In this document: positions 1 through 64,000 of the stretch, one piece after another | Layout: each line of letters starts with the position of its first letter | How positions within the stretch are numbered: position 1 is the stretch's first letter | Source of the DNA: Paragorgia papillata | Lineage: Eukaryota; Cnidaria; Anthozoa; Scleralcyonacea; Coralliidae | NCBI GenBank assembly: GCA_035771165.1 | Contig: JAWNZC010000102.1 | Span: 609,501-673,500 of the forward strand | Reading direction: 5' to 3' | DNA: 64,000 nucleotides | Made by a program: the position numbers and the translations under genes | Notes under the pieces: generated by a model | Database searches by the model: none | Told to the model about the DNA's origin: nothing | The model's input: the letters and a program-made list of their open reading frames with translations, nothing else

Positions 1-75
1 TGGAATGGATTAGAGTGGAGTGGCGAGGAGTGGAGTGAAGTAAAGTGGAGTAAAGTGAAGTGAAATGGAATGAGC
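1..75. repeat. Degenerate GGAGT/GAAGT pentanucleotide repeat
   Basis: Imperfect 5-bp repeats of the form TGGAG/TGAAG/TAAAG run from the window edge to about base 75. The tract probably continues upstream. It lies in the intron preceding the first visible exon of the RhoGEF gene. Confidence 0.7.
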
Positions 76-159
76 ACGAAGGACCTCACAGGCACAGTAT
101 AAAAGGCTGCTAACGTTACTGCAATTGGTGTTTTCTCATATCTAAGTATTTTTTAACAG

Positions 160-2787
160 ACGTGGACAGCCAGGTGCAATATCTAACAGTTGATAAGATT
201 AGTATTACTGCTCTGCTTGTCATTCCTGGTTTTCTCTGGATCGGTACCAGCCTTGGTCTCATTCTCCTCTATCCGTTACCCAAGTTACAAGGTGTCCCGC
301 GTGTCATTGGTCGCGCGTGTGTTGCGTTCCACGCGCATTCTGGTCCAGTTCGAAGTTTATTCGCCATTCCCGAAGGCGTGATCCCGGATGAAACAGCTGA
401 CGATGATTTCACGTCTGGTCTTGCAGGTATTTGCACGCTAGGCCCTGGAAACTACGCCCTTGTGTTTGTGTTTGTGTTTGTGTTTGTGTTTGTGTTTGTG
501 TTTGTGTTTGTGTTTGTGTTTGTGTTTGTGTTTGTGTTTGTGTTTGTGTTTGTGTTTGTGTTTGGGTTTGTGTTTGTGTTTGGGTTTGTGTTTGTGTTTG
601 TGTTTGTGTTTGTGTTTGTGTTTGTGTTTGTGTTTGTGTTTGTGTTTGTGTTTGTGTTTGTGTTTGTGTTTGTGTTTGTGTTTGTGTTTGTGTTTGTGTT
701 TGTGTTTGTGTTTGTGTTTGTGTTTGTGTTTGTGTTTGTGTTTGTGTTTGTGTTTGTGTTTGTGTTTGTGTTTGTGTTTGTGTTTGTGTTTGTGTTTGTG
801 TCTGTGTCTGTGTCTGTGTCTGTGTCTGTGTCTGTGTCTGTGTCTGTGTCTGTGTGTGTGTTTGTGTTTGTGTTTGTGTCTGTGTCTGTGTCTGTGTTTG
901 TGTTTGTGCGTGTGCGTGTGCGTGTGCGTGTGCGTGTGCGTGTTCGTGTTGGTGATCTTGTTCGAAAAATACAAATACAAGGATTGAAATTTTGTTATTT
1001 TTATTTCTTTTAGATGAAAATGCTAAAGAAATCGACAGGTTCGTAAATTGTGTTCTCAAAGTTTAAGTGTTGATGCTTTCTTTGTTAGTTGTTCTTTATC
1101 TTTGTGGTGTTACTAGCGTTTGTGTTTGTGTTTGTGTTTGTGTTTGTGTCTGTGTCTGTGTCTGTGTCTGTGTCTGTGTCTGTGTCTGTGTCTGTGATTG
1201 TGTTTGTGTTTGTGTTTGTGTTTGTGTTTGTGTTTGTGTTTGTGTTTGTGTTTGTGTTTGTGTTTGTGTTTGTGTTCCTGTTGGTGTTGGTGTTGGCGAT
1301 CGTGTTCATGTTGGCGTTCGTATCCGTATTCGTGTTATCGTTCATGTTTGCGGTAGCGTTCGTGTCCTCAATTATGGATGTATGCAATGTGTTTGTAATG
1401 AATTTCACTGCTAACGTAAGAAACATGTATTTTTCTTGACAACAGAAAACTCAGTTTGTTGGATGACAGCGAAGATTCCGTCGAATCAGACGAAGACTTC
1501 TTTTTTGTTGATGACGCAAAGAGTCCCTCGCCCAAGAAGAAAACCAGCTCTGTAAACGCGGGAAAATTTAAAGTGACTCTACAGAAACCGGGGGAAGAAA
1601 ACGAAAAGCCAGAAAGGGAGAGGTCTGGTGCGGCGCTTAACATTCCTGACAAGATAAAGGTAAATGATTTTGCTTTAATGATGGAAACATTTGACGGCTT
1701 TTCAAATCGTTTGACGCAAAGCGAAAAAAATGTCGACGGCGAAAAAAATGTCGAAGACGAAAAAAATGTCCAGAAGGATACGAAAGTTAAATCTTTTAAA
1801 AATCGTCTTTTTACCGCTGCTCATCCGGAAGATAGTCAGGAAGACGAGCCTGGCGGTGATTTTGGTGTGTCTTCTATGCCGGGTAATGATGATACCCCCT
1901 CCGATGGAAAACCTTCGGTTGAAGACATTGCCATCTCCGAAAACGGTAAACCGGAAGAAAATGCCGGTATAAATGAAACAGCCGAGGGGAACTTTATCCC
2001 AGCGGAGAATGTTGCTTTGGTGGATGATGATATTGTCCCTGGAACACAATATGCCGAAGAAGGTGATACTTTTGTATTGGGTAAAAAGGCCGATACCGGG
2101 AAAAAGACCTTGGTAGGCGACGAGGTCCTTTCACCGGGTAATGATGACGTGGAACCAATATATGTAAATATACCGCGTATCTTGGACAAAGTAGGAGATA
2201 TGACCTCGGAAAATGCTCCCCGGAAAAATGCTCCCCAGGAAAACGCTCCCACGGAAGATGCTTTCCGAGAAAACGTTCTCCGAGGAAATGTCCCCGGAGA
2301 AGATGCTACCAAGAAAGATGACCCTCGGCAAGATGTGACTGAGAAAACGAAGAGTGTTGACAATAATGGACCTCGATATGCCTCTCCGAAATCAATTGTG
2401 GAACCTTCGGAATTGCCCGTCGAATCTCCGGAGACACGTGAGACACCGAACGAGAGCGATATTGGAGACAAGGCTGGAGATACCAGTACCCCTTCGCCTT
2501 CGCTGGCTGAAAACCCCCAGGAACTTTACACCGCTGTTTTACCGAACGAGCAAGAATCGGAAGCCAACGGCGTTACCCCGAACGCCCCACCGGAGCCGTC
2601 CGAGACTGGACCGGAACTTTCGCTTGGCCAATCAGCGAGGTCCTCGTCGCCATGTTTGTCGTATTTGGTAGTTAGTGCAGGCGAAGGGCATGTTGATTTA
2701 CGAATGAAACGACCAAAGTTGAAAGTTGATGTTAAGAAAGATACGGAGAGCAGACTTTTAATTTGGCGAGTAAATAGTAAGACATGA
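160..2787 (+). CDS. ARHGEF10-family Rho guanine nucleotide exchange factor, last three exons (5' part outside the window)
   Basis: Three exons join in frame: 160-426, 1014-1038 and 1446-2787 (stop TGA). Boundaries are AACAG|AC, GCAG|GTATTT, TTTTAG|AT, GACAG|GTTCGT and CAACAG|AA, and the phases (1, then 2) match. The first exon encodes a segment with LWIGTSLGLILL, PLPKLQGVP and AFHAHSGPV, which I recognise as the C-terminal beta-propeller of ARHGEF10/ARHGEF10L (family knowledge). The last exon is a long acidic, low-complexity region rich in Glu, Pro, Ser and repeated ENAP/ENV units, ending in a conserved cap (YLVVSAGEGHVDLR ... RLLIWRV) that resembles the family C-terminus. The DH and PH domains must lie upstream of the window. 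Role in the family: GDP/GTP exchange on RhoA-type GTPases and actin control. The closely related ARHGEF17 cannot be excluded. The disordered insert is longer than I remember for vertebrate homologues. Confidence 0.85.
455..955 (+). repeat. TTTGTG hexanucleotide microsatellite in RhoGEF intron
   Basis: A tract of about 500 bp fills most of the intron between 426 and 1014. It is mainly TTTGTG with two TTTGGG variants. From about 800 it changes to TCTGTG blocks, and at about 905-940 to TGCGTG. The hexamer has no stop codon in several frames on either strand, so it produces long spurious open frames of dipeptide repeats, which are not genes. Confidence 0.95.
1119..1372 (+). repeat. Second TTTGTG/TCTGTG hexanucleotide tract in the next RhoGEF intron
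   Basis: The following intron (1039-1445) carries a tract of the same hexamers on the same strand: TTTGTG, then a TCTGTG block, then TTTGTG again. It decays into TTGGTG/GTTCGTGT-like variants toward 1372. Confidence 0.95.
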
Positions 2788-2882
2788 CTAGAAAATGTAT
2801 TTCGTCCCACTCATTATATAGCTGAACTTGTTTTCACGTCATCACGCCAAATGGCGCGCGTTGATTGGTTGCTGAGAGGTCA

Positions 2883-2888
2883 AATAAA
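2883..2888 (+). terminator. Candidate polyadenylation signal of the RhoGEF gene
   Basis: A canonical AATAAA lies about 95 bp after the stop codon at 2787. No other AATAAA is closer. Confidence 0.5.
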
Positions 2889-3247
2889 AACCGGTAATGC
2901 CCTCCCGGCCTTATTCTGTGTCCCGGCATTGTAGGAAGGCATTACGCCTTTTGAATGCCCTGCCAGTTTTGGCGGGAAGATTTCTGAGTTGATTTGAATG
3001 AAAGTAAAACGAGAGTTAGACATTTTCGTTGGAAATTTTTGAATAATAATACGTCTTGAAACATTAGTGTTTCTTTTTATAAAAATTAGTTATTTAAAAG
3101 CGCGAAAAATGAATGCTTAACTGGTGTAAACATGAAACGAAACGAACAAGCTCAAAAGTAAGGTAAACGGCGACAACTGAAGACGCGAATGATGAGTTAA
3201 AAACAAATAAGAAAACGAACCAAAAGCCATATAATAAATGGCTTATA
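2889..3247. other. Intergenic stretch with no recognised feature
   Basis: AT-rich sequence downstream of the RhoGEF gene. I see no exon, RNA gene or clear repeat structure before the fold-back element at 3248. Confidence 0.5.
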
Positions 3248-3381
3248 TTAACCTCGTTTGCTCGGTCTGTACTGGAAAGTATTTGCCTTCGGTTTTATCT
3301 CACAAACCTCGCTCATTCGTCGCTTGGTCTGTACGAAAACCTCAGGCGAATACTTTCCCGTACAGACCTCGTACTTGGTTA
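3248..3381. mobile_element. Small fold-back element, family F1, copy 1
   Basis: The ends are inverted: TTAACCTCG..TCGGTCTGTAC at the left and GTACAGACCTCG..GGTTA at the right, with inner arms built on GTATTTGCC and GAATACTTTC. Related copies occur at 27790-27923 and 56479-56862. There is no coding capacity, so it is MITE-like. Confidence 0.7.
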
Positions 3382-3545
3382 GGAAAATAAGGGTTAATCA
3401 ATGGTCACGAATGTGATAAAGAATGTGACAACCTCTGTGATAACGAACTCAGTATCTCAGTTTTTCTTAGGCAACCTCTGTGATCTTGAACTAAATATGT
3501 TAGTTACCTCAACCTCGGTAACTAACCTATAGTTATTTTATACTT
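3382..3545 (-). repeat. Dispersed repeat related to the sequence around 31134-31310
   Basis: GTGATAACGAACTCAGTATC, TTAGGCAACCTCTGTGAT and GGGTTAATCAATGGTCAC recur in reverse complement near 31170-31310, where a TTA-flanked MITE interrupts the family. Confidence 0.65.
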
Positions 3546-3649
3546 GCAAACATTCTGGAGACTTGCCTTTTGTAAATTAATTAAATTAATAGCTTATTAA
3601 CAACAATATACCCAACCATTTTAAGATATCGCAAATACGTATAGTTTTA

Positions 3650-3749
3650 TAATGCAAACAGTGAAATAGAAGTGGTGTGCTGCGTAGGCAGTGTTGAAAC
3701 ACAAATCGAAATATAGTAAGGTTGGATATGCTGCCGAAATATGGAACGT
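3650..3749 (+). repeat. Repeat fragment shared with 61689-61790, interrupted by two fold-back elements
   Basis: GTGCTGCGTAGGCAGTGT, ATCGAAATATA and ATACTGCCGAAA-like motifs recur at 61705-61780. The continuation (GATCTAACGTTTCGAGCG-like, then a CTCTCTGATGAAG-like end) appears in decayed form at 4065-4106 and 4484-4497. This suggests the elements at 3750-4480 inserted into a decayed copy. The intact relative at 61.7 kb carries hammerhead-like motifs. Confidence 0.5.
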
Positions 3750-4064
3750 AAAGCCACGCACAGACTACCAAGTTTTCCTTGACACGTTTTTCCTTGACAA
3801 ATTTTATTTGTTCGTGTGCACGACACAAATTGACAAGTTTTTCCTTGACAAGGAGCCTTGTTCAAAAGCTGGTCATGCCAGGTTTTGAACAAGGAAATTT
3901 GTTCGTGTGTATAGTCGTCAAGAAAAACTTGACAAGATCATCTTTTAAGCTTATTACGCGATCATTACCGTCAAGGAAAACTTGTCCAACCGCACACACG
4001 AGCAAGGAAAGTTACCAAGGAACTTGTCAAGGAAAACTTGGTCGTCTGCATGTGTGGGGCTTAA
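3750..4064. mobile_element. Fold-back element, left member of an inverted pair
   Basis: It begins AAAGCCACGCACAGAC followed by CCAAGTTTTCCTTGAC and ends with the reverse complement (GTCAAGGAAAACTTGG, TGTGGGGCTT). Internal copies of TTTTCCTTGACAAG occur in both orientations. No meaningful coding frame. TA/TAAAGC at the outer edge could be the target duplication. Confidence 0.75.
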
Positions 4065-4106
4065 GTCTAACGTTCCGAACGAACGCCCTTAGAAGGCCCT
4101 TTGACG

Positions 4107-4480
4107 TTTAAAAGCCCCCACACAGACGACCAAGTTTTCCTTGACAAGTTCCTTGGTAGCTTTCCTTGCTCGTGTGTACGATGAACAAGTTTTTCCCCAA
4201 CAATTTTCCTTGACAAGTTATAATTGCTCGTGTGTACGGTTGGACAAGTTTTCCTAGACGGCAATGATCGCGTAATAAGCTTAGGAGATGATCTTGTCAA
4301 GTTTTCCTTGACGACTATACACACGAACAATTTTCCTTGTTCAAAAGCTGGCATGACCAGCTTTTGAACAAGGCTCCTTGTCAAGGAAAAACTTGTCAAT
4401 TTGTGTCGTGCACACGAACAAATAAAATTTGTCAAGGAAAAACCTGTCAAGGAAAACTTGGTCGTCTGTGTGGCGCTTTA
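4107..4480. mobile_element. Fold-back element, right member of an inverted pair
   Basis: Near-identical to 3750-4064 in opposite orientation: it begins AAAGCCCCCACACAGACGAC and ends GTCGTCTGTGTGGCGCTTTA. Only about 40 bp separates the two members, so the whole region can fold into one very long hairpin. Confidence 0.75.
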
Positions 4481-4497
4481 ATTTCTCTCTGATGAAG

Positions 4498-5253
4498 TTT
4501 TATAATGTTGCCATGGCATCATGACGACAGTTTCTAGTATTGTTACAACACACTCCAAGTATCGCCAACACCCCAAATCGATTTTCAGTACATCAAATTT
4601 ACGCTATATTTATAAATTTTTTAGTGCAGATTAAAAATAATTTCACACAAAGTTTTCGATTTTGGTCATTTTGAGTTTTGTGATGCGAAGACTAATATGA
4701 GAGCACTTAAATCTAACCATGACCTTCGGGTCAAAAACATGCCCTAAAATACGTCACCTAGGCAGGGGTTATAAATTAAAAGTAACTCTTCCAGAAGTGT
4801 TACCTTGTGCTGTTAAACCTTCGAGAAAAACTTTAATCACAATATTGTGAGTCTATCAATACATCATAACCACGTTGTTGCTATATTGGTCAGCTGTCGA
4901 ATGTTGTAACATCCTGTATGCCATGCATAGACCTTCACCGATCTTCTAGCACGCTTGAAACACACTTGACATGTATCACACTTGTCCAGCCACTATCTAA
5001 CGCAGGAAATTGATGTGTGGAAGTGGGCGGAGTGTGAGAGCGAGAAATATAATCATGCTAGAAGGCTATATATATATTTATACAATACCCTAGTTGCTAT
5101 GCGTGTTTTCATTGGTTGTTGGCCATGATCTATTAGAGGACAGACACATGGATCACGTCAGATCACGTCAGCTGACTCGTTTTTTTCTTTCTTCATGCCC
5201 CAAAACACGACAGGGTTTTTATAAAAACCTTTTACGTTTTTGTATTGTATAAA
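4498..5253. other. Intergenic stretch, nothing recognised
   Basis: AT-rich sequence with a short TATATATATTTATA run near 5070-5085 and a local duplication ATCACGTCAG at about 5154-5171. No exon or RNA gene could be supported. Confidence 0.4.
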
Positions 5254-5434
5254 ACAAATAGATTCCATTTTTTTGTTGTCTGTTCAGTTATAGATGCACA
5301 GAAGACGTCACAACGTGGTAAGAACATCAGTGACTCGACTGCGTCTCGTGGGCCACTTTTTTGTTCTTACCACGTTGTGACGTCATCTGTGAATCTATAA
5401 CTGAACAGACAACGGCAAAATGGAATCTATTTGT
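5254..5434. mobile_element. MITE with ~70-bp inverted arms
   Basis: The left arm 5254-5326 (ACAAATAGATTCCATTTT ... CGTGGTAAGAACA) pairs with the right arm 5361-5434 (TGTTCTTACCACG ... AATCTATTTGTT). The loop is about 35 bp. No coding potential. Confidence 0.85.
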
Positions 5435-5456
5435 TAAATATACATATATGTAGATT

Positions 5457-6000
5457 TTCTCTCTCCCTCCTTCCCTCTTTCTTCCTCTTTTCTTCCCTCC
5501 TTCCCTCTCCCTTCATCTCTTTCTCTCTTCCCCTCCCTTCCTATCTCTCTCCTCCCTCTCTTCTTTCCCTTCCTCCCACCTCCCCTCTTCCCTCCCTCCC
5601 TCCTTCCTTCCTTCCTTCCTTCCTTCCTTCCTTCCTTCCTTCCTTCCTTCCTTCCTTCCTTCCTTCCTTCCTTCCTTCCTTCCTTCCTTCCTTCCTTCCT
5701 TCCTTCCTTCCTTCCTTCCTTCCTTCCTTCCTTCCTTCCTTCCCTTCCTTCCTTCCCTTCCTTCCCTCCCTCCCTCCTTCCTTCCTTCCTTCCTTCCTTC
5801 CTTCCTTCCTTCCTTCCTTCTTTCCTTCTTTCCTTCCTTCCTTCCTTCCTTCCTTCCTTCCTTCCTTCCTTCCTTCCTTCCTTCCTTCCTTCCTTCCTTC
5901 CTTCCTTCCTTCCTTCCTTCCTTCCTTCCTTCCTTCCTTCCTTCCTTCCTTCCTTACTTCCTCCCTCTCTCTCTCCCTTATTCTTTCCCGCCCTCCTTCC
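5457..6000 (+). repeat. Polypyrimidine tract with (CCTT)n core
   Basis: Pyrimidine-only sequence of about 540 bp. The core at 5592-5955 is almost pure CTTC/CCTT tetranucleotide, with irregular CT-rich flanks. All long open frames here are repeat artefacts. Confidence 0.95.
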
Positions 6001-6640
6001 ATTCCTCTTTCCTCCATTCCTCTTTCTTCCCACCCTTCCTCTCTCCCGCCGTCTTTCAACTCTCTCTCTTATATTATAGTAAAAGTTCGAGTGCCCAAAT
6101 TTCCGCCCAGACATGTGCTCCATCGCCCCTCCCTCGTTACACCATTGAACACGTGTCATCTCGGCTTGACTCCGCGCTGATCAACCTCGTGTATTTTACG
6201 CGTCTCTTTGTTCTTTGAACTTCCCGGTACTTGATCGGCATGACACATGTTTCGGCTTTACTTCAAATGACCTTTTTAGATTCCCGAAGCAGTTTACTTA
6301 GTTAGATATTTACCAAGATTATTCTCTTTGTTTTGTGGCGCCAAACGACTAAAACTAACACCCATACTAACAGCGTTGGGGCCTGCTAAAGCTGAGACCG
6401 ACCCATGTGGCTCTCTGTGTGTGCCATTTGTGTCCGTTTTACACTTTGATTGGCAGCCTATGCAGCTTTCCAGTGTTCTAGCATACATACTATACACCAA
6501 ACCAGCACGTGTACCCCAAGATATTGTTTTCGTGACTCAAAATAACTAAATTACAATGGTCGGTGACCTTATAGTATCGTGTATAATGCCATTGTATTCA
6601 TGTGATGTGCTGTGTACACGAAGTAAACGGCTTACAAAAT
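6001..6640. other. Unassigned intergenic sequence
   Basis: Short overlapping open frames on both strands (about 6294-6549) show no recognised domain and no splice-site support. Nothing further could be identified. Confidence 0.4.
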
Positions 6641-7180
6641 TAATTAGAGGGGCTGTTTATACCAAATACGGCCAACCCTCTTAAACTGGGGGGGTAGCTC
6701 TCTTTGTTAGCCAAGATCCCGTCGGTCAAATCCGTTGTAAAAATTGTTTAGGTTTATACCAGAGGATTGACTAGCCGAAATCTCGCATAGGAGAGCTGGA
6801 AATTTTCCATGTAAGCTACGCTCAAAAGGGCTGGCTCTTCTAAGAGGGCTGGAAGTTTTCTATATAAACGACGCTCAAATTTAAAGGGCTGGCATTCCTA
6901 TTAAGGCTGGAAATTTTCTATGTAAACGACGCTTAAGAGGGCTGGCATTCCTAGGCCTAGGAGAGCTGGATGGAAGTTTTCTATATAAACGACGCTCAAG
7001 AGAGCTAGTTGTCTCTCCCAGGAAGTTTTCCATATAACGCGGACTCTCAAGAGGGTTGGTCCTTGTAGAAGTTCAAGGCCCTATAGAGATCAGTGGCTAA
7101 AAAGGGTTTATATATTGTACGTGTGAACATGAAAGGTCAACTCTTCTCGAAGGGCTAGAAAATTTCCATGTAAATGCGAG
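6641..7180 (+). repeat. Degenerate tandem repeat, about 60-70 bp units
   Basis: Repeated phrases GGAAATTTTCTATGTAAACG, ACGCTCAAGAGGGCTGG and CATTCCTAGG recur about every 60-75 bp between 6780 and 7050. Inverted versions (GAGCGTCGTTTACATAGAAA) occur at 63110-63175 in the last RTK intron, so the family is dispersed. Confidence 0.65.
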
Positions 7181-7184
7181 GTGA

Positions 7185-7920
7185 AATGAATGAATTTATT
7201 TATTTAATGAGGAAGCTTCATCACCCTAGAGTGCTTTTCACGAAGGACCCCCAAATAATCATTACAATAAAATACTTATAAACTAATTTATAAACATCTA
7301 AAACCCTATAAGTATACATATTTGGAATGTATATACAGGTATTGATATCCTAAAACTAATTGTTCAATGATTTCCAATAATTAATCTTAAAAGCATTAAA
7401 TGATTCCATTCCTTTATAAATTCAGCCTTACTATAGCTAAGCAGCCTTTACGATGAATGACAGGTTCGTTCGCTGCCGTCTGGAGCTCCGAAAAATTTTC
7501 TGAGCATTTGACTTTGACGAACGCAAATCTACATGTAACATCCCTCTTAACGTAGAGCTGGGAAGCTAGCCTATTCCAAAACTGCATAGTATATATAGCT
7601 TGTGCAATTCGAATAATATAAAGTACATCGCAGAATGCGTTAGGGGTTATTTTAAACCGGCGCTTTAACAGAAATGCGAAGTATTCTATAATTAAGATGG
7701 TCTTTCAAGCAGCACTTCACAGCTTGCTATAGTAAATAATAATTAATTCTGACGAGTCCGCCTACAGCAAAACACCGGTTTTGAAGAGAGGCGTGGATTT
7801 GTAATCCCGTATTTCCTCCAATAAACGCTTACACTCTAATTAACGCTTTCCGCAAATAAGCGCCCCCTCTAGCCTCTTCTCTCTCGTTTTTCCAAAGTAA
7901 GACAATAAAAGCGACTTTAT
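7185..7920. other. AT-rich intergenic sequence, no gene seen
   Basis: A small TTTATTTATTTAA run starts the segment. The rest has no convincing open frame or motif. A decayed retroelement end is possible but not supported. Confidence 0.35.
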
Positions 7921-8362
7921 TTAACTTAAAATGATTAGAGTAACATATTTTGTAGTTTTTCGTTTCCTTGCTTCGTTCTTGAGATATTTCAGTTTGTTTG
8001 ATGTAAATGTCGCATGTTGCGACGTCACACGTGCATAATGAGTTATCGAAAAACGTTTATTTGTACTGTATCTTTGCTATTGTCAAATATAACCGCTTGA
8101 AAATCTACATGTTTAGTGTTCTGGACGAAACACACGCACATGCTTCCCTCGAATTAATATTTCGGTTTGATAATAGCAAAGATATATAACTTTTTTCAAT
8201 AATTCATTACGCACATGTGACGTTAACATGTTTAATTTGCATATCAAACAAACTGAAATATCTCAAGAACGAAGCAAGGAAATGAAAAACTTCAAAAGAT
8301 GTTACTTAGTCTATCATTTTAAGTTTTCTTTCAAATAAGACAAACTTAATTTTCGTTTCAAA
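7921..8362. mobile_element. MITE family A, copy 1 (~440 bp fold-back)
   Basis: Left arm motifs TAGTTTTTCGTTTCCTTGC, GAGATATTTCAGTTTGTTTG, CACGTGCATAATGAGTTATC and ATCTTTGCTATT are mirrored in the right arm (GATAATAGCAAAGATATATA, CAAACAAACTGAAATATCTC, GAAGCAAGGAAATGAAAAAC). Related copies lie at 20878-21350, 29905-30350, 37418-37779 and 49311-49615. Confidence 0.85.
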
Positions 8363-8444
8363 GTAAAGTAAAGTAAAGCGAGTTTATTTATTGGCGGTCA
8401 TATTGACAGTATTTAGACTAGAATTATAACTGGGAGAAACTATA

Positions 8445-8600
8445 TGGTGTTGATTTTGTCGAGGGAGGAAAACTGGAGGACTCGGTGAAACACTCTCGAA
8501 GCACAGGAGAGAACCAGACTAACCCCATCCGACCAGTTTTAACTTCAGCAACGAGAGGCAGTGCGCTAATAGCTCATGCCTTCCCAATAGCGAAGTATAG
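8445..8600 (-). mobile_element. 5S-rRNA-derived SINE-like repeat, copy 1 (fragment)
   Basis: It carries the body motif GAGGGAGGAAAACTGG ... CTCGAAGCACAGGAGAGA, followed by a degenerate 5S-like head region (AACGAGAGGCAGTGCGCTAA). It reads on the minus strand. The head is more eroded than in the copies at 22.6, 24.3 and 43.1 kb. Confidence 0.65.
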
Positions 8601-8709
8601 TGAACTCAAAATTAATCGTGTTTGCCTTAGAGAACGTATTAACGCATGTCAAACACGATGTAAGCACAATAGCTCTGATTAAGGCCTGAGTCAACAGATC
8701 GAAAACCTC

Positions 8710-8772
8710 GACAAATATATATATATGTATATATATATATATAGATATATATATATATATTAATATATAAAT
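8710..8772. repeat. TA dinucleotide repeat
   Basis: An interrupted TATATA run. Confidence 0.9.
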
Positions 8773-9279
8773 GTGGCGATATCAACTTTCACCACGCAAT
8801 CACGCAAAGAATTTGACATATTTTAATTCGCTTAATCTTGCCATGGCAACGTGACGTACATCAGAAATTTACAAAAATTTCCGGTTAGGTTTTCAACGGC
8901 TTTGGTTCAGTCTGAGAAAAACTCGTGCATTTTTTTTTACACTCCATCATGTCACGAAAACTCGTGCATTTTTGTTTACACTCCACATGTCACGCTATTT
9001 TTCAGCAATTCTCATTCATTCAACCAAAATTGTCCTTAAATCCTACAAAACCTTTATACAATAATGGTTTTAATTATATTATATAAAAACATAAAAGAGA
9101 TACTAGAAATCTGCACAAATGAAAGCGAGATTGATAGAGTTTTACGGGTCAATTTGCGAGCTGCCGAAATCTGGCCTGCGTTCAGGCTCTCCTGTGAAGT
9201 GACCGCAGGGGATGTGACGAAAACTTGGCGTTTAGAAATCCTTCAGATATTCAGAGCTGAGGAAATCCTCCATAGTTGT
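8773..9279. other. Unassigned sequence with a short duplication
   Basis: GAAAACTCGTGCATTTTT followed by TTTACACTCCA occurs twice in tandem at about 8917-8988. Small open frames at 8851-9039 and 9064-9282 have no recognised domain and are probably not genes. Confidence 0.4.
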
Positions 9280-9287
9280 TAGGTGAC

Positions 9288-9912
9288 CAAGGGTGGGTTG
9301 ACTACAAATTTCTTGTAGTTGCTACAACTACAGCTACTTTTAAAACAAAATGTAGTCAGCTACAACTACTGCTAATTGTCAACAAATGTATAGTTCGCTA
9401 CTGACTTCAGCTGCTGTTTCGAAAATGTAGCGAACTATTTCGCTACTTCGCTACTGTAAATTGAAGTATCCTACTATCCCAGTTCGTAACTTACATTTAT
9501 TTAATATTTAATATATTAATTAATAAATAATCCCGATGGATGGGATGGGCAAGGGGGTGTCACATTGGCCACAGACTACATAGAGTTGTCTGTGGAGTAG
9601 GCTAAAGGTTTTTGTCCCATTTGAGGCAGCACTTTACTTGCGATAGTAATTTCTAGTTAATAAATAATCCCGACAGGGGAAGAGTCCCGAATTTAATTGA
9701 GGGACTGGGCACAGTCTAGAATTTAATTTGATGTCATATTTTGTTCAGGCGTCCACTCGGCGCACTCGCCGACTCTGTTCAGTGTGCTTTGACTGATGAC
9801 AAATTCCAAAAGTAGCGAAAAGCGATTGTTGTAAAAAAAGTAATCAACTACTTTACTACTGAAAAAATGTAGTTGGCTACAGCGCTCCGTGAAAATTGTA
9901 GTTCCACCCTTG
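9288..9912. mobile_element. Non-autonomous hAT-type transposon with perfect 8-bp target duplication
   Basis: The element starts CAAGGGTGG and ends CCACCCTTG. It is flanked by the identical octamer TAGGTGAC at 9280-9287 and 9913-9920. Subterminal regions are full of repeated GTAGC/GCTACAACTAC motifs in both orientations, as expected for hAT transposase-binding repeats (family knowledge). At about 625 bp with no long open frame it is non-autonomous. Confidence 0.85.
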
Positions 9913-9920
9913 TAGGTGAC

Positions 9921-12499
9921 ATGTTTTTTCTCTCCATAATTGAATCAATCTACGGCTATTTGAGAGCTTAAGTTTGAAGTTTGCAACCCCGAATTGGAAT
10001 ATAACACAATTTTGGCTAAAAGTAGAGTGACAGCCTCTTGTACTGTTCTGCACATGATCAGAAGTTTGTGCCAACGATTTTACATTAATCTCGGATTAGT
10101 TTTGCCTAATCGTCTTTTGGACAACACTGTCGATCCCGCTACAGGCTAAATCGCAGTGCTGGGAAACATCAGAGTTCTTGTTGTAACTATGACAACGTGA
10201 TCTTTCGACGAATCAGCACCGAAGATCACTAAAAGGGATCGCTCAAAGGTAGAAAAGGACCGTCAAATATGTTTTTCCAAAAAGCTAGGCGGTAAACCAG
10301 ATTTCTGACTAGTGTTAGGGTTTTGTTGTGGTTATCGAGAAGATTGCTAAAATCTTGAGACTCACCGAAGCTTAACGACAAATTTGGAAAAAACCCCAAC
10401 AAATTTGACGAAAGTTTGGTAAAGACTGGGAGACTCCTTTCGAGTGATCTCTTTTAGTGACGACCAAGGGCCTTTTCTCGGCTCGGGGAAAACTCCCAGG
10501 TCGAGAACTCGTTAAGCAATTGTGTCTGACAGTGATGTTCCGCCTGTCTACCCGTCTGGGTCATCACGGAACTCAGAAAAGCTAATAAAGCTTTACAAGG
10601 CGAGACTTCATTTTAAGATTTAACCTTGTGTCCTTGTCAGTTAATCTGGTGTTTTCTTTTATTGCCAGTGACGCGGATTCGTGAAATTTAAGCGTATTTT
10701 TAAAAAAAAAACGCATTTTCGTTTGTTGTGGTCTGCGACAGTGCGACGTGGGATGTCATCCATGCTGGAGAAATCGTTGAGAAATCGAAGAAATGCTGAC
10801 TGAAACTCGAAAAACATGTTGATGTTTTTCCCGCCCCCGAATGCCATTGACGTCATAGGCACTCAGTTGCGTTGAGGTGACAATGAAGTTTCAGTAGCGC
10901 GTTTGACAGCGAAACGCGCCACCCATTCTAGAGCGAGGAAAACTGACTGGCCCAACTGAATTAAGGCATTCCATCATTTCCTGCATGTCATCCGGCTCTT
11001 GACAGTCTTGACAAGCTTCCACGATCTCAAGCCGTTTCAAGTGTTCGCTCGTCTTCCAAGTTGCCAACTCTTTCTGAGCGCAAATTCCTTTTGAGTCAAA
11101 CGCCTTGTCTCGTCTATTATTTCCCCACTTTCCCTCGTCGAAAACTTAATTCGCTACTTGGCGGTATGAACGCCATTTGCTCAATTGTTTACACGCGAAA
11201 AGCGTTAAGAACTTATGTTAATTTATTGCCCACTACTTTGCCCTGTGGCTGTTTACAGACTCCTATTTTGGCCATGATGTTTCAAAAGCTGATATGGCCA
11301 AACCGGGGACGAAATTCTTGCCTGAAAGGGCTTGTCTGAGAACAGCCCAAGTCCGGTCGTCTCGTCGTCTGAGTTCGCCCCGACTGCAGTCGTCTAGCTT
11401 TATCCATTTCACGACTTTGTACAGTTTCAAAATATTTACTTCGGCTTAGCTGGACGCCACCGACCGCAACGTCATTGTTTTCAATTTAACAACAAAAGAC
11501 CCCGCAATTAGAAATGCTTGAAAAATATTTTAATCGCCGTAAACACATTCGCTTTACGCTCTTTGCTCTGCTATATAGTATCTCCTCCGCCGATTGAAAT
11601 ACATAGCTCTCATAAACATTAATTTGCTTTGACTTTATGAAAACCCATCTGACATAAACCAGCTGCAACGGATTGTTTTTCTCGTTCTTAATTGAATAAC
11701 ATTTCAACGCGTAACAAAAACATCTAGTATTGTAGTCGGTTTCGTCACAATCGACGGCAGCCCTTCGCAAGCGAATCAGATCGAAGCGCGATCTTACTTG
11801 TTCGGCGCAAACCTTTGTGTTTGCCATGTTAAAAATATTTGTTAAAAAAAAGAACTTGAGCTGTTTAGAGGCGCTAGAGTCTAGACGGAGTTCGTTTTGA
11901 ATATGGTCTAGACGCGTCTCGATTTTTAAACCTAGGAAAGGAAAACCCGTGGATTTTGAACGTTCAATATTCACACACGCGAAGCCCGAACTGAGGTCGT
12001 GACGCCCAACTGAGATACACTATAGCCGGTTCCAATTGTGTTGGTTAATTCTTACCAACAGTGAAAGACAAAAACAACAACGGGAAAAAACCCAATCGCG
12101 TTTAATCTTGGCGCTGACAATTTACACGAGCACAATGGGGCATTAATAATTAAAAGGCCATTTTATGACATGTCTGTTTACCGGTGCTTGCCCTGTCACG
12201 CAAGCTCGAATAAAGCCATTTCGCTGACAATCGTTCGAAAAACAGGCACATTTGGAAGGCTAGGAATGAGGAGAAATCATTCGGGTTGTGGTTGTTCGAA
12301 GATAGACGGTGTGGTTGGATGAAATATCCCGAACATCTCGCCAAGGTCGAGGTCAAGGAGTTCGCCCACGCACTAGCTCATAAACGGGTGGTCGGGCCTG
12401 ACTATAGGTTAGTTACTTGTGTTACAGACAAACCACGACTATCTAATCATATTTAGGGTGGCGGTTGTCGAGACAAGTTTTGTCTGCGAATCGTGGTCA
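9921..12499 (+). other. Region upstream of the SKI gene, no exon confirmed
   Basis: No coding exon could be supported. Open frames at 11061-11339 (+) and 11486-11974 (-, 162 codons) have no recognised domain. A candidate splice acceptor (TTGTGTTACAG, ending near 12426) precedes the SKI start, so an upstream 5'UTR exon is possible. The promoter was not identified. Confidence 0.4.
10222..10466. repeat. Imperfect inverted repeat
   Basis: GATCACTAAAAGGGATCGCT near 10222 faces GAGTGATCTCTTTTAGTGA near 10441-10460. This may be the remains of a fold-back element. Confidence 0.45.
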
Positions 12500-14683
12500 A
12501 TGGAAAAGAAAAGTCGGAGCGCGGATAAATCCCTTATTCAGGTTATACTACAAAAGTATCGTGACTGTTCGGTCGACTCGATTACTGGGCCCACAGCTAT
12601 TCGTAAATACGAGCCGAATCGCCAACGAACATGGCTCAACAGCATGACAGACGGAGCGTCGGTCAAATCCAAACACGAAGATGTTTCGTCTAGCAAAGAC
12701 CTAGACGGGCCGCCGTTCTCGGCGATTGCCTCGGCAAGATTGCCAGCATCTGGTGTAGCCGCGCCACGGACCAAACCGAGTAGAGTGAAGCGGACGTTAC
12801 TCGATGGCATTCCGATCGCTTGCTTTCATATCGGAGGCGAGAAGAGGCTGTGCCTTGGCCAACTGCTCGCCGATATCCTAAAGGAGTTTTCGCCGAGCGA
12901 AGTGAACAATTCACGAGACCACTTAAAAATCTATTGTCCCAGATGCGACGAGGAGCAGCTTGAGACATTGAAACTCTCCGAAGTCGTCCCGTGGTCCGAG
13001 TCGTCTTGCTTGCTTATCACAAAGAGCGATGCGTACCGTTTGTGTAGCGCTTTACTGTCGAACAGAGCGCCTCAACGACAAGAGAAAAAGTACACAAAGC
13101 CATTCCTCGATGTCTATCACGAATGCTTCGGCGGTTGCGAGGGTATATTCGAGCCGGAGACGTACAATGAACCTCATGCGAAGTGTGTTACGTGTCTGGA
13201 ATGCCAACGTATGTTCTCGCCTAGGAAATTTGTCACTCACGGCCACGCGAGCTACGAAATACAGACATGTCATTGGGGTATGGACAGTTCAAAATGGCGC
13301 CTCTACCTGCTCCTACCAGACGACAAAGCCGATGACGAAGCGACGAAGAAGCTATGGGAGGACGTAAAGAAACGGTTCTACGGTACGGTGAGAAAACGAA
13401 AACAGTCTAACTCCGAAGGTGAGAGTACGGCTAGCGGGGATTTATACGGAGAGGGAAATAATGCGAAGAGACGAACCAGCGAGACGAAAGTCTTGACTTA
13501 TTCGAATTCACCGAACGTCGAACGCCGCTCCGGTACGCCATCGAGTTCTGTGAGCTCTCCTCGAGAACACAACGAAGTTGTGAACCGAAGGTCTGCTTTT
13601 CGACCCTGGTCTCCCTTGGAAGAGAAATCGCGTGTTGACAGCGCTTCTACGAGCAGCGAAAGTCAAACAAGTACTGTATCGTCAAGTCCAAGTCATATGA
13701 ACAGTCGGTCGTTTTTCGCACCGCCTCATCCGTTGCCGTTCCTCGCTCGAAACTGCTCTTGCCCCGTCGGTTATGGCTCGATAAACGGAGTGAACTTCGT
13801 GGCGCATTCAACGCTGGTTAAGCCCGTTAAAACGGAATATCCGACCGTGATTTGTACACAGGGAACTTCTGGCAGTATATCGCATGCAAGCAGCAATCGT
13901 GATGTTGTACATTCACGTGAGCACTCACGCAACGAAGCCAGTCAAGACGACGAGTCGCCAGTTCGCGAAACGGACGGACGTGATTTCGCTTCACCCGAAA
14001 GGGTGAAACAAGTTCTTCATAAGTATTGTCACAAAGGACATTTACCTTCGATCGACGAACTCAGTTTCGCGTTAGCGAAGGAACTTCGAGAATGGAGTAC
14101 CGGTCAGGCGAGGGTCTTGGAAGAGGTTAAGGAGAAAGGGGAGAAATTGCGGGAAGAGATGAACTCGTTGCGTCGCGAAAACGCGAGCAAATTAGACGGT
14201 GCCTGTGCAGAACTGAAATGCTGTCAGGATAAATTAGAACACTTGAACAGGAAACGCGAAGAAGATCTCAAAGAGTTCGCGAAAACCCGCGAAGCTTTAC
14301 AGAGACAGGTTGAGAGCTTGCAGGAAGAACGCTCGTCTGATTCGGAGACGGTCAAGAAGTTGATGAATCAACTTGGAGAACGCGATACGAGATGTCGTTT
14401 ATTGGAGAAAGAGCTCGATTATATACGCTCGTGGTATATCGGCTCACAGCGTCGTTACCCCGCTTTTCAACCGCTGCCTGTAGCGGTCTACGGAGCTCCG
14501 AATTTACGCGATATTTACTGCTCGCAAAGCGCTGTGATCCAAGAGATTCCAATCTACCAGAGAAATGGCGAGAGCCCAGCTTTGGCGAATCGAACTAATA
14601 AGAGCGAAGATGAAGATATGAGCTCGGACTCTACGGAGCCAAATACTAATGCTAAAGAAACAAAGCCGGAAACGAAAGATTGA
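12500..14683 (+). CDS. SKI: SKI/SNO family transcriptional corepressor (single coding exon, 727 aa)
   Basis: The first ATG after an in-frame TAG (12410-12412) is at 12500 (GTCAATGG), giving 727 residues. Residues about 12-33 resemble the N-terminal receptor-SMAD-binding motif of SKI (L..VL-K ... GPTA). Residues about 99-188 form the Dachshund-homology domain (FHIGGEKRLCLGQLL, IYCPRCDEEQLE, LLITKSDAYRLC). Residues about 200-273 form the SAND-like SMAD4-binding domain, with the zinc ligands and core motifs YHECFGGCEG, CLECQRMFSP, KFVTHGH and TCHWGMDSSKWR. A Ser-rich linker follows, then a long coiled coil at about 525-642. Family role: SKI/SNO bind SMAD2/3 and SMAD4 in the nucleus and recruit corepressors to silence TGF-beta/BMP targets. 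The whole coding sequence is one uninterrupted exon, unlike the multi-exon vertebrate genes. SKI versus SNON cannot be separated, since that duplication is vertebrate. Confidence 0.95.
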   Translation: MEKKSRSADKSLIQVILQKYRDCSVDSITGPTAIRKYEPNRQRTWLNSMTDGASVKSKHEDVSSSKDLDGPPFSAIASARLPASGVAAPRTKPSRVKRTLLDGIPIACFHIGGEKRLCLGQLLADILKEFSPSEVNNSRDHLKIYCPRCDEEQLETLKLSEVVPWSESSCLLITKSDAYRLCSALLSNRAPQRQEKKYTKPFLDVYHECFGGCEGIFEPETYNEPHAKCVTCLECQRMFSPRKFVTHGHASYEIQTCHWGMDSSKWRLYLLLPDDKADDEATKKLWEDVKKRFYGTVRKRKQSNSEGESTASGDLYGEGNNAKRRTSETKVLTYSNSPNVERRSGTPSSSVSSPREHNEVVNRRSAFRPWSPLEEKSRVDSASTSSESQTSTVSSSPSHMNSRSFFAPPHPLPFLARNCSCPVGYGSINGVNFVAHSTLVKPVKTEYPTVICTQGTSGSISHASSNRDVVHSREHSRNEASQDDESPVRETDGRDFASPERVKQVLHKYCHKGHLPSIDELSFALAKELREWSTGQARVLEEVKEKGEKLREEMNSLRRENASKLDGACAELKCCQDKLEHLNRKREEDLKEFAKTREALQRQVESLQEERSSDSETVKKLMNQLGERDTRCRLLEKELDYIRSWYIGSQRRYPAFQPLPVAVYGAPNLRDIYCSQSAVIQEIPIYQRNGESPALANRTNKSEDEDMSSDSTEPNTNAKETKPETKD

Positions 14684-14938
14684 GTCGAACAAGCGGAACA
14701 CTTGACGTCTCTGAACGGTCCGTCACAACGTCTGTGTCTCGCAACCGAATGCGACAATTTAATGTCGGGTCGGAATGTTCGATGACTTGCATTTATCGGA
14801 ACGTGTAGTTTCTATCTGCGCACGGTTCTAGGAGTTCTGTCAACAATTTAAGAACGAAAGAGGTTAATTATAATGTTGGCTCCCGCGGAGCGAATACCAA
14901 AGTCATCCATATTTGAATGAGAGATTCGCAAAACCACC

Positions 14939-14970
<32 letters not shown>

Positions 14971-16190
14971 ATGGTGTTAAAAACACGGTTGTTCGAGTAG
15001 GACAGAAAAGTTAACTCGGTTGAACTTACGTGCATTTGCACGCGTTGCCGGAATTCTTGTTTTGATGTATATTGACACAGTTGTAAATATTTGTACAGTA
15101 ACCAAGATTAATGGCGAATCGTGAGAACGCGAATATAAACAGAAAAAAAAAGACCCCGAAGGACAGTCTGACGAAACTCGAAACATCGGATAGAACTAAT
15201 AATAACTTATTATTCACAAAATAATAATTGGTCCACCACTTTGCCGAAGGCATTTACTCGCGTTTCTTGGTCAAATCAAGTCCACGTTGTTACAATAATA
15301 TATATTATATGATAGTATATATGTATATAGAAAACTGTCTAATTCCTTTTTTGTTCATTGGCGGTTGCAAACTTATGTTCGAAGGACCATGCATGTAGCG
15401 AATGACGCATCTCGAAGTCTAGTGGAATTTTTTTCCGGAAAGAAAATCGAGATAGGTAACTTCTTTGAAAATGCGAAATTCAGAATATCTAATAATCAAA
15501 ACGTTATCAAACGTCAAATATGATTAAACTTGTTACCGGATATAGTTTGTAGATATAATCCGAGATAATGTTTTCTTGTCAGTTCGGATGGCAACATTGG
15601 CATTTTCAAATCCAATCCGGTGTTTAAAACCTTCAATGTGTTTACTACAGTGACAAGATTCCTCGAAGAGCCGAGGTCATCTTTCATCACTTTCGTCCTG
15701 CACGCCTGAAGGAAGAAATCTAGCACTTGCCATACTGTAATCTATATTATTGAAATAGCTAGATATCTCTCAAATCGCGTGGCGGTTTGTCGTTTCATGT
15801 TTTGTCTCTAAAAGTTCTGGGCTTGCGATTTTGTGGCCGCGGTCGAAAGATATTTACGCTTCGCAGGTGAGAAATGGTCTTTTTTTTTAAAAAAAAAGGA
15901 CTATTTAAAAATAAAACGATTCAAGAAAAAGCCGATTAAAAATAGACGCGGAGAATTCGAACCGCATAGCGTGTACTTAGCGGTCAAGATCTCAGTCGCC
16001 ACAGTTTTCTCTGACGTAATTCCAAGGCTCCGTTATGTCTCGTTTTCAGTTGACAGAGATTTTTTCATTGATTTTTTCACTGAATACCAGGTGGTATTCG
16101 TCGCACTGGCTTATCTGCCAATGCCACAATTGGCTTGGATTTGTCAGTTTAATTGTGTGTAATCGTACGGTACGAGGAATTGGAAAAATC
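14684..16190 (+). other. SKI downstream region, probably 3'UTR then intergenic
   Basis: AT-rich, with TATATA runs near 14940-14970 and 15297-15330. No canonical AATAAA was found close to the stop. Open frames at 15514-15726 (-) and 15833-16162 (+) carry no recognised domain and are treated as chance. Confidence 0.4.
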
Positions 16191-16237
16191 AAGGGGGTTA
16201 GGTGAACCTCCGAGATTTTTAATAGTAACGAAAAACT

Positions 16238-16300
16238 GACATTTCAACGGCTTCATCAGAGAGCATGAAGGGCTTCGCCCGAAACGTTAGTTCACTTCGC
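16238..16300 (+). ncRNA. Hammerhead-ribozyme-like motif, degenerate
   Basis: A stable helix GGGC-TTC-GCCC is followed directly by GAAACGTTAG, which matches helix II and the 3' core of hammerhead ribozymes. The expected CTGATGA is eroded to GCATGA here. An antisense TCATCAG (CTGATGA on the minus strand) lies just upstream. Penelope-like elements of animals carry such motifs (family knowledge). The call is tentative. Confidence 0.4.
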
Positions 16301-16875
16301 TCTATTGTAAATAAACCTTTTGGACGCAAAATTGTGCACAATGAATGACACACAGCACGAGTTTTAAATATAATGAAGCAATGAGGAAACTATTTTTGCT
16401 TTGTTCTTAAGATTTTCCTGTCACCTGATTAACAATTTCCGCTTACTTAAATTAAGGCTAAAAGATTTATTTGTTTCAAGTTTATTTTTGTCTTCACTCC
16501 GTTTCAACTGACCTCTTGTCCGTATTTGACATATTGTGGTCAATTCGTCTTAGCGAGTGAAACAAATTACTACTGAACAACAAACAGCTGTGTTGGCCAA
16601 ACAGTCAGGCTTATTTTTCAGAGCTCAACTCTTCGCCGATTTATGTAAATTTATAGTTTATTTTATAATTTAGGTCATCGTTTTTAGAAAACTTGATTGA
16701 AGCGAATCGTTAGGATTTGGGATGATTGGGGGAGAAAATCTGTAGTTTGCTAGAATGGTAAATTTCAACCTTTTCTGGTCCACATTTTTATACTATACTT
16801 TATTTAGCTTTATTTTCCGATTGCCCAAGCTATAATATATTTCATAAAATAGCATTTTCAAAACGTACACAGTGA
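16301..16875. other. Intergenic, nothing recognised
   Basis: AT-rich sequence without open frames or clear repeats. Confidence 0.4.
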
Positions 16876-17600
16876 TTGGTCAAAAACTGAGTTTCTAAAA
16901 CATGATTACGCCATTACACGTCATTCAAAAACTCATTAATAATTCATGAGGAAAATTCAAAAGAAATTAAAGTTTAATCAGTGTCTTTATATGTGATAAA
17001 GATACCTCCTGATTTACATAAACTTTAGCTTTGATTTTCTCGGCTTAAAAGGGCCTGTTCACACGAGACCGGGTTATCTCGGGGGGTAGGGATAACTCGG
17101 GGGCTACGTTGACCCTATTTCACATGATAAAACGCAACTACCGAGTTGTCCCTGGCCCCCGAGATAACCCTAGCTTCATGTGAACGCTTCACCCCGAGTT
17201 ATCCCGAGCAACAGCATAAATACGCATGTCTAAGTTGACCCTACCCCCCGAGATAACTCGGGTGAAAGCGTTCACATGGAGGTAGGGGTAACTCGTGGGC
17301 TGGGGTTACCCTATCGCTCCGACCGAGTTATCCCTATCCCCCGAGTTATCTCGGTCTCATGTGAACGGTTTACTTTTTTAACATGGAAATAAACTAACAC
17401 CGAGTTATCTCGGGGGATAGGGATAACCCTAGAACAGGCCCTTAGACAAGGTTATTTTTCAAACTTACTACGCCAATGAACTTACCAAGTGGTTCGTTTT
17501 TGAAGCCGTTCAATAAACTCGCAGTTCGTGTTTTATCAGATAAAACACTCCTGCTCGTTTATAAAACAGTACTTCAATACGCTGAATTGCGCTAATCTTT
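16876..17600 (+). repeat. Dispersed repeat family B, copy interrupted by a MITE
   Basis: AAACTCATTAATAATTCATG, GTTTAATCAGTGTCTTTATA, CATAAACTTTAGCTTTGATT and AGGTTATTTTTCAAACTTAC recur in order at 57050-57340, without the insertion present here at 17048-17441. Shorter relatives lie at 29320-29480 and 34590-34855. Confidence 0.75.
17048..17441. mobile_element. MITE with TTA target duplication (PIF/Harbinger-like)
   Basis: The termini are inverted: GGGCCTGTTC at the left and GAACAGGCCC at the right. TTA flanks it at 17045-17047 and 17442-17444. The paralogous repeat at about 57170-57180 shows the uninterrupted site with a single TTA. Internally, long GC-rich inverted blocks repeat the theme CGAGTTATC/GGGATAACTCGG in both orientations. 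A 3-bp TTA duplication is typical of Harbinger/Tourist elements (family knowledge). Confidence 0.82.
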
Positions 17601-18175
17601 GCATCAGAAATAAAATCACATTTGAAAATTAGTAGTAATATATAACTCCTCGCAATTTGAATTTATCTTGCCGTCTACTCTTTGCCAGAGGCCGCCTGTA
17701 AGTTTTATCAGTTTTTCACTTATTAGGTTCATTTATAGCTCAACACTGAAGACGCCTGCTTAGGCGTTCGGGCTATACTGATAGCAATGCAGCTGCTTGG
17801 GCTTTATCACATAAGTTTATGCACGAAACAGCGCAACAGCGTGCACATATTATACGCGTTTGTTGAAAAAGTACAAAATTTCCAGACGCATTGTAGTTAT
17901 ATAGAAATTCAACCGCACCAGAACCGCACGAGGCTCCGAAAGCTATAATTTTTGAATTGTACAGTTAAAGGCAGACTAGTTCCTAGTCCTCTTTTCTCTC
18001 GAACTTATTTTGGTGACGTCACAGAATAGGGATCGAGCGAGAGGTTAAAAAAGAGGCCTGGGAACCAGGCTGAGTTAAAGGTACTTTTAACCACATCCGC
18101 GCATAATACGGGGGTTGAGTACGAGAAAATCAAATTATCTTGAATCTTTGATTCGGCCTGCTTTTGGAGCAACAA
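17601..18175. other. Intergenic, nothing recognised
   Basis: No exon, RNA gene or clear element was seen. A few short palindromes are present. Confidence 0.35.
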
Positions 18176-20086
18176 TTAAGGTGGTATTGGACAAAAAAAG
18201 TTTTTTTCTTTAATATTGGTTTATCTAAAGATATCTTGGCAGAAATATATAGGATATGTTTCCCTGATGTTAAAAAGCTAAGTAAGACATGCGTTGTTAC
18301 CATGGTATCCAAGCAACAACCCCCTAGTGAGCTAAATATAGCACTTGCGGTGAACAAGATTCTATGAGAACTAACGGTCTGACAAACACTAAACAAAGGT
18401 TAATGTAAAGCACACACAGATCTATGCTGTAAACCTCAAAAAAATTACAAAATTACAAATATTTTCGATAAAAATGTTATTTTTTTGAAAAGATGGCTGA
18501 TTTTTATTCATAAGGCTACAAAACAAGAACTTTTTAACAATGAATAACATTCATTATGCAATATATTTGAGGTTTGCAACATAGATCCGTTCATATTACA
18601 CAGCCTCTAAAAAAGTTTAAAGCATTACATCAAATATTGAGTGCGCTAGCGTGTTTGGCGTCCTGGTACTATTACCAAATTAGGCAACTGAGAAAATCGT
18701 GTTTAGAAATTTGAAACCACCATGCTGGCTGAAAACACAATTCCGGCAAAATGCATTTAAAGTTTACAGTTAAAAACAATGTTCAAATTATTACCCAAAT
18801 TTGTCCCTATGTCAACATAATCTAATTGTTTTCCATTAAAAAGCCCCAGCTTTACATGGGACTCGGTTCATATTTAAAGTTGTCTGCCCACTGTCTGGTT
18901 TCTTCTCTGAGAGGATAGTTGTACAAACGTGTATAAATAAACCATTTTGTTTCGACGTTGGGTTATTTCACTGGTCTGTGTCAATTGTTCGTGACTATTT
19001 TAGATTCCTATATCTATACTTTAGATGCATATTTTTTACGCGAAAAGTATGATCCGTAACCTATTGGGTTTGTTGTTTACAGTTTGGTCTGAATAATATT
19101 ATTTGTCGGCGAGACGGAAAGGAATGTGGAACGTTTCTTCCTCGGCTTCGAGTACTGCTTATTGTTTACTTTCAGTGGATAGTTTTTGTTTGGGGATGTT
19201 GCAAATGTTTAGAGGACTAGATATATTTATCTAAGAATGTTACTGACAGTCTGGCGATCATTTTGACAGTAACTTTGCTCAAGAAAAACACTTTAATATA
19301 TGCCAGTATAAGTACTCTGCAATAAAAATGGCATGAGCCGTAGCCCAATGTAAATAACAAGGGGAATTACACCGACGCTCAAACAGGAAGTACAAAAGGG
19401 AAACCGAAATATAACCTAAGCGAGAGATTATATAGTCAGACTTATATTTCTAAGTTTTAAAAATTCCTTGTCTTCGACACTTATCAAGCTAGGGACAAAT
19501 TTGTGTTTTACAACATGGCGGACGCTCCTAGTTTCCTGTCGTGACAGCCTCCCCCATTAGCTTGAAGCCAGAGGATCTGTAAGTTCTTCTACAAGATCAG
19601 GAGATCGGTATCATTGGTCTTTATAATGTCCTCACCAGCTAGAACACGACAATGTGGAAACTGAGAAGTACTCGGAAGCAGTGCCATGAGAGCCATGAAA
19701 CACATCCACTCGTTGTAAAAACTCTCTCGCTAATCAACCGTTAACGAAAATATTCAAATAGACCCGCCCGCGATGAAAAAAACATGTTTAGAAAAGGATA
19801 TACGTCATGAAAGGAATTGTATAGCTTCTTTTTTTAAAGTTAGATAGAAGGGGGTAAATAGAGGCACGGCAATTAGCGTAAAACGGGGGGAAAATCTGCT
19901 CTGCGTTGCGATGAAAACGGACAACATTTTCATTACCTCGCTATAAAGAACGTATCGTTGGCGTTAAATTAGTGAAAATACTCAGGAAATACACTTGCCC
20001 GTGGAAAGTTAGATAGTTGAGGATGTCTATTTCACAAAAACAAGAAATTCCAAATTTCGAATTTTTTTTGTCCAATACCCCCTTAA
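18176..20086. mobile_element. 1.9-kb non-autonomous DNA transposon candidate flanked by TTAA
   Basis: The left end TTAAGGTGGTATTGGACAAA and the right end TTTGTCCAATACCCCCTTAA are inverted copies over about 24 bp with two mismatches. Both ends carry TTAA, the target duplication of piggyBac-like elements (family knowledge). Inside I find only short open frames and no transposase, so it would be a deletion derivative. Alternatively, TTAA could be part of the inverted repeat. Confidence 0.6.
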
Positions 20087-20330
20087 CCAGAGCAACGACA
20101 CTACTAAACTATATACGGTAATTTATATATAATATATAATATTTATGTTGGTGTATGGATGTATATACTGTTTAAAACAAAAAAATACATCTTAGAACTC
20201 TGTGATTTAACTATGGCCACCGCCATTTTGAATAATGACGTCATTATTTAACGCCAAACAATCCCAAGTACCATAGCGCTGCTAGCTCGTCAGACACATT
20301 TATAAATAGGATCTCTACTGAGTGCTTAAC

Positions 20331-20551
20331 GGCCTGGCCAAACGCTTTCAACATTTCATGCAACATTGTTGAACGCATGTTGAACGAAAATTTGAACATG
20401 TTCAAATTTCGTTCAACATCATTCAACACCATTCAACAACGTTCAACATCATTCAACAGGGTGGCCAAACGCTTTGAACATGTTGAATCACGGTTGATTT
20501 CAACAATGTTGAACGATGTTGAATGAAATATTGAAAGCGTTTGGCCAGGCC
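20331..20551. mobile_element. Fold-back MITE with GTTGAA-rich interior
   Basis: The ends GGCCTGGCCAAACGCTTTCA and GAAAGCGTTTGGCCAGGCC are inverted. The interior is built of repeated TTCAACATCATTCAAC / GTTGAACGATGTTGAA units in both orientations. Confidence 0.8.
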
Positions 20552-20576
20552 TTTATGTTGACATGTTGTGTGACTA

Positions 20577-20827
20577 ATTGACGGTACCGGAAAAAAAGAT
20601 GGCGGCGGTACATTTAACCACAATGCTTTGCGACCTCAAATCAGCTCAAATAACAACTAAACATTGTTTATCATACTAAGATGATTAAGTAAGCAAGAAC
20701 TTCATTCCTACCAAAGTGGATCGTTTTAAAATCCTATCTTCCGATATTTCTGCAAGAAACAATATATACTGCACACAAAGGATTGTGGTTAAATGTACAA
20801 GTCACCATCTCTTTCGGTACGGTCAGT
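20577..20827. mobile_element. Fold-back MITE
   Basis: The left arm AATTGACGGTACCGG ... GTACATTTAACCACAAT faces the right arm ATTGTGGTTAAATGTAC ... CGGTACGGTCAGTT. About 50-bp arms with a few mismatches. Confidence 0.75.
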
Positions 20828-20877
20828 TGTTTGTGAGTTGTTGCTGTGGTGATTAATGTGATTGCTTATAATTGCCT

Positions 20878-21350
20878 ATGACACGAAAATTAAGTTTATC
20901 TTTAACATTTGAAGGAACACTTAAAATGACAGAATAACATATTTTGCAGTTTTTTGTTTCTTTGTTTCGTTGTTGAAATATTTTAAGTTGTTTGATGTGC
21001 ACATTTTAAATGGTGTGAGTTACACGTGTATAATGAGTTATCGGAGAAAGTTGCATATATCTTCGTTATTATCACACAAAATTACTTGAAACTCTACACG
21101 TTTCGTGTTGTGGGAAATACACACGCACATGCTTCATTCGAATTAAATTTGGTTTGATAATAGCAAAAATATATAAGCTTTTCCGATAAGTCATTATGCA
21201 CGTTGAACGTCACACCATGTTACATTTACATATCAACCAAACTGAAATAGCTCAAGAACGAAGCAAGGAAACGAAAAACTGCAAAAGATGTATACAGTTT
21301 GTCATTTCAAGTGCTCTTTCAAATAAGGCAAGCTTAATTTTCGTGTCCTA
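20878..21350. mobile_element. MITE family A, copy 2
   Basis: Full-length fold-back copy. It begins ATGACACGAAAATTAAG and ends CTTAATTTTCGTGTCCTA, with the same internal arm motifs as 7921-8362 (CACGTGTATAATGAGTTATC, GAACGAAGCAAGGAAACGAA). Confidence 0.85.
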
Positions 21351-21546
21351 GGTTGTACGGGACCTGGTGTACTATTGTTCCTACACCTAGTGTCATTCAT
21401 TTATACTAAATCTTTTAAATAAATAAAAAAATAAAATAGGAGCCGTAAGTTTATAATCCCCTGTATTAATGTATTCCATTACTGTACTTCCTCATTTTAT
21501 CTGATTTAATAACTGGCAGTTTAATCCGGAGATAAAAAAGCAAGCA

Positions 21547-21717
21547 TTAACACTTTGAGGTCTGACGACGAATCAGTATCAGTTTAGTATTTTATTCTGG
21601 CTAACGCCAGACGATTTTATTCGGGACAGGGAGAGGCCCAGGCCTCGAAGTGTTAAAACCTATCTCTTTAACACTTTGAAGCCTGAAGACGATCGAGTCT
21701 TTAGTATTTTATTCTGG
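21547..21717 (-). repeat. 113-bp repeat family, inverted units upstream of the GPCR pseudogene
   Basis: CTGGCTAACGCCAGACGATT, AGGCCTCGAAGTGTTAAAAC and TCTCTTTAACACTTTGAAGC match, in reverse complement, the units of the array at 46472-47205. The second unit ends TTTTATTCTGGC directly against the GPCR-derived sequence. Confidence 0.85.
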
Positions 21718-21983
21718 CAATTCGTGAAATGAATGTCTTGGTAGCGAACTCATCTTGCGAAGTGTGTGTTCACGACGTGTACGAACAGTGGGTGTTGGCT
21801 GTACCACTTTTTGTGGTATTAACTGGCTTTGTTGCAAATATCCTTCTCTTAATAGCACTACGAAAAGACCCTCTCAATTGCTTCCACAACACGTCAACGT
21901 ATGTCATTCAGCATATCGCCATCAACGATTGTCTTGCTCTCGTTGTTTCAAAGGTGATTATCTTCCTGACGACGAGTCTTTAG
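21718..21983 (+). pseudogene. Truncated GPCR copy (5' portion only)
   Basis: ATG at 21729 opens a frame nearly identical to the first ~78 residues of the intact GPCR at 44772-45695: an N-terminus with NSS and two Cys, TM1 ([12 protein letters not shown]), the first loop and part of TM2 (HIAINDCLALVVS). Homology extends about 10 bp 5' of the ATG (AATTCGTGA). After about residue 78 the sequence switches abruptly to a 113-bp repeat unit (CGACGAGTCTTTAGTATTTT), and the frame stops at 21983. Repeat units abut both sides, so the fragment looks captured by the repeat. Five TMs are missing and no receptor function is expected. Confidence 0.85.
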
Positions 21984-22052
21984 TATTTTATTCTGGCCAA
22001 CGCCAGACGATTTTATTCAGCACAGGGAGAGGTCCAGGCCTCAAAATGTTAA
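21964..22052 (-). repeat. 113-bp repeat unit joined to the GPCR pseudogene 3' end
   Basis: GACGAGTCTTTAGTATTTTA through AGGTCCAGGCCTCAAAATGT matches a unit of the 46.5-47.2 kb array in inverse orientation. It begins at the exact point where GPCR homology ends. Confidence 0.85.
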
Positions 22053-22584
22053 GCCATTACTTTGGCTGGCTCTGTCTCTTGTCTAGCCACTTTATCACCT
22101 TTCCGACTTTCACTATACTATATTGGCATTTCCAACTTGGGGATCTAAGGAAGGAAACTTAACTCATCTGATCTTTCACTGAGACTTTCATGTTAATCCG
22201 CTTAATAATAGCATTATACTTTAAATGCAAGTCGTTAATGCTATTTGTCACATTCTGCAGTCTTTCTCCGCCCTCTAGTTTACCTTCACTGTTTTTTTAA
22301 ACTTTTTTTAAACCTTGTTAAAAGCTTTTTGCTGGGTTATTAATTGGGATGTTTACTGGCACAATAGTTAGCGTACGTCAGTGCTTTCACCTCTGTGACC
22401 CAGGGTTATCCAGTATAAATAACGAGTTAGTTTAGTTTACTCTGATTTCTTTCTGTTGAAAAGAAGAACAGTTTAGATGAGTAATGAGCAATGATTTATT
22501 TAACGTCGTAAGCGCAGGATGTGGTCGCCCAATCATCCGAGCCAGAGGCTCATGTTAAAAGTGCACGACATAAGCTAAGACCTA
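22053..22584. other. Unassigned sequence with one isolated array-like unit
   Basis: CAGTATAAATAACGAGTTAG at about 22410-22430 is a solitary relative of the tandem array at 22925-23945. Nothing else was recognised. Confidence 0.45.
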
Positions 22585-22802
22585 AGTGTTGATTTTACGG
22601 AGGGAGGAAAACCGCAGAACCCTGCGAAAAACCCTCGAAGCACAGGAGAGACCAACTAAACTCTACTCACATGAAATTCAAATTCGAGAATGGGGCTATC
22701 CCCAGACGGTCACCCATCCAAGTACTAACCCCGTCCAACTGGGCTTAACTACAGCGGTGAGAGGAAGCGCCCTAACAGCACACGCCACCCGTGCTTCCCG
22801 TA
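22585..22802 (-). mobile_element. 5S-rRNA-derived SINE-like repeat, copy 2
   Basis: On the minus strand the head reads like the 3' half of 5S rRNA: TTAAGCCC.., GGTTAGTACTTGGATGGGTG, ACCGTCTGGGGATAGCCCC. A body follows that contains TCTCTCCTGTGCTTCGAGGG and GGTTTTCCTCCCTCCG. Compare 24333-24672 and 43093-43340. A 5S-derived head defines SINE3-type elements (family knowledge). Confidence 0.8.
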
Positions 22803-22803
22803 T

Positions 22804-22920
22804 TCATTCAGCATATCGCCATCAACGATTGTTTTGCTCTCGTTGTTTCAAAGGTGATGATCTTCCTGACGACGAGTCTTTAGTATTTTATTCTGGCTAA
22901 CGCCAGACGATTTTATTCAG
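22804..22920 (+). pseudogene. Second GPCR-derived fragment fused to a 113-bp repeat unit
   Basis: ATTCAGCATATCGCCATCAA through TTTCAAAGGTGATGATCTTC encodes the TM2 segment [15 protein letters not shown]. It then joins a repeat unit at the same junction as the copy at 21963. The shared breakpoint shows that this chimera was itself duplicated. Confidence 0.8.
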
Positions 22921-22924
22921 CTCG

Positions 22925-23945
22925 AATGATTGGGTTATCCAGTGTAAATAAAGTTAGTTTGATCCCCCTGTAGTAACACTGGACCAACAAGGGACAGGCT
23001 CTTACTGGACCTCTACTAGGACAAATAGTTTAGATACGAGTGATAACGTTATCCTGTAGGATAAATAAAGTTATAGTATGTAGTTTTACTCTGGTTTCTA
23101 CCTGTATAGTAACACTGGATCAATGAGGGATGGTTCTTACTGGACCTCTAGGGAGAACAGTTTAGATATGACTGATAGGGTTATCCAGTATAAATAAAGT
23201 TAGTTTAGTTTACTCTGGTTTCCTCCTGTAGTAACACTGGATGAATGAGGGATGGTCCGTACTGTACCTCTAGGGAGAACAGTTTAGATATGACTGATAG
23301 AGTTATCCAGTATAAATAAAGTTAGTTTAGTTTACTCTGGTTTCTACCTGTAGTAACACTGGACCAATGAGGGATGACCCGTACTGGACCTCTAGGGAGA
23401 ACAGTTAGATATGACTGATAGAATTATCCAGTATAAATAAAGTTAGTTTAGTTTACTCTGGTTTCTACCTGTATAGTAACACTGGACCAATGAGGGATGG
23501 CCCTTACTGGACCTCCAGAGAGAACAGTTTAGATATGACTGATAGAGTTATTCAGTCTAAATAAAGTTAGTTTAGTTTACTCTGGTTTCCTCCTGTAGTA
23601 ACACTGGATTAATGAGGGGTGCAGGTCCCTACTGGACCTCTATAGAGAGAACAGTTTAGATATGACTGATAGAGTTATCCAGTATAAATAACGAGTTAGT
23701 TTAGTTTATTCTGGTTTCCTCCTGTAGTAACACTGGACCAATGAGGGATGGTCCTGGCTGGATTTCTACAGAGAATAGTTTAGAAATGACTGATAGGGTT
23801 GTCCAGTATAAATAAAGTTAGTTTAGTTTACTCTGATTCCCTTCTGTAGTAACACTGGACCAATGAGTGATGACCTTTTCCAAGGTGAACAGTTTAGATA
23901 TATGATTGACATGCAGTATAAATAAAGTTAGTTTAGTTTTCCAAT
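22925..23945 (+). repeat. Tandem array of ~120-bp units containing TATAAATAAAG
   Basis: About eight imperfect units (spacings between TATAAATAAA motifs of 110-137 bp) share AGTTAGTTTAGTTTACTCTG, TGTAGTAACACTGGACCAAT, GAGGGATGG, CTTACTGGACCTCTAGGGAG and ACAGTTTAGATATGACTGAT. No open frame persists through the units. Confidence 0.9.
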
Positions 23946-24332
23946 TTGAGCTGGCTAAGCAAGGAGTGTAACTCAACGTTTATGTTGACCTTTTTCTTAA
24001 TAACAACATTACATGCTTTCTAGCTAACACTATGTTAAATTTGTTTATTTTAACGCTTTTAGTGTATGACATCTTCCCGTCTTCTAAATGTACTAACGAA
24101 ACCTTGTCAAATTACGTTCTGCTGCGCATGGCACGGTTGCTGAATTCTGGCGACAACATCGGTGTTAGCCAATTAAGCCTTTACTGGCCACAGTTTCCTT
24201 TTGGCAACTTATTAATTTTACTCTGGCTAACGCCAGACGATTTTACTCGTCAAGGGGAGAGCTCCTGGAAACCTGTCCAAAAAATAATGGGTTAAAAACT
24301 ATCCCCTTTAGCCCTTTACTGGCCACAGGGGA
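23946..24332. repeat. Unassigned sequence ending in a TAACGCCAGA-type dispersed repeat
   Basis: TTTTACTCTGGCTAACGCCA at about 24216, followed by GACGATTTTACTCGTCAA, is a short repeat seen many times in the window (24705, 29810, 40500, 47465, 55175, 62545). The open frame at 24032-24295 ends inside it and is not considered a gene. Confidence 0.6.
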
Positions 24333-24672
24333 ACACGGGTGGCGTGTGCTGTTAGTGCGCTGCCTCTCACCAAACGTTAAGCCCGGTTAGACGGGGTTAG
24401 TACTTGGATGTGTGATCGCCTGGGAATCACCCCGTTGTCGAGCTTGGAACTCATGTGAGTGGAGTTGTAGTTGATCTCTCCTGTGCTTCGAGGGTTTTTC
24501 GCCGGGTTCTCCGGTTTTCCTCCCTCCACAAAATCAACACCTAACATCTTAGCTGTGATCCGTGGTCTGAACTGTGTCGTATGGCGGCTGCCTGGAGCGC
24601 CTTTGATATGCTTCGACACGGCCACGTTGATCTGCGTCCTTCGCAATTCAGCTACTGGCTGCAAGTAAGGAT
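24333..24672 (+). mobile_element. 5S-rRNA-derived SINE-like repeat, copy 3 (longest)
   Basis: Plus orientation. The 5S-like head at 24372-24433 (AACGTTAAGCCCGGTTAGAC, GGGGTTAGTACTTGGATG, TGATCGCCTGGGAATCACC) matches the conserved 3' half of 5S rRNA, including the GGTTAGTACTTGGATG core. The body has TCTCTCCTGTGCTTCGAGGG and GGTTTTCCTCCCTCCAC, and a tail from about 24540 (GCTGTGATCCGTGGTCTGAA, GCTACTGGCTGCAAGTAAGG) that recurs, inverted, at 37795-37945. Length is about 340 bp. Confidence 0.85.
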
Positions 24673-24702
24673 GATTAGCTCCCCCAGTCCTTTATATTGC
24701 CA

Positions 24703-25050
24703 TTTTACTCAGGCTAACGCCAGACAATTTTACTCTGGCGTTAGCCAGACGATCTTATTCTTAACAAAATTAATTTGTTTTTTCAAATACTGTCGTGATT
24801 GTAAGTGTATAACTAAAGATTGTCAAGGCAGATTGTTTAGATGGTGTTGCCACTGTTGCGGAATATTGGAGTAGCGACAAAAACGATGTTAGCCATCAAT
24901 TACCAGAAATGGTTTGTTCAGTTTCAAATACTGTATGTTGTGATTTCATTGTGTAATGATCGAAGTGTAACACTAAAAGCTTGTCAAGTTGGATTGTTCT
25001 AGCTAATCGGGTGTTGCCAACCGTACTGGAATATCGACAAAAACGGCGTT
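24703..25050. repeat. Inverted TAACGCCAGA motif plus a ~125-bp direct duplication
   Basis: 24703-24762 holds the TAACGCCAGAC motif twice in opposite orientations. 24776-24890 and 24918-25045 are diverged direct copies (TTTCAAATACTGT, AAGNTTGTCAAG, GATTGTTTAGATGGTGTTGC, GGAATAT..CGACAAAAACG). Confidence 0.6.
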
Positions 25051-25059
25051 CTGTTTTTC

Positions 25060-25780
25060 TTAAACTCATTAATAATTCATGAATTATCGTTTCCAATCCA
25101 TGAACGTATATGGCTACCGTGCATGCGTGCTCCATAACTCGATGGAGCACGGTAATTTCAAACGTAATGAGAAACTCGTTTTTAATTATCAGAAAGTTCA
25201 GCGGTTTTTGTCGGCCAACTTCAGGCTGTAGTGTTTCACAAAAGGAATTATAATCTTAGCCAATCTAAAATTAACCGAATTTGCACAATTTTAATGGACA
25301 TGTTATGCCAAAACGAATTAAGAAGCGGTTTCCTGAAAAAATAAGGGGAAATTTAATTATTGGACAGATTGATATATCTGCTATAATTACCGGTCAATCG
25401 TGGAATGATATAGTCGATACTGTTACACACAAAGTGAATTCAATCTAGTTATGAAAATAGTCGCAGAATAATTACAATAATATTCAATAAGTAATAGATT
25501 AAACACGAGTTTGAGTGCTTCATCAGGGGTTCCAAACACGAGAAAACAAATGAAAACCGAGGTATTTATTGAATTATTGTTTTCGAGTGTTTGGAGTCCC
25601 CTGATGAAACACGATAAACGAGTGTTTGATCTTGCTTCTCAAACGAGTATTGCGGTGTTTTCTTCATTGATTTCAATATGCAGATTAAGAAATGTGATCC
25701 AGTTCACTAGGAAGTTTCCTACAGGTTTTTATTATCAGAAACGCCCTTGTATTACGTCTAATGTTATAAAGTAAAATCGT
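25060..25780. repeat. Dispersed repeats shared with 59230-59610 and 60870-60950
   Basis: GCGTGCTCCATAACTCGATG and AACGTAATGAGAAACTCGTT (25125-25190) recur at 60880-60935. TTCATCAGGGG / CCTGATGAAACACGATAAAC and AGGAAGTTTCCTACAGGTTT (25515-25735) recur inverted at 59430-59600. Short palindromes suggest decayed fold-back elements. Confidence 0.6.
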
Positions 25781-26335
25781 CTGGCGTGAGTCAGAGTAAA
25801 ATACTAAAAGGCAATTCAGGGCTGAGGGAATTAATGAGAAACTGTTTTTGGCATTCTGCGGTAAATATTGTTTAAATATAGTTATTTTATCTACAAGTTC
25901 TTAATATTAATGAGTTTACCGCAACGCGTGGCGCTGAGACAAAAGTCTGTAACAATTAGTAGAGATTAAAATCATTGCAACAAAAAATACAGAACTTTGT
26001 CGGCGTTTTAAACTAAATCAAATTCGCATTTCTCACGGTGTAATTATGAAGCTTTATTGCATATTGATTTCTGAGAAATATTAAATATAACATGATTCTA
26101 AATCTTATAAAGCTAAATTACAAAATTCTCATGCGCTGTTTTCTTTCAAAAAGATGAAATTCGTTTTTTAATTATTATCATGCAAGATTTGAATTTCCAA
26201 TAGGTAAGGTCAGAATATTATTTTTGACTGAAATGTCCATTGGATTCTAAAAACATTACGCAAAAGTTGAAAAACGTGCAGAAATATATCTATATATTAA
26301 TTAATAATTAATTAATTTTGCCCCCCAGTCTATTT
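25781..26335. other. AT-rich intergenic, nothing recognised
   Basis: It starts with one GTCTGGCGTGAGTCAGAGTA-type repeat remnant. The rest carries no open frame or structure I can support. Confidence 0.35.
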
Positions 26336-26339
26336 CTCT

Positions 26340-26887
26340 ACCAAACTATGCAAAACTTCTAGTCCATTCCGTACCATTCCATTCCACTCTGTTCCATTCC
26401 ATTAGATTCCATCCCATTCTATTCCATTCCCTGCCATTCCATTCCATTCCACTCTATTTCATTCCATTCCATCGGATTCTATTCCATTCCATTCTATCCA
26501 TTCCCTGCCATTCCATTCCATTCCAATCTTTTTCATTTCATTTCATTTCATTCCATCTTCCATTCTACTCTACTCTACTCTACTCCACTCCACTCCGCTC
26601 CACTCTACTCCACTCCACTCCCACTCCACTCCACTCCACTCCACTCTATTCTATTATTCCATTCCATTCCATTCTATTCCATTCTATTCTATTCCATTCT
26701 ATTCCATTCTATTATATTCCATTCCATTCCATTCCATTCTATATTCTATTCTATTCTATTCTATTCTATTCTATTCTATTCTATTCTATTCTATTCTATT
26801 CTATTCTATTCTATTCTATTCTATTCTATTCTATTCTATTCTATTCTATTCTATTCTATTCTATTCTATTCTATTCTATTCTATTCT
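26340..26887 (+). repeat. ATTCC / ATTCT pentanucleotide satellite
   Basis: Mixed ATTCC, ATTCT and ACTCC/ACTCT pentamers run from 26375. The last ~140 bp (26748-26885) are essentially pure ATTCT. The reverse complement GGAAT is the classical satellite II/III unit type. It ends about 240 bp before the CEP19 start codon. Confidence 0.95.
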
Positions 26888-27129
26888 GTTCCACTATGCC
26901 ACACATCTTGAATAAGGCCTGGTTACTCAGGCAAATCTTAAAAGATGAGCCCGAGATATTATTTTGCCAGCGGAATCGTTTATTAGTGTCCAGTCTTCCT
27001 TAGTTGTCACGTTGTCACCTTCCTTCCGGACACGTAAACATATGATGATAGGAGAGAAAATACTTATACAAAACTTGTTTGGTTGTTTTTCTACTCGAAA
27101 GAAAGCAAGACTGGTTTTATAATTCGTTC

Positions 27130-30100
27130 ATGTTTACTCCACGTGAATGTGGGGTCAAATATGAGCCTCCAACTCTAGTTCTGTACTATGTTATCAAGGC
27201 TTCAGGTAATAATGTGTAAAAATATTGCTCATTATTAGTATAAAGATATTTTTTAATACTATAACGTGTTTTGATTATATATATATATATATATATACAC
27301 TCTACCTCTAATGGTATCGAGTACTCTATCCACCAGCTTTGTAACATCCATGTTTAGTATATATATATATATATCCATGTATATATATGTATCCATATAT
27401 ATATATATATATATCCATGTTTAGTACAGTATATATATATATATATATGGATGAAAATATTTATTTCTTGACTTGTTGACTCTGGCTTAAAAATTATTTA
27501 CAGGACGTTTTGGTTAAAATATTATAACCTTCCTCACCTGAGGAACTGGCTACAAACATGGTATTATATATATATATATATTTATTATATGGCTTTGTAA
27601 TATCCTGAGTTCTGATTGGTCAACGCACGGTCCGTAAAAATGCTTATCCGGACCACGGTCCATCTTTTTCCGTATCCGGACCGCTGTCCCGGATGTTGAT
27701 TTTGCTCGCATGAATTTCTAAGATTTTCACACTAAGTTTGATACAATAATTATCGAAAAACTTGAAATAGCCATATAATAAACGCTTTATTAACCTCGTT
27801 TACTCAGTCTGTACGTGAAAATATCAGACCTCGGTCTTGTTTGTATGAACCTCACCTGCGGCTCGGTCCGTACTGTCAAGACATCGGTCTAATATTTTCC
27901 TGTACAGACCTCGTTCTCGGTTAATAATCTCTTAATATATATATATATATATATATATGTGAAAAACAGAAAAAATATTTACATAGTGGATGGACACCAC
28001 TCACATTGGTGTACTGAACAGGGCTGTGTAGGGGGTGTGATACCCCCACTTTTTGTGGAAATGGTTGGTAAATTGATATTGGTCAGTTAAAATCAAATTG
28101 GTCAGTATAAATATAAATTGGTCTGTTAATCCACCTGGGTGTCATCAGTAAATCGTGAGCGGTAAATTTAGAACCCCCCCCCCCCCCTCCAATCAAAATG
28201 CCCTCAGTACATCACTGACCACTCATCTTGTGTTTTGTAATATTTTTATAAATAATTTTTTGAAGGAAAAGTTCATCGTCGCTCAATGCCTCTCAGAAAT
28301 TTTACAGCTAACAGCAAGTATGTGTACTGTATCCATCTCCATTTTTACCTCCATCTCCACTTTTACCACCATCTCCACTTTTACCTTCATCTCCACTTTT
28401 ACCTCCATCTCCACTTTTACCTCCATCTCCACTTTTACCTCCATATCTCCACTTTTACCACCATTTCCACTTTTACCTCTATCTCCACTTTTACCTCCAT
28501 CTCCACTTTTACCTCCATCTCCACTTTTACCCCGATCTCCATTTTTACCTCCATCTCCACTTTTATATCCATCTCCACTTTTACCTCCATCTCCACTTTT
28601 AACTCCATCTTCACTTTTACATCCATCTCCACTTTTACCCCCATCTCCACTTTTATATCCATCTCCACTTTTACATCCATCTCCACTTTTACCTCCATCT
28701 TCACTTTTACCTCCATCTCCACTTTTATCTCCATCTCCACTTTTACCTCCATCTCCACTTTTACATCCGATATCTTCACTTTTACCTCCATCTCCACTTT
28801 TATCTCCATCTCCACTTTTATCTCCATCTCCACTTTTACCTCCATCTCCACTTTTACATCCGATATCTTCACTTTTACCTCCATCTTCACTTTTACCTCC
28901 ATCTCCACTTTTACCTTCATCTCCACTTTTACCTTCATCTCCACTCATCTCCACTTTACCCCCCCCCCCCCCACCTTCACCTCCATCTCCACTTTTATCT
29001 CCACCTCTATCTCTACTTTTATCTCCTAAGTGCATGTCCCATATTATTTTTTTCATCTACTTTAGTGTGGATGAAGTGGTGACCAGTTTGAAATCGAAAC
29101 ACCAAAGATACTTGGAAAATATTCCCTTGGAGCAGGTACTTGTTATATATAGTGAAAATTCGCCTAACCAAAACTGACAATTTTAGCCAAACTTTCAGAA
29201 CGTTTTGCTTGAGGACTAATCACCATATTGACGTAATATTAAACTGGATATACTAGGTAATTTTGGCGAAGGAAAATTTCTAGTGTAGAATTTCGAGTGA
29301 AATGCCAAATATCACCACTTAAAATACTCATTAATAATTCATGACGAAAATTCAAATGAAATCAATACCGTAGCAGTGGTTGTAAATCGGATACAGCATC
29401 GTCCTGATTTACATAAACTTTAGCTTCGATTTTCTCGGCTAAAACAGACCGTATCCCCAAAATAGTTGGTGAACTTGATTACTTAGATGCATTTGTATTC
29501 GCAACCGAGCTGCGAATTACTCCCGGCATTACCACATTGTATATACAGAACTCGTGGCCAAGCTCTTGGCAACGGCTTCCGTGGCTCAGTGGTCAGAGCA
29601 CTGCACTAGCATCGCAGGGTCTCGGGTTCAATTCGTAGCTGGAAGGCCTTGATGTTGCATTTTTCGCAACTGGTCCCGGTTTGGTCTTATAATGTATATA
29701 TTCTACACTCGAAATTTTCCTTCTCCAAAATTACCTACTCTATTCCTGCTTGAGCTGGCCAAAAACAGCTTCTTTATTTGTTTTTATAATTACTATGTCC
29801 AACACCAGACGATTTTACTAGTCAAAGAGAGAACCCTCAGGCATCCTAGGCAGCGATGGATTAATGTCAAAAAGTGCCAGCATTTTTTTAAAGGGCAATA
29901 GCACTAAAAATTAAGTTTGTCTTATTTGAAAGAATTGAAAAAATTGTAATAGAAGATCCTTTACAACTTTTTCGTATCTCTCTTCGTTTTCAAGATATTT
30001 CAATTTGTTTGATATGTAAATGAGATGATCTCTGACGTCAGGTGTGGGGTAAAATATTTTCGCATGTACCAAAACCATTTATATCTCTAAGTTTGTTCAT

Positions 30101-30679
30101 CGAAATCATTTGAAACTGTGCACATAAAAACTCCTTGCGACGCTGAACATTTCATGTTAGATATGTAAGTGATTTTGCTCTGTATGAAAATATTTTACCC
30201 CACTCCTGACGTCAGAGACCATCTCATTTACATATCAAACAAATTGAAATATCTTGAAAACGCAGAAAGATTAGATACGAAAAAGTTGTAAAGGCTCTTC
30301 TATTACAATTTTACGAGTTCTTTCAAATTAGATAAACTTAATTTTTAATTCCAATCCCCTTTAATTTTAAAACGCTGCTTCTTTTCCTACCTTTTTATAG
30401 CTTCAAAGATTAATCTCAAAGATTCAAGAGAATATAAGAATCTCTGAGAAAGAAACAAAAACCGAAGATGGTGAAGGAACGACGGATTTGGAAGACCTGA
30501 ATAAACTTAGCGATGAAGCCCTGGATAGAAAGAAAGCGGAAATGGACACGGTGTTTGAAAAACATCGTCTGAAGCCTGGTGACGAAGGGTTTGAGTACGA
30601 AGTCGAAGTTGAATTCGATGGTGCTAAAAATGTGTCTAATTGGGACTCCGATAATGATTATTCTGACCCTGAGTTTTGA
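27130..30679 (+). CDS. CEP19: CEP19 centrosomal protein, four exons, complete (158 aa)
   Basis: Exons 27130-27205, 28266-28317, 29066-29135 and 30401-30679 join in frame (GCTTCAG|GTAATA, TTGAAG|GAAAAG, AGCAA|GTATGT, CTTTAG|TGTGG, GAGCAG|GTACTT, TTATAG|CTTC). The product starts MFTPRECGVKYEPPTLVLYY, continues GKVHRRSMPLRNFTANS and RYLENIPLEQLQRLI, and ends with LNKLSDEALDRKKAEMD, VFEKH and YEVEVEF. This matches CEP19 as I remember it (FQPPAIILIYE, MPVRNFS, SYLEQVSLRQLE, DLNKLDDKEL, YDIEVEF). The length is close to the ~165-residue vertebrate protein. Known role: a small centriolar/ciliary protein that recruits RABL2 at the ciliary base through FOP/CEP350. The second acceptor has a weak polypyrimidine tract; it is supported by phase and homology. 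The introns hold AT repeats, a fold-back element, a minisatellite, a tRNA-like SINE head and a MITE. Confidence 0.92.
27268..27600. repeat. Interrupted TA dinucleotide repeats in CEP19 intron 1
   Basis: TATATATA runs occur at about 27277-27297, 27358-27375, 27396-27414, 27429-27448 and 27566-27582. A short phrase TATCCATGTTTAGTA is repeated between some of them. A further TA run lies at 27937-27958. Confidence 0.9.
27790..27923. mobile_element. Fold-back element family F1, copy 2 (CEP19 intron 1)
   Basis: TTAACCTCGTTTACTCAGTC at the left and ACAGACCTCGTTCTCGGTTA at the right are inverted. The inner arms are AATATCAGACC / GGTCTAATATT. Confidence 0.7.
28335..29025 (+). repeat. 18-bp minisatellite filling CEP19 intron 2
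   Basis: About 38 copies of an 18-bp unit, TTTTACCTCCATCTCCAC, with variants (TTTATCTCC, TTCATC, CCGATATC insertions) occupy nearly all of the 748-bp intron 28318-29065. A C-run at 28960-28972 interrupts the array. Because 18 is divisible by 3 and the unit lacks stops, long spurious frames arise on both strands. Confidence 0.95.
29320..29480 (+). repeat. Repeat family B relative in CEP19 intron 3
   Basis: CTCATTAATAATTCATGACG, GTGGTTGTAAATCGGATACA and CATAAACTTTAGCTTCGATT recur inverted at 34590-34855, and in shorter form at 16.9, 57.1 and 58.8 kb. Confidence 0.7.
29574..29648 (+). repeat. tRNA-like sequence (SINE head or tRNA-Ala-like pseudogene)
   Basis: A 75-nt block beginning GGCTTCC contains a box A (TGGCTCAGTGG) and a box B-like GGGTTCAATTC at tRNA spacing. 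The anticodon-loop position reads CTAGCAT (AGC). The acceptor and T stems do not pair cleanly, so I favour a tRNA-derived SINE head over a working tRNA. Confidence 0.55.
29905..30350. mobile_element. MITE family A, divergent copy 3 (CEP19 intron 3)
   Basis: The left arm AAATTAAGTTTGTCTTATTT ... AGATATTTCAATTTGTTTGA faces the right arm TCAAACAAATTGAAATATCT ... GATAAACTTAATTTTTAA. The centre has a second palindrome (GGGGTAAAATATTTT / AAAATATTTTACCCC) not found in the other copies, so this is a sub-family. Confidence 0.8.
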
Positions 30680-30727
30680 CTTGAAGTAGCTTAGTAGAAA
30701 GTGTAGGGGAATTTGTTTAAATTTCAT

Positions 30728-31310
30728 AGGTTAGTTACTGAACCCGAGGTAGCTACGTCAGTTAGGCCCCGTTCACAATATACCGGATAGCTTTTGTGCC
30801 GGCACGAAAACCATACCGGATAGGCCTTCTGTTCACACACGAAACGCCTGTTCCGGCACAATTTCTGTGCTGGCACGCCGTTGCGCCACTCCCATCTCGA
30901 AAGAGGTACATCTTGTATCGGATAGCTTTTTGTGCCGTTTCAGCTCCAGTGTGAACGGAGATCGAAATCGTTTCGGAAGTATATTAATAGAATAGAGCGT
31001 GGTGATTGGTTGGATCACGGGGTTATATCGTATTCGGCACGAAACGGCACATAATTATGCCGTCTGTTCACACTATACTGGATAGGTTTTCGTGCCGGCA
31101 CGAAAACCTATCCGGTATAGGAACGGGGCCTTAGTTACCAAGGCCCGAATGGCCGAGGTAAATAACTTACTTATAGTTCAATATCACAGAGGTTGCCTAG
31201 GAAAACTGAGATACTGAGTTCGTTATCACAGAGGTTGTCTAAAAAACACTTCAGTCGCGATGATAAATCCTTTATCACATTTGTGACCATTGATTAACCC
31301 TAATTTCCCC
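30728..31310. repeat. Dispersed repeat (relative of 3382-3545) split by a MITE
   Basis: GTTAGTTACTGAACCCGAGG before and GTTACCAAGGCCCGAATGG after the MITE belong to one repeat. It continues with ATCACAGAGGTTGCCTAG, CTGAGATACTGAGTTCG and GTGACCATTGATTAACCCT, which match 3382-3490 in reverse. Confidence 0.65.
30775..31130. mobile_element. MITE with TTA target duplication (Harbinger-like), 356 bp
   Basis: The termini GGCCCCGTTC and GAACGGGGCC are inverted. TTA flanks it at 30772-30774 and 31131-31133. Subterminal palindromes TTTTCGTGCCGGCACGAAAA occur at both ends. No coding capacity. Confidence 0.85.
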
Positions 31311-31660
31311 AAGCACGCATAAATCAAGTTAATCATGCCCCGGGCTAATATATATTAGCCTGGGCCATTAAAGTGCCTATGTCAGCGTCAGGGACTTTAC
31401 ATATTTATACTAATTGGAACATTCTAAGAAGATTTGTAATATATCTTCTCAGGCGAAAATTTCATCTTCATGGATTTTTTTGCCGTTAAAGTTGACGGAA
31501 ATGACGTCAAAAGAAGAATCTGTAAAGTGGTTTTCATATAGACAAATTCCTCTTTCGACGTCACTTCCGTCAACTTTAACGGCAAAAAAATCCATGAAGA
31601 TGAAATTTTCGCCTTAGAAGATATATTACAAATCTATTCAGAATGTTCCAATTAGTATAA

Positions 31661-34546
31661 TGATTCTGTCTCATACTGTGAGAGGCGAGACCTAATTTCC
31701 GATCCCCTCGAGATGGTTTGTGTTGAAGTTAACAAGCCACATAGTAAGTCATTTTTAATAAGTGCGTGGTACAGACCACCAAATTCTGACATGGCCCTGT
31801 TTGATGAATGTGATTTATTTTTCCGTAAATGTGACTCAGAAGACAAAGAATTGTTGGTTATGGGTGATCTAAACTGTGACGTCATCAAGGCATCACCAGA
31901 TCCCTACACACGAAAACTGCAATTCCTATGTTCGCTTTACCAAATCGATCAGTTAATAAATGAACCTACGAGAGTGACGGGAGCATCGGCTACCTTAATT
32001 GATTTAATTCTCGCAAATAAACCAGAGAATATATCTAGCTCTGGTGTTATTCATCTTGGAATTTCTGACCACAGCTTGATTTATGCAGTAAGGAAATATA
32101 CGCTGCAGAAGTCTAGACAGATTTCGAGAGAGGTCCGAGACTTCAAGAATTTCTCTGAAAACGATTTCATTGCCGACATATCGCAGGTACCATGGGATAT
32201 GGTTTACCAATTTGATAACCCTAATGTATGCTGGCAGGTTTGGAAATCCCTTTTTCTCGCAACACTTGATAGACACGCTCCTCTTCGACAGAAAAGGATA
32301 AGAGGAAAATCAGTCCCTTGGATTACACCAAAGATCAAGCAGTTAATGAGAAACAGGGATTTCCATAAAAAGCAAGCAATAAAACACGCTTCCCAAACCC
32401 ATTGGGAAATGTATCAGGCAGAGCGCAACAAAGTTAATATAGAAATGCGTAATACAAAATCCAAATTCTTTTGCGATAAAATTAGAGATTGTTCATATTC
32501 TAAAGATTTAAAAAAAAGCTGGTCGTTAATTAATACTCTTTTGGGTAAAAACTTCAGTAAATCGACCAACGTTAGCGAACTTTTTATCAATGATATGGTA
32601 ATTTCAGATGATAAACTTATTGCAGAATCTTTTAACGATTATTTTATCAATATTGGACCTAAGCTGGCTGCTGAATCCAATAATGAACCAATTGATGATG
32701 ACTCAATAACTGATGAATGTGTGGGTAGCAATTCTTTGAATGCACGCTTTAATTTTTCTGAGATAGCCGTAAGCAACATCATTTCTATTTTACAGAAGTT
32801 GAAAGCTTCAAAAGCAACAGGTATAGATAAAATACCTGCTAAAATCCTTAAGATGTCTTCGAATATAATTGCGCCATCGTTAACAGCTATTTTCAACCTA
32901 TCCCTTAATACGGGCATATATGTTGACGAATGGAAACAAGCCCGGGTATCGCCAATCTATAAGTCTGATGATAGACGAAAATGTGAAAACTATCGCCCTA
33001 TCTCCATATTACCGGTAATAAGTAAAGTATTTGAAAAAGAAGTCTTCGGTCAGATATATAGATATTTGATCGAAAACTCAATGCTATCGAATTTTCAATC
33101 GGGCTTTCGCCCAAAACACTCAACCGTATCAGCACTCATTCAAATGTGTGATGAATGGTTTAAAAAAATGGATGATGGTCAATTAACAGGCGTCGTTTTT
33201 CTTGACATTCGGAAAGCTTTTGACTCGATAAACCACAAAATTCTGTTAAAAAAGATGAATAACCAATTTGGAATATCTGGTTTCGAACTTAAATGGTTTG
33301 AATCTTACCTAACAAATAGAGAACAAGTGTGTTCTGTTAATGGACAAACATCGTCATTTAAGAAAATAATATGTGGAGTGCCACAGGGCTCAATTTTGGG
33401 TCCCTTAATGTTTTTATTGTACATAAACGATATGCCAGATTGTCTTAAAAGTACAACTCCATGCCTATACGCAGACGACACTGAAATTTTTGCATCTTCT
33501 TATGATTTCACTGAGATTATCGGAAAACTAAACTCTGACCTTAATAATATTTACAACTGGCTTTCTAAAAACAAACTGCAACATCATCCAACTAAGACAA
33601 AGCTGATGTTTATTGGGTCATCATACAATTTGAATAATAAAGTTGGGGATTGTTCAGTTCTGTTAAATAACGTACCAATTCCCCGAACTGGTTCATATAA
33701 ATGCTTGGGTGTCGAGATAGATGAAAGACTTAGCTGGGACAAACACATTGAGATGATATGTAAAAAGGCAAGTGCAGGTATTGGGGCTATTAGACGAGCA
33801 AAGCCCTATGTCCCTGCCAATACGCTACAAACTATTTATAAAGCCTTGGTTCAACCTTATTTTGACTACTGTTCCCCTCTCTGGGATAACTGTGGCAAAA
33901 TACTCAAGGATAGACTTCAAAAATTTCAGTCTCGTGCTGCAAGGGTTATTACAGGAGCCAGTTACGATATCAGGTCAGTTGATGTTCTTGACACTCTGTC
34001 GTGGGAAACACTTGAAGTAAAACGCTCTTACAGTAAATCAGTTCTCATGTACAAAATATTGAATGACCACACTGCTCCAAATCTAAAAGAATCCTTCCTT
34101 AAAAGAAGTGTTTTTCAGAACACTTATAATCTTAGAAACAATGATACAGACCTAGCACTACTAAAGCCCAAAAGAGAATTCTTGAAAAGAAGCTTTAAAT
34201 ATAGCGGTGCCAAGTTGTGGAATAACTTATCCTCAGAAGCCAAATCGTCTGAGACGCTTCAATCTTTTAAAAGGCATATACGCCCACTTTAGGCCACGAT
34301 GCTGTTTCACGCCTAAGAATTTGTATTTATGTATATATATTAGTAAGAACTTATAAAACCCTGTAAAGTATAATGTACAGTTACATCTTTCTCTCCTTTT
34401 TTAATCTTTCTTTGTATCTATACTTTTCATTTGTTTTTAAAATTTCCAAAAATGTATTTATATTTAGTGTGACGCCCCTCATTGAAATCAGCTTTTGTTG
34501 TTGAGGCCAGCGTGTTTAAATAAAGTTTTACATACATACATACATA
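31661..34546 (+). mobile_element. 5'-truncated non-LTR retrotransposon (CR1/L2/Jockey-like LINE)
   Basis: It starts within the endonuclease coding region, so it is 5'-truncated, and ends in an (ACAT)n tail at about 34530-34546 after an AATAAAG motif. Its junctions disrupt the palindromic element at 31353-34600. The reading frame is open over its whole length, which suggests a young insertion. Confidence 0.85.
31713..34292 (+). CDS. LINE ORF2 protein, endonuclease (partial) and reverse transcriptase
   Basis: 859 codons without a stop from the ATG at 31713. The frame is also open back to about 31662, so the ATG is probably internal to the original protein. Residues 1-130 are the C-terminal half of an apurinic-like endonuclease (AWYRPPNS, VMGDLNCD, GISDHSLI). 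The reverse transcriptase follows with VVFLDIRKAFDSINH, GVPQGSILGPLMFLLYIND and the catalytic CLYADDTEIF. The C-terminus has the usual LINE tail (YCSPLWDNCGK, RAARVITG, AKLWNNLSSEAK). The product would nick target DNA and prime reverse transcription. With the N-terminal endonuclease half missing, it is unlikely to be autonomous. Confidence 0.92.
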   Translation: MVCVEVNKPHSKSFLISAWYRPPNSDMALFDECDLFFRKCDSEDKELLVMGDLNCDVIKASPDPYTRKLQFLCSLYQIDQLINEPTRVTGASATLIDLILANKPENISSSGVIHLGISDHSLIYAVRKYTLQKSRQISREVRDFKNFSENDFIADISQVPWDMVYQFDNPNVCWQVWKSLFLATLDRHAPLRQKRIRGKSVPWITPKIKQLMRNRDFHKKQAIKHASQTHWEMYQAERNKVNIEMRNTKSKFFCDKIRDCSYSKDLKKSWSLINTLLGKNFSKSTNVSELFINDMVISDDKLIAESFNDYFINIGPKLAAESNNEPIDDDSITDECVGSNSLNARFNFSEIAVSNIISILQKLKASKATGIDKIPAKILKMSSNIIAPSLTAIFNLSLNTGIYVDEWKQARVSPIYKSDDRRKCENYRPISILPVISKVFEKEVFGQIYRYLIENSMLSNFQSGFRPKHSTVSALIQMCDEWFKKMDDGQLTGVVFLDIRKAFDSINHKILLKKMNNQFGISGFELKWFESYLTNREQVCSVNGQTSSFKKIICGVPQGSILGPLMFLLYINDMPDCLKSTTPCLYADDTEIFASSYDFTEIIGKLNSDLNNIYNWLSKNKLQHHPTKTKLMFIGSSYNLNNKVGDCSVLLNNVPIPRTGSYKCLGVEIDERLSWDKHIEMICKKASAGIGAIRRAKPYVPANTLQTIYKALVQPYFDYCSPLWDNCGKILKDRLQKFQSRAARVITGASYDIRSVDVLDTLSWETLEVKRSYSKSVLMYKILNDHTAPNLKESFLKRSVFQNTYNLRNNDTDLALLKPKREFLKRSFKYSGAKLWNNLSSEAKSSETLQSFKRHIRPL

Positions 34547-34600
34547 TAAATATGTGAAGTCCCTGAGGATGACATTGGCACTTTAAGTAATAGATACATC

Positions 34601-34870
34601 GTGAGGACGATGCTGTATCCGATTTACAACCACTGCTACGGTATTGATTTCTTTTGTGTTTTCGTCATGAATTATTAATACAAATGCATCTAAGTAATCA
34701 AGTTCACCAACTATTTTGGGGATACGGTCTGTTTTAGCCGAGAAAATCGAAGCTAAAGTTTATGTAAATCAGGACGATGCTGTATCCGATTTACAACCAC
34801 TGCTACGGTATTGATTTCTTTTGTGTTTTCGTTATGAATTATTAATGAGTATTTTAACTTGATTTATGCG
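34601..34870 (-). repeat. Repeat family B copy with an internal direct duplication
   Basis: GACGATGCTGTATCCGATTT through TTTTCGTCATGAATTATTAA appears twice (about 34609-34680 and 34766-34848). Between them lie CAAATGCATCTAAGTAATCA and AAAATCGAAGCTAAAGTTTA, matching 29320-29500 in reverse complement. The end TTAACTTGATTTATGCGTG mirrors CACGCATAAATCAAGTTAA at 31319-31337. Confidence 0.7.
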
Positions 34871-35255
34871 TGGTTGGGAGTAATTATTCTAAATAAACAA
34901 CCGCGGTACATCAAAGAAAACCGAGGTGATCATGAACTAAGTAATACGTCAGCATTTTTCTTCACCTTGCGTTGCAAGTTGAAAAGCGTTGTTACACGTA
35001 TTACCACCCACCTTAAACATTGTTACACAACGATGATTTTGTTGCAAGTTGAAAAAAGTAGACTCTTAAACATTCCTCGTCGGAAACGTATTTATCCATA
35101 GTTTTGTGCCAGTTGTGATCAAATAGCTTCAACGGAACCAATGGGACCGCCATTATAATGAACTTCTCCCATTGCCATTACTTAGAATGATTTTGCATAC
35201 TAAATTAAATCGTTAATTTATTACACCCAGTATTTCTGGGTGTTGTGACCAGCCG
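34871..35255. other. Intergenic, nothing recognised
   Basis: Contains two copies of TTGCAAGTTGAAAA about 70 bp apart but no supported gene. Confidence 0.4.
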
Positions 35256-35880
35256 TTGTCCAGTTCAAAGTCTAGTCCAAAGTCCAGTTCAAATTCTTGT
35301 CCAAAGTCCAATCCAAGGTCCAGTTTAAAGTCCAGTCCAGAGTCGAATCAAAAATCCAGTCCAAAGTCTACTCCAAAGCCCAGTCCAAAGTCCAGTCCAA
35401 AGTCAAGTCCAGTCCAGTCCAAAGTCTAGTCCAAAGTCCAGTCCAAAGTCTAGTCCAAAGTCCAGTCCAAAGTCTAGTCCAAAGTCCAGTCCAAAGCCCA
35501 GTCCAAAGTCTAGTCCAAAGCCCAGTCCAAAGCCCAGTCCAAAGTCTAGTCCAGTCCAGTCCAAAGCCCAGTCCAAAGTCTAGTCCAAAGTCTAGTCCAA
35601 AGTCCAGTCCAAAGCCCAGTCCAAAGCCCAGTCCAGAGTCCAGTCCAAAGCCCAGTCCAAAGTCTAGTCCAAAGTCTAGTCCAAAGTCTAGTCCAGAGCC
35701 CAGTCCAAAGCCCAGGCCAAAGTCTAGTCCAAAGTCCAGTCCAAAGCCCAGTCTAAATTCCAGTCCAGTCTATAGTCTAGTCCAAAGTCCAGTGTAAAGT
35801 CCAGTCTAAAGTCCAGTCTAAAGTCCAGTCTAAAGTCCAGTCTAAAGTCTAGTCTAAAGTCCAACCCAAAATCTATACTC
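35256..35880 (+). repeat. 12-bp minisatellite (CCAAAGTCCAGT)n
   Basis: Roughly 50 imperfect copies of a 12-bp unit alternating CCAAAGTCCAGT, CCAAAGTCTAGT and CCAAAGCCCAGT, decaying at both ends. The open frame at 35297-35797 (VQSPVQS / SPKPSPKSS repeats) is an artefact of the 12-bp period. Confidence 0.95.
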
Positions 35881-36317
35881 AAGTCCAAAGTTTTATTTAC
35901 AAATCTTTATACACGGTAAGTCTAATCTAAGTCTAGTCCAGTCGAAAGTCTAATCTAACCCAGTTTAAAGTCCAGCCTAAAGTCCAGTTCACAGTTGGAT
36001 TTAAAGTCCAATTAATTCGTTCCCAACATCCCATGCTCGTTACTGACAGTAGTGACCGCTGCAGCCATGGAGCACTTTTAAAAGTGGATTTTGGGGGGGG
36101 GGGGGGGGGGGGGAATTCAACTACGAAAGTTAGTTGGGGGTGTGCGCAGCTAGAGTTTTTGTTTAGATTAGGTAACCAAAACCAATCAGAGAGGCGGTAC
36201 TTATCGAAGACGGTTTCTTGAGGAAAAATTGAATTACCCACAAGGCTGTGCAACAGAAAGTGCGTGTGAAGTGGAGCAGGGACATGGTACCCAGTGATAA
36301 TAAAAAACGTGAACAAA
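35881..36317 (+). promoter_or_regulatory. Presumed NECAP 5' flank and 5'UTR
   Basis: Degenerate minisatellite remnants run to about 36010. A pure G run of about 20 bp lies at 36093-36112. The last ~100 bp are GA-rich leading to the start codon. No TATA box or other core element could be assigned. Confidence 0.35.
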
Positions 36318-39300
36318 ATGGCCGACGAAGATTACGAAAGGGTTTTGTGTGTAAAAAATGAAGCTTTTGTATTTCGAATCCCACCACGAGCAACAAATAG
36401 AGGATACAGGTAAGTCCATTTATGATATCCCCAAGTCCCTATCGCATCACTTTATGAATTACGGCCTTTCGGCCTTTCCTTCCGATCGCTTGTTTAATGT
36501 TAACAAAATCCAGGTTATCATACACGATGGCTAAAAATTCGACGTACTTGAATAATCTTCAACGATGCCATGGATTCATCGATTTCAATTTGTAGTTAAC
36601 AGTGGTAGATTTAGGTCGTTAGTATCGACGTTTAATCATTGTTGAAATTATCAAGTAATTGTGGTTTTTGTTGTATTTTGTGATAATTGTTTACCTCTTT
36701 TATATATTTATATATAAGTAAACAATTAGAAAATTGAATTTTCTTTTTCGTATTATGTAAAAACATGGTTATGTTCTTAAACAGGGCTGCAGATTGGAAG
36801 TTAGATCAACCCGATTGGACTGGTCGTTTGAGAGTTTGCTCAAAGGCAAATGATCTGTATATTAAACTAGAAGATAATGCAAGTGGTAAGACCTTATGTA
36901 TGAGTCAATTCCAACTGCGATCATCCCCCCCCCCCCCGGGCAAAGCCCCGGGAATTTGACTTTTCTGAAAATTTTTGGTCAAATTCCCCACTATGCGGAC
37001 GGAAAACACAGTCAAATGCCCCACCGTCTGGGACTGTCAAGGCTCTATTAAAATATTTTGTTTGACATATTTCATTCATAGACAACAAAAATTTCACTAC
37101 CATGAAGTTTCAACGTCCTTCTTTGCATTACAGACTTTAAACAACGGCATTTTCAAATGTTCACGTGGAATAACGACAGAAAATATCATGCAGACTGAAG
37201 AGATGGCTAAAACGAGGAGATTTTTTAACGTGCAACCTCTGACCAACTTTTTTCAATAGTCAAATGCCCGACCAGGTGGGATTGCTTTGCGTTAAATTCC
37301 CGCCTATACGGAGCTCACCTTGGGTCAAATGCCCGGGGTTTGCCCGGGGGGGGGGATGATCGCAGTTGGATTTGACTCGTACGTTAGTGCTGACTCAGCC
37401 TTGAAGTGTCTATGAAATGAAAATTATGTTTCTCTTATTTGAAAGAACACTGAAAATGATGGAGTAACATCTTTTTCAGTTTTTCGTTTCCTTGCTTCGT
37501 TGTTGAGATACTTCAGTTTGTTTGATATGCAAATTAAACATTTTGACATCACATGTGCATAATGAGTTATTGAAAAAAAGTTATATATCTTTGCTATTAT
37601 GAAATATAATAATCACTTGAAGATCTACGTGTTTAGTGTTGTGGGAAAAACACATCAACACGCTCATTCAATTAATTTGGTTTGATAACTGAAATATCTC
37701 CAGAACGAAGCAAGGAAATGAAAAACTGCAAAAGATGTTACTTGCCACTTTAAGTGGTCTTTCAAATAAGACAAACTTAGGTAGGTACAGGATAAAGGAC
37801 TGGGGACTAATCATCCTTACTCACAGCCAACGGCTGAATTACGAGGGATGCAGATCAACATAGCCATGTTGAGGTATATCAAAGGCACTCCAGGCAGTTG
37901 CCGTACAACACAGTTCAGACCACAGAACACAGCTAAGACATAGATGTTGATTTTACAGAGGGGGGAAAAACCCTCGAAGCACAGGGGAGATCAACTACAA
38001 CTCTATTCACATGAGTTCCAAGCTCGACAATAGGTTGTGCTTTCCATAAGGAAGGGTTTGAGATTAAAATTTTTCGGTAGGGATACCAGCATCTCTGAAC
38101 TTGGTATCCCAAATGAAAATTTGGTATCCAAATTTTTTATACCAGAAAATACACGGTGCTTCTTAATATCCAGATGTTATGAACTAAGAACTTACAATAA
38201 ACGAAGAGTGAGCTTTCCACTTCAATAGACCTTTCCGCATGAAGTGCGTGGATAACATGTGTGCGTGGAGACACGATTGAGTGAGCACGCATAGAAACTT
38301 TAAGTGTAGTTGACATGTAGCAGGTGCACTTTAAGCGTAGTTGATGTACAGCAGGTATTTAAATAAACAACGAAAGATAAAAGTACGTAGTCTGCAAATC
38401 AATAAACCGGCATGCAGCATTGCTGTAGTTATTCATCTGTTTTATTCCAGGCAAAGCCTGTTTAGTGTTTAATGTTCAACATTTTCCAGTTAGATGTACA
38501 ATACGTTATTTTCGTTTTAGGGGAGCTGTTTGCTAATTGTCCAGTTGATGCTCACCCTGGAATTGCTGTAGAGTCTGTGACAGACAGCAGCCGATATTTT
38601 GTATTGAGAATTAAGGATGATGGTGGTGGGTACAAAATTATATTGTGGGCTTTTGGAAGGGTTTGTTTTGAGAGGATTCATTATTCAAGGAAAATTTGTG
38701 TTCCAAAATAGATAATTTTGTATTTATACACAGGCTTAGTGCCTTAGTTATATATCTGCAGTACATATATAGGAGAACTTATTACCTATTAATATCTACA
38801 TAATTATAAGAACTTAGGGCTAGCTGATTGAGCTAGCTGGAATGAGTTTTGAATTGACGTGGATGATTTCAGGGTGAAATTTGCAATTATCAAGTAAATA
38901 AGGACAAAGTTACGTTAGTTTTACTTAAGTTTTACTCATATTTATTTTGTAAGCCCATCGTTAATAAAAAGATTGTTATAGTCTTAGATAACCCATGAAA
39001 TTAAGCGTCTTCACGAAGACTAATTAATTTATTACCGGTAAGTCTTCGCTATGATCAAGAAACACACGAACAACGTTTTAATGTGCTATTTAAGTTCTTT
39101 TCAGCACTATTTATTCACACAGTCAAGTAAACGAATGCGTATCAAAGCGAGTTCAACAGTTTTTCAGCCCACTTTGCTGGGACTAAAAGATTACATGGAC
39201 ATTTTCATCCCGGTTAACTGGGCTAGCCTGGTTGTGACAACCGGGATCCCAGCAAACCGGGCTAGCCCACTTGTCATCACGTGTAATCAAAACATTGAAA

Positions 39301-42300
39301 AAACATACAATTTATATAGGATGTGGTGCTTAGCCTGGTTGACCGGTCCAGCCCAGTCCATGTAATCACCCCCTATTCATTTTATTGTATTTGTAGGTCG
39401 ACATGCTTTCATAGGAATGGGATTCCAAGACAGAGGAGATTCATTTGACTTTAATGTCTCTCTCCAAGATCACTTCAAGTAGGAAACTATAATTTAGTTT
39501 TGAAATATCAAATACAGTCGTTGGCACCTAAGGGTGTACACCGCCCGTTTACCTTGGAAACGTATTAGGTTTCATTGAACCAATGCATTATTGTCACATG
39601 AATGTGCCCTTAGCCAATCACGTCTCACCAATCCCACGGTGTTGATTTCTAAACGGTTAACCTTGGCTTAAATTTAGAACATGTTTTGACAGGCAGTGTA
39701 TACGCTTAGGTGCCAACGACTGTATAAGTGCCATCATTCCACGACCTGCTCCCAACTTGACCATGTAGCGTAGTCAGTAGAGCGTCGGACTAGTAAACCA
39801 AAGGTTGTGGGTTTGAATCCCAGCCGCTGTAGAGTAGCACCCTACTTATAGAGTAGCACCTACCATAGTTGACTGGGTAAGCACCCACCCCGTGGGAGCT
39901 TGCATGAGCAGAATGTACCTTACAGGTATAAAGTACCGGTAAACACAACACCTTGAATACAGTACATGAAAACAAACAAAAACCATTTTAATATAATATA
40001 AATAAGTTTTGTGGAAACACCACATAAAATATTTCTTTGCTAAGCTTTCGGCCTCAGGCCTTCATCAGAGCAATGACAACAAGTTGTTGGCTCACGTCAT
40101 TTATAAACTAAGCAACTGATCAATTAAATCACCTAAGAATACAATGGCGTTTCACATTAATTTTGTTACATGTAATTAGAAAACAAAATCAAGAATGTCC
40201 CCCAAATAGGGAATAAAAACCATTTTAATACTCTTAATATATTGAAACGAACAAAACTATATTACAAAATATGAATTTAAAAACACACATTTACTGTATA
40301 CGGTACAAGATCATGTTGGTTAAACCCGTCAAAGTCTGAATCTGTGTCGAAGTCAAACAATATGTCCCCAAGTTCTCCACATAGGTTGTCTTCATCTAAC
40401 ACAGGATAGTTGTGAGAGAATGTTTAAAAATAGCCCAGAAAATTACTTTTTCCTTAACCCTTTTGCTCCCAAATATGGAATTTTCTGTACGTTATTATTT
40501 TACTCTGTCTAACGCCAGACAATTTTACTTGTCAGTGGGTGAGCTTCCAGAAAGTTGGTAGTGAAACAGGGGGTTGGGCACTTGTTTGAAGATGGGTGCT
40601 TTAATACCCTGTCAACTATGGTGATATCATTATTCTTCACCTGAGTTTTCTGTCTCAGTGATGGATTTACAGGGGTGTGTGGGGGGTGCGCACCCCCCTG
40701 GCCCTTGGCCAAGGGGGTGCAGGGTGGGTGCCAATTACTCAATTAGTGCCTTGCTGCAGTGGGATGCGATGTGGATTTCATTGAAAATGTCAATCACATT
40801 TCTAACGTCTAGCTTCCTTGTGATATCCCTAATAAAATCCATAATAAAATGTTCACTTTATCCCTAAATTTATTTGACACCTTCCAGGTCTGATAAAATG
40901 CGCTATTGAAAACACGATTTAAAACTTTTAAATCTTTCTTCAAAGTCGGTACCATCAGAATGCAGGAAATGCCATTTCAGAGGTCCAAATTTCAAAAATT
41001 TTCCTGGACCCCCCTACAAATGGTTTGACTAAGGTTACAAAAATTCTAGATCCAGCAACCCCCCTACCAGATCAAGCTGGATCCATCACTGTTCTGTCTT
41101 GCAATAAGGTACTACACTATCCCAAATTTACAGTACAGTACTGATGAGAGATATTTGTTATATCATCAAAAAAATTATCCAACTTTTTACGTTCTGTAGG
41201 CGACTAAAACAGGAGCAAGAACAACAAACTACAAAACCCGACAGCACTCCAAAATTAGATTTAGGATTTAAAGAAGGACAAACTATCAGGATAAATTTTG
41301 GGGTAGGTTTTGAGGAGAATTTTAATTGAATCTTTGCTATCAAGGTGGGTTTTTTTTTATATCATATCTAGAATTGGAGTGTCTGGAAATGTGACCAAAC
41401 GTTTTGTTCTGTCATTCATTTGCTGTGTTTTGGACTGGTGTTTTGTACTACCATTTGCGTTCAAGCGTTTTTTTTTTCGAGTTTTGAAACAAACGTTGTC
41501 CAATGACAACGATATGTTTGACAGATCAAATCAATAACGAATACAGAGTTTGAAAAAAGCTGCGGGTATGCGGGTACCACCCGGAGGAAGGTTTACTTTA
41601 GTGAGGAAGGTTTAAAGTGAAAACACGTGAAACAACACATTCGGTAATCTGAGAAAGTTACAATTGATCAAGCAAGGTGTCGAGAAGAAATGCGATTTGC
41701 AGCAAAACTTTGGCTAACCAACAATTATGCAACACTGGCAGTGTTAGCAGTTACATGTGCGAGACATGTACGCTGATGTCTGCTGTGATGTCTGTATCTT
41801 CGCAGCAGTCGAGGGTAGTTGGCAGGCTATCAGTCAGCAGCGGTCAGTTATTAGTATAGCTATTGTAGTATGCCAAAGCTTACCTAGGAAAACCTAGAAA
41901 ACCAAGGTACTGTAAAAGTCACGCAGTATTTATGAACGTTGCAAAACACAAAATTCTCGCTATATATTTTGAGGAAGGTTATCTAAACTTAAAAACCCAT
42001 CCGGAGGAAGGTTGAATACTTTTTCCAACTCTGAACGAATAGGGTGTGTAACTTTCCGTTGTCAATACTTGTCATCGTTCTTTCCAAACGGCAGCGTTTG
42101 CTTGGAATAATTTGGCTTAATTGTGAGAATTGGAATGATCAGCGAACGCAGGTTGTCTGATAAGGGTAGTTCACTTCGATATGACCTGCCGAACGTATTT
42201 ATTTTGTATTCCATGTTTGCCGTGGCCCGTGAGAAAATATCAACACACCGTTGAAACTTGAAACAGAAGTAATAACAACGGAAAGTTACCCTATTCCTTA

Positions 42301-45300
42301 TTGGACGTATAGTTGTCATTGGACAACGTTTGTTTCAAAACTGAAAAACTACTAGTTATTCGCTAAACGCTTGAACGCAAATGGTAGTAATTGATTTCTT
42401 GTTTGTTTTTTTGTTGTTTTTCTTCTACAGAACAAAACATCTACAGCCCAAAGCAATAAGGCTAAAGCGGCAGGTACGTCCAGTGAAACTAATTTAAGTT
42501 TTAAGTAGTGTGATTTAAGAGGTAATGTAACGCACAGACACCCACGTTGCACGCACACTACACGCAAACAATGTTAAAAACTTCTAGGCACCACTGTAAG
42601 GTAAAGTGTCATTTAATATAAGCTAAACTGATTATTATTATAATACCATGATCGCCTCGGATTCTTTTGTTCTCCGAGGGAATGTAAACCTCGTATTTCC
42701 CTCATTGCTCATGCAAGAGGGAAATTTATCCTTTGTCTTCTAATTTTCCCGTGCATGTTGATGAGGGAAAATTAGAAGACAAAGAAATCTTTTGTCTTCT
42801 TCTAAATTTCCAGCTTGCATAGTATTTTCCCTCATCAACATGCACGGGAAAATTAGATGCAACTTCTCTGATCAACCGTGTAAATTTCCTGTCGGTAAGA
42901 TTCTCAAAGTTTTCCTCGGCGATCATAATATTACAAACTAATAACATGACTTTTCGGGAAATTAGCGATTAAATTTCCCCTTTGCCTCGGGAAGATTCTC
43001 GGCGGCGGGGAAATTTAATCGCTAGTTTCCCTCAAGTCATGTTATTACTTATAATTATTTTTATTTAAGGAGGATAAGTTTTTCAGCAGAGCTGGTGGGG
43101 TCCTCCATTTACAACTAAGACCTATAGGTGTTGATTTTACAGAGGGTGGAAAACCGGAGAACCCGGTGAAAAACACTCGAAGCACAGGAGAGACCAACTA
43201 AACTCTACTCACATGAGTCCCCACCCCGAGAACGGGGCTATTCCCAGACGGTCACCCATCCAAGTACTAACCTCGCCTAACCGGGCTTAACTATTGGTGA
43301 GAGGCAGCGCCCTAATAGCACACGCCACCCGTGCTTCCTGATGTATTGTAATCTAATGCAATGCCATGTAATGTAATGCAAATGTAATGTAATGTAATGT
43401 AAATGTAATGTAATATTAGTGGGGTGAGTGCAGTGCAGTGCAGTGTAAGGTATTGTAAACAATGTAATTCTTTGTTACAAGGTGGTGGCAATATTGGTAT
43501 TCTTCCTCCACCCCCCGGTGGCACTACGGCTCCTAAACTTGCACCACCCTCCGGAGCTGGCTCCAGTCCTGGCTCCAGTCCGGTTGCAAGTTCATCATCA
43601 TCAAACGACATGTTTCCTTCCCAGGATGCTCCGCCATCAAATGTTCCTTCTGACTGGGGTGACTTCGCAACAGCCTCGGTACCTCAACAGTAAGTAATGT
43701 TTTCTTGTTTATATATGGTTGGTTGGTTCCGTTGGTTGGTCAGTTGGTCTATCAGTCAGTTGGTCTATCAGTCAGTCAGTCAGTCAGTCAGTCAGTCAGT
43801 CAGTCAGTCAGTCAGTCAGTCAGTCAGTCAGTCAGTCAGTCAGTCAGTCAGTCAGTCAGTCAGTCAGTCAGTCAGTCAGTCAGTCAGTCAGTCAGTCAGT
43901 CAGTCAGTCAGTCGGTCGGTCAGTTGGTCAGTTGGTCGGTCGGTTGGTCAATCTGTCAGTTGGTCAGTCGGTCAGTCAGTCGGTCAGTTTGTCAGCCAGT
44001 CAGTCAGTCAGTCAGTCAGTCAGTCAGTCAGTCAGTCAGTCAGTCAGTCAGTCAGTCAGTCAGTCAGTCAGTCAGTCAGTCAGTCAGTCAGTCAGTCAGT
44101 CAGTCAGTCAGTCAGTCAGTCAGTCAGTCAGTCAGTCAGTCAGTCAGTCAGTCAGTCAGTCGGTCAGTCGGTCAGTCGGTCAGTCGGTCAGTTGGTCAGT
44201 CAGTCAGTCAGTCAGTCAGTCAGTCAGTCAGTCAGTCAGTCAGTCAGTCAGTCAGTCAGTCAGTCAGTCAGTCAGTCAGTCAGTCAGTCAGTCAGTCAGT
44301 CAGTCAGTCAGTCAGTCAGTCAGTCAGTCAGTCAGTCAGTCACTTGGCCGGTCAGTCACTTGGCCGGTCAGTCTGTTGGTCAGTCAGTCAGTCAGTTGGT
44401 CATTCGGTGGGTCAGTTGGTCGGTCAGTCAGTTGGTCGGTCAGTCAGTCAGTCAGTCAGTCACTTGGCCGGTCAGTCAGTTGGTCGGTCAGTTAATCAGT
44501 TGATCGGTCAATTAGTCGGTCGGTCGATCAGTCAGCCATTGATCAGTCGGTCGGTCGGTCCGTCGGTTCGTTCGTCCGTCAGTCACACCACTCGAACTCG
44601 TCTTGTGTCGTACTGTTTTGTTCTTTACACGCTGCGACGCCATCTGGTCTATTACAGTACAGACACACGCACGGAAAATGTAATCTATTTAAAATGTTAT
44701 GTAATATCTATGTTAAATAATAGTTGTAATATTGTCGACGATATACATGACTGATTAAAATGTCGAAGAACTTAGGCCCCGCATTGTTTACAGTATAACG
44801 TCTTAAATGTTTTTCTATACTTTGGCAAGCGCCAGATATAAAGGAAAGGGTTCAGTACGGATTGGGCCATGACTGTACACGAAAATACAGTACTGAAGAT
44901 TTTATAGGGTCGTTCGCCCATTATTCTTTCTTGATCTACATTTGGATATACCATGACACATATCGGCAACCACGCTATCATAGCAACTACACTGACAATA
45001 AGAATTGTAGTTAAAAAGCGTTTTTCATTTAACAACTTCAGCTCCAACGCTCGTCTTGTTAGATCTGCCATGTGATGTTCTTTGAAGCGTTTCTGTTGGC
45101 GTTTTATGCTTACAAAACAAGCGATATAAAAGCCAAACGCAACCACAAGAGATGGCGTGGACATTATAATTTCTACGATGTATTTGAGATTTGTACAATC
45201 TAGGTTTAAAAAGCGTAGACTCGAATCCACTCCACCAAACACGAACGATGTCAGCCAAATAGCAGCAATCCAACACCGCATTCTGCCTCGTGTAATGTAC

Positions 45301-47640
45301 ACATGATGAAGTAATGGATAAGCAACCGAAATGAACCGTTCCACTGCAAAACTCGCCAAGGCGATAAGCGACACCGATGTCACGAACAGAACAATAGACT
45401 TTATATAGATAAAATACTTCGAACCGAAGTAGAAAGGGCTGTTGTATTTGAAAGCAAGGAAGATCATCACGGATGAAACAACGAGAGCAAAACAATCGTT
45501 GATGGCGATATGCTGAATGAAATACGTTGACATGTTGTGGAAGCAATTGAGAGGGTCTCTTCGTAGTGCTATTAAGAGAAGGATATTTGCAACAAAGCCA
45601 GTTAATACCACAACAAATAGTACAGCCAACACCCACGGTTCGTACACGTCGTGAACACACGCTTCGCAAGATGAGTTCGCTACCGATACATTCATGTCAC
45701 GAATTGCGAGTTTAAAGAGCTTTAAAGTAATGACTCAATACTGTTGCCAGTCAAGGCTCTCAGTTGCGACGAGAAGTTATAACATCGCTATTCTTTAGAG
45801 GTAGCGCTTTATATATACACGCAAAGCATACTGCGAAAAAAATGATTGAACATCTGTTAACATTAATAACGTAGACCATAATTCAACATATACGAGCTTA
45901 ATGAACATTTTCGTCTTTTTATTGCTTTCATTAATATATTCTTGATTAAGATTTTTTTTTTGTCTTTTTCGATATTAAAAAATGTTCATTTAAGTTCAAC
46001 AACTGTTTTTTATTAACAATCTTTAATTAAGGTGGACCAATCGTCTGAATCGTGCGAAATTGCATTTTTCCCCGCATAAAAAGTTATATGTTTGGAGCGA
46101 GTCAGTCAGGTTTTGAACTGGTCAAACAAGTTCTAGTTTATGAACACCCGCAAGCAGGAAAATAGCAAGTAACGCGTTAGAGCCTGTATCTTGGCAACCG
46201 TTCACGCATGCTCAAAAAGAAATATCGAGCGAGGGTATGCCTTGATACACTTAGAAGTAGAAGTTTCTGGAAATCAACCAAGTCAGTTGAAAGTTAAAAA
46301 AAAACAAAAACTAAAAAGGCGCCATATCTTTTAAAAAGGTGAAATTTCAAGTTCACTGCAGGAGCAAATGCTCTTATGAAAGTTCACAAAAAAAAATTTT
46401 CTTAATGCATGTTTTATTATTTGAACTTAGAGGCACAGCGTCAGGTATTAAATTACTGCTCGATTAAAGAGATGAATAAAATCGTCTGGCGTTAGCCAGA
46501 ATAAAATACTAAAGACTCGTCTTCAGGCTTCAAAGTGTTAAAGAGATAGGTTTTAACACTTTGAGGCCTGGACCTCTCCCTGTGCTGAATAAAATCGTTT
46601 GGCATTTGCCAGAATAAAATACTAAAGACTCGTCTTCAGGCTTCAAAGTGTTAAAGAGATAGGTTTTAACACTTTGAGACCTGGACCTCTCCCTGTGCTG
46701 AATAAAATCGTTTGGCATTAGCCAGAATAAAATACTAAAGACTCGTCTTCAGGCTTCAAAGTGTTAAAGAGATAGGTTTTAACACTTTGGGACCTGGACC
46801 TATCCCTGTGCTGAATAAAATCGTTTGGCATTAGCCAGAATAAAATACTAAAGACTCGTCTTCAGGCTTCAAAGTGTTAAAAAGATAAGTTTTAACACTT
46901 TGAGGCCTGGACCTCTCCCTGTGCTGAATAAAATCGTCTGGCGTTAGCCAGAATAAAATACTAAAGACTCGTCTTCAGGCTTCAAAGTGTTAAAGAGATA
47001 GGTTTTAACACTTTGGGACCTGGACCTCTCCCTGTGCTGAATAAAATCGTTTGGCATTTGCCAGAATAAAATACTAAAGACTCGTCTTCAGGCTTCAAAG
47101 TGTTAAAGAGATAGGTTTTAACACTTTGGGACCTGGACCTATCCCTGTGCTGAATAAAATCGTCTGGCGTTAGCCAGAATAAAATACTAAAGACTCGTCG
47201 TGTTAAAAGTGTTAATAGTTTTGAAAATTATATTTGTGTGCAAAGGAAAGGAATCATATTCTTAAAACGGTAAAAGAGTAAGCCATTATATAGTGCATTT
47301 TCGTACAGACAATTTGGTCCACGTTTTTGAAGTGTGTGAAATTCACCATAATTTTAATCATCTGAACTTGAAGTCTGTAGTTTTTCCAATCGCCGATTTA
47401 TCTCGCAATGCCGTTGCCCACAAATTGGCGACATAAGTCGGCGTGTGTAACCGTAGCTTTACAAGTAAAATCGTCTGGCGTTAGAGAGTAAAAAATAAAG
47501 GAACCGTTTTTGGCCGGCTCAGGCAGGAATGGGTTAAATCCACTAATCTTTTTTTTTTCTTCCACTAATCTGTTTTTTCGCTTTTTTTTCCTTTTTCTTT
47601 TTTTAGAGCTACCCAAGACGGATCGTGGGTTCAATTTTGA
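36318..47640 (+). CDS. NECAP: NECAP (adaptin-ear-binding coat-associated protein), eight exons, complete (255 aa)
   Basis: Exons 36318-36409, 36785-36885, 38521-38625, 39397-39478, 41200-41302, 42431-42473, 43482-43689 and 47607-47640 total 768 nt and stay in frame, all with GT/AG boundaries. The product starts [20 protein letters not shown], then has the NECAP PH-like domain (residues 1 to about 135: [56 protein letters not shown]), the conserved [13 protein letters not shown], a Pro/Ser-rich linker, WGDF, and a C-terminal WVQF. WVQF is the known alpha-adaptin ear-binding motif of NECAPs. Role: accessory factor of AP-2 clathrin-mediated endocytosis. The last exon, only 34 nt, lies 3.9 kb away across an intron that holds a GPCR gene. 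Without that splice the frame ends at TAA 43691-43693 and lacks WVQF. NECAP1 and NECAP2 are a vertebrate split, so no number is assigned. Confidence 0.93.
36901..37379. mobile_element. Fold-back element in NECAP intron 2
   Basis: The ends TGAGTCAATTCCAACTGCGA and CGCAGTTGGATTTGACTCG are inverted, followed by C-run / G-run arms (CCCCGGGCAAAGCCCCGGG; GGTTTGCCCGGGG). The interior contains further CAAATGCCC / GGTCAAATTCCC palindromes. It begins 15 bp after the exon 2 donor. Confidence 0.8.
37418..37779. mobile_element. MITE family A, copy 4 (NECAP intron 2)
   Basis: CTTATTTGAAAGAACACTGA, AGTTTTTCGTTTCCTTGCTT and GCATAATGAGTTATTGAAAA at the left; a shortened right arm (GAACGAAGCAAGGAAATGAA, TCAAATAAGACAAACTTA). 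The right arm has an internal deletion relative to copies 1 and 2. Confidence 0.8.
37795..38040 (-). mobile_element. 5S-rRNA-derived SINE-like repeat, copy 4 (head truncated)
   Basis: It carries the tail (CATCCTTACTCACAGCCAAC, GATGCAGATCAACATAGCCA) and body (CCCTCGAAGCACAGGGGAGA) in the same order as 24333-24672 but inverted. It ends at CTCGACAATAGG, before the 5S-like head, consistent with 5' truncation. Confidence 0.8.
38041..38520. other. NECAP intron 2 remainder
   Basis: Contains a short duplication GTAGTTGACATGTAGCAGGT / GTAGTTGATGTACAGCAGGT at about 38297-38355. An open frame at 38037-38228 has no recognised domain. Confidence 0.4.
38626..39396. other. NECAP intron 3
   Basis: No supported gene. 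CCGGTTAACTGGGCTAGCCT (39212) and nearby inverted GGCTAGCCC/CCCGGTT pieces at 39130-39365 may be the remains of a fold-back element. Confidence 0.4.
39515..39722. mobile_element. 208-bp MITE with TA target duplication (mariner-like)
   Basis: The ends CAGTCGTTGGCACCTAAG and CTTAGGTGCCAACGACTG are perfect inverted repeats that extend further with mismatches. TA flanks both sides (39513-39514 and 39723-39724). It lies in NECAP intron 4, about 35 bp after the exon. Confidence 0.82.
39762..39833 (+). repeat. tRNA-like sequence (tRNA-Thr-like SINE head)
   Basis: TAGCGTAGTCAGTAGAGCG (box A region), an anticodon-arm-like GGACTAGTAAACC with AGT at the anticodon position, and GGGTTTGAATCCC (box B) are at tRNA spacing. 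The acceptor stem is not clearly paired, so a SINE head or pseudogene is more likely than a working tRNA. Confidence 0.55.
40035..40075 (-). ncRNA. Hammerhead-ribozyme-like motif (well-conserved core)
   Basis: On the minus strand CTGATGA (40068-40062) is followed by A, the helix GGCC-TGA-GGCC and GAAA (40049-40046). This is the canonical hammerhead core order CUGANGA, helix II, GAAA. The flank GCTTAGC could form the very short helix III typical of Penelope-like element ribozymes. Helix I partners are not obvious. Confidence 0.55.
40076..40655. other. NECAP intron 4, TAACGCCAGA-type repeat and unassigned sequence
   Basis: TTTTACTCTGTCTAACGCCA at about 40498 belongs to the short dispersed repeat. 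Nothing else is recognised. Confidence 0.45.
40656..41091. mobile_element. hAT-type MITE with perfect 8-bp target duplication
   Basis: It starts CAGTGATGGATT and ends GATCCATCACTG. It is flanked by the identical octamer TTCTGTCT at 40648-40655 and 41092-41099. Inside, GGGGTGCGCACCCCCC and GGCCCTTGGCC are local palindromes. At 436 bp it has no transposase frame. It ends about 100 bp before NECAP exon 5. Confidence 0.85.
41451..42391. repeat. Inverted repeat pair bracketing ~800 bp (NECAP intron 5)
   Basis: ACCATTTGCGTTCAAGCGTT and CAAACGTTGTCCAATGACAA (41451-41505) return in reverse complement at 42314-42390 (TTGTCATTGGACAACGTTTG, AACGCTTGAACGCAAATGGT). A direct repeat CATCCGGAGGAAGGTT / CACCCGGAGGAAGGTT lies between them. 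Possible transposon ends; no target duplication identified. Confidence 0.6.
42474..42640. other. Start of NECAP intron 6
   Basis: Short unassigned segment preceding the fold-back region. Confidence 0.4.
42641..43045. repeat. Two adjacent fold-back structures
   Basis: Around 42720-42865, TTTGTCTTCTAATTTTCCCG and TGCATGTTGATGAGGG face CCCTCATCAACATGCACGGG. At 42943-43043, AATAACATGACTT..GGGAAATTAGCGATTAAATT faces AATTTAATCGCTAGTTTCCC..AAGTCATGTTATT. Confidence 0.75.
43093..43340 (-). mobile_element. 5S-rRNA-derived SINE-like repeat, copy 5
   Basis: Complete head and body on the minus strand. The 5S-like head at 43233-43295 contains CAGACGGTCACCCATCCAAG and TACTAACCTCGCCTAACCGG on the plus strand (complement of GGTTAGTACTTGGATGGGTG). 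The body has ACTCGAAGCACAGGAGAGAC. It lies in NECAP intron 6. Confidence 0.85.
43345..43440 (+). repeat. ATGTA/ATGCA pentanucleotide repeat
   Basis: Imperfect AATGT units at the 3' side of the SINE-like copy, then GTGCA units. May have served as the SINE insertion site or tail. Confidence 0.85.
43745..44580 (+). repeat. (CAGT)n tetranucleotide tract in NECAP intron 7
   Basis: About 830 bp of CAGT repeats, pure in long blocks and interspersed with CGGT, TGGT and CACTTGGCCGGT variants toward the 3' end. It begins about 55 bp after the NECAP exon 7 donor. All long frames here are artefacts (SVSQ repeats). Confidence 0.97.
44772..45695 (-). CDS. Rhodopsin-class (class A) GPCR, single exon, 307 aa, nested in a NECAP intron
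   Basis: Complete frame from ATG (45695) to TAA (44772). N-glycosylation sites N2 and N7 and two Cys lie in the short N-terminus. TM1 has GFVAN (N37 in the conserved TM1 Asn position), TM2 has the conserved Asp (AINDC, D67), TM3 ends ERF (119-121) instead of DRY, TM6 has AWLP (W242) and TM7 has NPFLY (from N282). The tail is short and ends with Cys residues in YCKQC that could be palmitoylated. The TM3-top Cys usually paired with extracellular loop 2 is not evident. The ligand is unknown; it looks like a lineage-specific orphan receptor. The gene lies antisense inside NECAP intron 7. Truncated copies lie at 21718-21983 and 22804-22920. Confidence 0.93.
   Translation of the reverse strand: MNVSVANSSCEACVHDVYEPWVLAVLFVVVLTGFVANILLLIALRRDPLNCFHNMSTYFIQHIAINDCFALVVSSVMIFLAFKYNSPFYFGSKYFIYIKSIVLFVTSVSLIALASFAVERFISVAYPLLHHVYITRGRMRCWIAAIWLTSFVFGGVDSSLRFLNLDCTNLKYIVEIIMSTPSLVVAFGFYIACFVSIKRQQKRFKEHHMADLTRRALELKLLNEKRFLTTILIVSVVAMIAWLPICVMVYPNVDQERIMGERPYKIFSTVFSCTVMAQSVLNPFLYIWRLPKYRKTFKTLYCKQCGA
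45806..45817 (-). promoter_or_regulatory. Candidate TATA box of the nested GPCR
   Basis: On the minus strand TATATATAAAGC lies about 115 bp upstream of the GPCR start codon. Position and sequence fit a TATA box, but no transcription start is known. Confidence 0.4.
45818..46471. other. GPCR upstream region within NECAP intron 7
   Basis: No gene or clear repeat. The sequence near 46025 (TTAATTAAGGTGGACCAATC) superficially resembles element ends but has no partner. Confidence 0.4.
46472..47205 (+). repeat. 113-bp satellite array, ~6.5 units
   Basis: CTGAATAAAATCGT recurs at 46585, 46698, 46811, 46924, 47037 and 47150, exactly 113 bp apart each time. Each unit contains two palindromes: CTGGCGTTAGCCAG, and a hairpin of TTCAAAGTGTTAAAGA..TTTTAACACTTTGAGG. 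Units differ by a few substitutions (TCTGGCG/TTTGGCA, TTAGCC/TTTGCC). Related units lie at 21547-22052, 22867-22920 and 53530-53966. Confidence 0.95.
47206..47606. other. NECAP intron 7 distal part
   Basis: It has a TAACGCCAGA-type repeat remnant near 47465-47485 and a strong T-rich tract (47548-47604) that serves as the polypyrimidine tract before the last NECAP exon. Confidence 0.5.
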
Positions 47641-47874
47641 ATTTTCTAATACAGCTAGACGAAATTAGTGAATTGTGTAATTACAGCAAACGTTAAGTAT
47701 TGGACGAAGACCGTAATACTGAGACCGCGCCTGACGCAAATGACGTAATATATGTGTAAAGACGTTGTCACGTTCGTGCGCCACGCTTAGCACGACACAT
47801 GGCGTAAATTGTGGTACCGTGACGAGTCACGAATAAGCAGCGCTTTATATTCTGCCTGTCAATTTGTTCGGTTG

Positions 47875-48127
47875 TTTGTTTGTTTCTTCGTTCGTTCGTT
47901 CGTTTGTTTCTTCGTTCGTTCGTTCGTTTCGTTCGTTCGTTCGTTCGTTCGTTCGTTCGTTCGTTCGTTCGTTCGTTCGTTCGTTCGTTCGTTCGTTCGT
48001 TCGTTCGTTCGTTCGTTCGTTCGTTCGTTCGTTCGTTCGTTCGTTCGTTCGTTCGTTCGTTCGTTCGTTCGTTCGTTCCTTCGTTTGTTCGTTCGTTCCT
48101 TCGTTTGTTCGTTTGTTCGTTCGTTTG
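47875..48127 (+). repeat. (TTCG)n tetranucleotide tract
   Basis: Nearly pure GTTC/TTCG repeat of about 250 bp with a few GTTT and CTTC variants at the ends. It is CpG-rich, unlike the other tracts. The RSFV and NERT frames are artefacts. Confidence 0.97.
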
Positions 48128-48215
48128 GAATCAATAACAAGCGACGTTTTTAACGCGGCATTTTTTACACCAAACAGGGCATCGCTCTTTAGCATCGTGT
48201 CTACTCGAGCTTTAA

Positions 48216-48384
48216 GCCTAGTTTCCATATAGCCGTAAGAGCCGGCGGCATGGCAGCGGCAAGGGGCGATGGTCCAATCATAGACAGTGTTGAATTAGCC
48301 AGCAATAAAAAGCTGTATGCGATTGGACCATTGCCCCTTGCCGCAGACATGCCGCCGGCTCTTACGGCTATATGGAAACCAGGC
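48216..48384. mobile_element. Fold-back MITE, 169 bp
   Basis: GCCTAGTTTCCATATAGCCG through AGAGCCGGCGGCATG at the left; CATGCCGCCGGCTCTTACGG through ATATGGAAACCAGGC at the right. The inner parts also pair (GGCAAGGGGC / GCCCCTTGCC, GGTCCAATC / GATTGGACC). Confidence 0.85.
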
Positions 48385-48650
48385 TTTAGATTTATTTTAT
48401 TGTATGGGTACTTATTGTATAAGTACTTCATGTTAGGTTCACATAATACATAATAGCTTGCATGCATAACCCTAATCCTAAACTTGCCCCTAACCCAAAG
48501 TATTATGGGGATCTTACATGAAGTAGATACGAGGCGCTGTTCAATGACCGCTAAGTATAGTGAATGTTGCACTATTGTAAAATGTTGAAAGCGTGTACTA
48601 ATTTGTTTTTCTAAGATCCTGAGATGTTTTTCGAGTGATTACATGGGCTA
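48385..48650. other. Unassigned intergenic sequence
   Basis: Short stretch without a recognised feature. Confidence 0.4.
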
Positions 48651-48968
48651 GCTTACCCTGCGAGCAGAGCCTTCTTTTCCTTATTTCTTCGCTGAGAGAG
48701 AGGAAGAAAAGTAGGCCCTGCTGTATTCGTGTTTGGCTTCGTCCAAGATTTAGAACGAAGTAACCCGTTTAAGACCCGTTTAAACCGGTTCTTGTTTTGT
48801 TTTGTTTTGTTTTCTGCTCTGATTTGGACTGGGTTCGAGATTGTAACCAAGCAATTGCATGACATGCATGCGCAATGGAAACCAGTCGCGAATACAGCAG
48901 AGCCTACTTTTTTTCCTCTCTCTCAGCGAAGAAATAAGGAAAAGAAGGCTCTGCTCGCAGGGTAAGGT
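48651..48968. mobile_element. Fold-back MITE, ~318 bp
   Basis: The left arm GCTTACCCTGCGAGCAGAGC, TTCTTTTCCTTATTTCTTCG faces the right arm CGAAGAAATAAGGAAAAGAA, GGCTCTGCTCGCAGGGTAAG. Arms are about 85 bp with high identity, which explains the mirrored open frames on both strands. Confidence 0.88.
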
Positions 48969-49310
48969 TAGCTTGGTGTCTACTCTAACCAAGTCAAACC
49001 GAACGTTGACAATCATAGTTCTATATGTAATGACTTTCTCAAAACGACTACTTTTACACGTGAAAAATCTTCTCAGGTGTGAAATAAATTTTCACATTTT
49101 TTTTATTATTAATTAAATTGAATTTGAGGTGAACACAAAAACGTTTGATGAAATGTAAAAAAATATAATATAAAAATATAATTCTTACACTCCAAATTTT
49201 TCTTTACCAAAAATGCGAACAGTATACACTGTAATTGAGTGAAATACCAAATGTCACTTGTAATATACTCAATTCCCCCCCCCCCCCGGTTACCCCTATT
49301 AAATTTGAAG

Positions 49311-49615
49311 TGCCTATCAAACGAAAATTAAGTTTGTCTTATTTGAAAGAACACTTAAAATGATAGAGTAACATCTTGTGCAGTTTTTCGTTTCCTTGCT
49401 TCGTTGTTGAGATATTTCAGTTTGTTTGATATGCAAATTAAACATTTTAACGTCACACGTGCATAATGAGTTATCGAAAAAGTTATATATCTTTGCTATT
49501 ATCAAATATAATAATCACTAGAAGATCTGCATGTTTGGCGTTGTGGGCGAAACACATCCACATGCTTCATTCAAATTAATTTGGTTTGATAATAGAAAAT
49601 ATATCTAACCTTCTC
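49311..49615. mobile_element. MITE family A, copy 5 (truncated right arm)
   Basis: Starts CCTATCAAACGAAAATTAAG and contains AGTTTTTCGTTTCCTTGCTT, TTTGATATGCAAATTAAACA and CACGTGCATAATGAGTTATC. The right arm stops after GGTTTGATAATAG. A C-run at 49275-49287 precedes it. Confidence 0.8.
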
Positions 49616-49620
49616 CCATA

Positions 49621-49870
49621 GGCGTAGAGTTTTGTTTTTGTGCAGGGGGCTGAAGTGCTGAACAGGAAAATTTTTGAAATTTAGAGTCTTGTAAAGGCCA
49701 TTTCCTGCATTCTGAGGGGTGATTTTTAAGAACACTGAAGGTCATAAAATGTCATAAAAACTAGTTAAAATACAACACATTTCAAGTGTTGTGTTTACTG
49801 GGTTGACTTATCACTGTTTTTGGGTGCTTTTGGCTGACAGGAATGAGGCTGTAACATTTACTTTAGCCTA
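49621..49870 (-). repeat. Fragment related to the hAT-type MITE at 40656-41091
   Basis: AGGAAAATTTTTGAAATTTA and GCCATTTCCTGCATTCTGAG are the reverse complement of motifs at 40965-41010 (CAGAATGCAGGAAATGCCAT, CAAATTTCAAAAATTTTCCT). The element termini are not preserved. Confidence 0.6.
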
Positions 49871-49976
49871 ACGAGTAACCTATAATTTGTGAATGGTGAT
49901 TGATGAGTCAGTTGCTGCAAAATGTCTGGGGGGCTGAGGCCAAGTCTAGCCCCACTGTCAGTCAACACTTGTGGGA

Positions 49977-50190
49977 CACATTGGTACCCTGGCCCAATTT
50001 CAAAAGAAATATGGGCCAGGTAACCACTAATCTCATTCTCGCGTCATCAGGGCTAAATCCACTTATGACGATTGCAGTTTTACTCATAGCCACTAAAAAC
50101 ACGCGAAAATTTAACCAATAGGAAAGCAGAAGTATTTAGTGGTTACCTGGCCCATATTCTTTGATTGGGCCAGGGTACCAGGCTAGTCTC
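49977..50190. mobile_element. Fold-back MITE, left member of a second inverted pair
   Basis: GGTACCCTGGCCCAATTTCA at the left and GATTGGGCCAGGGTACCAGG at the right are the termini. The inside reads GGGCCAGGTAACCACTAAT ... TTAGTGGTTACCTGGCCC. Confidence 0.82.
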
Positions 50191-50291
50191 CCCCGCGCTC
50201 TCCCGCTGACCAAAAAGGGGGTGACTATGGGCTCGAGATTGGCCAAGAGAAAGCGAAAGCTAAACAGCGTGGTCACAGGCCAGCCTAGACC

Positions 50292-50505
50292 TAGCCTGGT
50301 ACCCTGGCCCAATCAAAGAATATGGGCCAGGTAACCACTAAAGACTTCTGCTTTCCTATTGGTTGAAATTTCGCGCGTTTTTAGTGGCTATGAGTAAAAC
50401 TGCAATCGTCATAAGTGGATTTAGCCCTGATGACGCGAGAATGAAATTAGTGGTTACCTGACCCATATTTCTTTTGAAATTGGGCCGGGGTACCAGGCTA
50501 GCCTA
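50292..50505. mobile_element. Fold-back MITE, right member of the second inverted pair
   Basis: Same sequence as 49977-50190 in opposite orientation (AGCCTGGTACCCTGGCCCAA ... GGCCGGGGTACCAGGCTAGC), about 100 bp away. Identity between the two members is high. Confidence 0.82.
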
Positions 50506-50510
50506 GACCT

Positions 50511-50583
50511 AGGCCTTCTATTTCCTATTTGGGGGCCTGGGCCAAAAGGACTGGGGAGAGACAACGGGAAATAGAAGGCCTGG
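50511..50583. repeat. Small hairpin
   Basis: GGCCTTCTATTTCC and GGAAATAGAAGGCC are perfect inverted arms around a ~45-bp loop, directly beside the MITE pair. Confidence 0.75.
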
Positions 50584-51605
50584 TAGATTTCCCAATCAAA
50601 ACTGCCCCACTCTAGATTCTCAAAGTTGGTGGCGCCAAATCTCAAGTTATTGATATTTTTGTCGAGTTAATGGAAGTTCAAGGTATTGTTGAAGCATTTA
50701 CGATATAAATCGAGTATTCCTGGCATTCTGTGAAAGTTATTTGATTTCCCGAACGAATCGAATGCATTTTATGTCAAATGGTGAACTCGTGAGTGTATAA
50801 ATGTAAACGTTCGCTACATGTACATGCGTGGCCAATGCTTCATGATTTTCTGTTGATGTTTCTCTGAAGATGATTCTGAAATGGTAATATATTTGCCAGG
50901 AGTATTTTACACTTGAAAGATGTGATATTTTCATGTGTCTATAAATAGTCGAATCCGGAGCGTGAAGTTGAATTGAATCGATCAGAGGACAATTGCTGAA
51001 TATAATTTTAACTTAATATTATGGTTGTAAAATATAGATTTGATATTAAAGTGGTTGCTCGATGCTGATGGTTGTAAGACTTGTAACTGTGAGAAAAATG
51101 AATAAATACAATGGTTTGGGATTTGGCAAATCTACTAGGCTTTTCCGGAGCATTAACTCTGTTACGTCATGAAGCGAATTTAGTTCCCAGTCCCATAGGC
51201 CACAGCTCAGCCACGGAAAAGCCTATGTTGCACTCAGAGGGGCTGGTTACAGGCGTGGTTTGTTCTCGCATTTACGGATTGTTTGCTTTGTTAAGTTTAT
51301 ATCGTTGATTTGTTAGTAAAAGAACTTTGGAGGACGGAGGATAGTGACTTGAGAACGGTAATGTACGATTTAGTTTTACTAAAACCATGTAACTAAGTGT
51401 CCTGGATTTATGATTCTTATAATTCTTATGTCGTAAATCATTGGCCCATGTTTAATAGGCTGTTAGCTTGTCGGTCGAGTCTTCATTCTTTTGGTTTGGT
51501 CTGTAAAATACTTGTAACAATGTATTGTAACTATAGAGCTCTATTTGTCTTATTATATTTATGATTTCAGTGTAATTTGTTCTGTATAAATACGAGTGTA
51601 AATAA
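50584..51605. other. Intergenic, nothing recognised
   Basis: About 1 kb of AT-rich unique-looking sequence with only short chance open frames. No splice-supported exon was seen. Confidence 0.4.
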
Positions 51606-51746
51606 TACATGGATGTGCGGAAATATGAAATTTATTTCGAGTGTTGACCAGGATATCTCACGAGTGAGCGAAACGAACGAATGACATATCCTGGTCAACA
51701 AGAGAAATAAATTTCATATTTCCAAGCATCCATGTATTGTTCTGTT
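51606..51746. mobile_element. Fold-back MITE, ~140 bp
   Basis: AATACATGGATGTGCGGAAA, ATATGAAATTTATTTC and GTTGACCAGGATAT face ATATCCTGGTCAAC, GAAATAAATTTCATATTTCC and GCATCCATGTATT. Confidence 0.85.
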
Positions 51747-52290
51747 TATTATATAAAAAAATTGTCCTATTGCCTTGCAAAAATTGCATTAAACTATAAT
51801 GCTGATTCAGCGATAATCATCACATGTGCGATTATCATAAATTAGTGGTGGAAAATCAATTGAACACTCTATTTTATATAATAATATCTGTTCTTTGTAG
51901 CGTGAAACAATAAACCGTTTGTAAATGTTTGTACTGTGTTTGCCATTCATCTGTTGGGATTACTTGGTGTAATCCGCACATACAGTCCCAAGTGAAACCA
52001 GAGGCGTGAGAGGGTTGGTCGGTGACTACCAAATCGCAATGAGGCCTTCTAGCGGCCAGTCCAGGATGATTACACAGATAAGAACACGGAAGTGAAACTC
52101 GTTATCTCACTTTGCCCAAACATCCGGTCTTAAATGACGTCAGAGGGTCAACAATAGGCTTCTTAAATTCCGGAATCACGCTTGATATTTGCAACTCTTC
52201 CTGTATCCCAACAAGGTTGGTTAGCTGATCCAATCTCGATTAGAAATCTCGTTGTTTAATCTTCTTATATTAGGGACGTCGCCCTTAATT
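51747..52290. other. Intergenic, nothing recognised
   Basis: No gene or repeat structure supported. Confidence 0.4.
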
Positions 52291-52432
52291 TTAAAGCTGG
52301 TTTTCAGGTGGAATTTTGCTCGTGGAGTGGAATTTTTCTTTGTCTTTTCTAATTAGTTCCACCCGAGAATTCACAAGACAAAGAAAATTTCCACTCTGTA
52401 CGCAAAATTCCACCTAATGGAAATCAGCCTTA
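52291..52432. mobile_element. Fold-back MITE, ~142 bp
   Basis: AAAGCTGGTTTTCAGGTGGA, TTTTGCTCGTGGAGTGGAAT and TTCTTTGTCTTTTC face the mirrored right arm (GACAAAGAAAATTTCCACTC, AAAATTCCACCTAATGGAAA, TCAGCCTT). Confidence 0.8.
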
Positions 52433-52609
52433 AAAGCACAATGCGAACGTCACGACGACGACCCGAGTACAATAGTTAAGTCCCTACAACACACTGAAGC
52501 TGGTGTTTTCACGTTTTCAAGACAACGTGGCAAGGAACAGCAAAAGCTGTTAGTTTACTTAGGTGTAATTAGGAACCAGAATAAAAAAACTTTGAAAGAT
52601 TGTAATGCC

Positions 52610-53190
52610 TACCGTATTTTCTGGGCGATAACCTGCACGGCGTATAACCCGCACAGCAACAAAAATGTCACTTTTGGAAAAATAAATCAGCGTATTACCC
52701 GCACCATCGGATAACCCGCAGCTGCTAATAATAGGTTTGGGCAAGGGAGCATGCCAGACTGACTTGTATTTCTTCTTTGTTCGGCGTTCCTTCATTTATA
52801 TTCAGCCATTTTGAATAATGCCGTATATATCATTAGCGTATCGCAGGCGTGGGCCCCGTAGCCCGTGCCTGCGATACGCTAATGATATATACCGCATTAT
52901 TCAAAATGGCTGAATATAAATGAAGGAACGCCGAACAGTTCACTGCACCGAACAAAGAAGAAGAAATACAGGGCAGTCTGGCGTGCTCCCTTGGTTTGGG
53001 ACCACAAAATTTAAAAAAAGTACAGTACCAGTAGTTGAAAGATGAAAGTAGAATCCTTGGTCTCAGTCTTTGTGATGGCGTCGTCTTAAGAATTCAACAG
53101 ATTACCCGCACCACCCTATTACCCGCACTAATTATGTTTCCTAGCAAGATTAAGAGATAACCCACAGCTTATCGCCCAGAAAATACGGTA
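52610..53190. mobile_element. Palindromic DNA transposon derivative, ~581 bp
   Basis: The ends TACCGTATTTTCTGGGCGAT and ATCGCCCAGAAAATACGGTA are perfect inverted repeats; the TA could be a mariner-type target duplication. The inside is largely palindromic: arms of about 70 bp at 52786-52852 and 52868-52933 (GGCGTTCCTTCATTTATATT .. GTATCGCAGGC / GCCTGCGATAC .. AATATAAATGAAGGAACGCC) are nearly identical. Outer AGTCTGGC / GCCAGACT blocks extend the hairpin. Confidence 0.85.
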
Positions 53191-53529
53191 CCTACTGTAT
53201 ATACAGGCTTATAGCCAGGATTTTGAGAGAGTATGTTCAATTTCTGTGGTGCATGATAATCCACCCAATTAACTCTCCACCTGAAAATGTCCTGAAATTT
53301 AAAAGTCCAAAGGCCACTGCGAGATGCCCACCTCACAAGTCACAACCTTTAGTACAGCAGTACGAATAAGGAAGTAACTTCATGTCAGACTGTCTGTGTG
53401 GTGCACTACCGATGAATTATAATGTCAGATTCATTCACTGAGTTTTTAAACTCTTGATTTTGTGAGTTTTTCATTATGCATCAATGTGTTCGTAAAATGT
53501 GTGTACATGTATTAGGTAAATCATTGAGA

Positions 53530-53966
53530 ATAATTTCCTTAACATTTTGAGGCCTAGACCTCTCCCTGTGCTGAATAAAATTGTCTGGCATTAGCCAGAA
53601 TATTAACCTTAAAGACTCGTCGTCAGGCTTTAAAGTGTTAAAGAGATAGGTTTTGACACTTTGAGGTCTGGACCTCTCCCTGTGCTGAATAAAATCATCT
53701 GGTGTTAGCCAGAATAAACGTTAAAGACTCGCTGTCAGGCTGCAAAGTGTTAAAGAGATAGGTTTTAACACTTTGAGGCCTGGACCTGATCTCCCTGTGC
53801 TGAATAAAATCATTTGGTGTTAGCCAGAATAAACATTAAAGACTCATCATCAAGCTTTAAAGTATTAACACTTTGAACCCTGAAGACGAGTCTTTAGTAT
53901 TTTATTCTGGCTAACGCCAGACGATTTTATTCAGCACAGGGAGAGGTCCAGGCCTCAAAGTGTTAA
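53530..53966 (+). repeat. 113-bp repeat family, three direct units plus one inverted unit
   Basis: TGCTGAATAAAATTGTCTGG, AGCCAGAATATT, AAAGTGTTAAAGAGATAGGT and TTTTAACACTTTGAGGCCTG recur at about 115-bp steps to 53860. A final unit from about 53868 reads in the opposite orientation (CTGGCTAACGCCAGACGATT, AGGTCCAGGCCTCAAAGTGT). Confidence 0.88.
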
Positions 53967-54439
53967 ATATATTTTAAATTTTGGGCATCCACAGCCATTA
54001 ACTTCCTTTTATTGATTTTTTTATTTTATTAGCTTTGCCAGTTACACATTACAATTACAAACATAATTATACAGAATGAAAACAGTTTTGGCAGGCATTA
54101 TACCACAACAGCAAAAGCCAATTACTGCGTGCCCCTTTCATTCTAGGGTGTCCCACTGGATGCCCTTCTGGCCAAATTAGTCTGCCTAATAATATCTACA
54201 ACTGTATAAATTAAACTAAATTTTTTTGGCCTCACTGTTTTGTCACATACATGTATATTTGGTGGTTTAATTTTTTTGCATTGGATTTGAGGGTGCTGTG
54301 TTCTGACTTCTGATCGACTACCATTTTAGAGTACATGTATCAGATCAGATTGGGGTTGACTGGAGTCAATTTGTGAAATTATATGAATCTCAATTATTTT
54401 TATGTAGTTTATTTTATTTTCTACATTTGCAGCTAAAAT
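53967..54439 (+). other. Upstream region of the receptor tyrosine kinase gene
   Basis: AT-rich, no recognised core promoter. TTTGCAGCTAAA just before the start codon could also be read as a splice acceptor for a 5'UTR exon. Confidence 0.35.
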
Positions 54440-57400
54440 ATGCTTGGAAGGGATATACTTGGAAAATCTGGGTCTCTCTTATCATTCATTTTTCTCATAT
54501 TATTATGTGTGTACACAAGAGCTGAAGAAGGTAAAGTGTTGAAAACACTGTTTGTTTGGTCCAGTTGTTGTAAAAATAGAGTTATAGAGTCAAAAATAGT
54601 TTGATGACTTTAAAGCTGCAGGGGCATGGCGAAGGAATCATGATTTTTTTTTTTGGGGGGGGGGGGGGGTGTATGATAATGACCAACTTTTTGCACAGAT
54701 AATATAGTGTAAAAAATGCGAGAATTGATCGAAAAACTTGTAATGTATAAACAGGTATTTAGAAGCTGTGCAAAATAAGAGAAGATAAGAGTGTCAGAAA
54801 CATTTTATTTTTATGGAAACAATCAAAAGTCACTGAAATTCTGAAAGTGTTCTGAACGTTAATCTAAAAGTAACTGAATAAAGCAGAAAACATGTTTAAC
54901 AATTAGGTGGTAATCAGCAGCAGCAATTCCTCATTTGACCAATTCCTCGTTTGACCAACTATTTGATATTTAGAATTACGTGTATTGGGTGGTGTTGCAC
55001 CCACACAGTAGTTGCCATGCCAGCTGCTGAGCTGGTCAAAACCACCCCTTAATTGTTTTACTCTGTTTACAGTTGGTTTCAGGTTACTTTTGATGGAAAT
55101 GTTCAGAAGTTCGTTTGGAACCTCCAAATGAACTTCTGAACATTTTCATCAAAAGTAACCTGAAACTGACTGTGAATTGCCAGGCAGTTTTAATTGTCAA
55201 AGGGGGAACCTTCAGACATCCATAAGCAGCAACAACCTTGTACCCAGGGTCTTATCTCCGCTCCCCCACCCCCGCAAGCAGCAATGGATTAACAAGTGAT
55301 TAACACCACCTTTAATGGGTTAAAAAGAGAGATAGACATGCAGATAGTCCTGTCAATCCTGTGATTTGACATCTGTGGACTCACCAATTTGTAAAATTCT
55401 CTGGTGATTTAGCCAGAGTGAAATATAAAAAGAGCCAAATTTGGCTGACTCAGCACATGTAGAAACTGCAAAAGTTTGTTGTTAAATAGTTTCAACTGCC
55501 ACAATTTTTTTTACTTTTATATTTTAGAATCCAAAAATTCTGGGACCTGTAAAGATTTATATGAGGTTGCTCCTGCTGAAAAAGGCAGTTCTGGGGTAAA
55601 ACATATACCTAATATTATAACTTATTTTTGCGAGACTTTATTTTGTGATTTTTGCAACTAATAATAATAATAATAGAAACTTTAATCAAACTCACTGAAT
55701 AGAATACAATAAAAAAGACAAGTTACAAATATACATTACAAACAACAAATTAAGTGTTAAGTGAGTTGGATAAGGGGCTAGCGAATGGACTCCAAGTCCA
55801 GCTAGCTAATTAGGTGGTAAGTTATTCCTAAGCCGAACAATGCGATTAAAAAAAGAGTCTCCGAACAATGATGTACAAAAACGGTGAATTGGACGGAAAA
55901 AATGTGAAACTAAAAAAATGTGAAAATTAAAGTCCCAGAAAAAAATCCTTAAATATGCACCATTATTATATGGCAGCAGCGCTGAGAGGTCCGAATACGG
56001 AAATCCTGTAATTTGATTGGTTCATTAGCGGTTGGATATTTCCCGTATCCGCCCGCTCAGAGTGGAATCTGCCGTTCGGGACCGTAAGTTAATTTTATAA
56101 ACAAAATGGCAGTCATGTCAGTATATCGGAAACAAGATGGATTATAATTTCAGAACTACTCATTGTTGAAATATATCATGCAGGTATGTTGTTAGAAATT
56201 TTATAAGCTTTCATTTGATGTATAGTTCGAGTTTCCACGTTTTGTGAAAGTTTTTAAAATGTCCAAAACGTTTGTAACATTGTTCGTATTTACTTCTCAC
56301 AAGTATTAGAATTCCAGATGATTTTTTATTCAAACTACTTAACAGACGATCTTGAGCAATATGTCAAACAAAAGCAATTGAAAATTACTATTTGGGGTAG
56401 AAAGTTCAGGATTCTAGCTCAACGGCGGAAAATACTTTAAAAATGGGAAAATGTCTGCCATTTTCGTTTAGTTTAGTATTGACCTAGCTTGTTCGGTCTG
56501 TACCAGGGTGCATTCCATGTCAACCCCACGCCGAAGATAAGCCACTGGTGTTCAGGTGCTGTGCCAAGGGAGGTCAAGACGAATGCCGGCGCCGGCACCA
56601 CCCACTGACTTGTAATTAGTTGTATGGCTATATATATATGCACTGACCGCAGTGTGATTGTGCACCAGCACGCCGAGCACTTTTGAAACTCACGCCGAAG
56701 ATTTTCGGCATGACGTACATGGAATGCACCCTGAGGTCTGTACTAGTGAAATATCAGACCTCTGTTTTTTGCACAGACCTCAACTCGCTGCGCTCGTCTC
56801 GGTCCGTACTAAAAAAAACATCGGTCCGATATTTCACTGGTACAGACCTCACGCTCGGTCAATAAGTAGTTATTATTGCCTAAACAACTTATCAGACTCA
56901 TAAACTGATACTCTTGACTCCTGTACTTACATGGTCATGTAAACACCCAAAATAGCCTTCAGGTCTACCTTTGTTTTAGAATATACTTTTTGTCATGTTT
57001 TTTCTTTATATTCTACCATGGATAGTAAAAAGACTTTTAAAAAGTCTTTCAGAAACTCATTAATAATTCATGAGGAAAATTCAAAAGAAATTAAAGTTTA
57101 ATCAGTGTCTTTATATGTGATAAAGATACCTCCTGATTTACATAAACTTTAGCTTTGATTTTCTTGGATTAGACAAGGTTATTTTTCAAACTTACTACAC
57201 CAATGAACTTTGACTTAAAGTGGTTCGTTTTTGAAGCCGTTCAATAAACTCGCAGTTCGTGTTTTATCAGATATAAAAACACTCGGCTTCGCCTTGTGTC
57301 TTATATCTGATAAAACACTCCTGCTCGTTTATTAAACAGTACTTTCACAATCCATGATTCTACTGAATGGATTTTGTAATCTAAATTCCTCTAATTTTTC

Positions 57401-60400
57401 TAGTGGAATGGAGCTGATCACGTAGGATTGACGTGTTCTTATTGCAATTCACGCCGAGACGCTATGAAATCGTGGTTAGTTATCAAGCCGACTAGCAGTC
57501 TCAAAAGTGGCCAGAAAGCAAATGTTAAAATTGTGGCTCAGACTTCACACTGTACAGGCTGTAAGAACTTTCACCTGAAAGTGTATGTTCTTTATGGACC
57601 ACTTGAAGCAGACGTTATGAAACAGCAAGCACAACTGAACAACTTAACATCATTTATAAGCACATTTAAAAATGACAAGATAGACGTACCGCAAGCACAT
57701 TACATGCAATATGTGTCTAAGTCTGGTGAATCTCGGCTTGTTTTCCTTGCGGAAGGTGGATGTTTTGTCATTTACACTATTGAAATATCAACATTTTTCT
57801 GCAAGAAAGACATTGTTAATGGTGTTAGCTTACCAAACCTTGACTCCCTAGCCAACAGATCACAAAGAGTTAATTACAGTTGCCCAGGGAACAGTCAGCC
57901 ATCTCATAATGAAGTGTTCGGATTATGTACGAGTAATGGTACATGGGAGGTGAAAGAGTCGTGCTTATGCTTTAAAGGATCTTATTTGAAAGAAAATGAT
58001 GGTTGCCAGGGTAAGTTACTGTAAATAGCTAGTAACTTATTTTTACTATTTTACTTTACATGTGTTGTTGGTGTTGTCTGTTGATGGTGGTGGTGTTGCT
58101 GTCGTTATCGTCGTTGTTGTTGTCGTTGTTGTCGTCGTCGTTATCGTCGTTGCTGCCGTTGCCGTCGTGGTTGCCGTTGTCGTTATTCTTGCTGTCCTTG
58201 TTGTCGTCGTCGTTGCTGCGGTTGTCATTCTCGTCGTTGCTGCCGTTGTCATTATCGTCGTTGTTGTCGTGTTTGCTGCGGTTGTTGTCGTCGTTGCTGC
58301 CGTCGTCATTGTTGTCGTCGTTGCTGGCCTGTTGTCGTCGTCGTCGTTGCTGCGGCTGTCATCGTCGTTGCTGCCTCGTTGTCGTCGTCGTCATTGCTGC
58401 CCGTTGTCATCGTTGCTGCCGTTGTCGTCGTTGCTGTCGTCGTCGTTGCTGTCATTGTTGTCGTCGTTGCTGTCGTTGTTGTCGTCGTTGCTGCGGTTGT
58501 CGTCGTCGTTGCTGTCGTTGTTGTCGTCGTTGCTGCCGTTGTCGTTGCGCTATCATTATTCTGTTTTCTTATACATATATGGTAAAGTGCAAAATTCATT
58601 TTAGGTTGCCCAGAAAATACCTCCAAGGATTATATCGGAAACGATGATTGCAAATCCTGTCCTACAAAGTCCAAAAGTGCAAAAGGGCAACTTAGTTGCA
58701 GTTGTGAAAGCGGCTACTACAGATTTCTTGGGGATAATCACACACATGCTTGTCACGGTAAGTAATATTTAAATACTCTTTAATAATTATTCATGGCAAG
58801 AAACAAAAGAATAGGTCTTAATTAGTATGCTGTAAATCGAATACAACATCGTCCAAGTTTGCATAAACTTTTCCTTCGATTTACTCAGCTAAAATGGCTT
58901 GAATCAAAATATTTTTACCAAAATAATTGGTAATAGTTCATTCAATCACCTGATTGAAGTTGAATCCCTCCGCGAGAGGGACCCGCCCCAGTCCTCTACA
59001 CTACTACAAGTATGGTCGTCGTCAGCCGTCACGTCCGTCGTATCTTAAGGCTTATTAGATGAAAACTGGTGTTCATCTAATTCCTAAAATCTCAATTATC
59101 TATGCAAGATAGACAAGTTGGTGTATGAATAAATTTTACGCACGCTTGTGTATAGAATCTCATGAGGATTTATTTTAATTGTATTTTCCAATTGAAATCG
59201 CTCGATTGAGATGCCATATCAACATCTCGTTTATGGTGTTTCATCAGGGGAATTCAAACACTCGAAAACCATAAAACCACTCAGCCTTCAGCCTTGTGTT
59301 TTTTATCATGTTTCCTCGTGTTTGGATCGCGTGATGAGACATTCTCAAACTCATTAATAATTCATGAATTATCATAGCCAATCCTTGAACGTATACCACA
59401 TCACATGCATGAGTTTTGATACCCAATGAAAACCTGTAGGAAACTTCCTAGTGAACTGAATCACATTTCTTAATCTGCATATTTAAATCAATGAAGAAAA
59501 CACCGCAAATCACAATGCGAATACTCGTTTGAGAAGCAAGATCAAACACTCGTTTATCATGTTTCATCAGGGGACTTCAAACACGTGAAAACAAATGAAA
59601 GCCTCTGCGCTATGCCCTCGTCCCAACCCACAACCCCCCGGAAACCCTAAACCCAACCACAACCCCCCGGTGACCCTAAACCTAACCACAAGCCTCCGGG
59701 GGGAGTGTCCCGCCTCTCAGACCCCGACTACTGAGGTTATTTGTTATATGCTTTTTAGTATCCCGCATGTGGGCAGAGAATTACCTAGAATTACTTATTA
59801 TTGGAAATTGAAGGCCATAGGACACTTTAGGAGGACATGTTGTGACGCTATATGCCTTTTATTTCCGAAGCCTAGTCTATCGCCAGGATATCTCACAAAA
59901 TACTGCCAAGATTTTCATGAAAGTTTGTGGAAAGATTGATAATAGACCAAGGACCAACCCATTACATTTTGGTTAAATTTGGTTGAAATTTGGATGAGAA
60001 ATTAATAAAATCTGACCACAAGATTCTCCGTGTAAGCATTTTATTCATACATACATGTGTAGGACTCGTGAGCTAGCCTGGTTAGTGGAATGACTCGTTT
60101 TCTTTTTAAACATCTCTAACAACCCTCTTGTTTACATATAGGTATTCCTTCATCTGTTACAAAAGTGCAATTTGATGATAAAACTACAACCTCTGTGCAT
60201 ATAAGGTGGCAACGTCCGATATTTAGAGGTGGTTCTGACGTTTTTTACGAAATCAGATGCTTCAAATGTGAAGGCGATAACTGTAAAATTAAATGTAGAG
60301 ATGCGACGACATTTCTACCCGCGAAAGACTACCTGACTTATTCAAGTGTGATTGTGAAGAACTTGGAGCCAGATACGGAATATGTGTTTGTTATCTATTC

Positions 60401-63400
60401 CAAAAATCTCAACAATCTTCGCATAGATGAAACAAAATGGAAGCGCTTTAACAAGAAGATTGACACTAAAGGTAATTATAACATAGGGGTGTTTACATGA
60501 GGCCGGTCCAAACTCAGGCCGGACTGATTTCGGGTCGGTTGTAGTGTTTTTACTATCGATTCGTTTTCATGAGTCTGACCTGAGATTCAGTTCACGCCGA
60601 CCTAATCTCAGGTCGCCTGCTAAACCGAACCGAAATTTTGAGGCCAGCCTAACTCCAGGCCGGCTTTCCATGTAAACAAAATCCATTAGTCAAATTCGGA
60701 GTACGAAAAAAAAGCTTTTTAACGGACGTAATAGGAACCAAGGCCATATAATTTCTAGACCAGCCTCACGTAAACAAAAACCAAAATGCAAAATTCAGTC
60801 CGGCCTGAGTTTGGGCCAGCCTCACGTGAACACCCCCGTAGATGTGTGATAACGGTGTTTCTGATTGGCTACCTTGCGTGCTCCATAACTCGACGGAGCA
60901 CGGCAATTTTAAACGTAATGAGAAACTCATTTTTAATCAGCGAAATAAATATTGTTTTTCGTTGTTTTGCGTCTGATTCTCTGTTATAAAAGAAATGGTT
61001 CATGGTTTGGCGTGCTCCATTGAGTTATGGATGCACTTGGGAAGTTGGAGAGCACTCAGAAATCTCTCGGCTGTCGCCTCGACCAACTCTTACGCTTTTT
61101 TCGTGCTCTCCGAACCGCGTGCATCCATGACTCGATGGAGCACGCCAAACCATGAACCATTTCTTAAATATAATATATAATATAATGTAATGTAATGTAA
61201 TGTAATGTAATGTAATGTAATGTAATGTAACGTAATGTATAATATATAATAATATATATGAGATGTAGTGGTCACATCCTCCTCCAAATATATGCTAATT
61301 ATATTATCCAACTTTTATCGAATCCGCTGTAAAATAAAGAATTCTTCCTATAAAATGAAAACCCTCCGCAACAAAGCGTCTAAAAATGTACTGCGCAAAT
61401 ACTTGTTTCTGCGTGGCAAATCTAATTTAAAAATAAATTGAAACCGGTTTTTTTAGCCCCTACTGAACGGCTGAATGAGACAACTGACTCAGACTACACT
61501 ACAATTCTGGCCGTTGCTATATCCATTGCAGTAGTTGCTTTATTGCTTGGCATCTTAATCAGTATATTCTGGAAATGGAGAAAGAACCAAAACAAGAAAG
61601 AATCTACTTTTGCGGTAAATGACTTTGTTTCTTTATATTACATGTATATGGCAGCGGCGCGGGGATAAGATGTCCGACTAAAATGCACATAGTGAAATAA
61701 AAGTAACGTGCTGCGTAGGCAGTGTAGAAACAACAATCGAAATATACTAACTTAGGTTAGATATACTGCCGAAACAGAGAACGTAGGAATCTAACGTTTC
61801 GAGCGAAGGCCCTTCGTCAGAGAGAAACGTGGGCCTTCGCTCGAAACGTTAGATTCCTACGTTCTCTGTTTCGGCAGTATATCTAACCTAAGTTACTATA
61901 TTTAAAATGCACATAGTCCTGCTCTTAATTATTTAGGTCTTAATTATTTATAAAAATTTAGGTTTGATTATATAGTGTTATTTTATTGTAAAAATAGTTA
62001 TAGTACAACTGTTTTAACATTGATTTAGTTTAAATCGTGGCATACCTGAAAAGTGGCGTTAACGCTAAGTGTACTCGACCATGTTAAATAAAGTGTATTG
62101 TATTGTATTGTATTGTATTAAAAATTGTTTGCTGTTTAGGTTGAACTGCAAGGCATGCCTGAGGGCGAAATCGACCCGATTTACGCTGAAGTGGATCCCC
62201 CAAGAGCCAATGATATTTCAAGTATCTTAGCCTTGTTTCAAGACGTACAGCGTTCAGACGAGGTTTTTTTGGGAATTTCCAAGAAAACGCCTCACAATTC
62301 TACGAAAACTAGGAGAAGGAAACTTTGGCACGGTCAACAAAGCCAAATGGACACCCATACATGCAATCACTGGCGAAAAAGGAGGAATTGTTGCTGTCAA
62401 GATGCTCAAAGGTAGATCTAACGTAAATTTAGAAAATGTTAAAGTCGTATATCATGCTCTGACCCACTTCAGACACGAAACTCCTCAGTCTATCTTGTGT
62501 GAGCCAGCCTCAAACGGACGCTTTATGTATTTTACTCTGAAGCTGTCTGATGCCAGACTATTTAAAGAGAGAACCCGCAGATATCCTAGGCAAGTCCAAA
62601 GCCCACTTATTAATTTAATCAGTCTATAACGCCAGACAGACATCCTAGGCAGCACTGAGTTAAAAAGTCATTAACCCATTCTAGCCTGAGCTGCATGACC
62701 AAGAGTGGTATACCTTTGATTATTTCACTCTGTCTAACGCAAGACGATTTAGTGAGTTGTGAGTTTGTAAAAAGTCTAAGGAAAAGATTTAATAGGTATA
62801 TTTTTCTCTCTATAGAGAACGCTTCTCTCAAAGATGAAAGAGATTTTATGAGTGAACTTAATCTGATGAAGAAGTTGGAGCCTCATCCTCATGTTGTGCA
62901 ACTGTTGGGTTGTTGTACAAATTCAGGTACAATATAGTATAGAGAGCTTTCATTTGACTAAGAGTGTGTTTTTATAGAGAAAGCTAGCCCTCCTAAGAGC
63001 GCTAGTACTAGTAAGAAGGTTGGATTTCACCTTGCGTTGACATGGAAATTTTCTAGACCTTCATGCACATGCGTATACAATAGTTCTTTTCCTAAAAAGG
63101 GCATTCTTCTTGAGCGTCGTTTACATAGAAAACTTCCATGGCCAACCCTCTTGAGTGTCGTTCATATGGAAAACGTCCATCCCTCCTAGAAGAGACAGCC
63201 CTATATTAAACGTCATTAAACCCACCTTACAACATCTCTCTTGAAATTTAGAACCGTTTTTTCTTATTTTGGAATATCTGGTTGGAGGAGACCTTCTGGG
63301 GTATCTACGAAAATCTCGAGGCTACAAAGATCCGTACAACACTGGAGAATATGTTCCGACATCAAGACTACGAGAGAAAGATCTGTTATCTTTTGCCTGG

Positions 63401-63439
63401 ATGATTTCCGATGGCATGAATTACTTATCGTCAGAAGGG
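54440..63439 (+). CDS. Receptor tyrosine kinase with Eph-like ectodomain, nine exons seen, 3' end outside window
   Basis: Exons 54440-54530, 55528-55595, 57404-58010, 58605-58757, 60142-60471, 61457-61614, 62140-62411, 62816-62926 and 63252-63439 have GT/AG boundaries and matching phases, apart from a one-base excess in exon 7. Predicted order: signal peptide (1 to ~27, SLLSFIFLILLCVYTRA), ephrin-receptor ligand-binding-like domain (~35-215; LVFLAEGGCFVIYTIEI and FFCKK match the Eph hallmark), Cys-rich EGF/GCC-like modules (~230-306), one fibronectin III domain (~308-410), TM (~432-455), a juxtamembrane DPIYAEV tyrosine, then kinase N-lobe with LGEGNFGTV, VAVKMLK (K556) and ERDFMSELNLM (E573), and DLLSFAWMISDGMNYL. 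The catalytic loop and everything after it lie beyond the window. The kinase half looks more RET/FGFR-like than Eph-like, and only one FN3 is seen where Eph has two. Numbering assumes the frameshift is corrected. Confidence 0.9.
55067..55168. repeat. Hairpin in RTK intron 1
   Basis: CAGTTGGTTTCAGGTTACTT, TTGATGGAAATGTTCAGAAG and TTC are mirrored by GAACTTCTGAACATTTTCAT, CAAAAGTAACCTGAAACTGA. Arms are about 45 bp with a very short loop. Confidence 0.85.
55660..55935 (-). mobile_element. LINE 3'-end fragment with (ATT)n tail
   Basis: On the minus strand the sequence ends in an (ATT)n run (plus strand TAATAATAATAATAATAG at 55660-55676). Upstream it encodes a decayed C-terminus of the LINE type (SLFGDSFFNRIVRLRNNLP). 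It is 5'-truncated and lies inside RTK intron 2. Confidence 0.6.
55936..56478. other. RTK intron 2, unassigned part
   Basis: No exon or element recognised. Confidence 0.35.
56479..56862. mobile_element. Fold-back element family F1, copy 3, carrying a nested element
   Basis: Outer ends TTGACCTAGCTTGTTCGGTC and CAGACCTCACGCTCGGTCAA match the other F1 copies. GAAATATCAGACC / GGTCCGATATTTC are the inner arms. It is interrupted at 56504-56733 by a different element. Confidence 0.75.
56504..56733. mobile_element. Nested MITE with 9-bp flanking duplication
   Basis: The termini CAGGGTGCATTCCATGT and ACATGGAATGCACCCTG are perfect inverted repeats. The flanks carry GGTCTGTAC at 56495-56503 and 56735-56743, a 9-bp duplication of the host element (one extra A at the right junction). 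CACGCCGAAGAT is repeated internally near both ends. Duplication length suggests a Mutator-like or hAT-like origin. Confidence 0.75.
57050..57340 (+). repeat. Repeat family B, uninterrupted copy (empty site)
   Basis: AAACTCATTAATAATTCATG to ATCAGATATAAAAACACTC matches 16880-17560 without the 394-bp MITE. The site reads TTGGATTAGACAAGG, with a single TTA. Confidence 0.78.
58064..58555 (+). repeat. GTC/GTT/GCT trinucleotide-rich tract in RTK intron 3
   Basis: Imperfect GTTGTCGTC and GTTGCTGCC units cover almost the whole 594-bp intron between 58011 and 58604. Frames of poly-Val, poly-Leu/Ser, Arg/Cys and poly-Thr are repeat artefacts. Confidence 0.95.
58770..59610. repeat. RTK intron 4: decayed family B copy and repeats shared with 25.1-25.8 kb
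   Basis: 58770-58950 resembles family B (TTTAATAATTATTCATGG, GTAAATCGAATACAACATCG). 59230-59600 contains GTTTCATCAGGGGAATTCAA, AACTCATTAATAATTCATGA, AGGAAACTTCCTAGTGAACT and GAGAAGCAAGATCAAACACT, the inverse of 25500-25740. Confidence 0.6.
59627..59700 (+). repeat. Three tandem copies of a ~27-29-bp C-rich unit
   Basis: CCACAACCCCCCGG followed by AAACCCTAAACC / TGACCCTAAACC recurs three times. The CCCTAAACC core is reminiscent of telomere-like repeats, but the period is not six or seven. Confidence 0.7.
60485..60836. mobile_element. MITE with GGGGTGTTTAC ends, ~352 bp (RTK intron 5)
   Basis: The left end GGGGTGTTTACATGAGGCCG, GTCCAAACTCAGGCCGG faces the right end CCGGCCTGAGTTTGGGCCAG, CCTCACGTGAACACCCC. 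Internal CAGGTCGGCGTG-like blocks are also inverted. It starts about 14 bp after the FN3 exon donor. Confidence 0.82.
60993..61164. mobile_element. Fold-back MITE, ~170 bp (RTK intron 5)
   Basis: AAATGGTTCATGGTTTGGCG, TGCTCCATTGAGTTATGGAT at the left; ATCCATGACTCGATGGAGCA, CGCCAAACCATGAACCATTT at the right. Confidence 0.85.
61184..61240 (+). repeat. (TAATG)n pentanucleotide repeat
   Basis: About ten TGTAA units, flanked by TATAATATAATA. Confidence 0.93.
61685..61918 (-). mobile_element. Palindromic repeat with hammerhead-like core (Penelope-like remnant)
   Basis: GATATACTGCCGAAACAGAG through AACGTTTCGAGCGAAGGCCC is mirrored by GGGCCTTCGCTCGAAACGTT through TATATC. On the minus strand CTGACGA (61820-61814) is followed by a helix GGGC-CTTC-GCTC and GAAA (61800-61797), the hammerhead core order. 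A decayed relative flanks the element pair at 3750-4480. Confidence 0.55.
61990..62117 (+). mobile_element. Retroelement 3' end with TGTAT tail
   Basis: TTAAATAAAGTGTATTGTAT followed by further TTGTAT units looks like a polyA-signal-plus-short-tandem tail of a non-LTR element or SINE. It ends about 20 bp before RTK exon 7. The body is not recognised. Confidence 0.45.
62264..62270 (+). other. T7 homopolymer causing an apparent frameshift in RTK exon 7
   Basis: Read as given, the frame after DEVF leaves the kinase and ends in a stop at 62413-62415. With six T instead of seven, the frame gives a WEFPRKRL motif, typical just before RTK kinase domains, and runs into LGEGNFG. The splice phase into exon 8 is then also correct (271 instead of 272 nt). 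Either a sequencing/assembly indel or a real disabling mutation. Confidence 0.88.
62485..62780. repeat. TAACGCCAGA-type dispersed repeats in RTK intron 7
   Basis: TATTTTACTCTGAAGCTGTC near 62529, TCTATAACGCCAGACAGAC near 62625 and TCACTCTGTCTAACGCAAGA near 62725 are three diverged copies between exons 7 and 8. Confidence 0.6.
62940..63240. repeat. Degenerate repeat related to 6641-7180 (RTK intron 8)
   Basis: TTGAGCGTCGTTTACATAGA, AAACTTCCATGGCCAACCCT and GAGTGTCGTTCATATGGAAA are the inverse of the units at 6800-7030. Confidence 0.6.
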
Positions 63440-63761
63440 GTAAACTTTTATGCACCTTTCTTGCAATTCACTCTGTTTTTAAATTTGAATTTGAAAACAA
63501 TAAAAATCACCCGGCTTGCAACCTCGTGATTTTCATTATTCTTTCATTTTTTACAAACACTCGAGAACAATGAAAATTACTCGGTTAACGGCCTCGTGAT
63601 TTTCATTGTCCTCTCGTGTTTGTAACCCCGGGTAAAACACTCCCGCTCGTTTATGAAATATTACATAATATGCTAGTCTGTTTTCGATGAAGTAGCCATT
63701 ACCGCCCAGAAAAAAATGGTATACTTTGAATCATTCTATTCTATTTTAACTTTTTATTTAA
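63440..63761. repeat. Fold-back-like sequence in the RTK intron after exon 9
   Basis: AAACAATAAAAATCACCCGG .. CTCGTGATTTTCATTATTCT and AACAATGAAAATTACTCGG .. CTCGTGATTTTCATTGTCCT are two related palindromic units in tandem, ending near TTTATGAAATATTAC. Confidence 0.55.
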
Positions 63762-64000
63762 ATCCAATTCTAATTCTAACTCCAATTCCAATGCCATTTC
63801 TAATTCCAATTCCAATTCTAATTCTAATTCTAACTCCAATTCTAATTCTAACTCCAATTCCAATTCCATTTCCAATTCCTTTTCCATTTCCAATTCCAAT
63901 TCCAATTCTAATTCTAATTCTAACTCCAATTATAATTCTAACTCCAATTCCATTTCCATTTCCAATTCCAATTCCAATTCCATTTCTAACTCCAATTCCA
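63762..64000 (+). repeat. AATTCY/AACTCC hexanucleotide repeat to window end
   Basis: Imperfect AATTCC, AATTCT, AACTCC and CATTTCC hexamers. The ELELEL frame on the minus strand is a repeat artefact. The tract continues past the window. Confidence 0.95.

Follow-up and report, generated by a model that had tools for sequence, protein, structure and literature searches.

Exon organisation of the locus

Within the window, the 64,000 bp stretch of Paragorgia papillata DNA that was analysed, a predicted gene of nine exons occupied positions 54440–63439 on the + strand, and its eight introns all had GT/AG borders. Exon 1 (54440–54530) contained the start codon and a signal peptide, hydrophobic from residue 5 according to hydropathy, and ended at a GTAAAG donor. 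The 68 nt exon 2 (55528–55595) corresponded to the N-terminal edge of the ligand-binding region, and the 607 nt exon 3 (57404–58010) to an Eph-type ligand-binding domain, recognised by profile and fold matches, followed by the first cysteine-rich part. Exons 4 (58605–58757, 153 nt) and 5 (60142–60471, 330 nt) were both of phase 1-1. Exon 4 resembled an Ephrin_rec_like/EGF-like cysteine-rich module, below the Pfam threshold, and exon 5 encoded a single FN3 domain collinear with the first FN3 of Eph. The stalk and a transmembrane helix (hydropathy) were encoded by exon 6 (61457–61614). The kinase began in exon 7, continued from helix C to the gatekeeper region in exon 8 (62816–62926), and reached the hinge, alphaD, the long D-E insert (GDLLGYLRKSRG...) and the start of alphaE in exon 9 (63252–63439). 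It ran past the window end, the part inside consisting of the N-lobe and the hinge. The C-lobe with its HRD and DFG motifs lies beyond, as does the C-terminus, where Eph receptors carry a SAM domain and a PDZ-binding motif, so that kinase activity and the absence of a SAM domain are deduced from the relatives only.

Two models were obtained for exon 7. With the acceptor before 62140 (exon 62140–62411), the segment 62140–62230 read as a juxtamembrane region resembling that of the nearest relative, the Dendronephthya gigantea protein P0002, just before its "WEFP", and a one-base frame break appeared in the seven-T run at 62264–62270, where the juxtamembrane and kinase frames differ by one base. 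With the acceptor before 62231 (exon 62231–62411), this segment belonged to the intron; the exon, which encodes the kinase glycine loop GEGNFG and VAVK, was in frame with exons 6 and 8, and the nine exons formed one stop-free frame of 629 codons. The "nine phase-consistent exons" of the original prediction therefore hold for the second of the two models and fail for the first. The open frame was given by three neighbouring acceptors, 62231 and two others. Fifteen candidate mini-introns within exon 7 could also bridge the T-run break, the longest of 118 bp compared to 325–1808 bp for the introns of the gene, and a shifted acceptor is the simpler explanation. The one-base shift in the relative-like juxtamembrane reading could reflect a sequencing error, alternative splicing or a pseudogene. 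The last of these, in which the locus would derive from a working chimera inactivated by the break in exon 7, would account for a P0002-like reading lying one base off the kinase frame. We regard it as unlikely: the break is the sole one in approximately 1.98 kb of coding sequence, it sits in a homopolymer, a frequent site of sequencing errors, an open frame is restored by three acceptors close by, and every intron keeps its GT/AG borders.

An Eph-type ectodomain with a single FN3

In the spliced protein, Pfam detected fn3 (E 5e-8) and, below threshold, Ephrin_rec_like (15.2 vs 23.1 bits). The Pfam Ephrin_lbd family matched neither the spliced protein nor exon 3 by itself. A phmmer search against PDB aligned ectodomain residues 158–395 collinearly with EphB2 (E 3e-23). 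The profile A1, made from a four-sequence alignment of the window ectodomain and three coral relatives (P0001, P0003 and P0004, described below), matched 38 PDB sequences, of which 37 were Eph receptors (E 3e-55), and its matches to Eph were collinear from the ligand-binding domain through the first FN3. Of the 50 rows listed for the fold predicted from exon 3 (mean pLDDT 69.5), 45 were Eph entries, which took all of ranks 1–27, and the remaining five were meprin alpha. Profile, collinearity and fold thus bear out the Eph-type ectodomain that had been proposed. The profile and the modelled fold point to a jellyroll domain of the ephrin-binding type, on which Pfam Ephrin_lbd is silent in the window, and the cysteine-rich (sushi/EGF-like) region was collinear with EphB2/EphA4. 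Apart from fn3, which was above threshold, Pfam showed neither cadherin nor Ig domains in the window ectodomain. The ectodomain tree comprised six rows with very long branches.

The single FN3 was likewise confirmed. Pfam found one such domain, and none in three frames of the intron at 60472–61456, the possible site of a second. The count is one, as in P0001 and P0004, compared to two expected of Eph. Given the variable FN3 number in cnidarian Ephs reported in the available part of PMC6485061, this alone is a weak argument against membership in the Eph family.

The ligand-binding domain of the window is divergent and, like that of P0001, has no Pfam Ephrin_lbd match, so that ephrin binding is not assured. 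It is possible, at clearly less than even probability, that the locus encodes a real chimeric receptor whose ectodomain no longer binds ephrins and recognises another ligand, secreted, matrix or symbiont-made. The silence of Pfam on the window and P0001, when P0003 and P0004 both match Ephrin_lbd, is in line with such a change, as is the stretch between conserved cysteines, shorter than in EphB2 when read from the alignment. The cysteines and the tryptophan of the domain are nevertheless invariant in all four chimeras (window, P0001, P0003 and P0004), and the predicted fold of exon 3 matches Eph.

A kinase of the long-insert class

Pfam recognised the kinase as PK_Tyr_Ser-Thr in the spliced protein (E 2e-31), and its best phmmer matches among PDB kinases were RET (5e-31), then FGFR2 (4e-27). 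The alphaD-alphaE motif spacing was 40 residues in the window compared to 26 in human EphA2/B2 and 41 in FGFR1 and TIE2. Identity reached 69% with D. gigantea P0002 and 49–50% with RET, against 29–31% with human Eph kinases. A 35-row tree was built in which the window sequence covered 45% of the columns, with 26 of the 120 listed homologues chosen for spread (94 omitted) and with Eph kinases from human only. The window kinase grouped with P0002 (100/98) and with Stylophora pistillata P0004 (99/95), inside a ten-row clade (89/97) made of the window, eight named coral proteins and P0005. This clade lay among receptors separating from Eph/Src/Abl at 98/95, Src and Abl themselves not falling on one side of a branch. 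The window kinase was thus placed among long-insert receptor kinases, adjoining coral receptors that bear Ig or SEA domains outside the cell. The four RET-type rows formed their own clade (99/97) and the three FGFR rows another (100/99), the window being outside both; P0032 and P0043, named FGFR-like, were placed elsewhere. Orthology to RET, FGFR, Tie or Cad96Ca was rejected, since none of those clades contained the window kinase, which grouped with P0002 and P0004.

Grouping the window with human EphA2/B2 was rejected by the AU test (p 0.0002). In a control restricted to the 129 columns shared with EphA2, from which P0001 and TRKA (long branches), P0032 (divergent) and P0046 (identical to P0043 there) were omitted, the grouping with human Eph was again rejected (p 0.0025), and the coral rows no longer formed one clade. 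Adding P0002 and P0004 to the window and human Eph gave p 0.0005 and, with the 129-column set, 0.008. The kinome study PMC8662651, in its available portion, assigns Eph to a short-DE clade, while most other receptor kinases belong to a separate long-DE clade. By its alphaD-alphaE insert and its tree position, the window kinase is a long-DE receptor tyrosine kinase as defined there. Two further marks of that class, a methionine in the activation loop and a phase-2 intron at alphaH, would be located past the end of the window.

These results uphold the assignment to the RET/FGFR class, on the PDB matches, the 40-residue spacing and the tree, and, with respect to human Ephs, the position outside the Eph clade. 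They do not support the suggestion of a basal relative older than the Eph kinase, as the kinase sits among long-insert receptors and the AU test rejects its grouping with human Eph. A related scenario is that of a basal or fast-evolving true Eph, whose own kinase came to look like RET/FGFR and whose second FN3 was lost. The ectodomain is indeed collinear with Eph, and cnidarian Ephs, in the available part of PMC6485061, are variable in FN3 number and sometimes lack SAM. The rejection in both column sets, a long D-E insert not seen in human EphA2/B2, and a kinase far closer to P0002 and RET than to human Eph make this scenario very improbable.

The predicted receptor resembles three known families, each in part. 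It shares with Eph (EphA/EphB) the order of ligand-binding domain, cysteine-rich region and first FN3, and the transmembrane helix and tyrosine kinase, but has one FN3 instead of two, and its kinase carries a long D-E insert and falls outside the human Eph clade; moreover, its relatives P0001, P0003 and P0004 lack a Pfam SAM. RET is the top kinase match among solved structures and shares the WEFPRK start and the DL-SFAW-IS segment, but its cadherin repeats (PF00028 in P0028 and P0029) have no Pfam counterpart in this ectodomain. FGFRs share the kinase class and nearly the same alphaD-alphaE length (41 vs 40 residues), but carry Ig domains (Pfam) where the window carries an Eph ectodomain.

Coral relatives and the proposed receptor

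Among the 120 homologues listed, three matched the window ectodomain at E < 0.01: P0001 (35% identity over 424 aa), P0003 (28% over 151) and P0004 (23% over 239). Each has a long-insert kinase (40–42 residues), and no SAM was found in them by Pfam. They come from one soft coral and two stony corals, are represented by two complete gene models and one partial (P0003), and were all already public, two under the names "Tie-1-like" and "ephrin type-A receptor 4-A-like", the third without a name. P0001, the D. gigantea "Tie-1-like isoform X2", has the ectodomain plan and single FN3 of the window, but its kinase is nearest to human TIE2 (87/84, on a long branch). The S. pistillata "ephrin type-A receptor 4-A-like" P0004 shares the Eph ligand-binding domain, one FN3 and the kinase clade, and differs by a shortened cysteine-rich region and its low ectodomain identity. 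The partial Pocillopora meandrina protein P0003 has the Eph ligand-binding domain, the cysteine-rich region and a long-insert kinase, but no Pfam FN3, and its kinase falls with Ig/SEA-bearing coral receptors. Some searches had little bearing on these relationships. A protein homologue search with a 511-residue N-terminal piece found nothing at E <= 0.001, and one with the alignment A1 found nothing at 1e-5; as the latter also missed P0001, whose N-terminal part belongs to A1, neither result was given weight. Exon 3 had no blastn match among plasmid records. A full-length P0001 model proved to be of low quality (mean pLDDT 49) and was left unused.

Draft genomes often contain fused gene models, and the joining of exons in the window is predicted. 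The possibility that two adjacent genes, one for an Eph-like ectodomain and one for a kinase, were read as one nonetheless seems remote. Only 525 bp (or 616 bp) separate the transmembrane exon from the kinase exon, both on one strand, a single open frame exists with the 62231 acceptor, and three relatives in other genomes carry both halves in one predicted protein. The window and three coral proteins with a like chimera thus look like a lineage rather than a mis-joined gene model.

In the trees, the kinases of the chimeras do not seem to share a single clade, a pattern suggestive of repeated exchange between ectodomains and kinases. Placing the P0001 kinase beside that of the window was not rejected (AU p 0.084 and 0.064). 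The case for several kinase lineages therefore depends chiefly on P0003, whose grouping with the window, P0002 and P0004 gave p 0.005, and on the five-row test including P0001 (p 0.0002). Instead of repeated gain, the ten-row clade could descend from a single Eph-type ancestor, the ectodomain being lost later.

The domain-shuffled receptor of the original prediction is borne out by the combination of an Eph-type ectodomain, a single FN3 and a RET/FGFR-class kinase. We propose that the two sets of exons, Eph-type ectodomain and RET/FGFR-like long-insert kinase, are spliced into one predicted receptor, probably ephrin-binding and with a growth-factor-type output. In this model, an Eph front end would have been joined at the exon level to an existing coral receptor kinase, and one mature transcript would join both halves. 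The cysteine-rich and FN3 exons are of symmetric phase 1-1, a classic signature of shuffling. The ligands would be ephrins on a neighbouring cell, and dimer- or cluster-driven trans-phosphorylation would follow. The D-E insert, together with YxN tyrosines like those in the C-tails of the relatives, may carry the output, feeding Ras/MAPK and PI3K. We take these tyrosines to be Grb2-type sites, YxN being a non-specific motif also present in all three bilaterian controls. Contact with ephrins of a neighbouring cell would then be turned into growth-factor-type, not Eph-type, signalling.

In the available portions of PMC6993872 and PMC6485061, the Eph architecture is held essentially unchanged across animals, and the pairing of an Eph ectodomain with a RET/FGFR-class kinase is not described as such. 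To that extent the "undescribed system" of the original prediction stands; it is not a singleton, since relatives are already in databases. The 2019 survey PMC6485061, in the part available, reports a single ligand-binding-domain clade and several kinase clades in cnidarians, with two anthozoan-specific "Eph kinase" clades. More tentatively, and with odds we would put slightly below even, anthozoans may have repeatedly placed an Eph ectodomain on non-Eph kinases, giving a second class of ephrin receptors that links contact to Ras/MAPK and PI3K, and one of these two clades may be that class. The chimera lineage could help to explain the contrast between one ligand-binding-domain clade and several kinase clades. 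The misleading labels "Tie-1-like" and "ephrin type-A receptor 4-A-like" are corrected by this comparison. These natural chimeras may be used to ask which half of a receptor sets the cell response, and a coral lineage joining an Eph front end to a long-DE kinase would show that ephrin input is separable from Eph output.

Gene structure and ectodomain of the receptor

Reading the stretch 53800–64000 and splicing it at GT/AG sites gave a predicted receptor gene of nine exons on the forward strand (54440–63439), and the exon set noted in the original prediction is confirmed. Exons 1–6 are predicted to encode a signal peptide, with hydrophobicity beginning at residue 5 in the hydropathy profile, the ectodomain and one transmembrane helix (hydropathy over 19 residues is highest from residue 433). 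Exons 7–9 encode the kinase, with the glycine loop (GEGNFG), VAVK, helix C, hinge and alphaD, up to the start of alphaE; the remainder lies outside the window. The introns measured 325–1808 bp. Exons 4 and 5 were symmetric modules (phase 1-1), and the exon sizes of 68, 607, 153 and 330 probably resemble those of vertebrate Eph exons 2–5. Exon 7 has two candidate acceptors, and the locus could, less probably, be a pseudogene. With the acceptor before 62140, the juxtamembrane reading ended in QRSDEV, similar to KRSDDAFWEFP in P0002 (Dendronephthya gigantea), and the juxtamembrane and kinase readings were one base out of frame with each other at seven consecutive T (62264–62270). With the acceptor before 62231, all nine exons formed a single open frame of 629 codons.

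The receptor carried an Eph-type ectodomain. Residues 158–395 matched EphB2 (E 3e-23), followed by EphA4, EphB6 and EphA2, in a phmmer search of the PDB, titin FN3 matches ranking far lower. Taken alone, the ligand-binding domain of the window was too divergent to match Pfam Ephrin_lbd. Of the 38 PDB sequences matched by a profile of the ectodomain and three relatives, 37 were Eph receptors (E 3e-55), and the Eph matches were collinear from the ligand-binding domain to the first FN3. Exon 3 (57404–58010) was modelled with AlphaFold2 together with three relatives (mean pLDDT 69.5). Eph entries filled ranks 1–27 (best E 2e-10, TM-score 0.61 by query length) and 45 of the 50 structure matches listed, the other five being meprin alpha. 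One FN3 was present, and the intron following its exon (60472–61456) held no second FN3 by Pfam in three frames. The Eph-type ectodomain and the single FN3 were both as originally proposed.

The intron between the transmembrane and kinase exons contained a near-perfect inverted repeat (61740–61903; 73-nt arms, 99%, 18-nt spacer), probably a foldback transposon-like insertion. Tandem repeats of 112–115 bp, whose units look related by eye, were visible at 46473–47199 and 53539–53868, the latter ending approximately 570 bp upstream of the receptor start codon. An open rhodopsin-type GPCR frame (Pfam 7tm_1) occupied 44772–45734 on the reverse strand; the forward-strand fragments 21708–21967 and 22799–22867, 93% and 94% identical to it, represent an incomplete duplication in the other orientation. 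Also on the forward strand were a single open frame of a SKI/SNO-type gene (12413–14680; Ski_Sno_DHD and c-SKI Smad4-binding domains), an 878-aa retrotransposon open frame (31656–34289; reverse transcriptase over the Pfam threshold, endonuclease domains slightly under) and an open frame of 455 codons without a Pfam match at E 0.01 (1420–2787).

The kinase and its coral relatives

The best PDB matches of the kinase were RET (5e-31), then FGFR2 (4e-27). A homologue search scored 7995 candidates, 1020 of them under E 0.001, and the best 120 of the 1020 were examined. A maximum likelihood tree of 35 rows combined the window kinase with eight typed human kinases and with 26 homologues taken from those 120. 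The window kinase grouped with P0002 (100/98), and P0004 of Stylophora pistillata joined next (99/95). The ten-row clade of the window (89/97) further comprised P0005 and the coral proteins P0003, P0006, P0007, P0009, P0010 and P0012, for eight named coral proteins in all. Support was 98/95 for the branch that sets a group of 31 receptor rows apart from Eph, Src and Abl. Forcing the window together with EphA2 and EphB2, the Eph rows being human only, was rejected (AU p 0.0002). The grouping was rejected again (p 0.0025) in a control on the 129 columns common to the window and EphA2, with the D-E insert excluded and four rows dropped. Over these columns, identity was 29–31% with Eph, 49–50% with RET and 69% with P0002. 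By a text pattern spanning parts of both helices, which caught 28 of the 35 rows, the alphaD-alphaE segment was 40 residues long, versus 26 in EphA2/B2 and 27 in Src/Abl, and close to the 41 of FGFR1 and TIE2. Together with the PDB matches and the AU tests, this length upholds the predicted non-Eph kinase of RET/FGFR type.

Three of the 120 listed homologues matched the window ectodomain at E < 0.01: P0001 of the octocoral D. gigantea (Tie-1-like, 826 aa, ectodomain 35% over 424), P0003 of Pocillopora meandrina (unnamed, partial, 795 aa, Pfam Ephrin_lbd and no fn3) and P0004 (ephrin type-A receptor 4-A-like, 776 aa, Ephrin_lbd and one fn3). None had a Pfam match to SAM. Because these three match, the chimera of Eph-type front end and long-insert kinase looks like a lineage common to soft and stony corals. 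Among the listed homologues, the nearest kinase was that of P0002 (72% over 145 aa), an isoform of 412 aa that lacks an ectodomain and has HRD and DFG motifs. A single kinase clade of the window and P0001–P0004 was rejected (AU p 0.0002), also without P0001 (p 0.005); P0001 alone beside the window kinase group was not (p 0.084). In the ectodomain tree, of six rows with long branches, the window and P0001 were sisters (100/99). We infer more than one exchange of ectodomains and kinases. Within the ten-row clade, Pfam gave Eph domains in P0003 and P0004, Ig in P0006, Ig and SEA in P0009, Ig and fn3 in P0010 and P0012 (precomputed), and no ectodomain domains in P0002, P0005 and P0007. P0001–P0004 look, from their sequences, like a coral receptor group with related kinases under exchangeable Eph, Ig or SEA ectodomains. 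Database names such as Tie-1-like, Cad96Ca-like and ephrin type-A receptor 4-A-like mask this apparent grouping. The proposal of a domain-shuffled receptor is supported, and that of a basal relative predating the Eph kinase is not.

Earlier surveys and putative signalling

The receptor is a receptor tyrosine kinase, a known kind. A cnidarian survey reports 85 Eph ligand-binding-domain proteins, 17 of them full-length, varying solely in how many FN3 domains they have, how long the CRD is and whether SAM is missing, with two anthozoan-specific kinase clades versus one ligand-binding-domain clade (PMC6485061). Its kinase trees were rooted on non-metazoan RTKs, so that the design, as described there, would hide a RET/FGFR-type kinase. 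Elsewhere, Eph architecture is described as unchanged within Metazoa (PMC6993872), long-DE and short-DE kinase clades are defined with Eph as short (PMC8662651), and Acropora digitifera is noted for an expansion of its ephrin-like-receptor family, mentioned without domain detail (PMC6208414). The available passages of Eph surveys in the open-access literature, supplementary files apart, do not describe an Eph ectodomain paired with a non-Eph kinase. Such sequences may stand in survey supplements under the name Eph.

According to the cnidarian survey, ephrins are membrane-bound proteins that have expanded in cnidarians (PMC6485061). Contact between cells would let the Eph-type ectodomain bind these ephrins and cluster, trans-activation of the kinase would follow, and the long D-E insert and C-tail would recruit adaptors. 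YxN, a Grb2-type motif, was present in the ten C-tails examined (P0001–P0007, P0009, P0010 and P0012). The three bilaterian control tails carried it too, so the tails are only suggestive of adaptor recruitment. A growth-factor-type output would be expected, since the Eph kinase and, in the relatives, SAM are absent. One study reports that a bacterial symbiont of corals encodes ephrin-like ligands, and its authors propose that these bind coral Eph receptors (PMC4781883). As a lead, the chimeras may be further candidate targets of these ligands.
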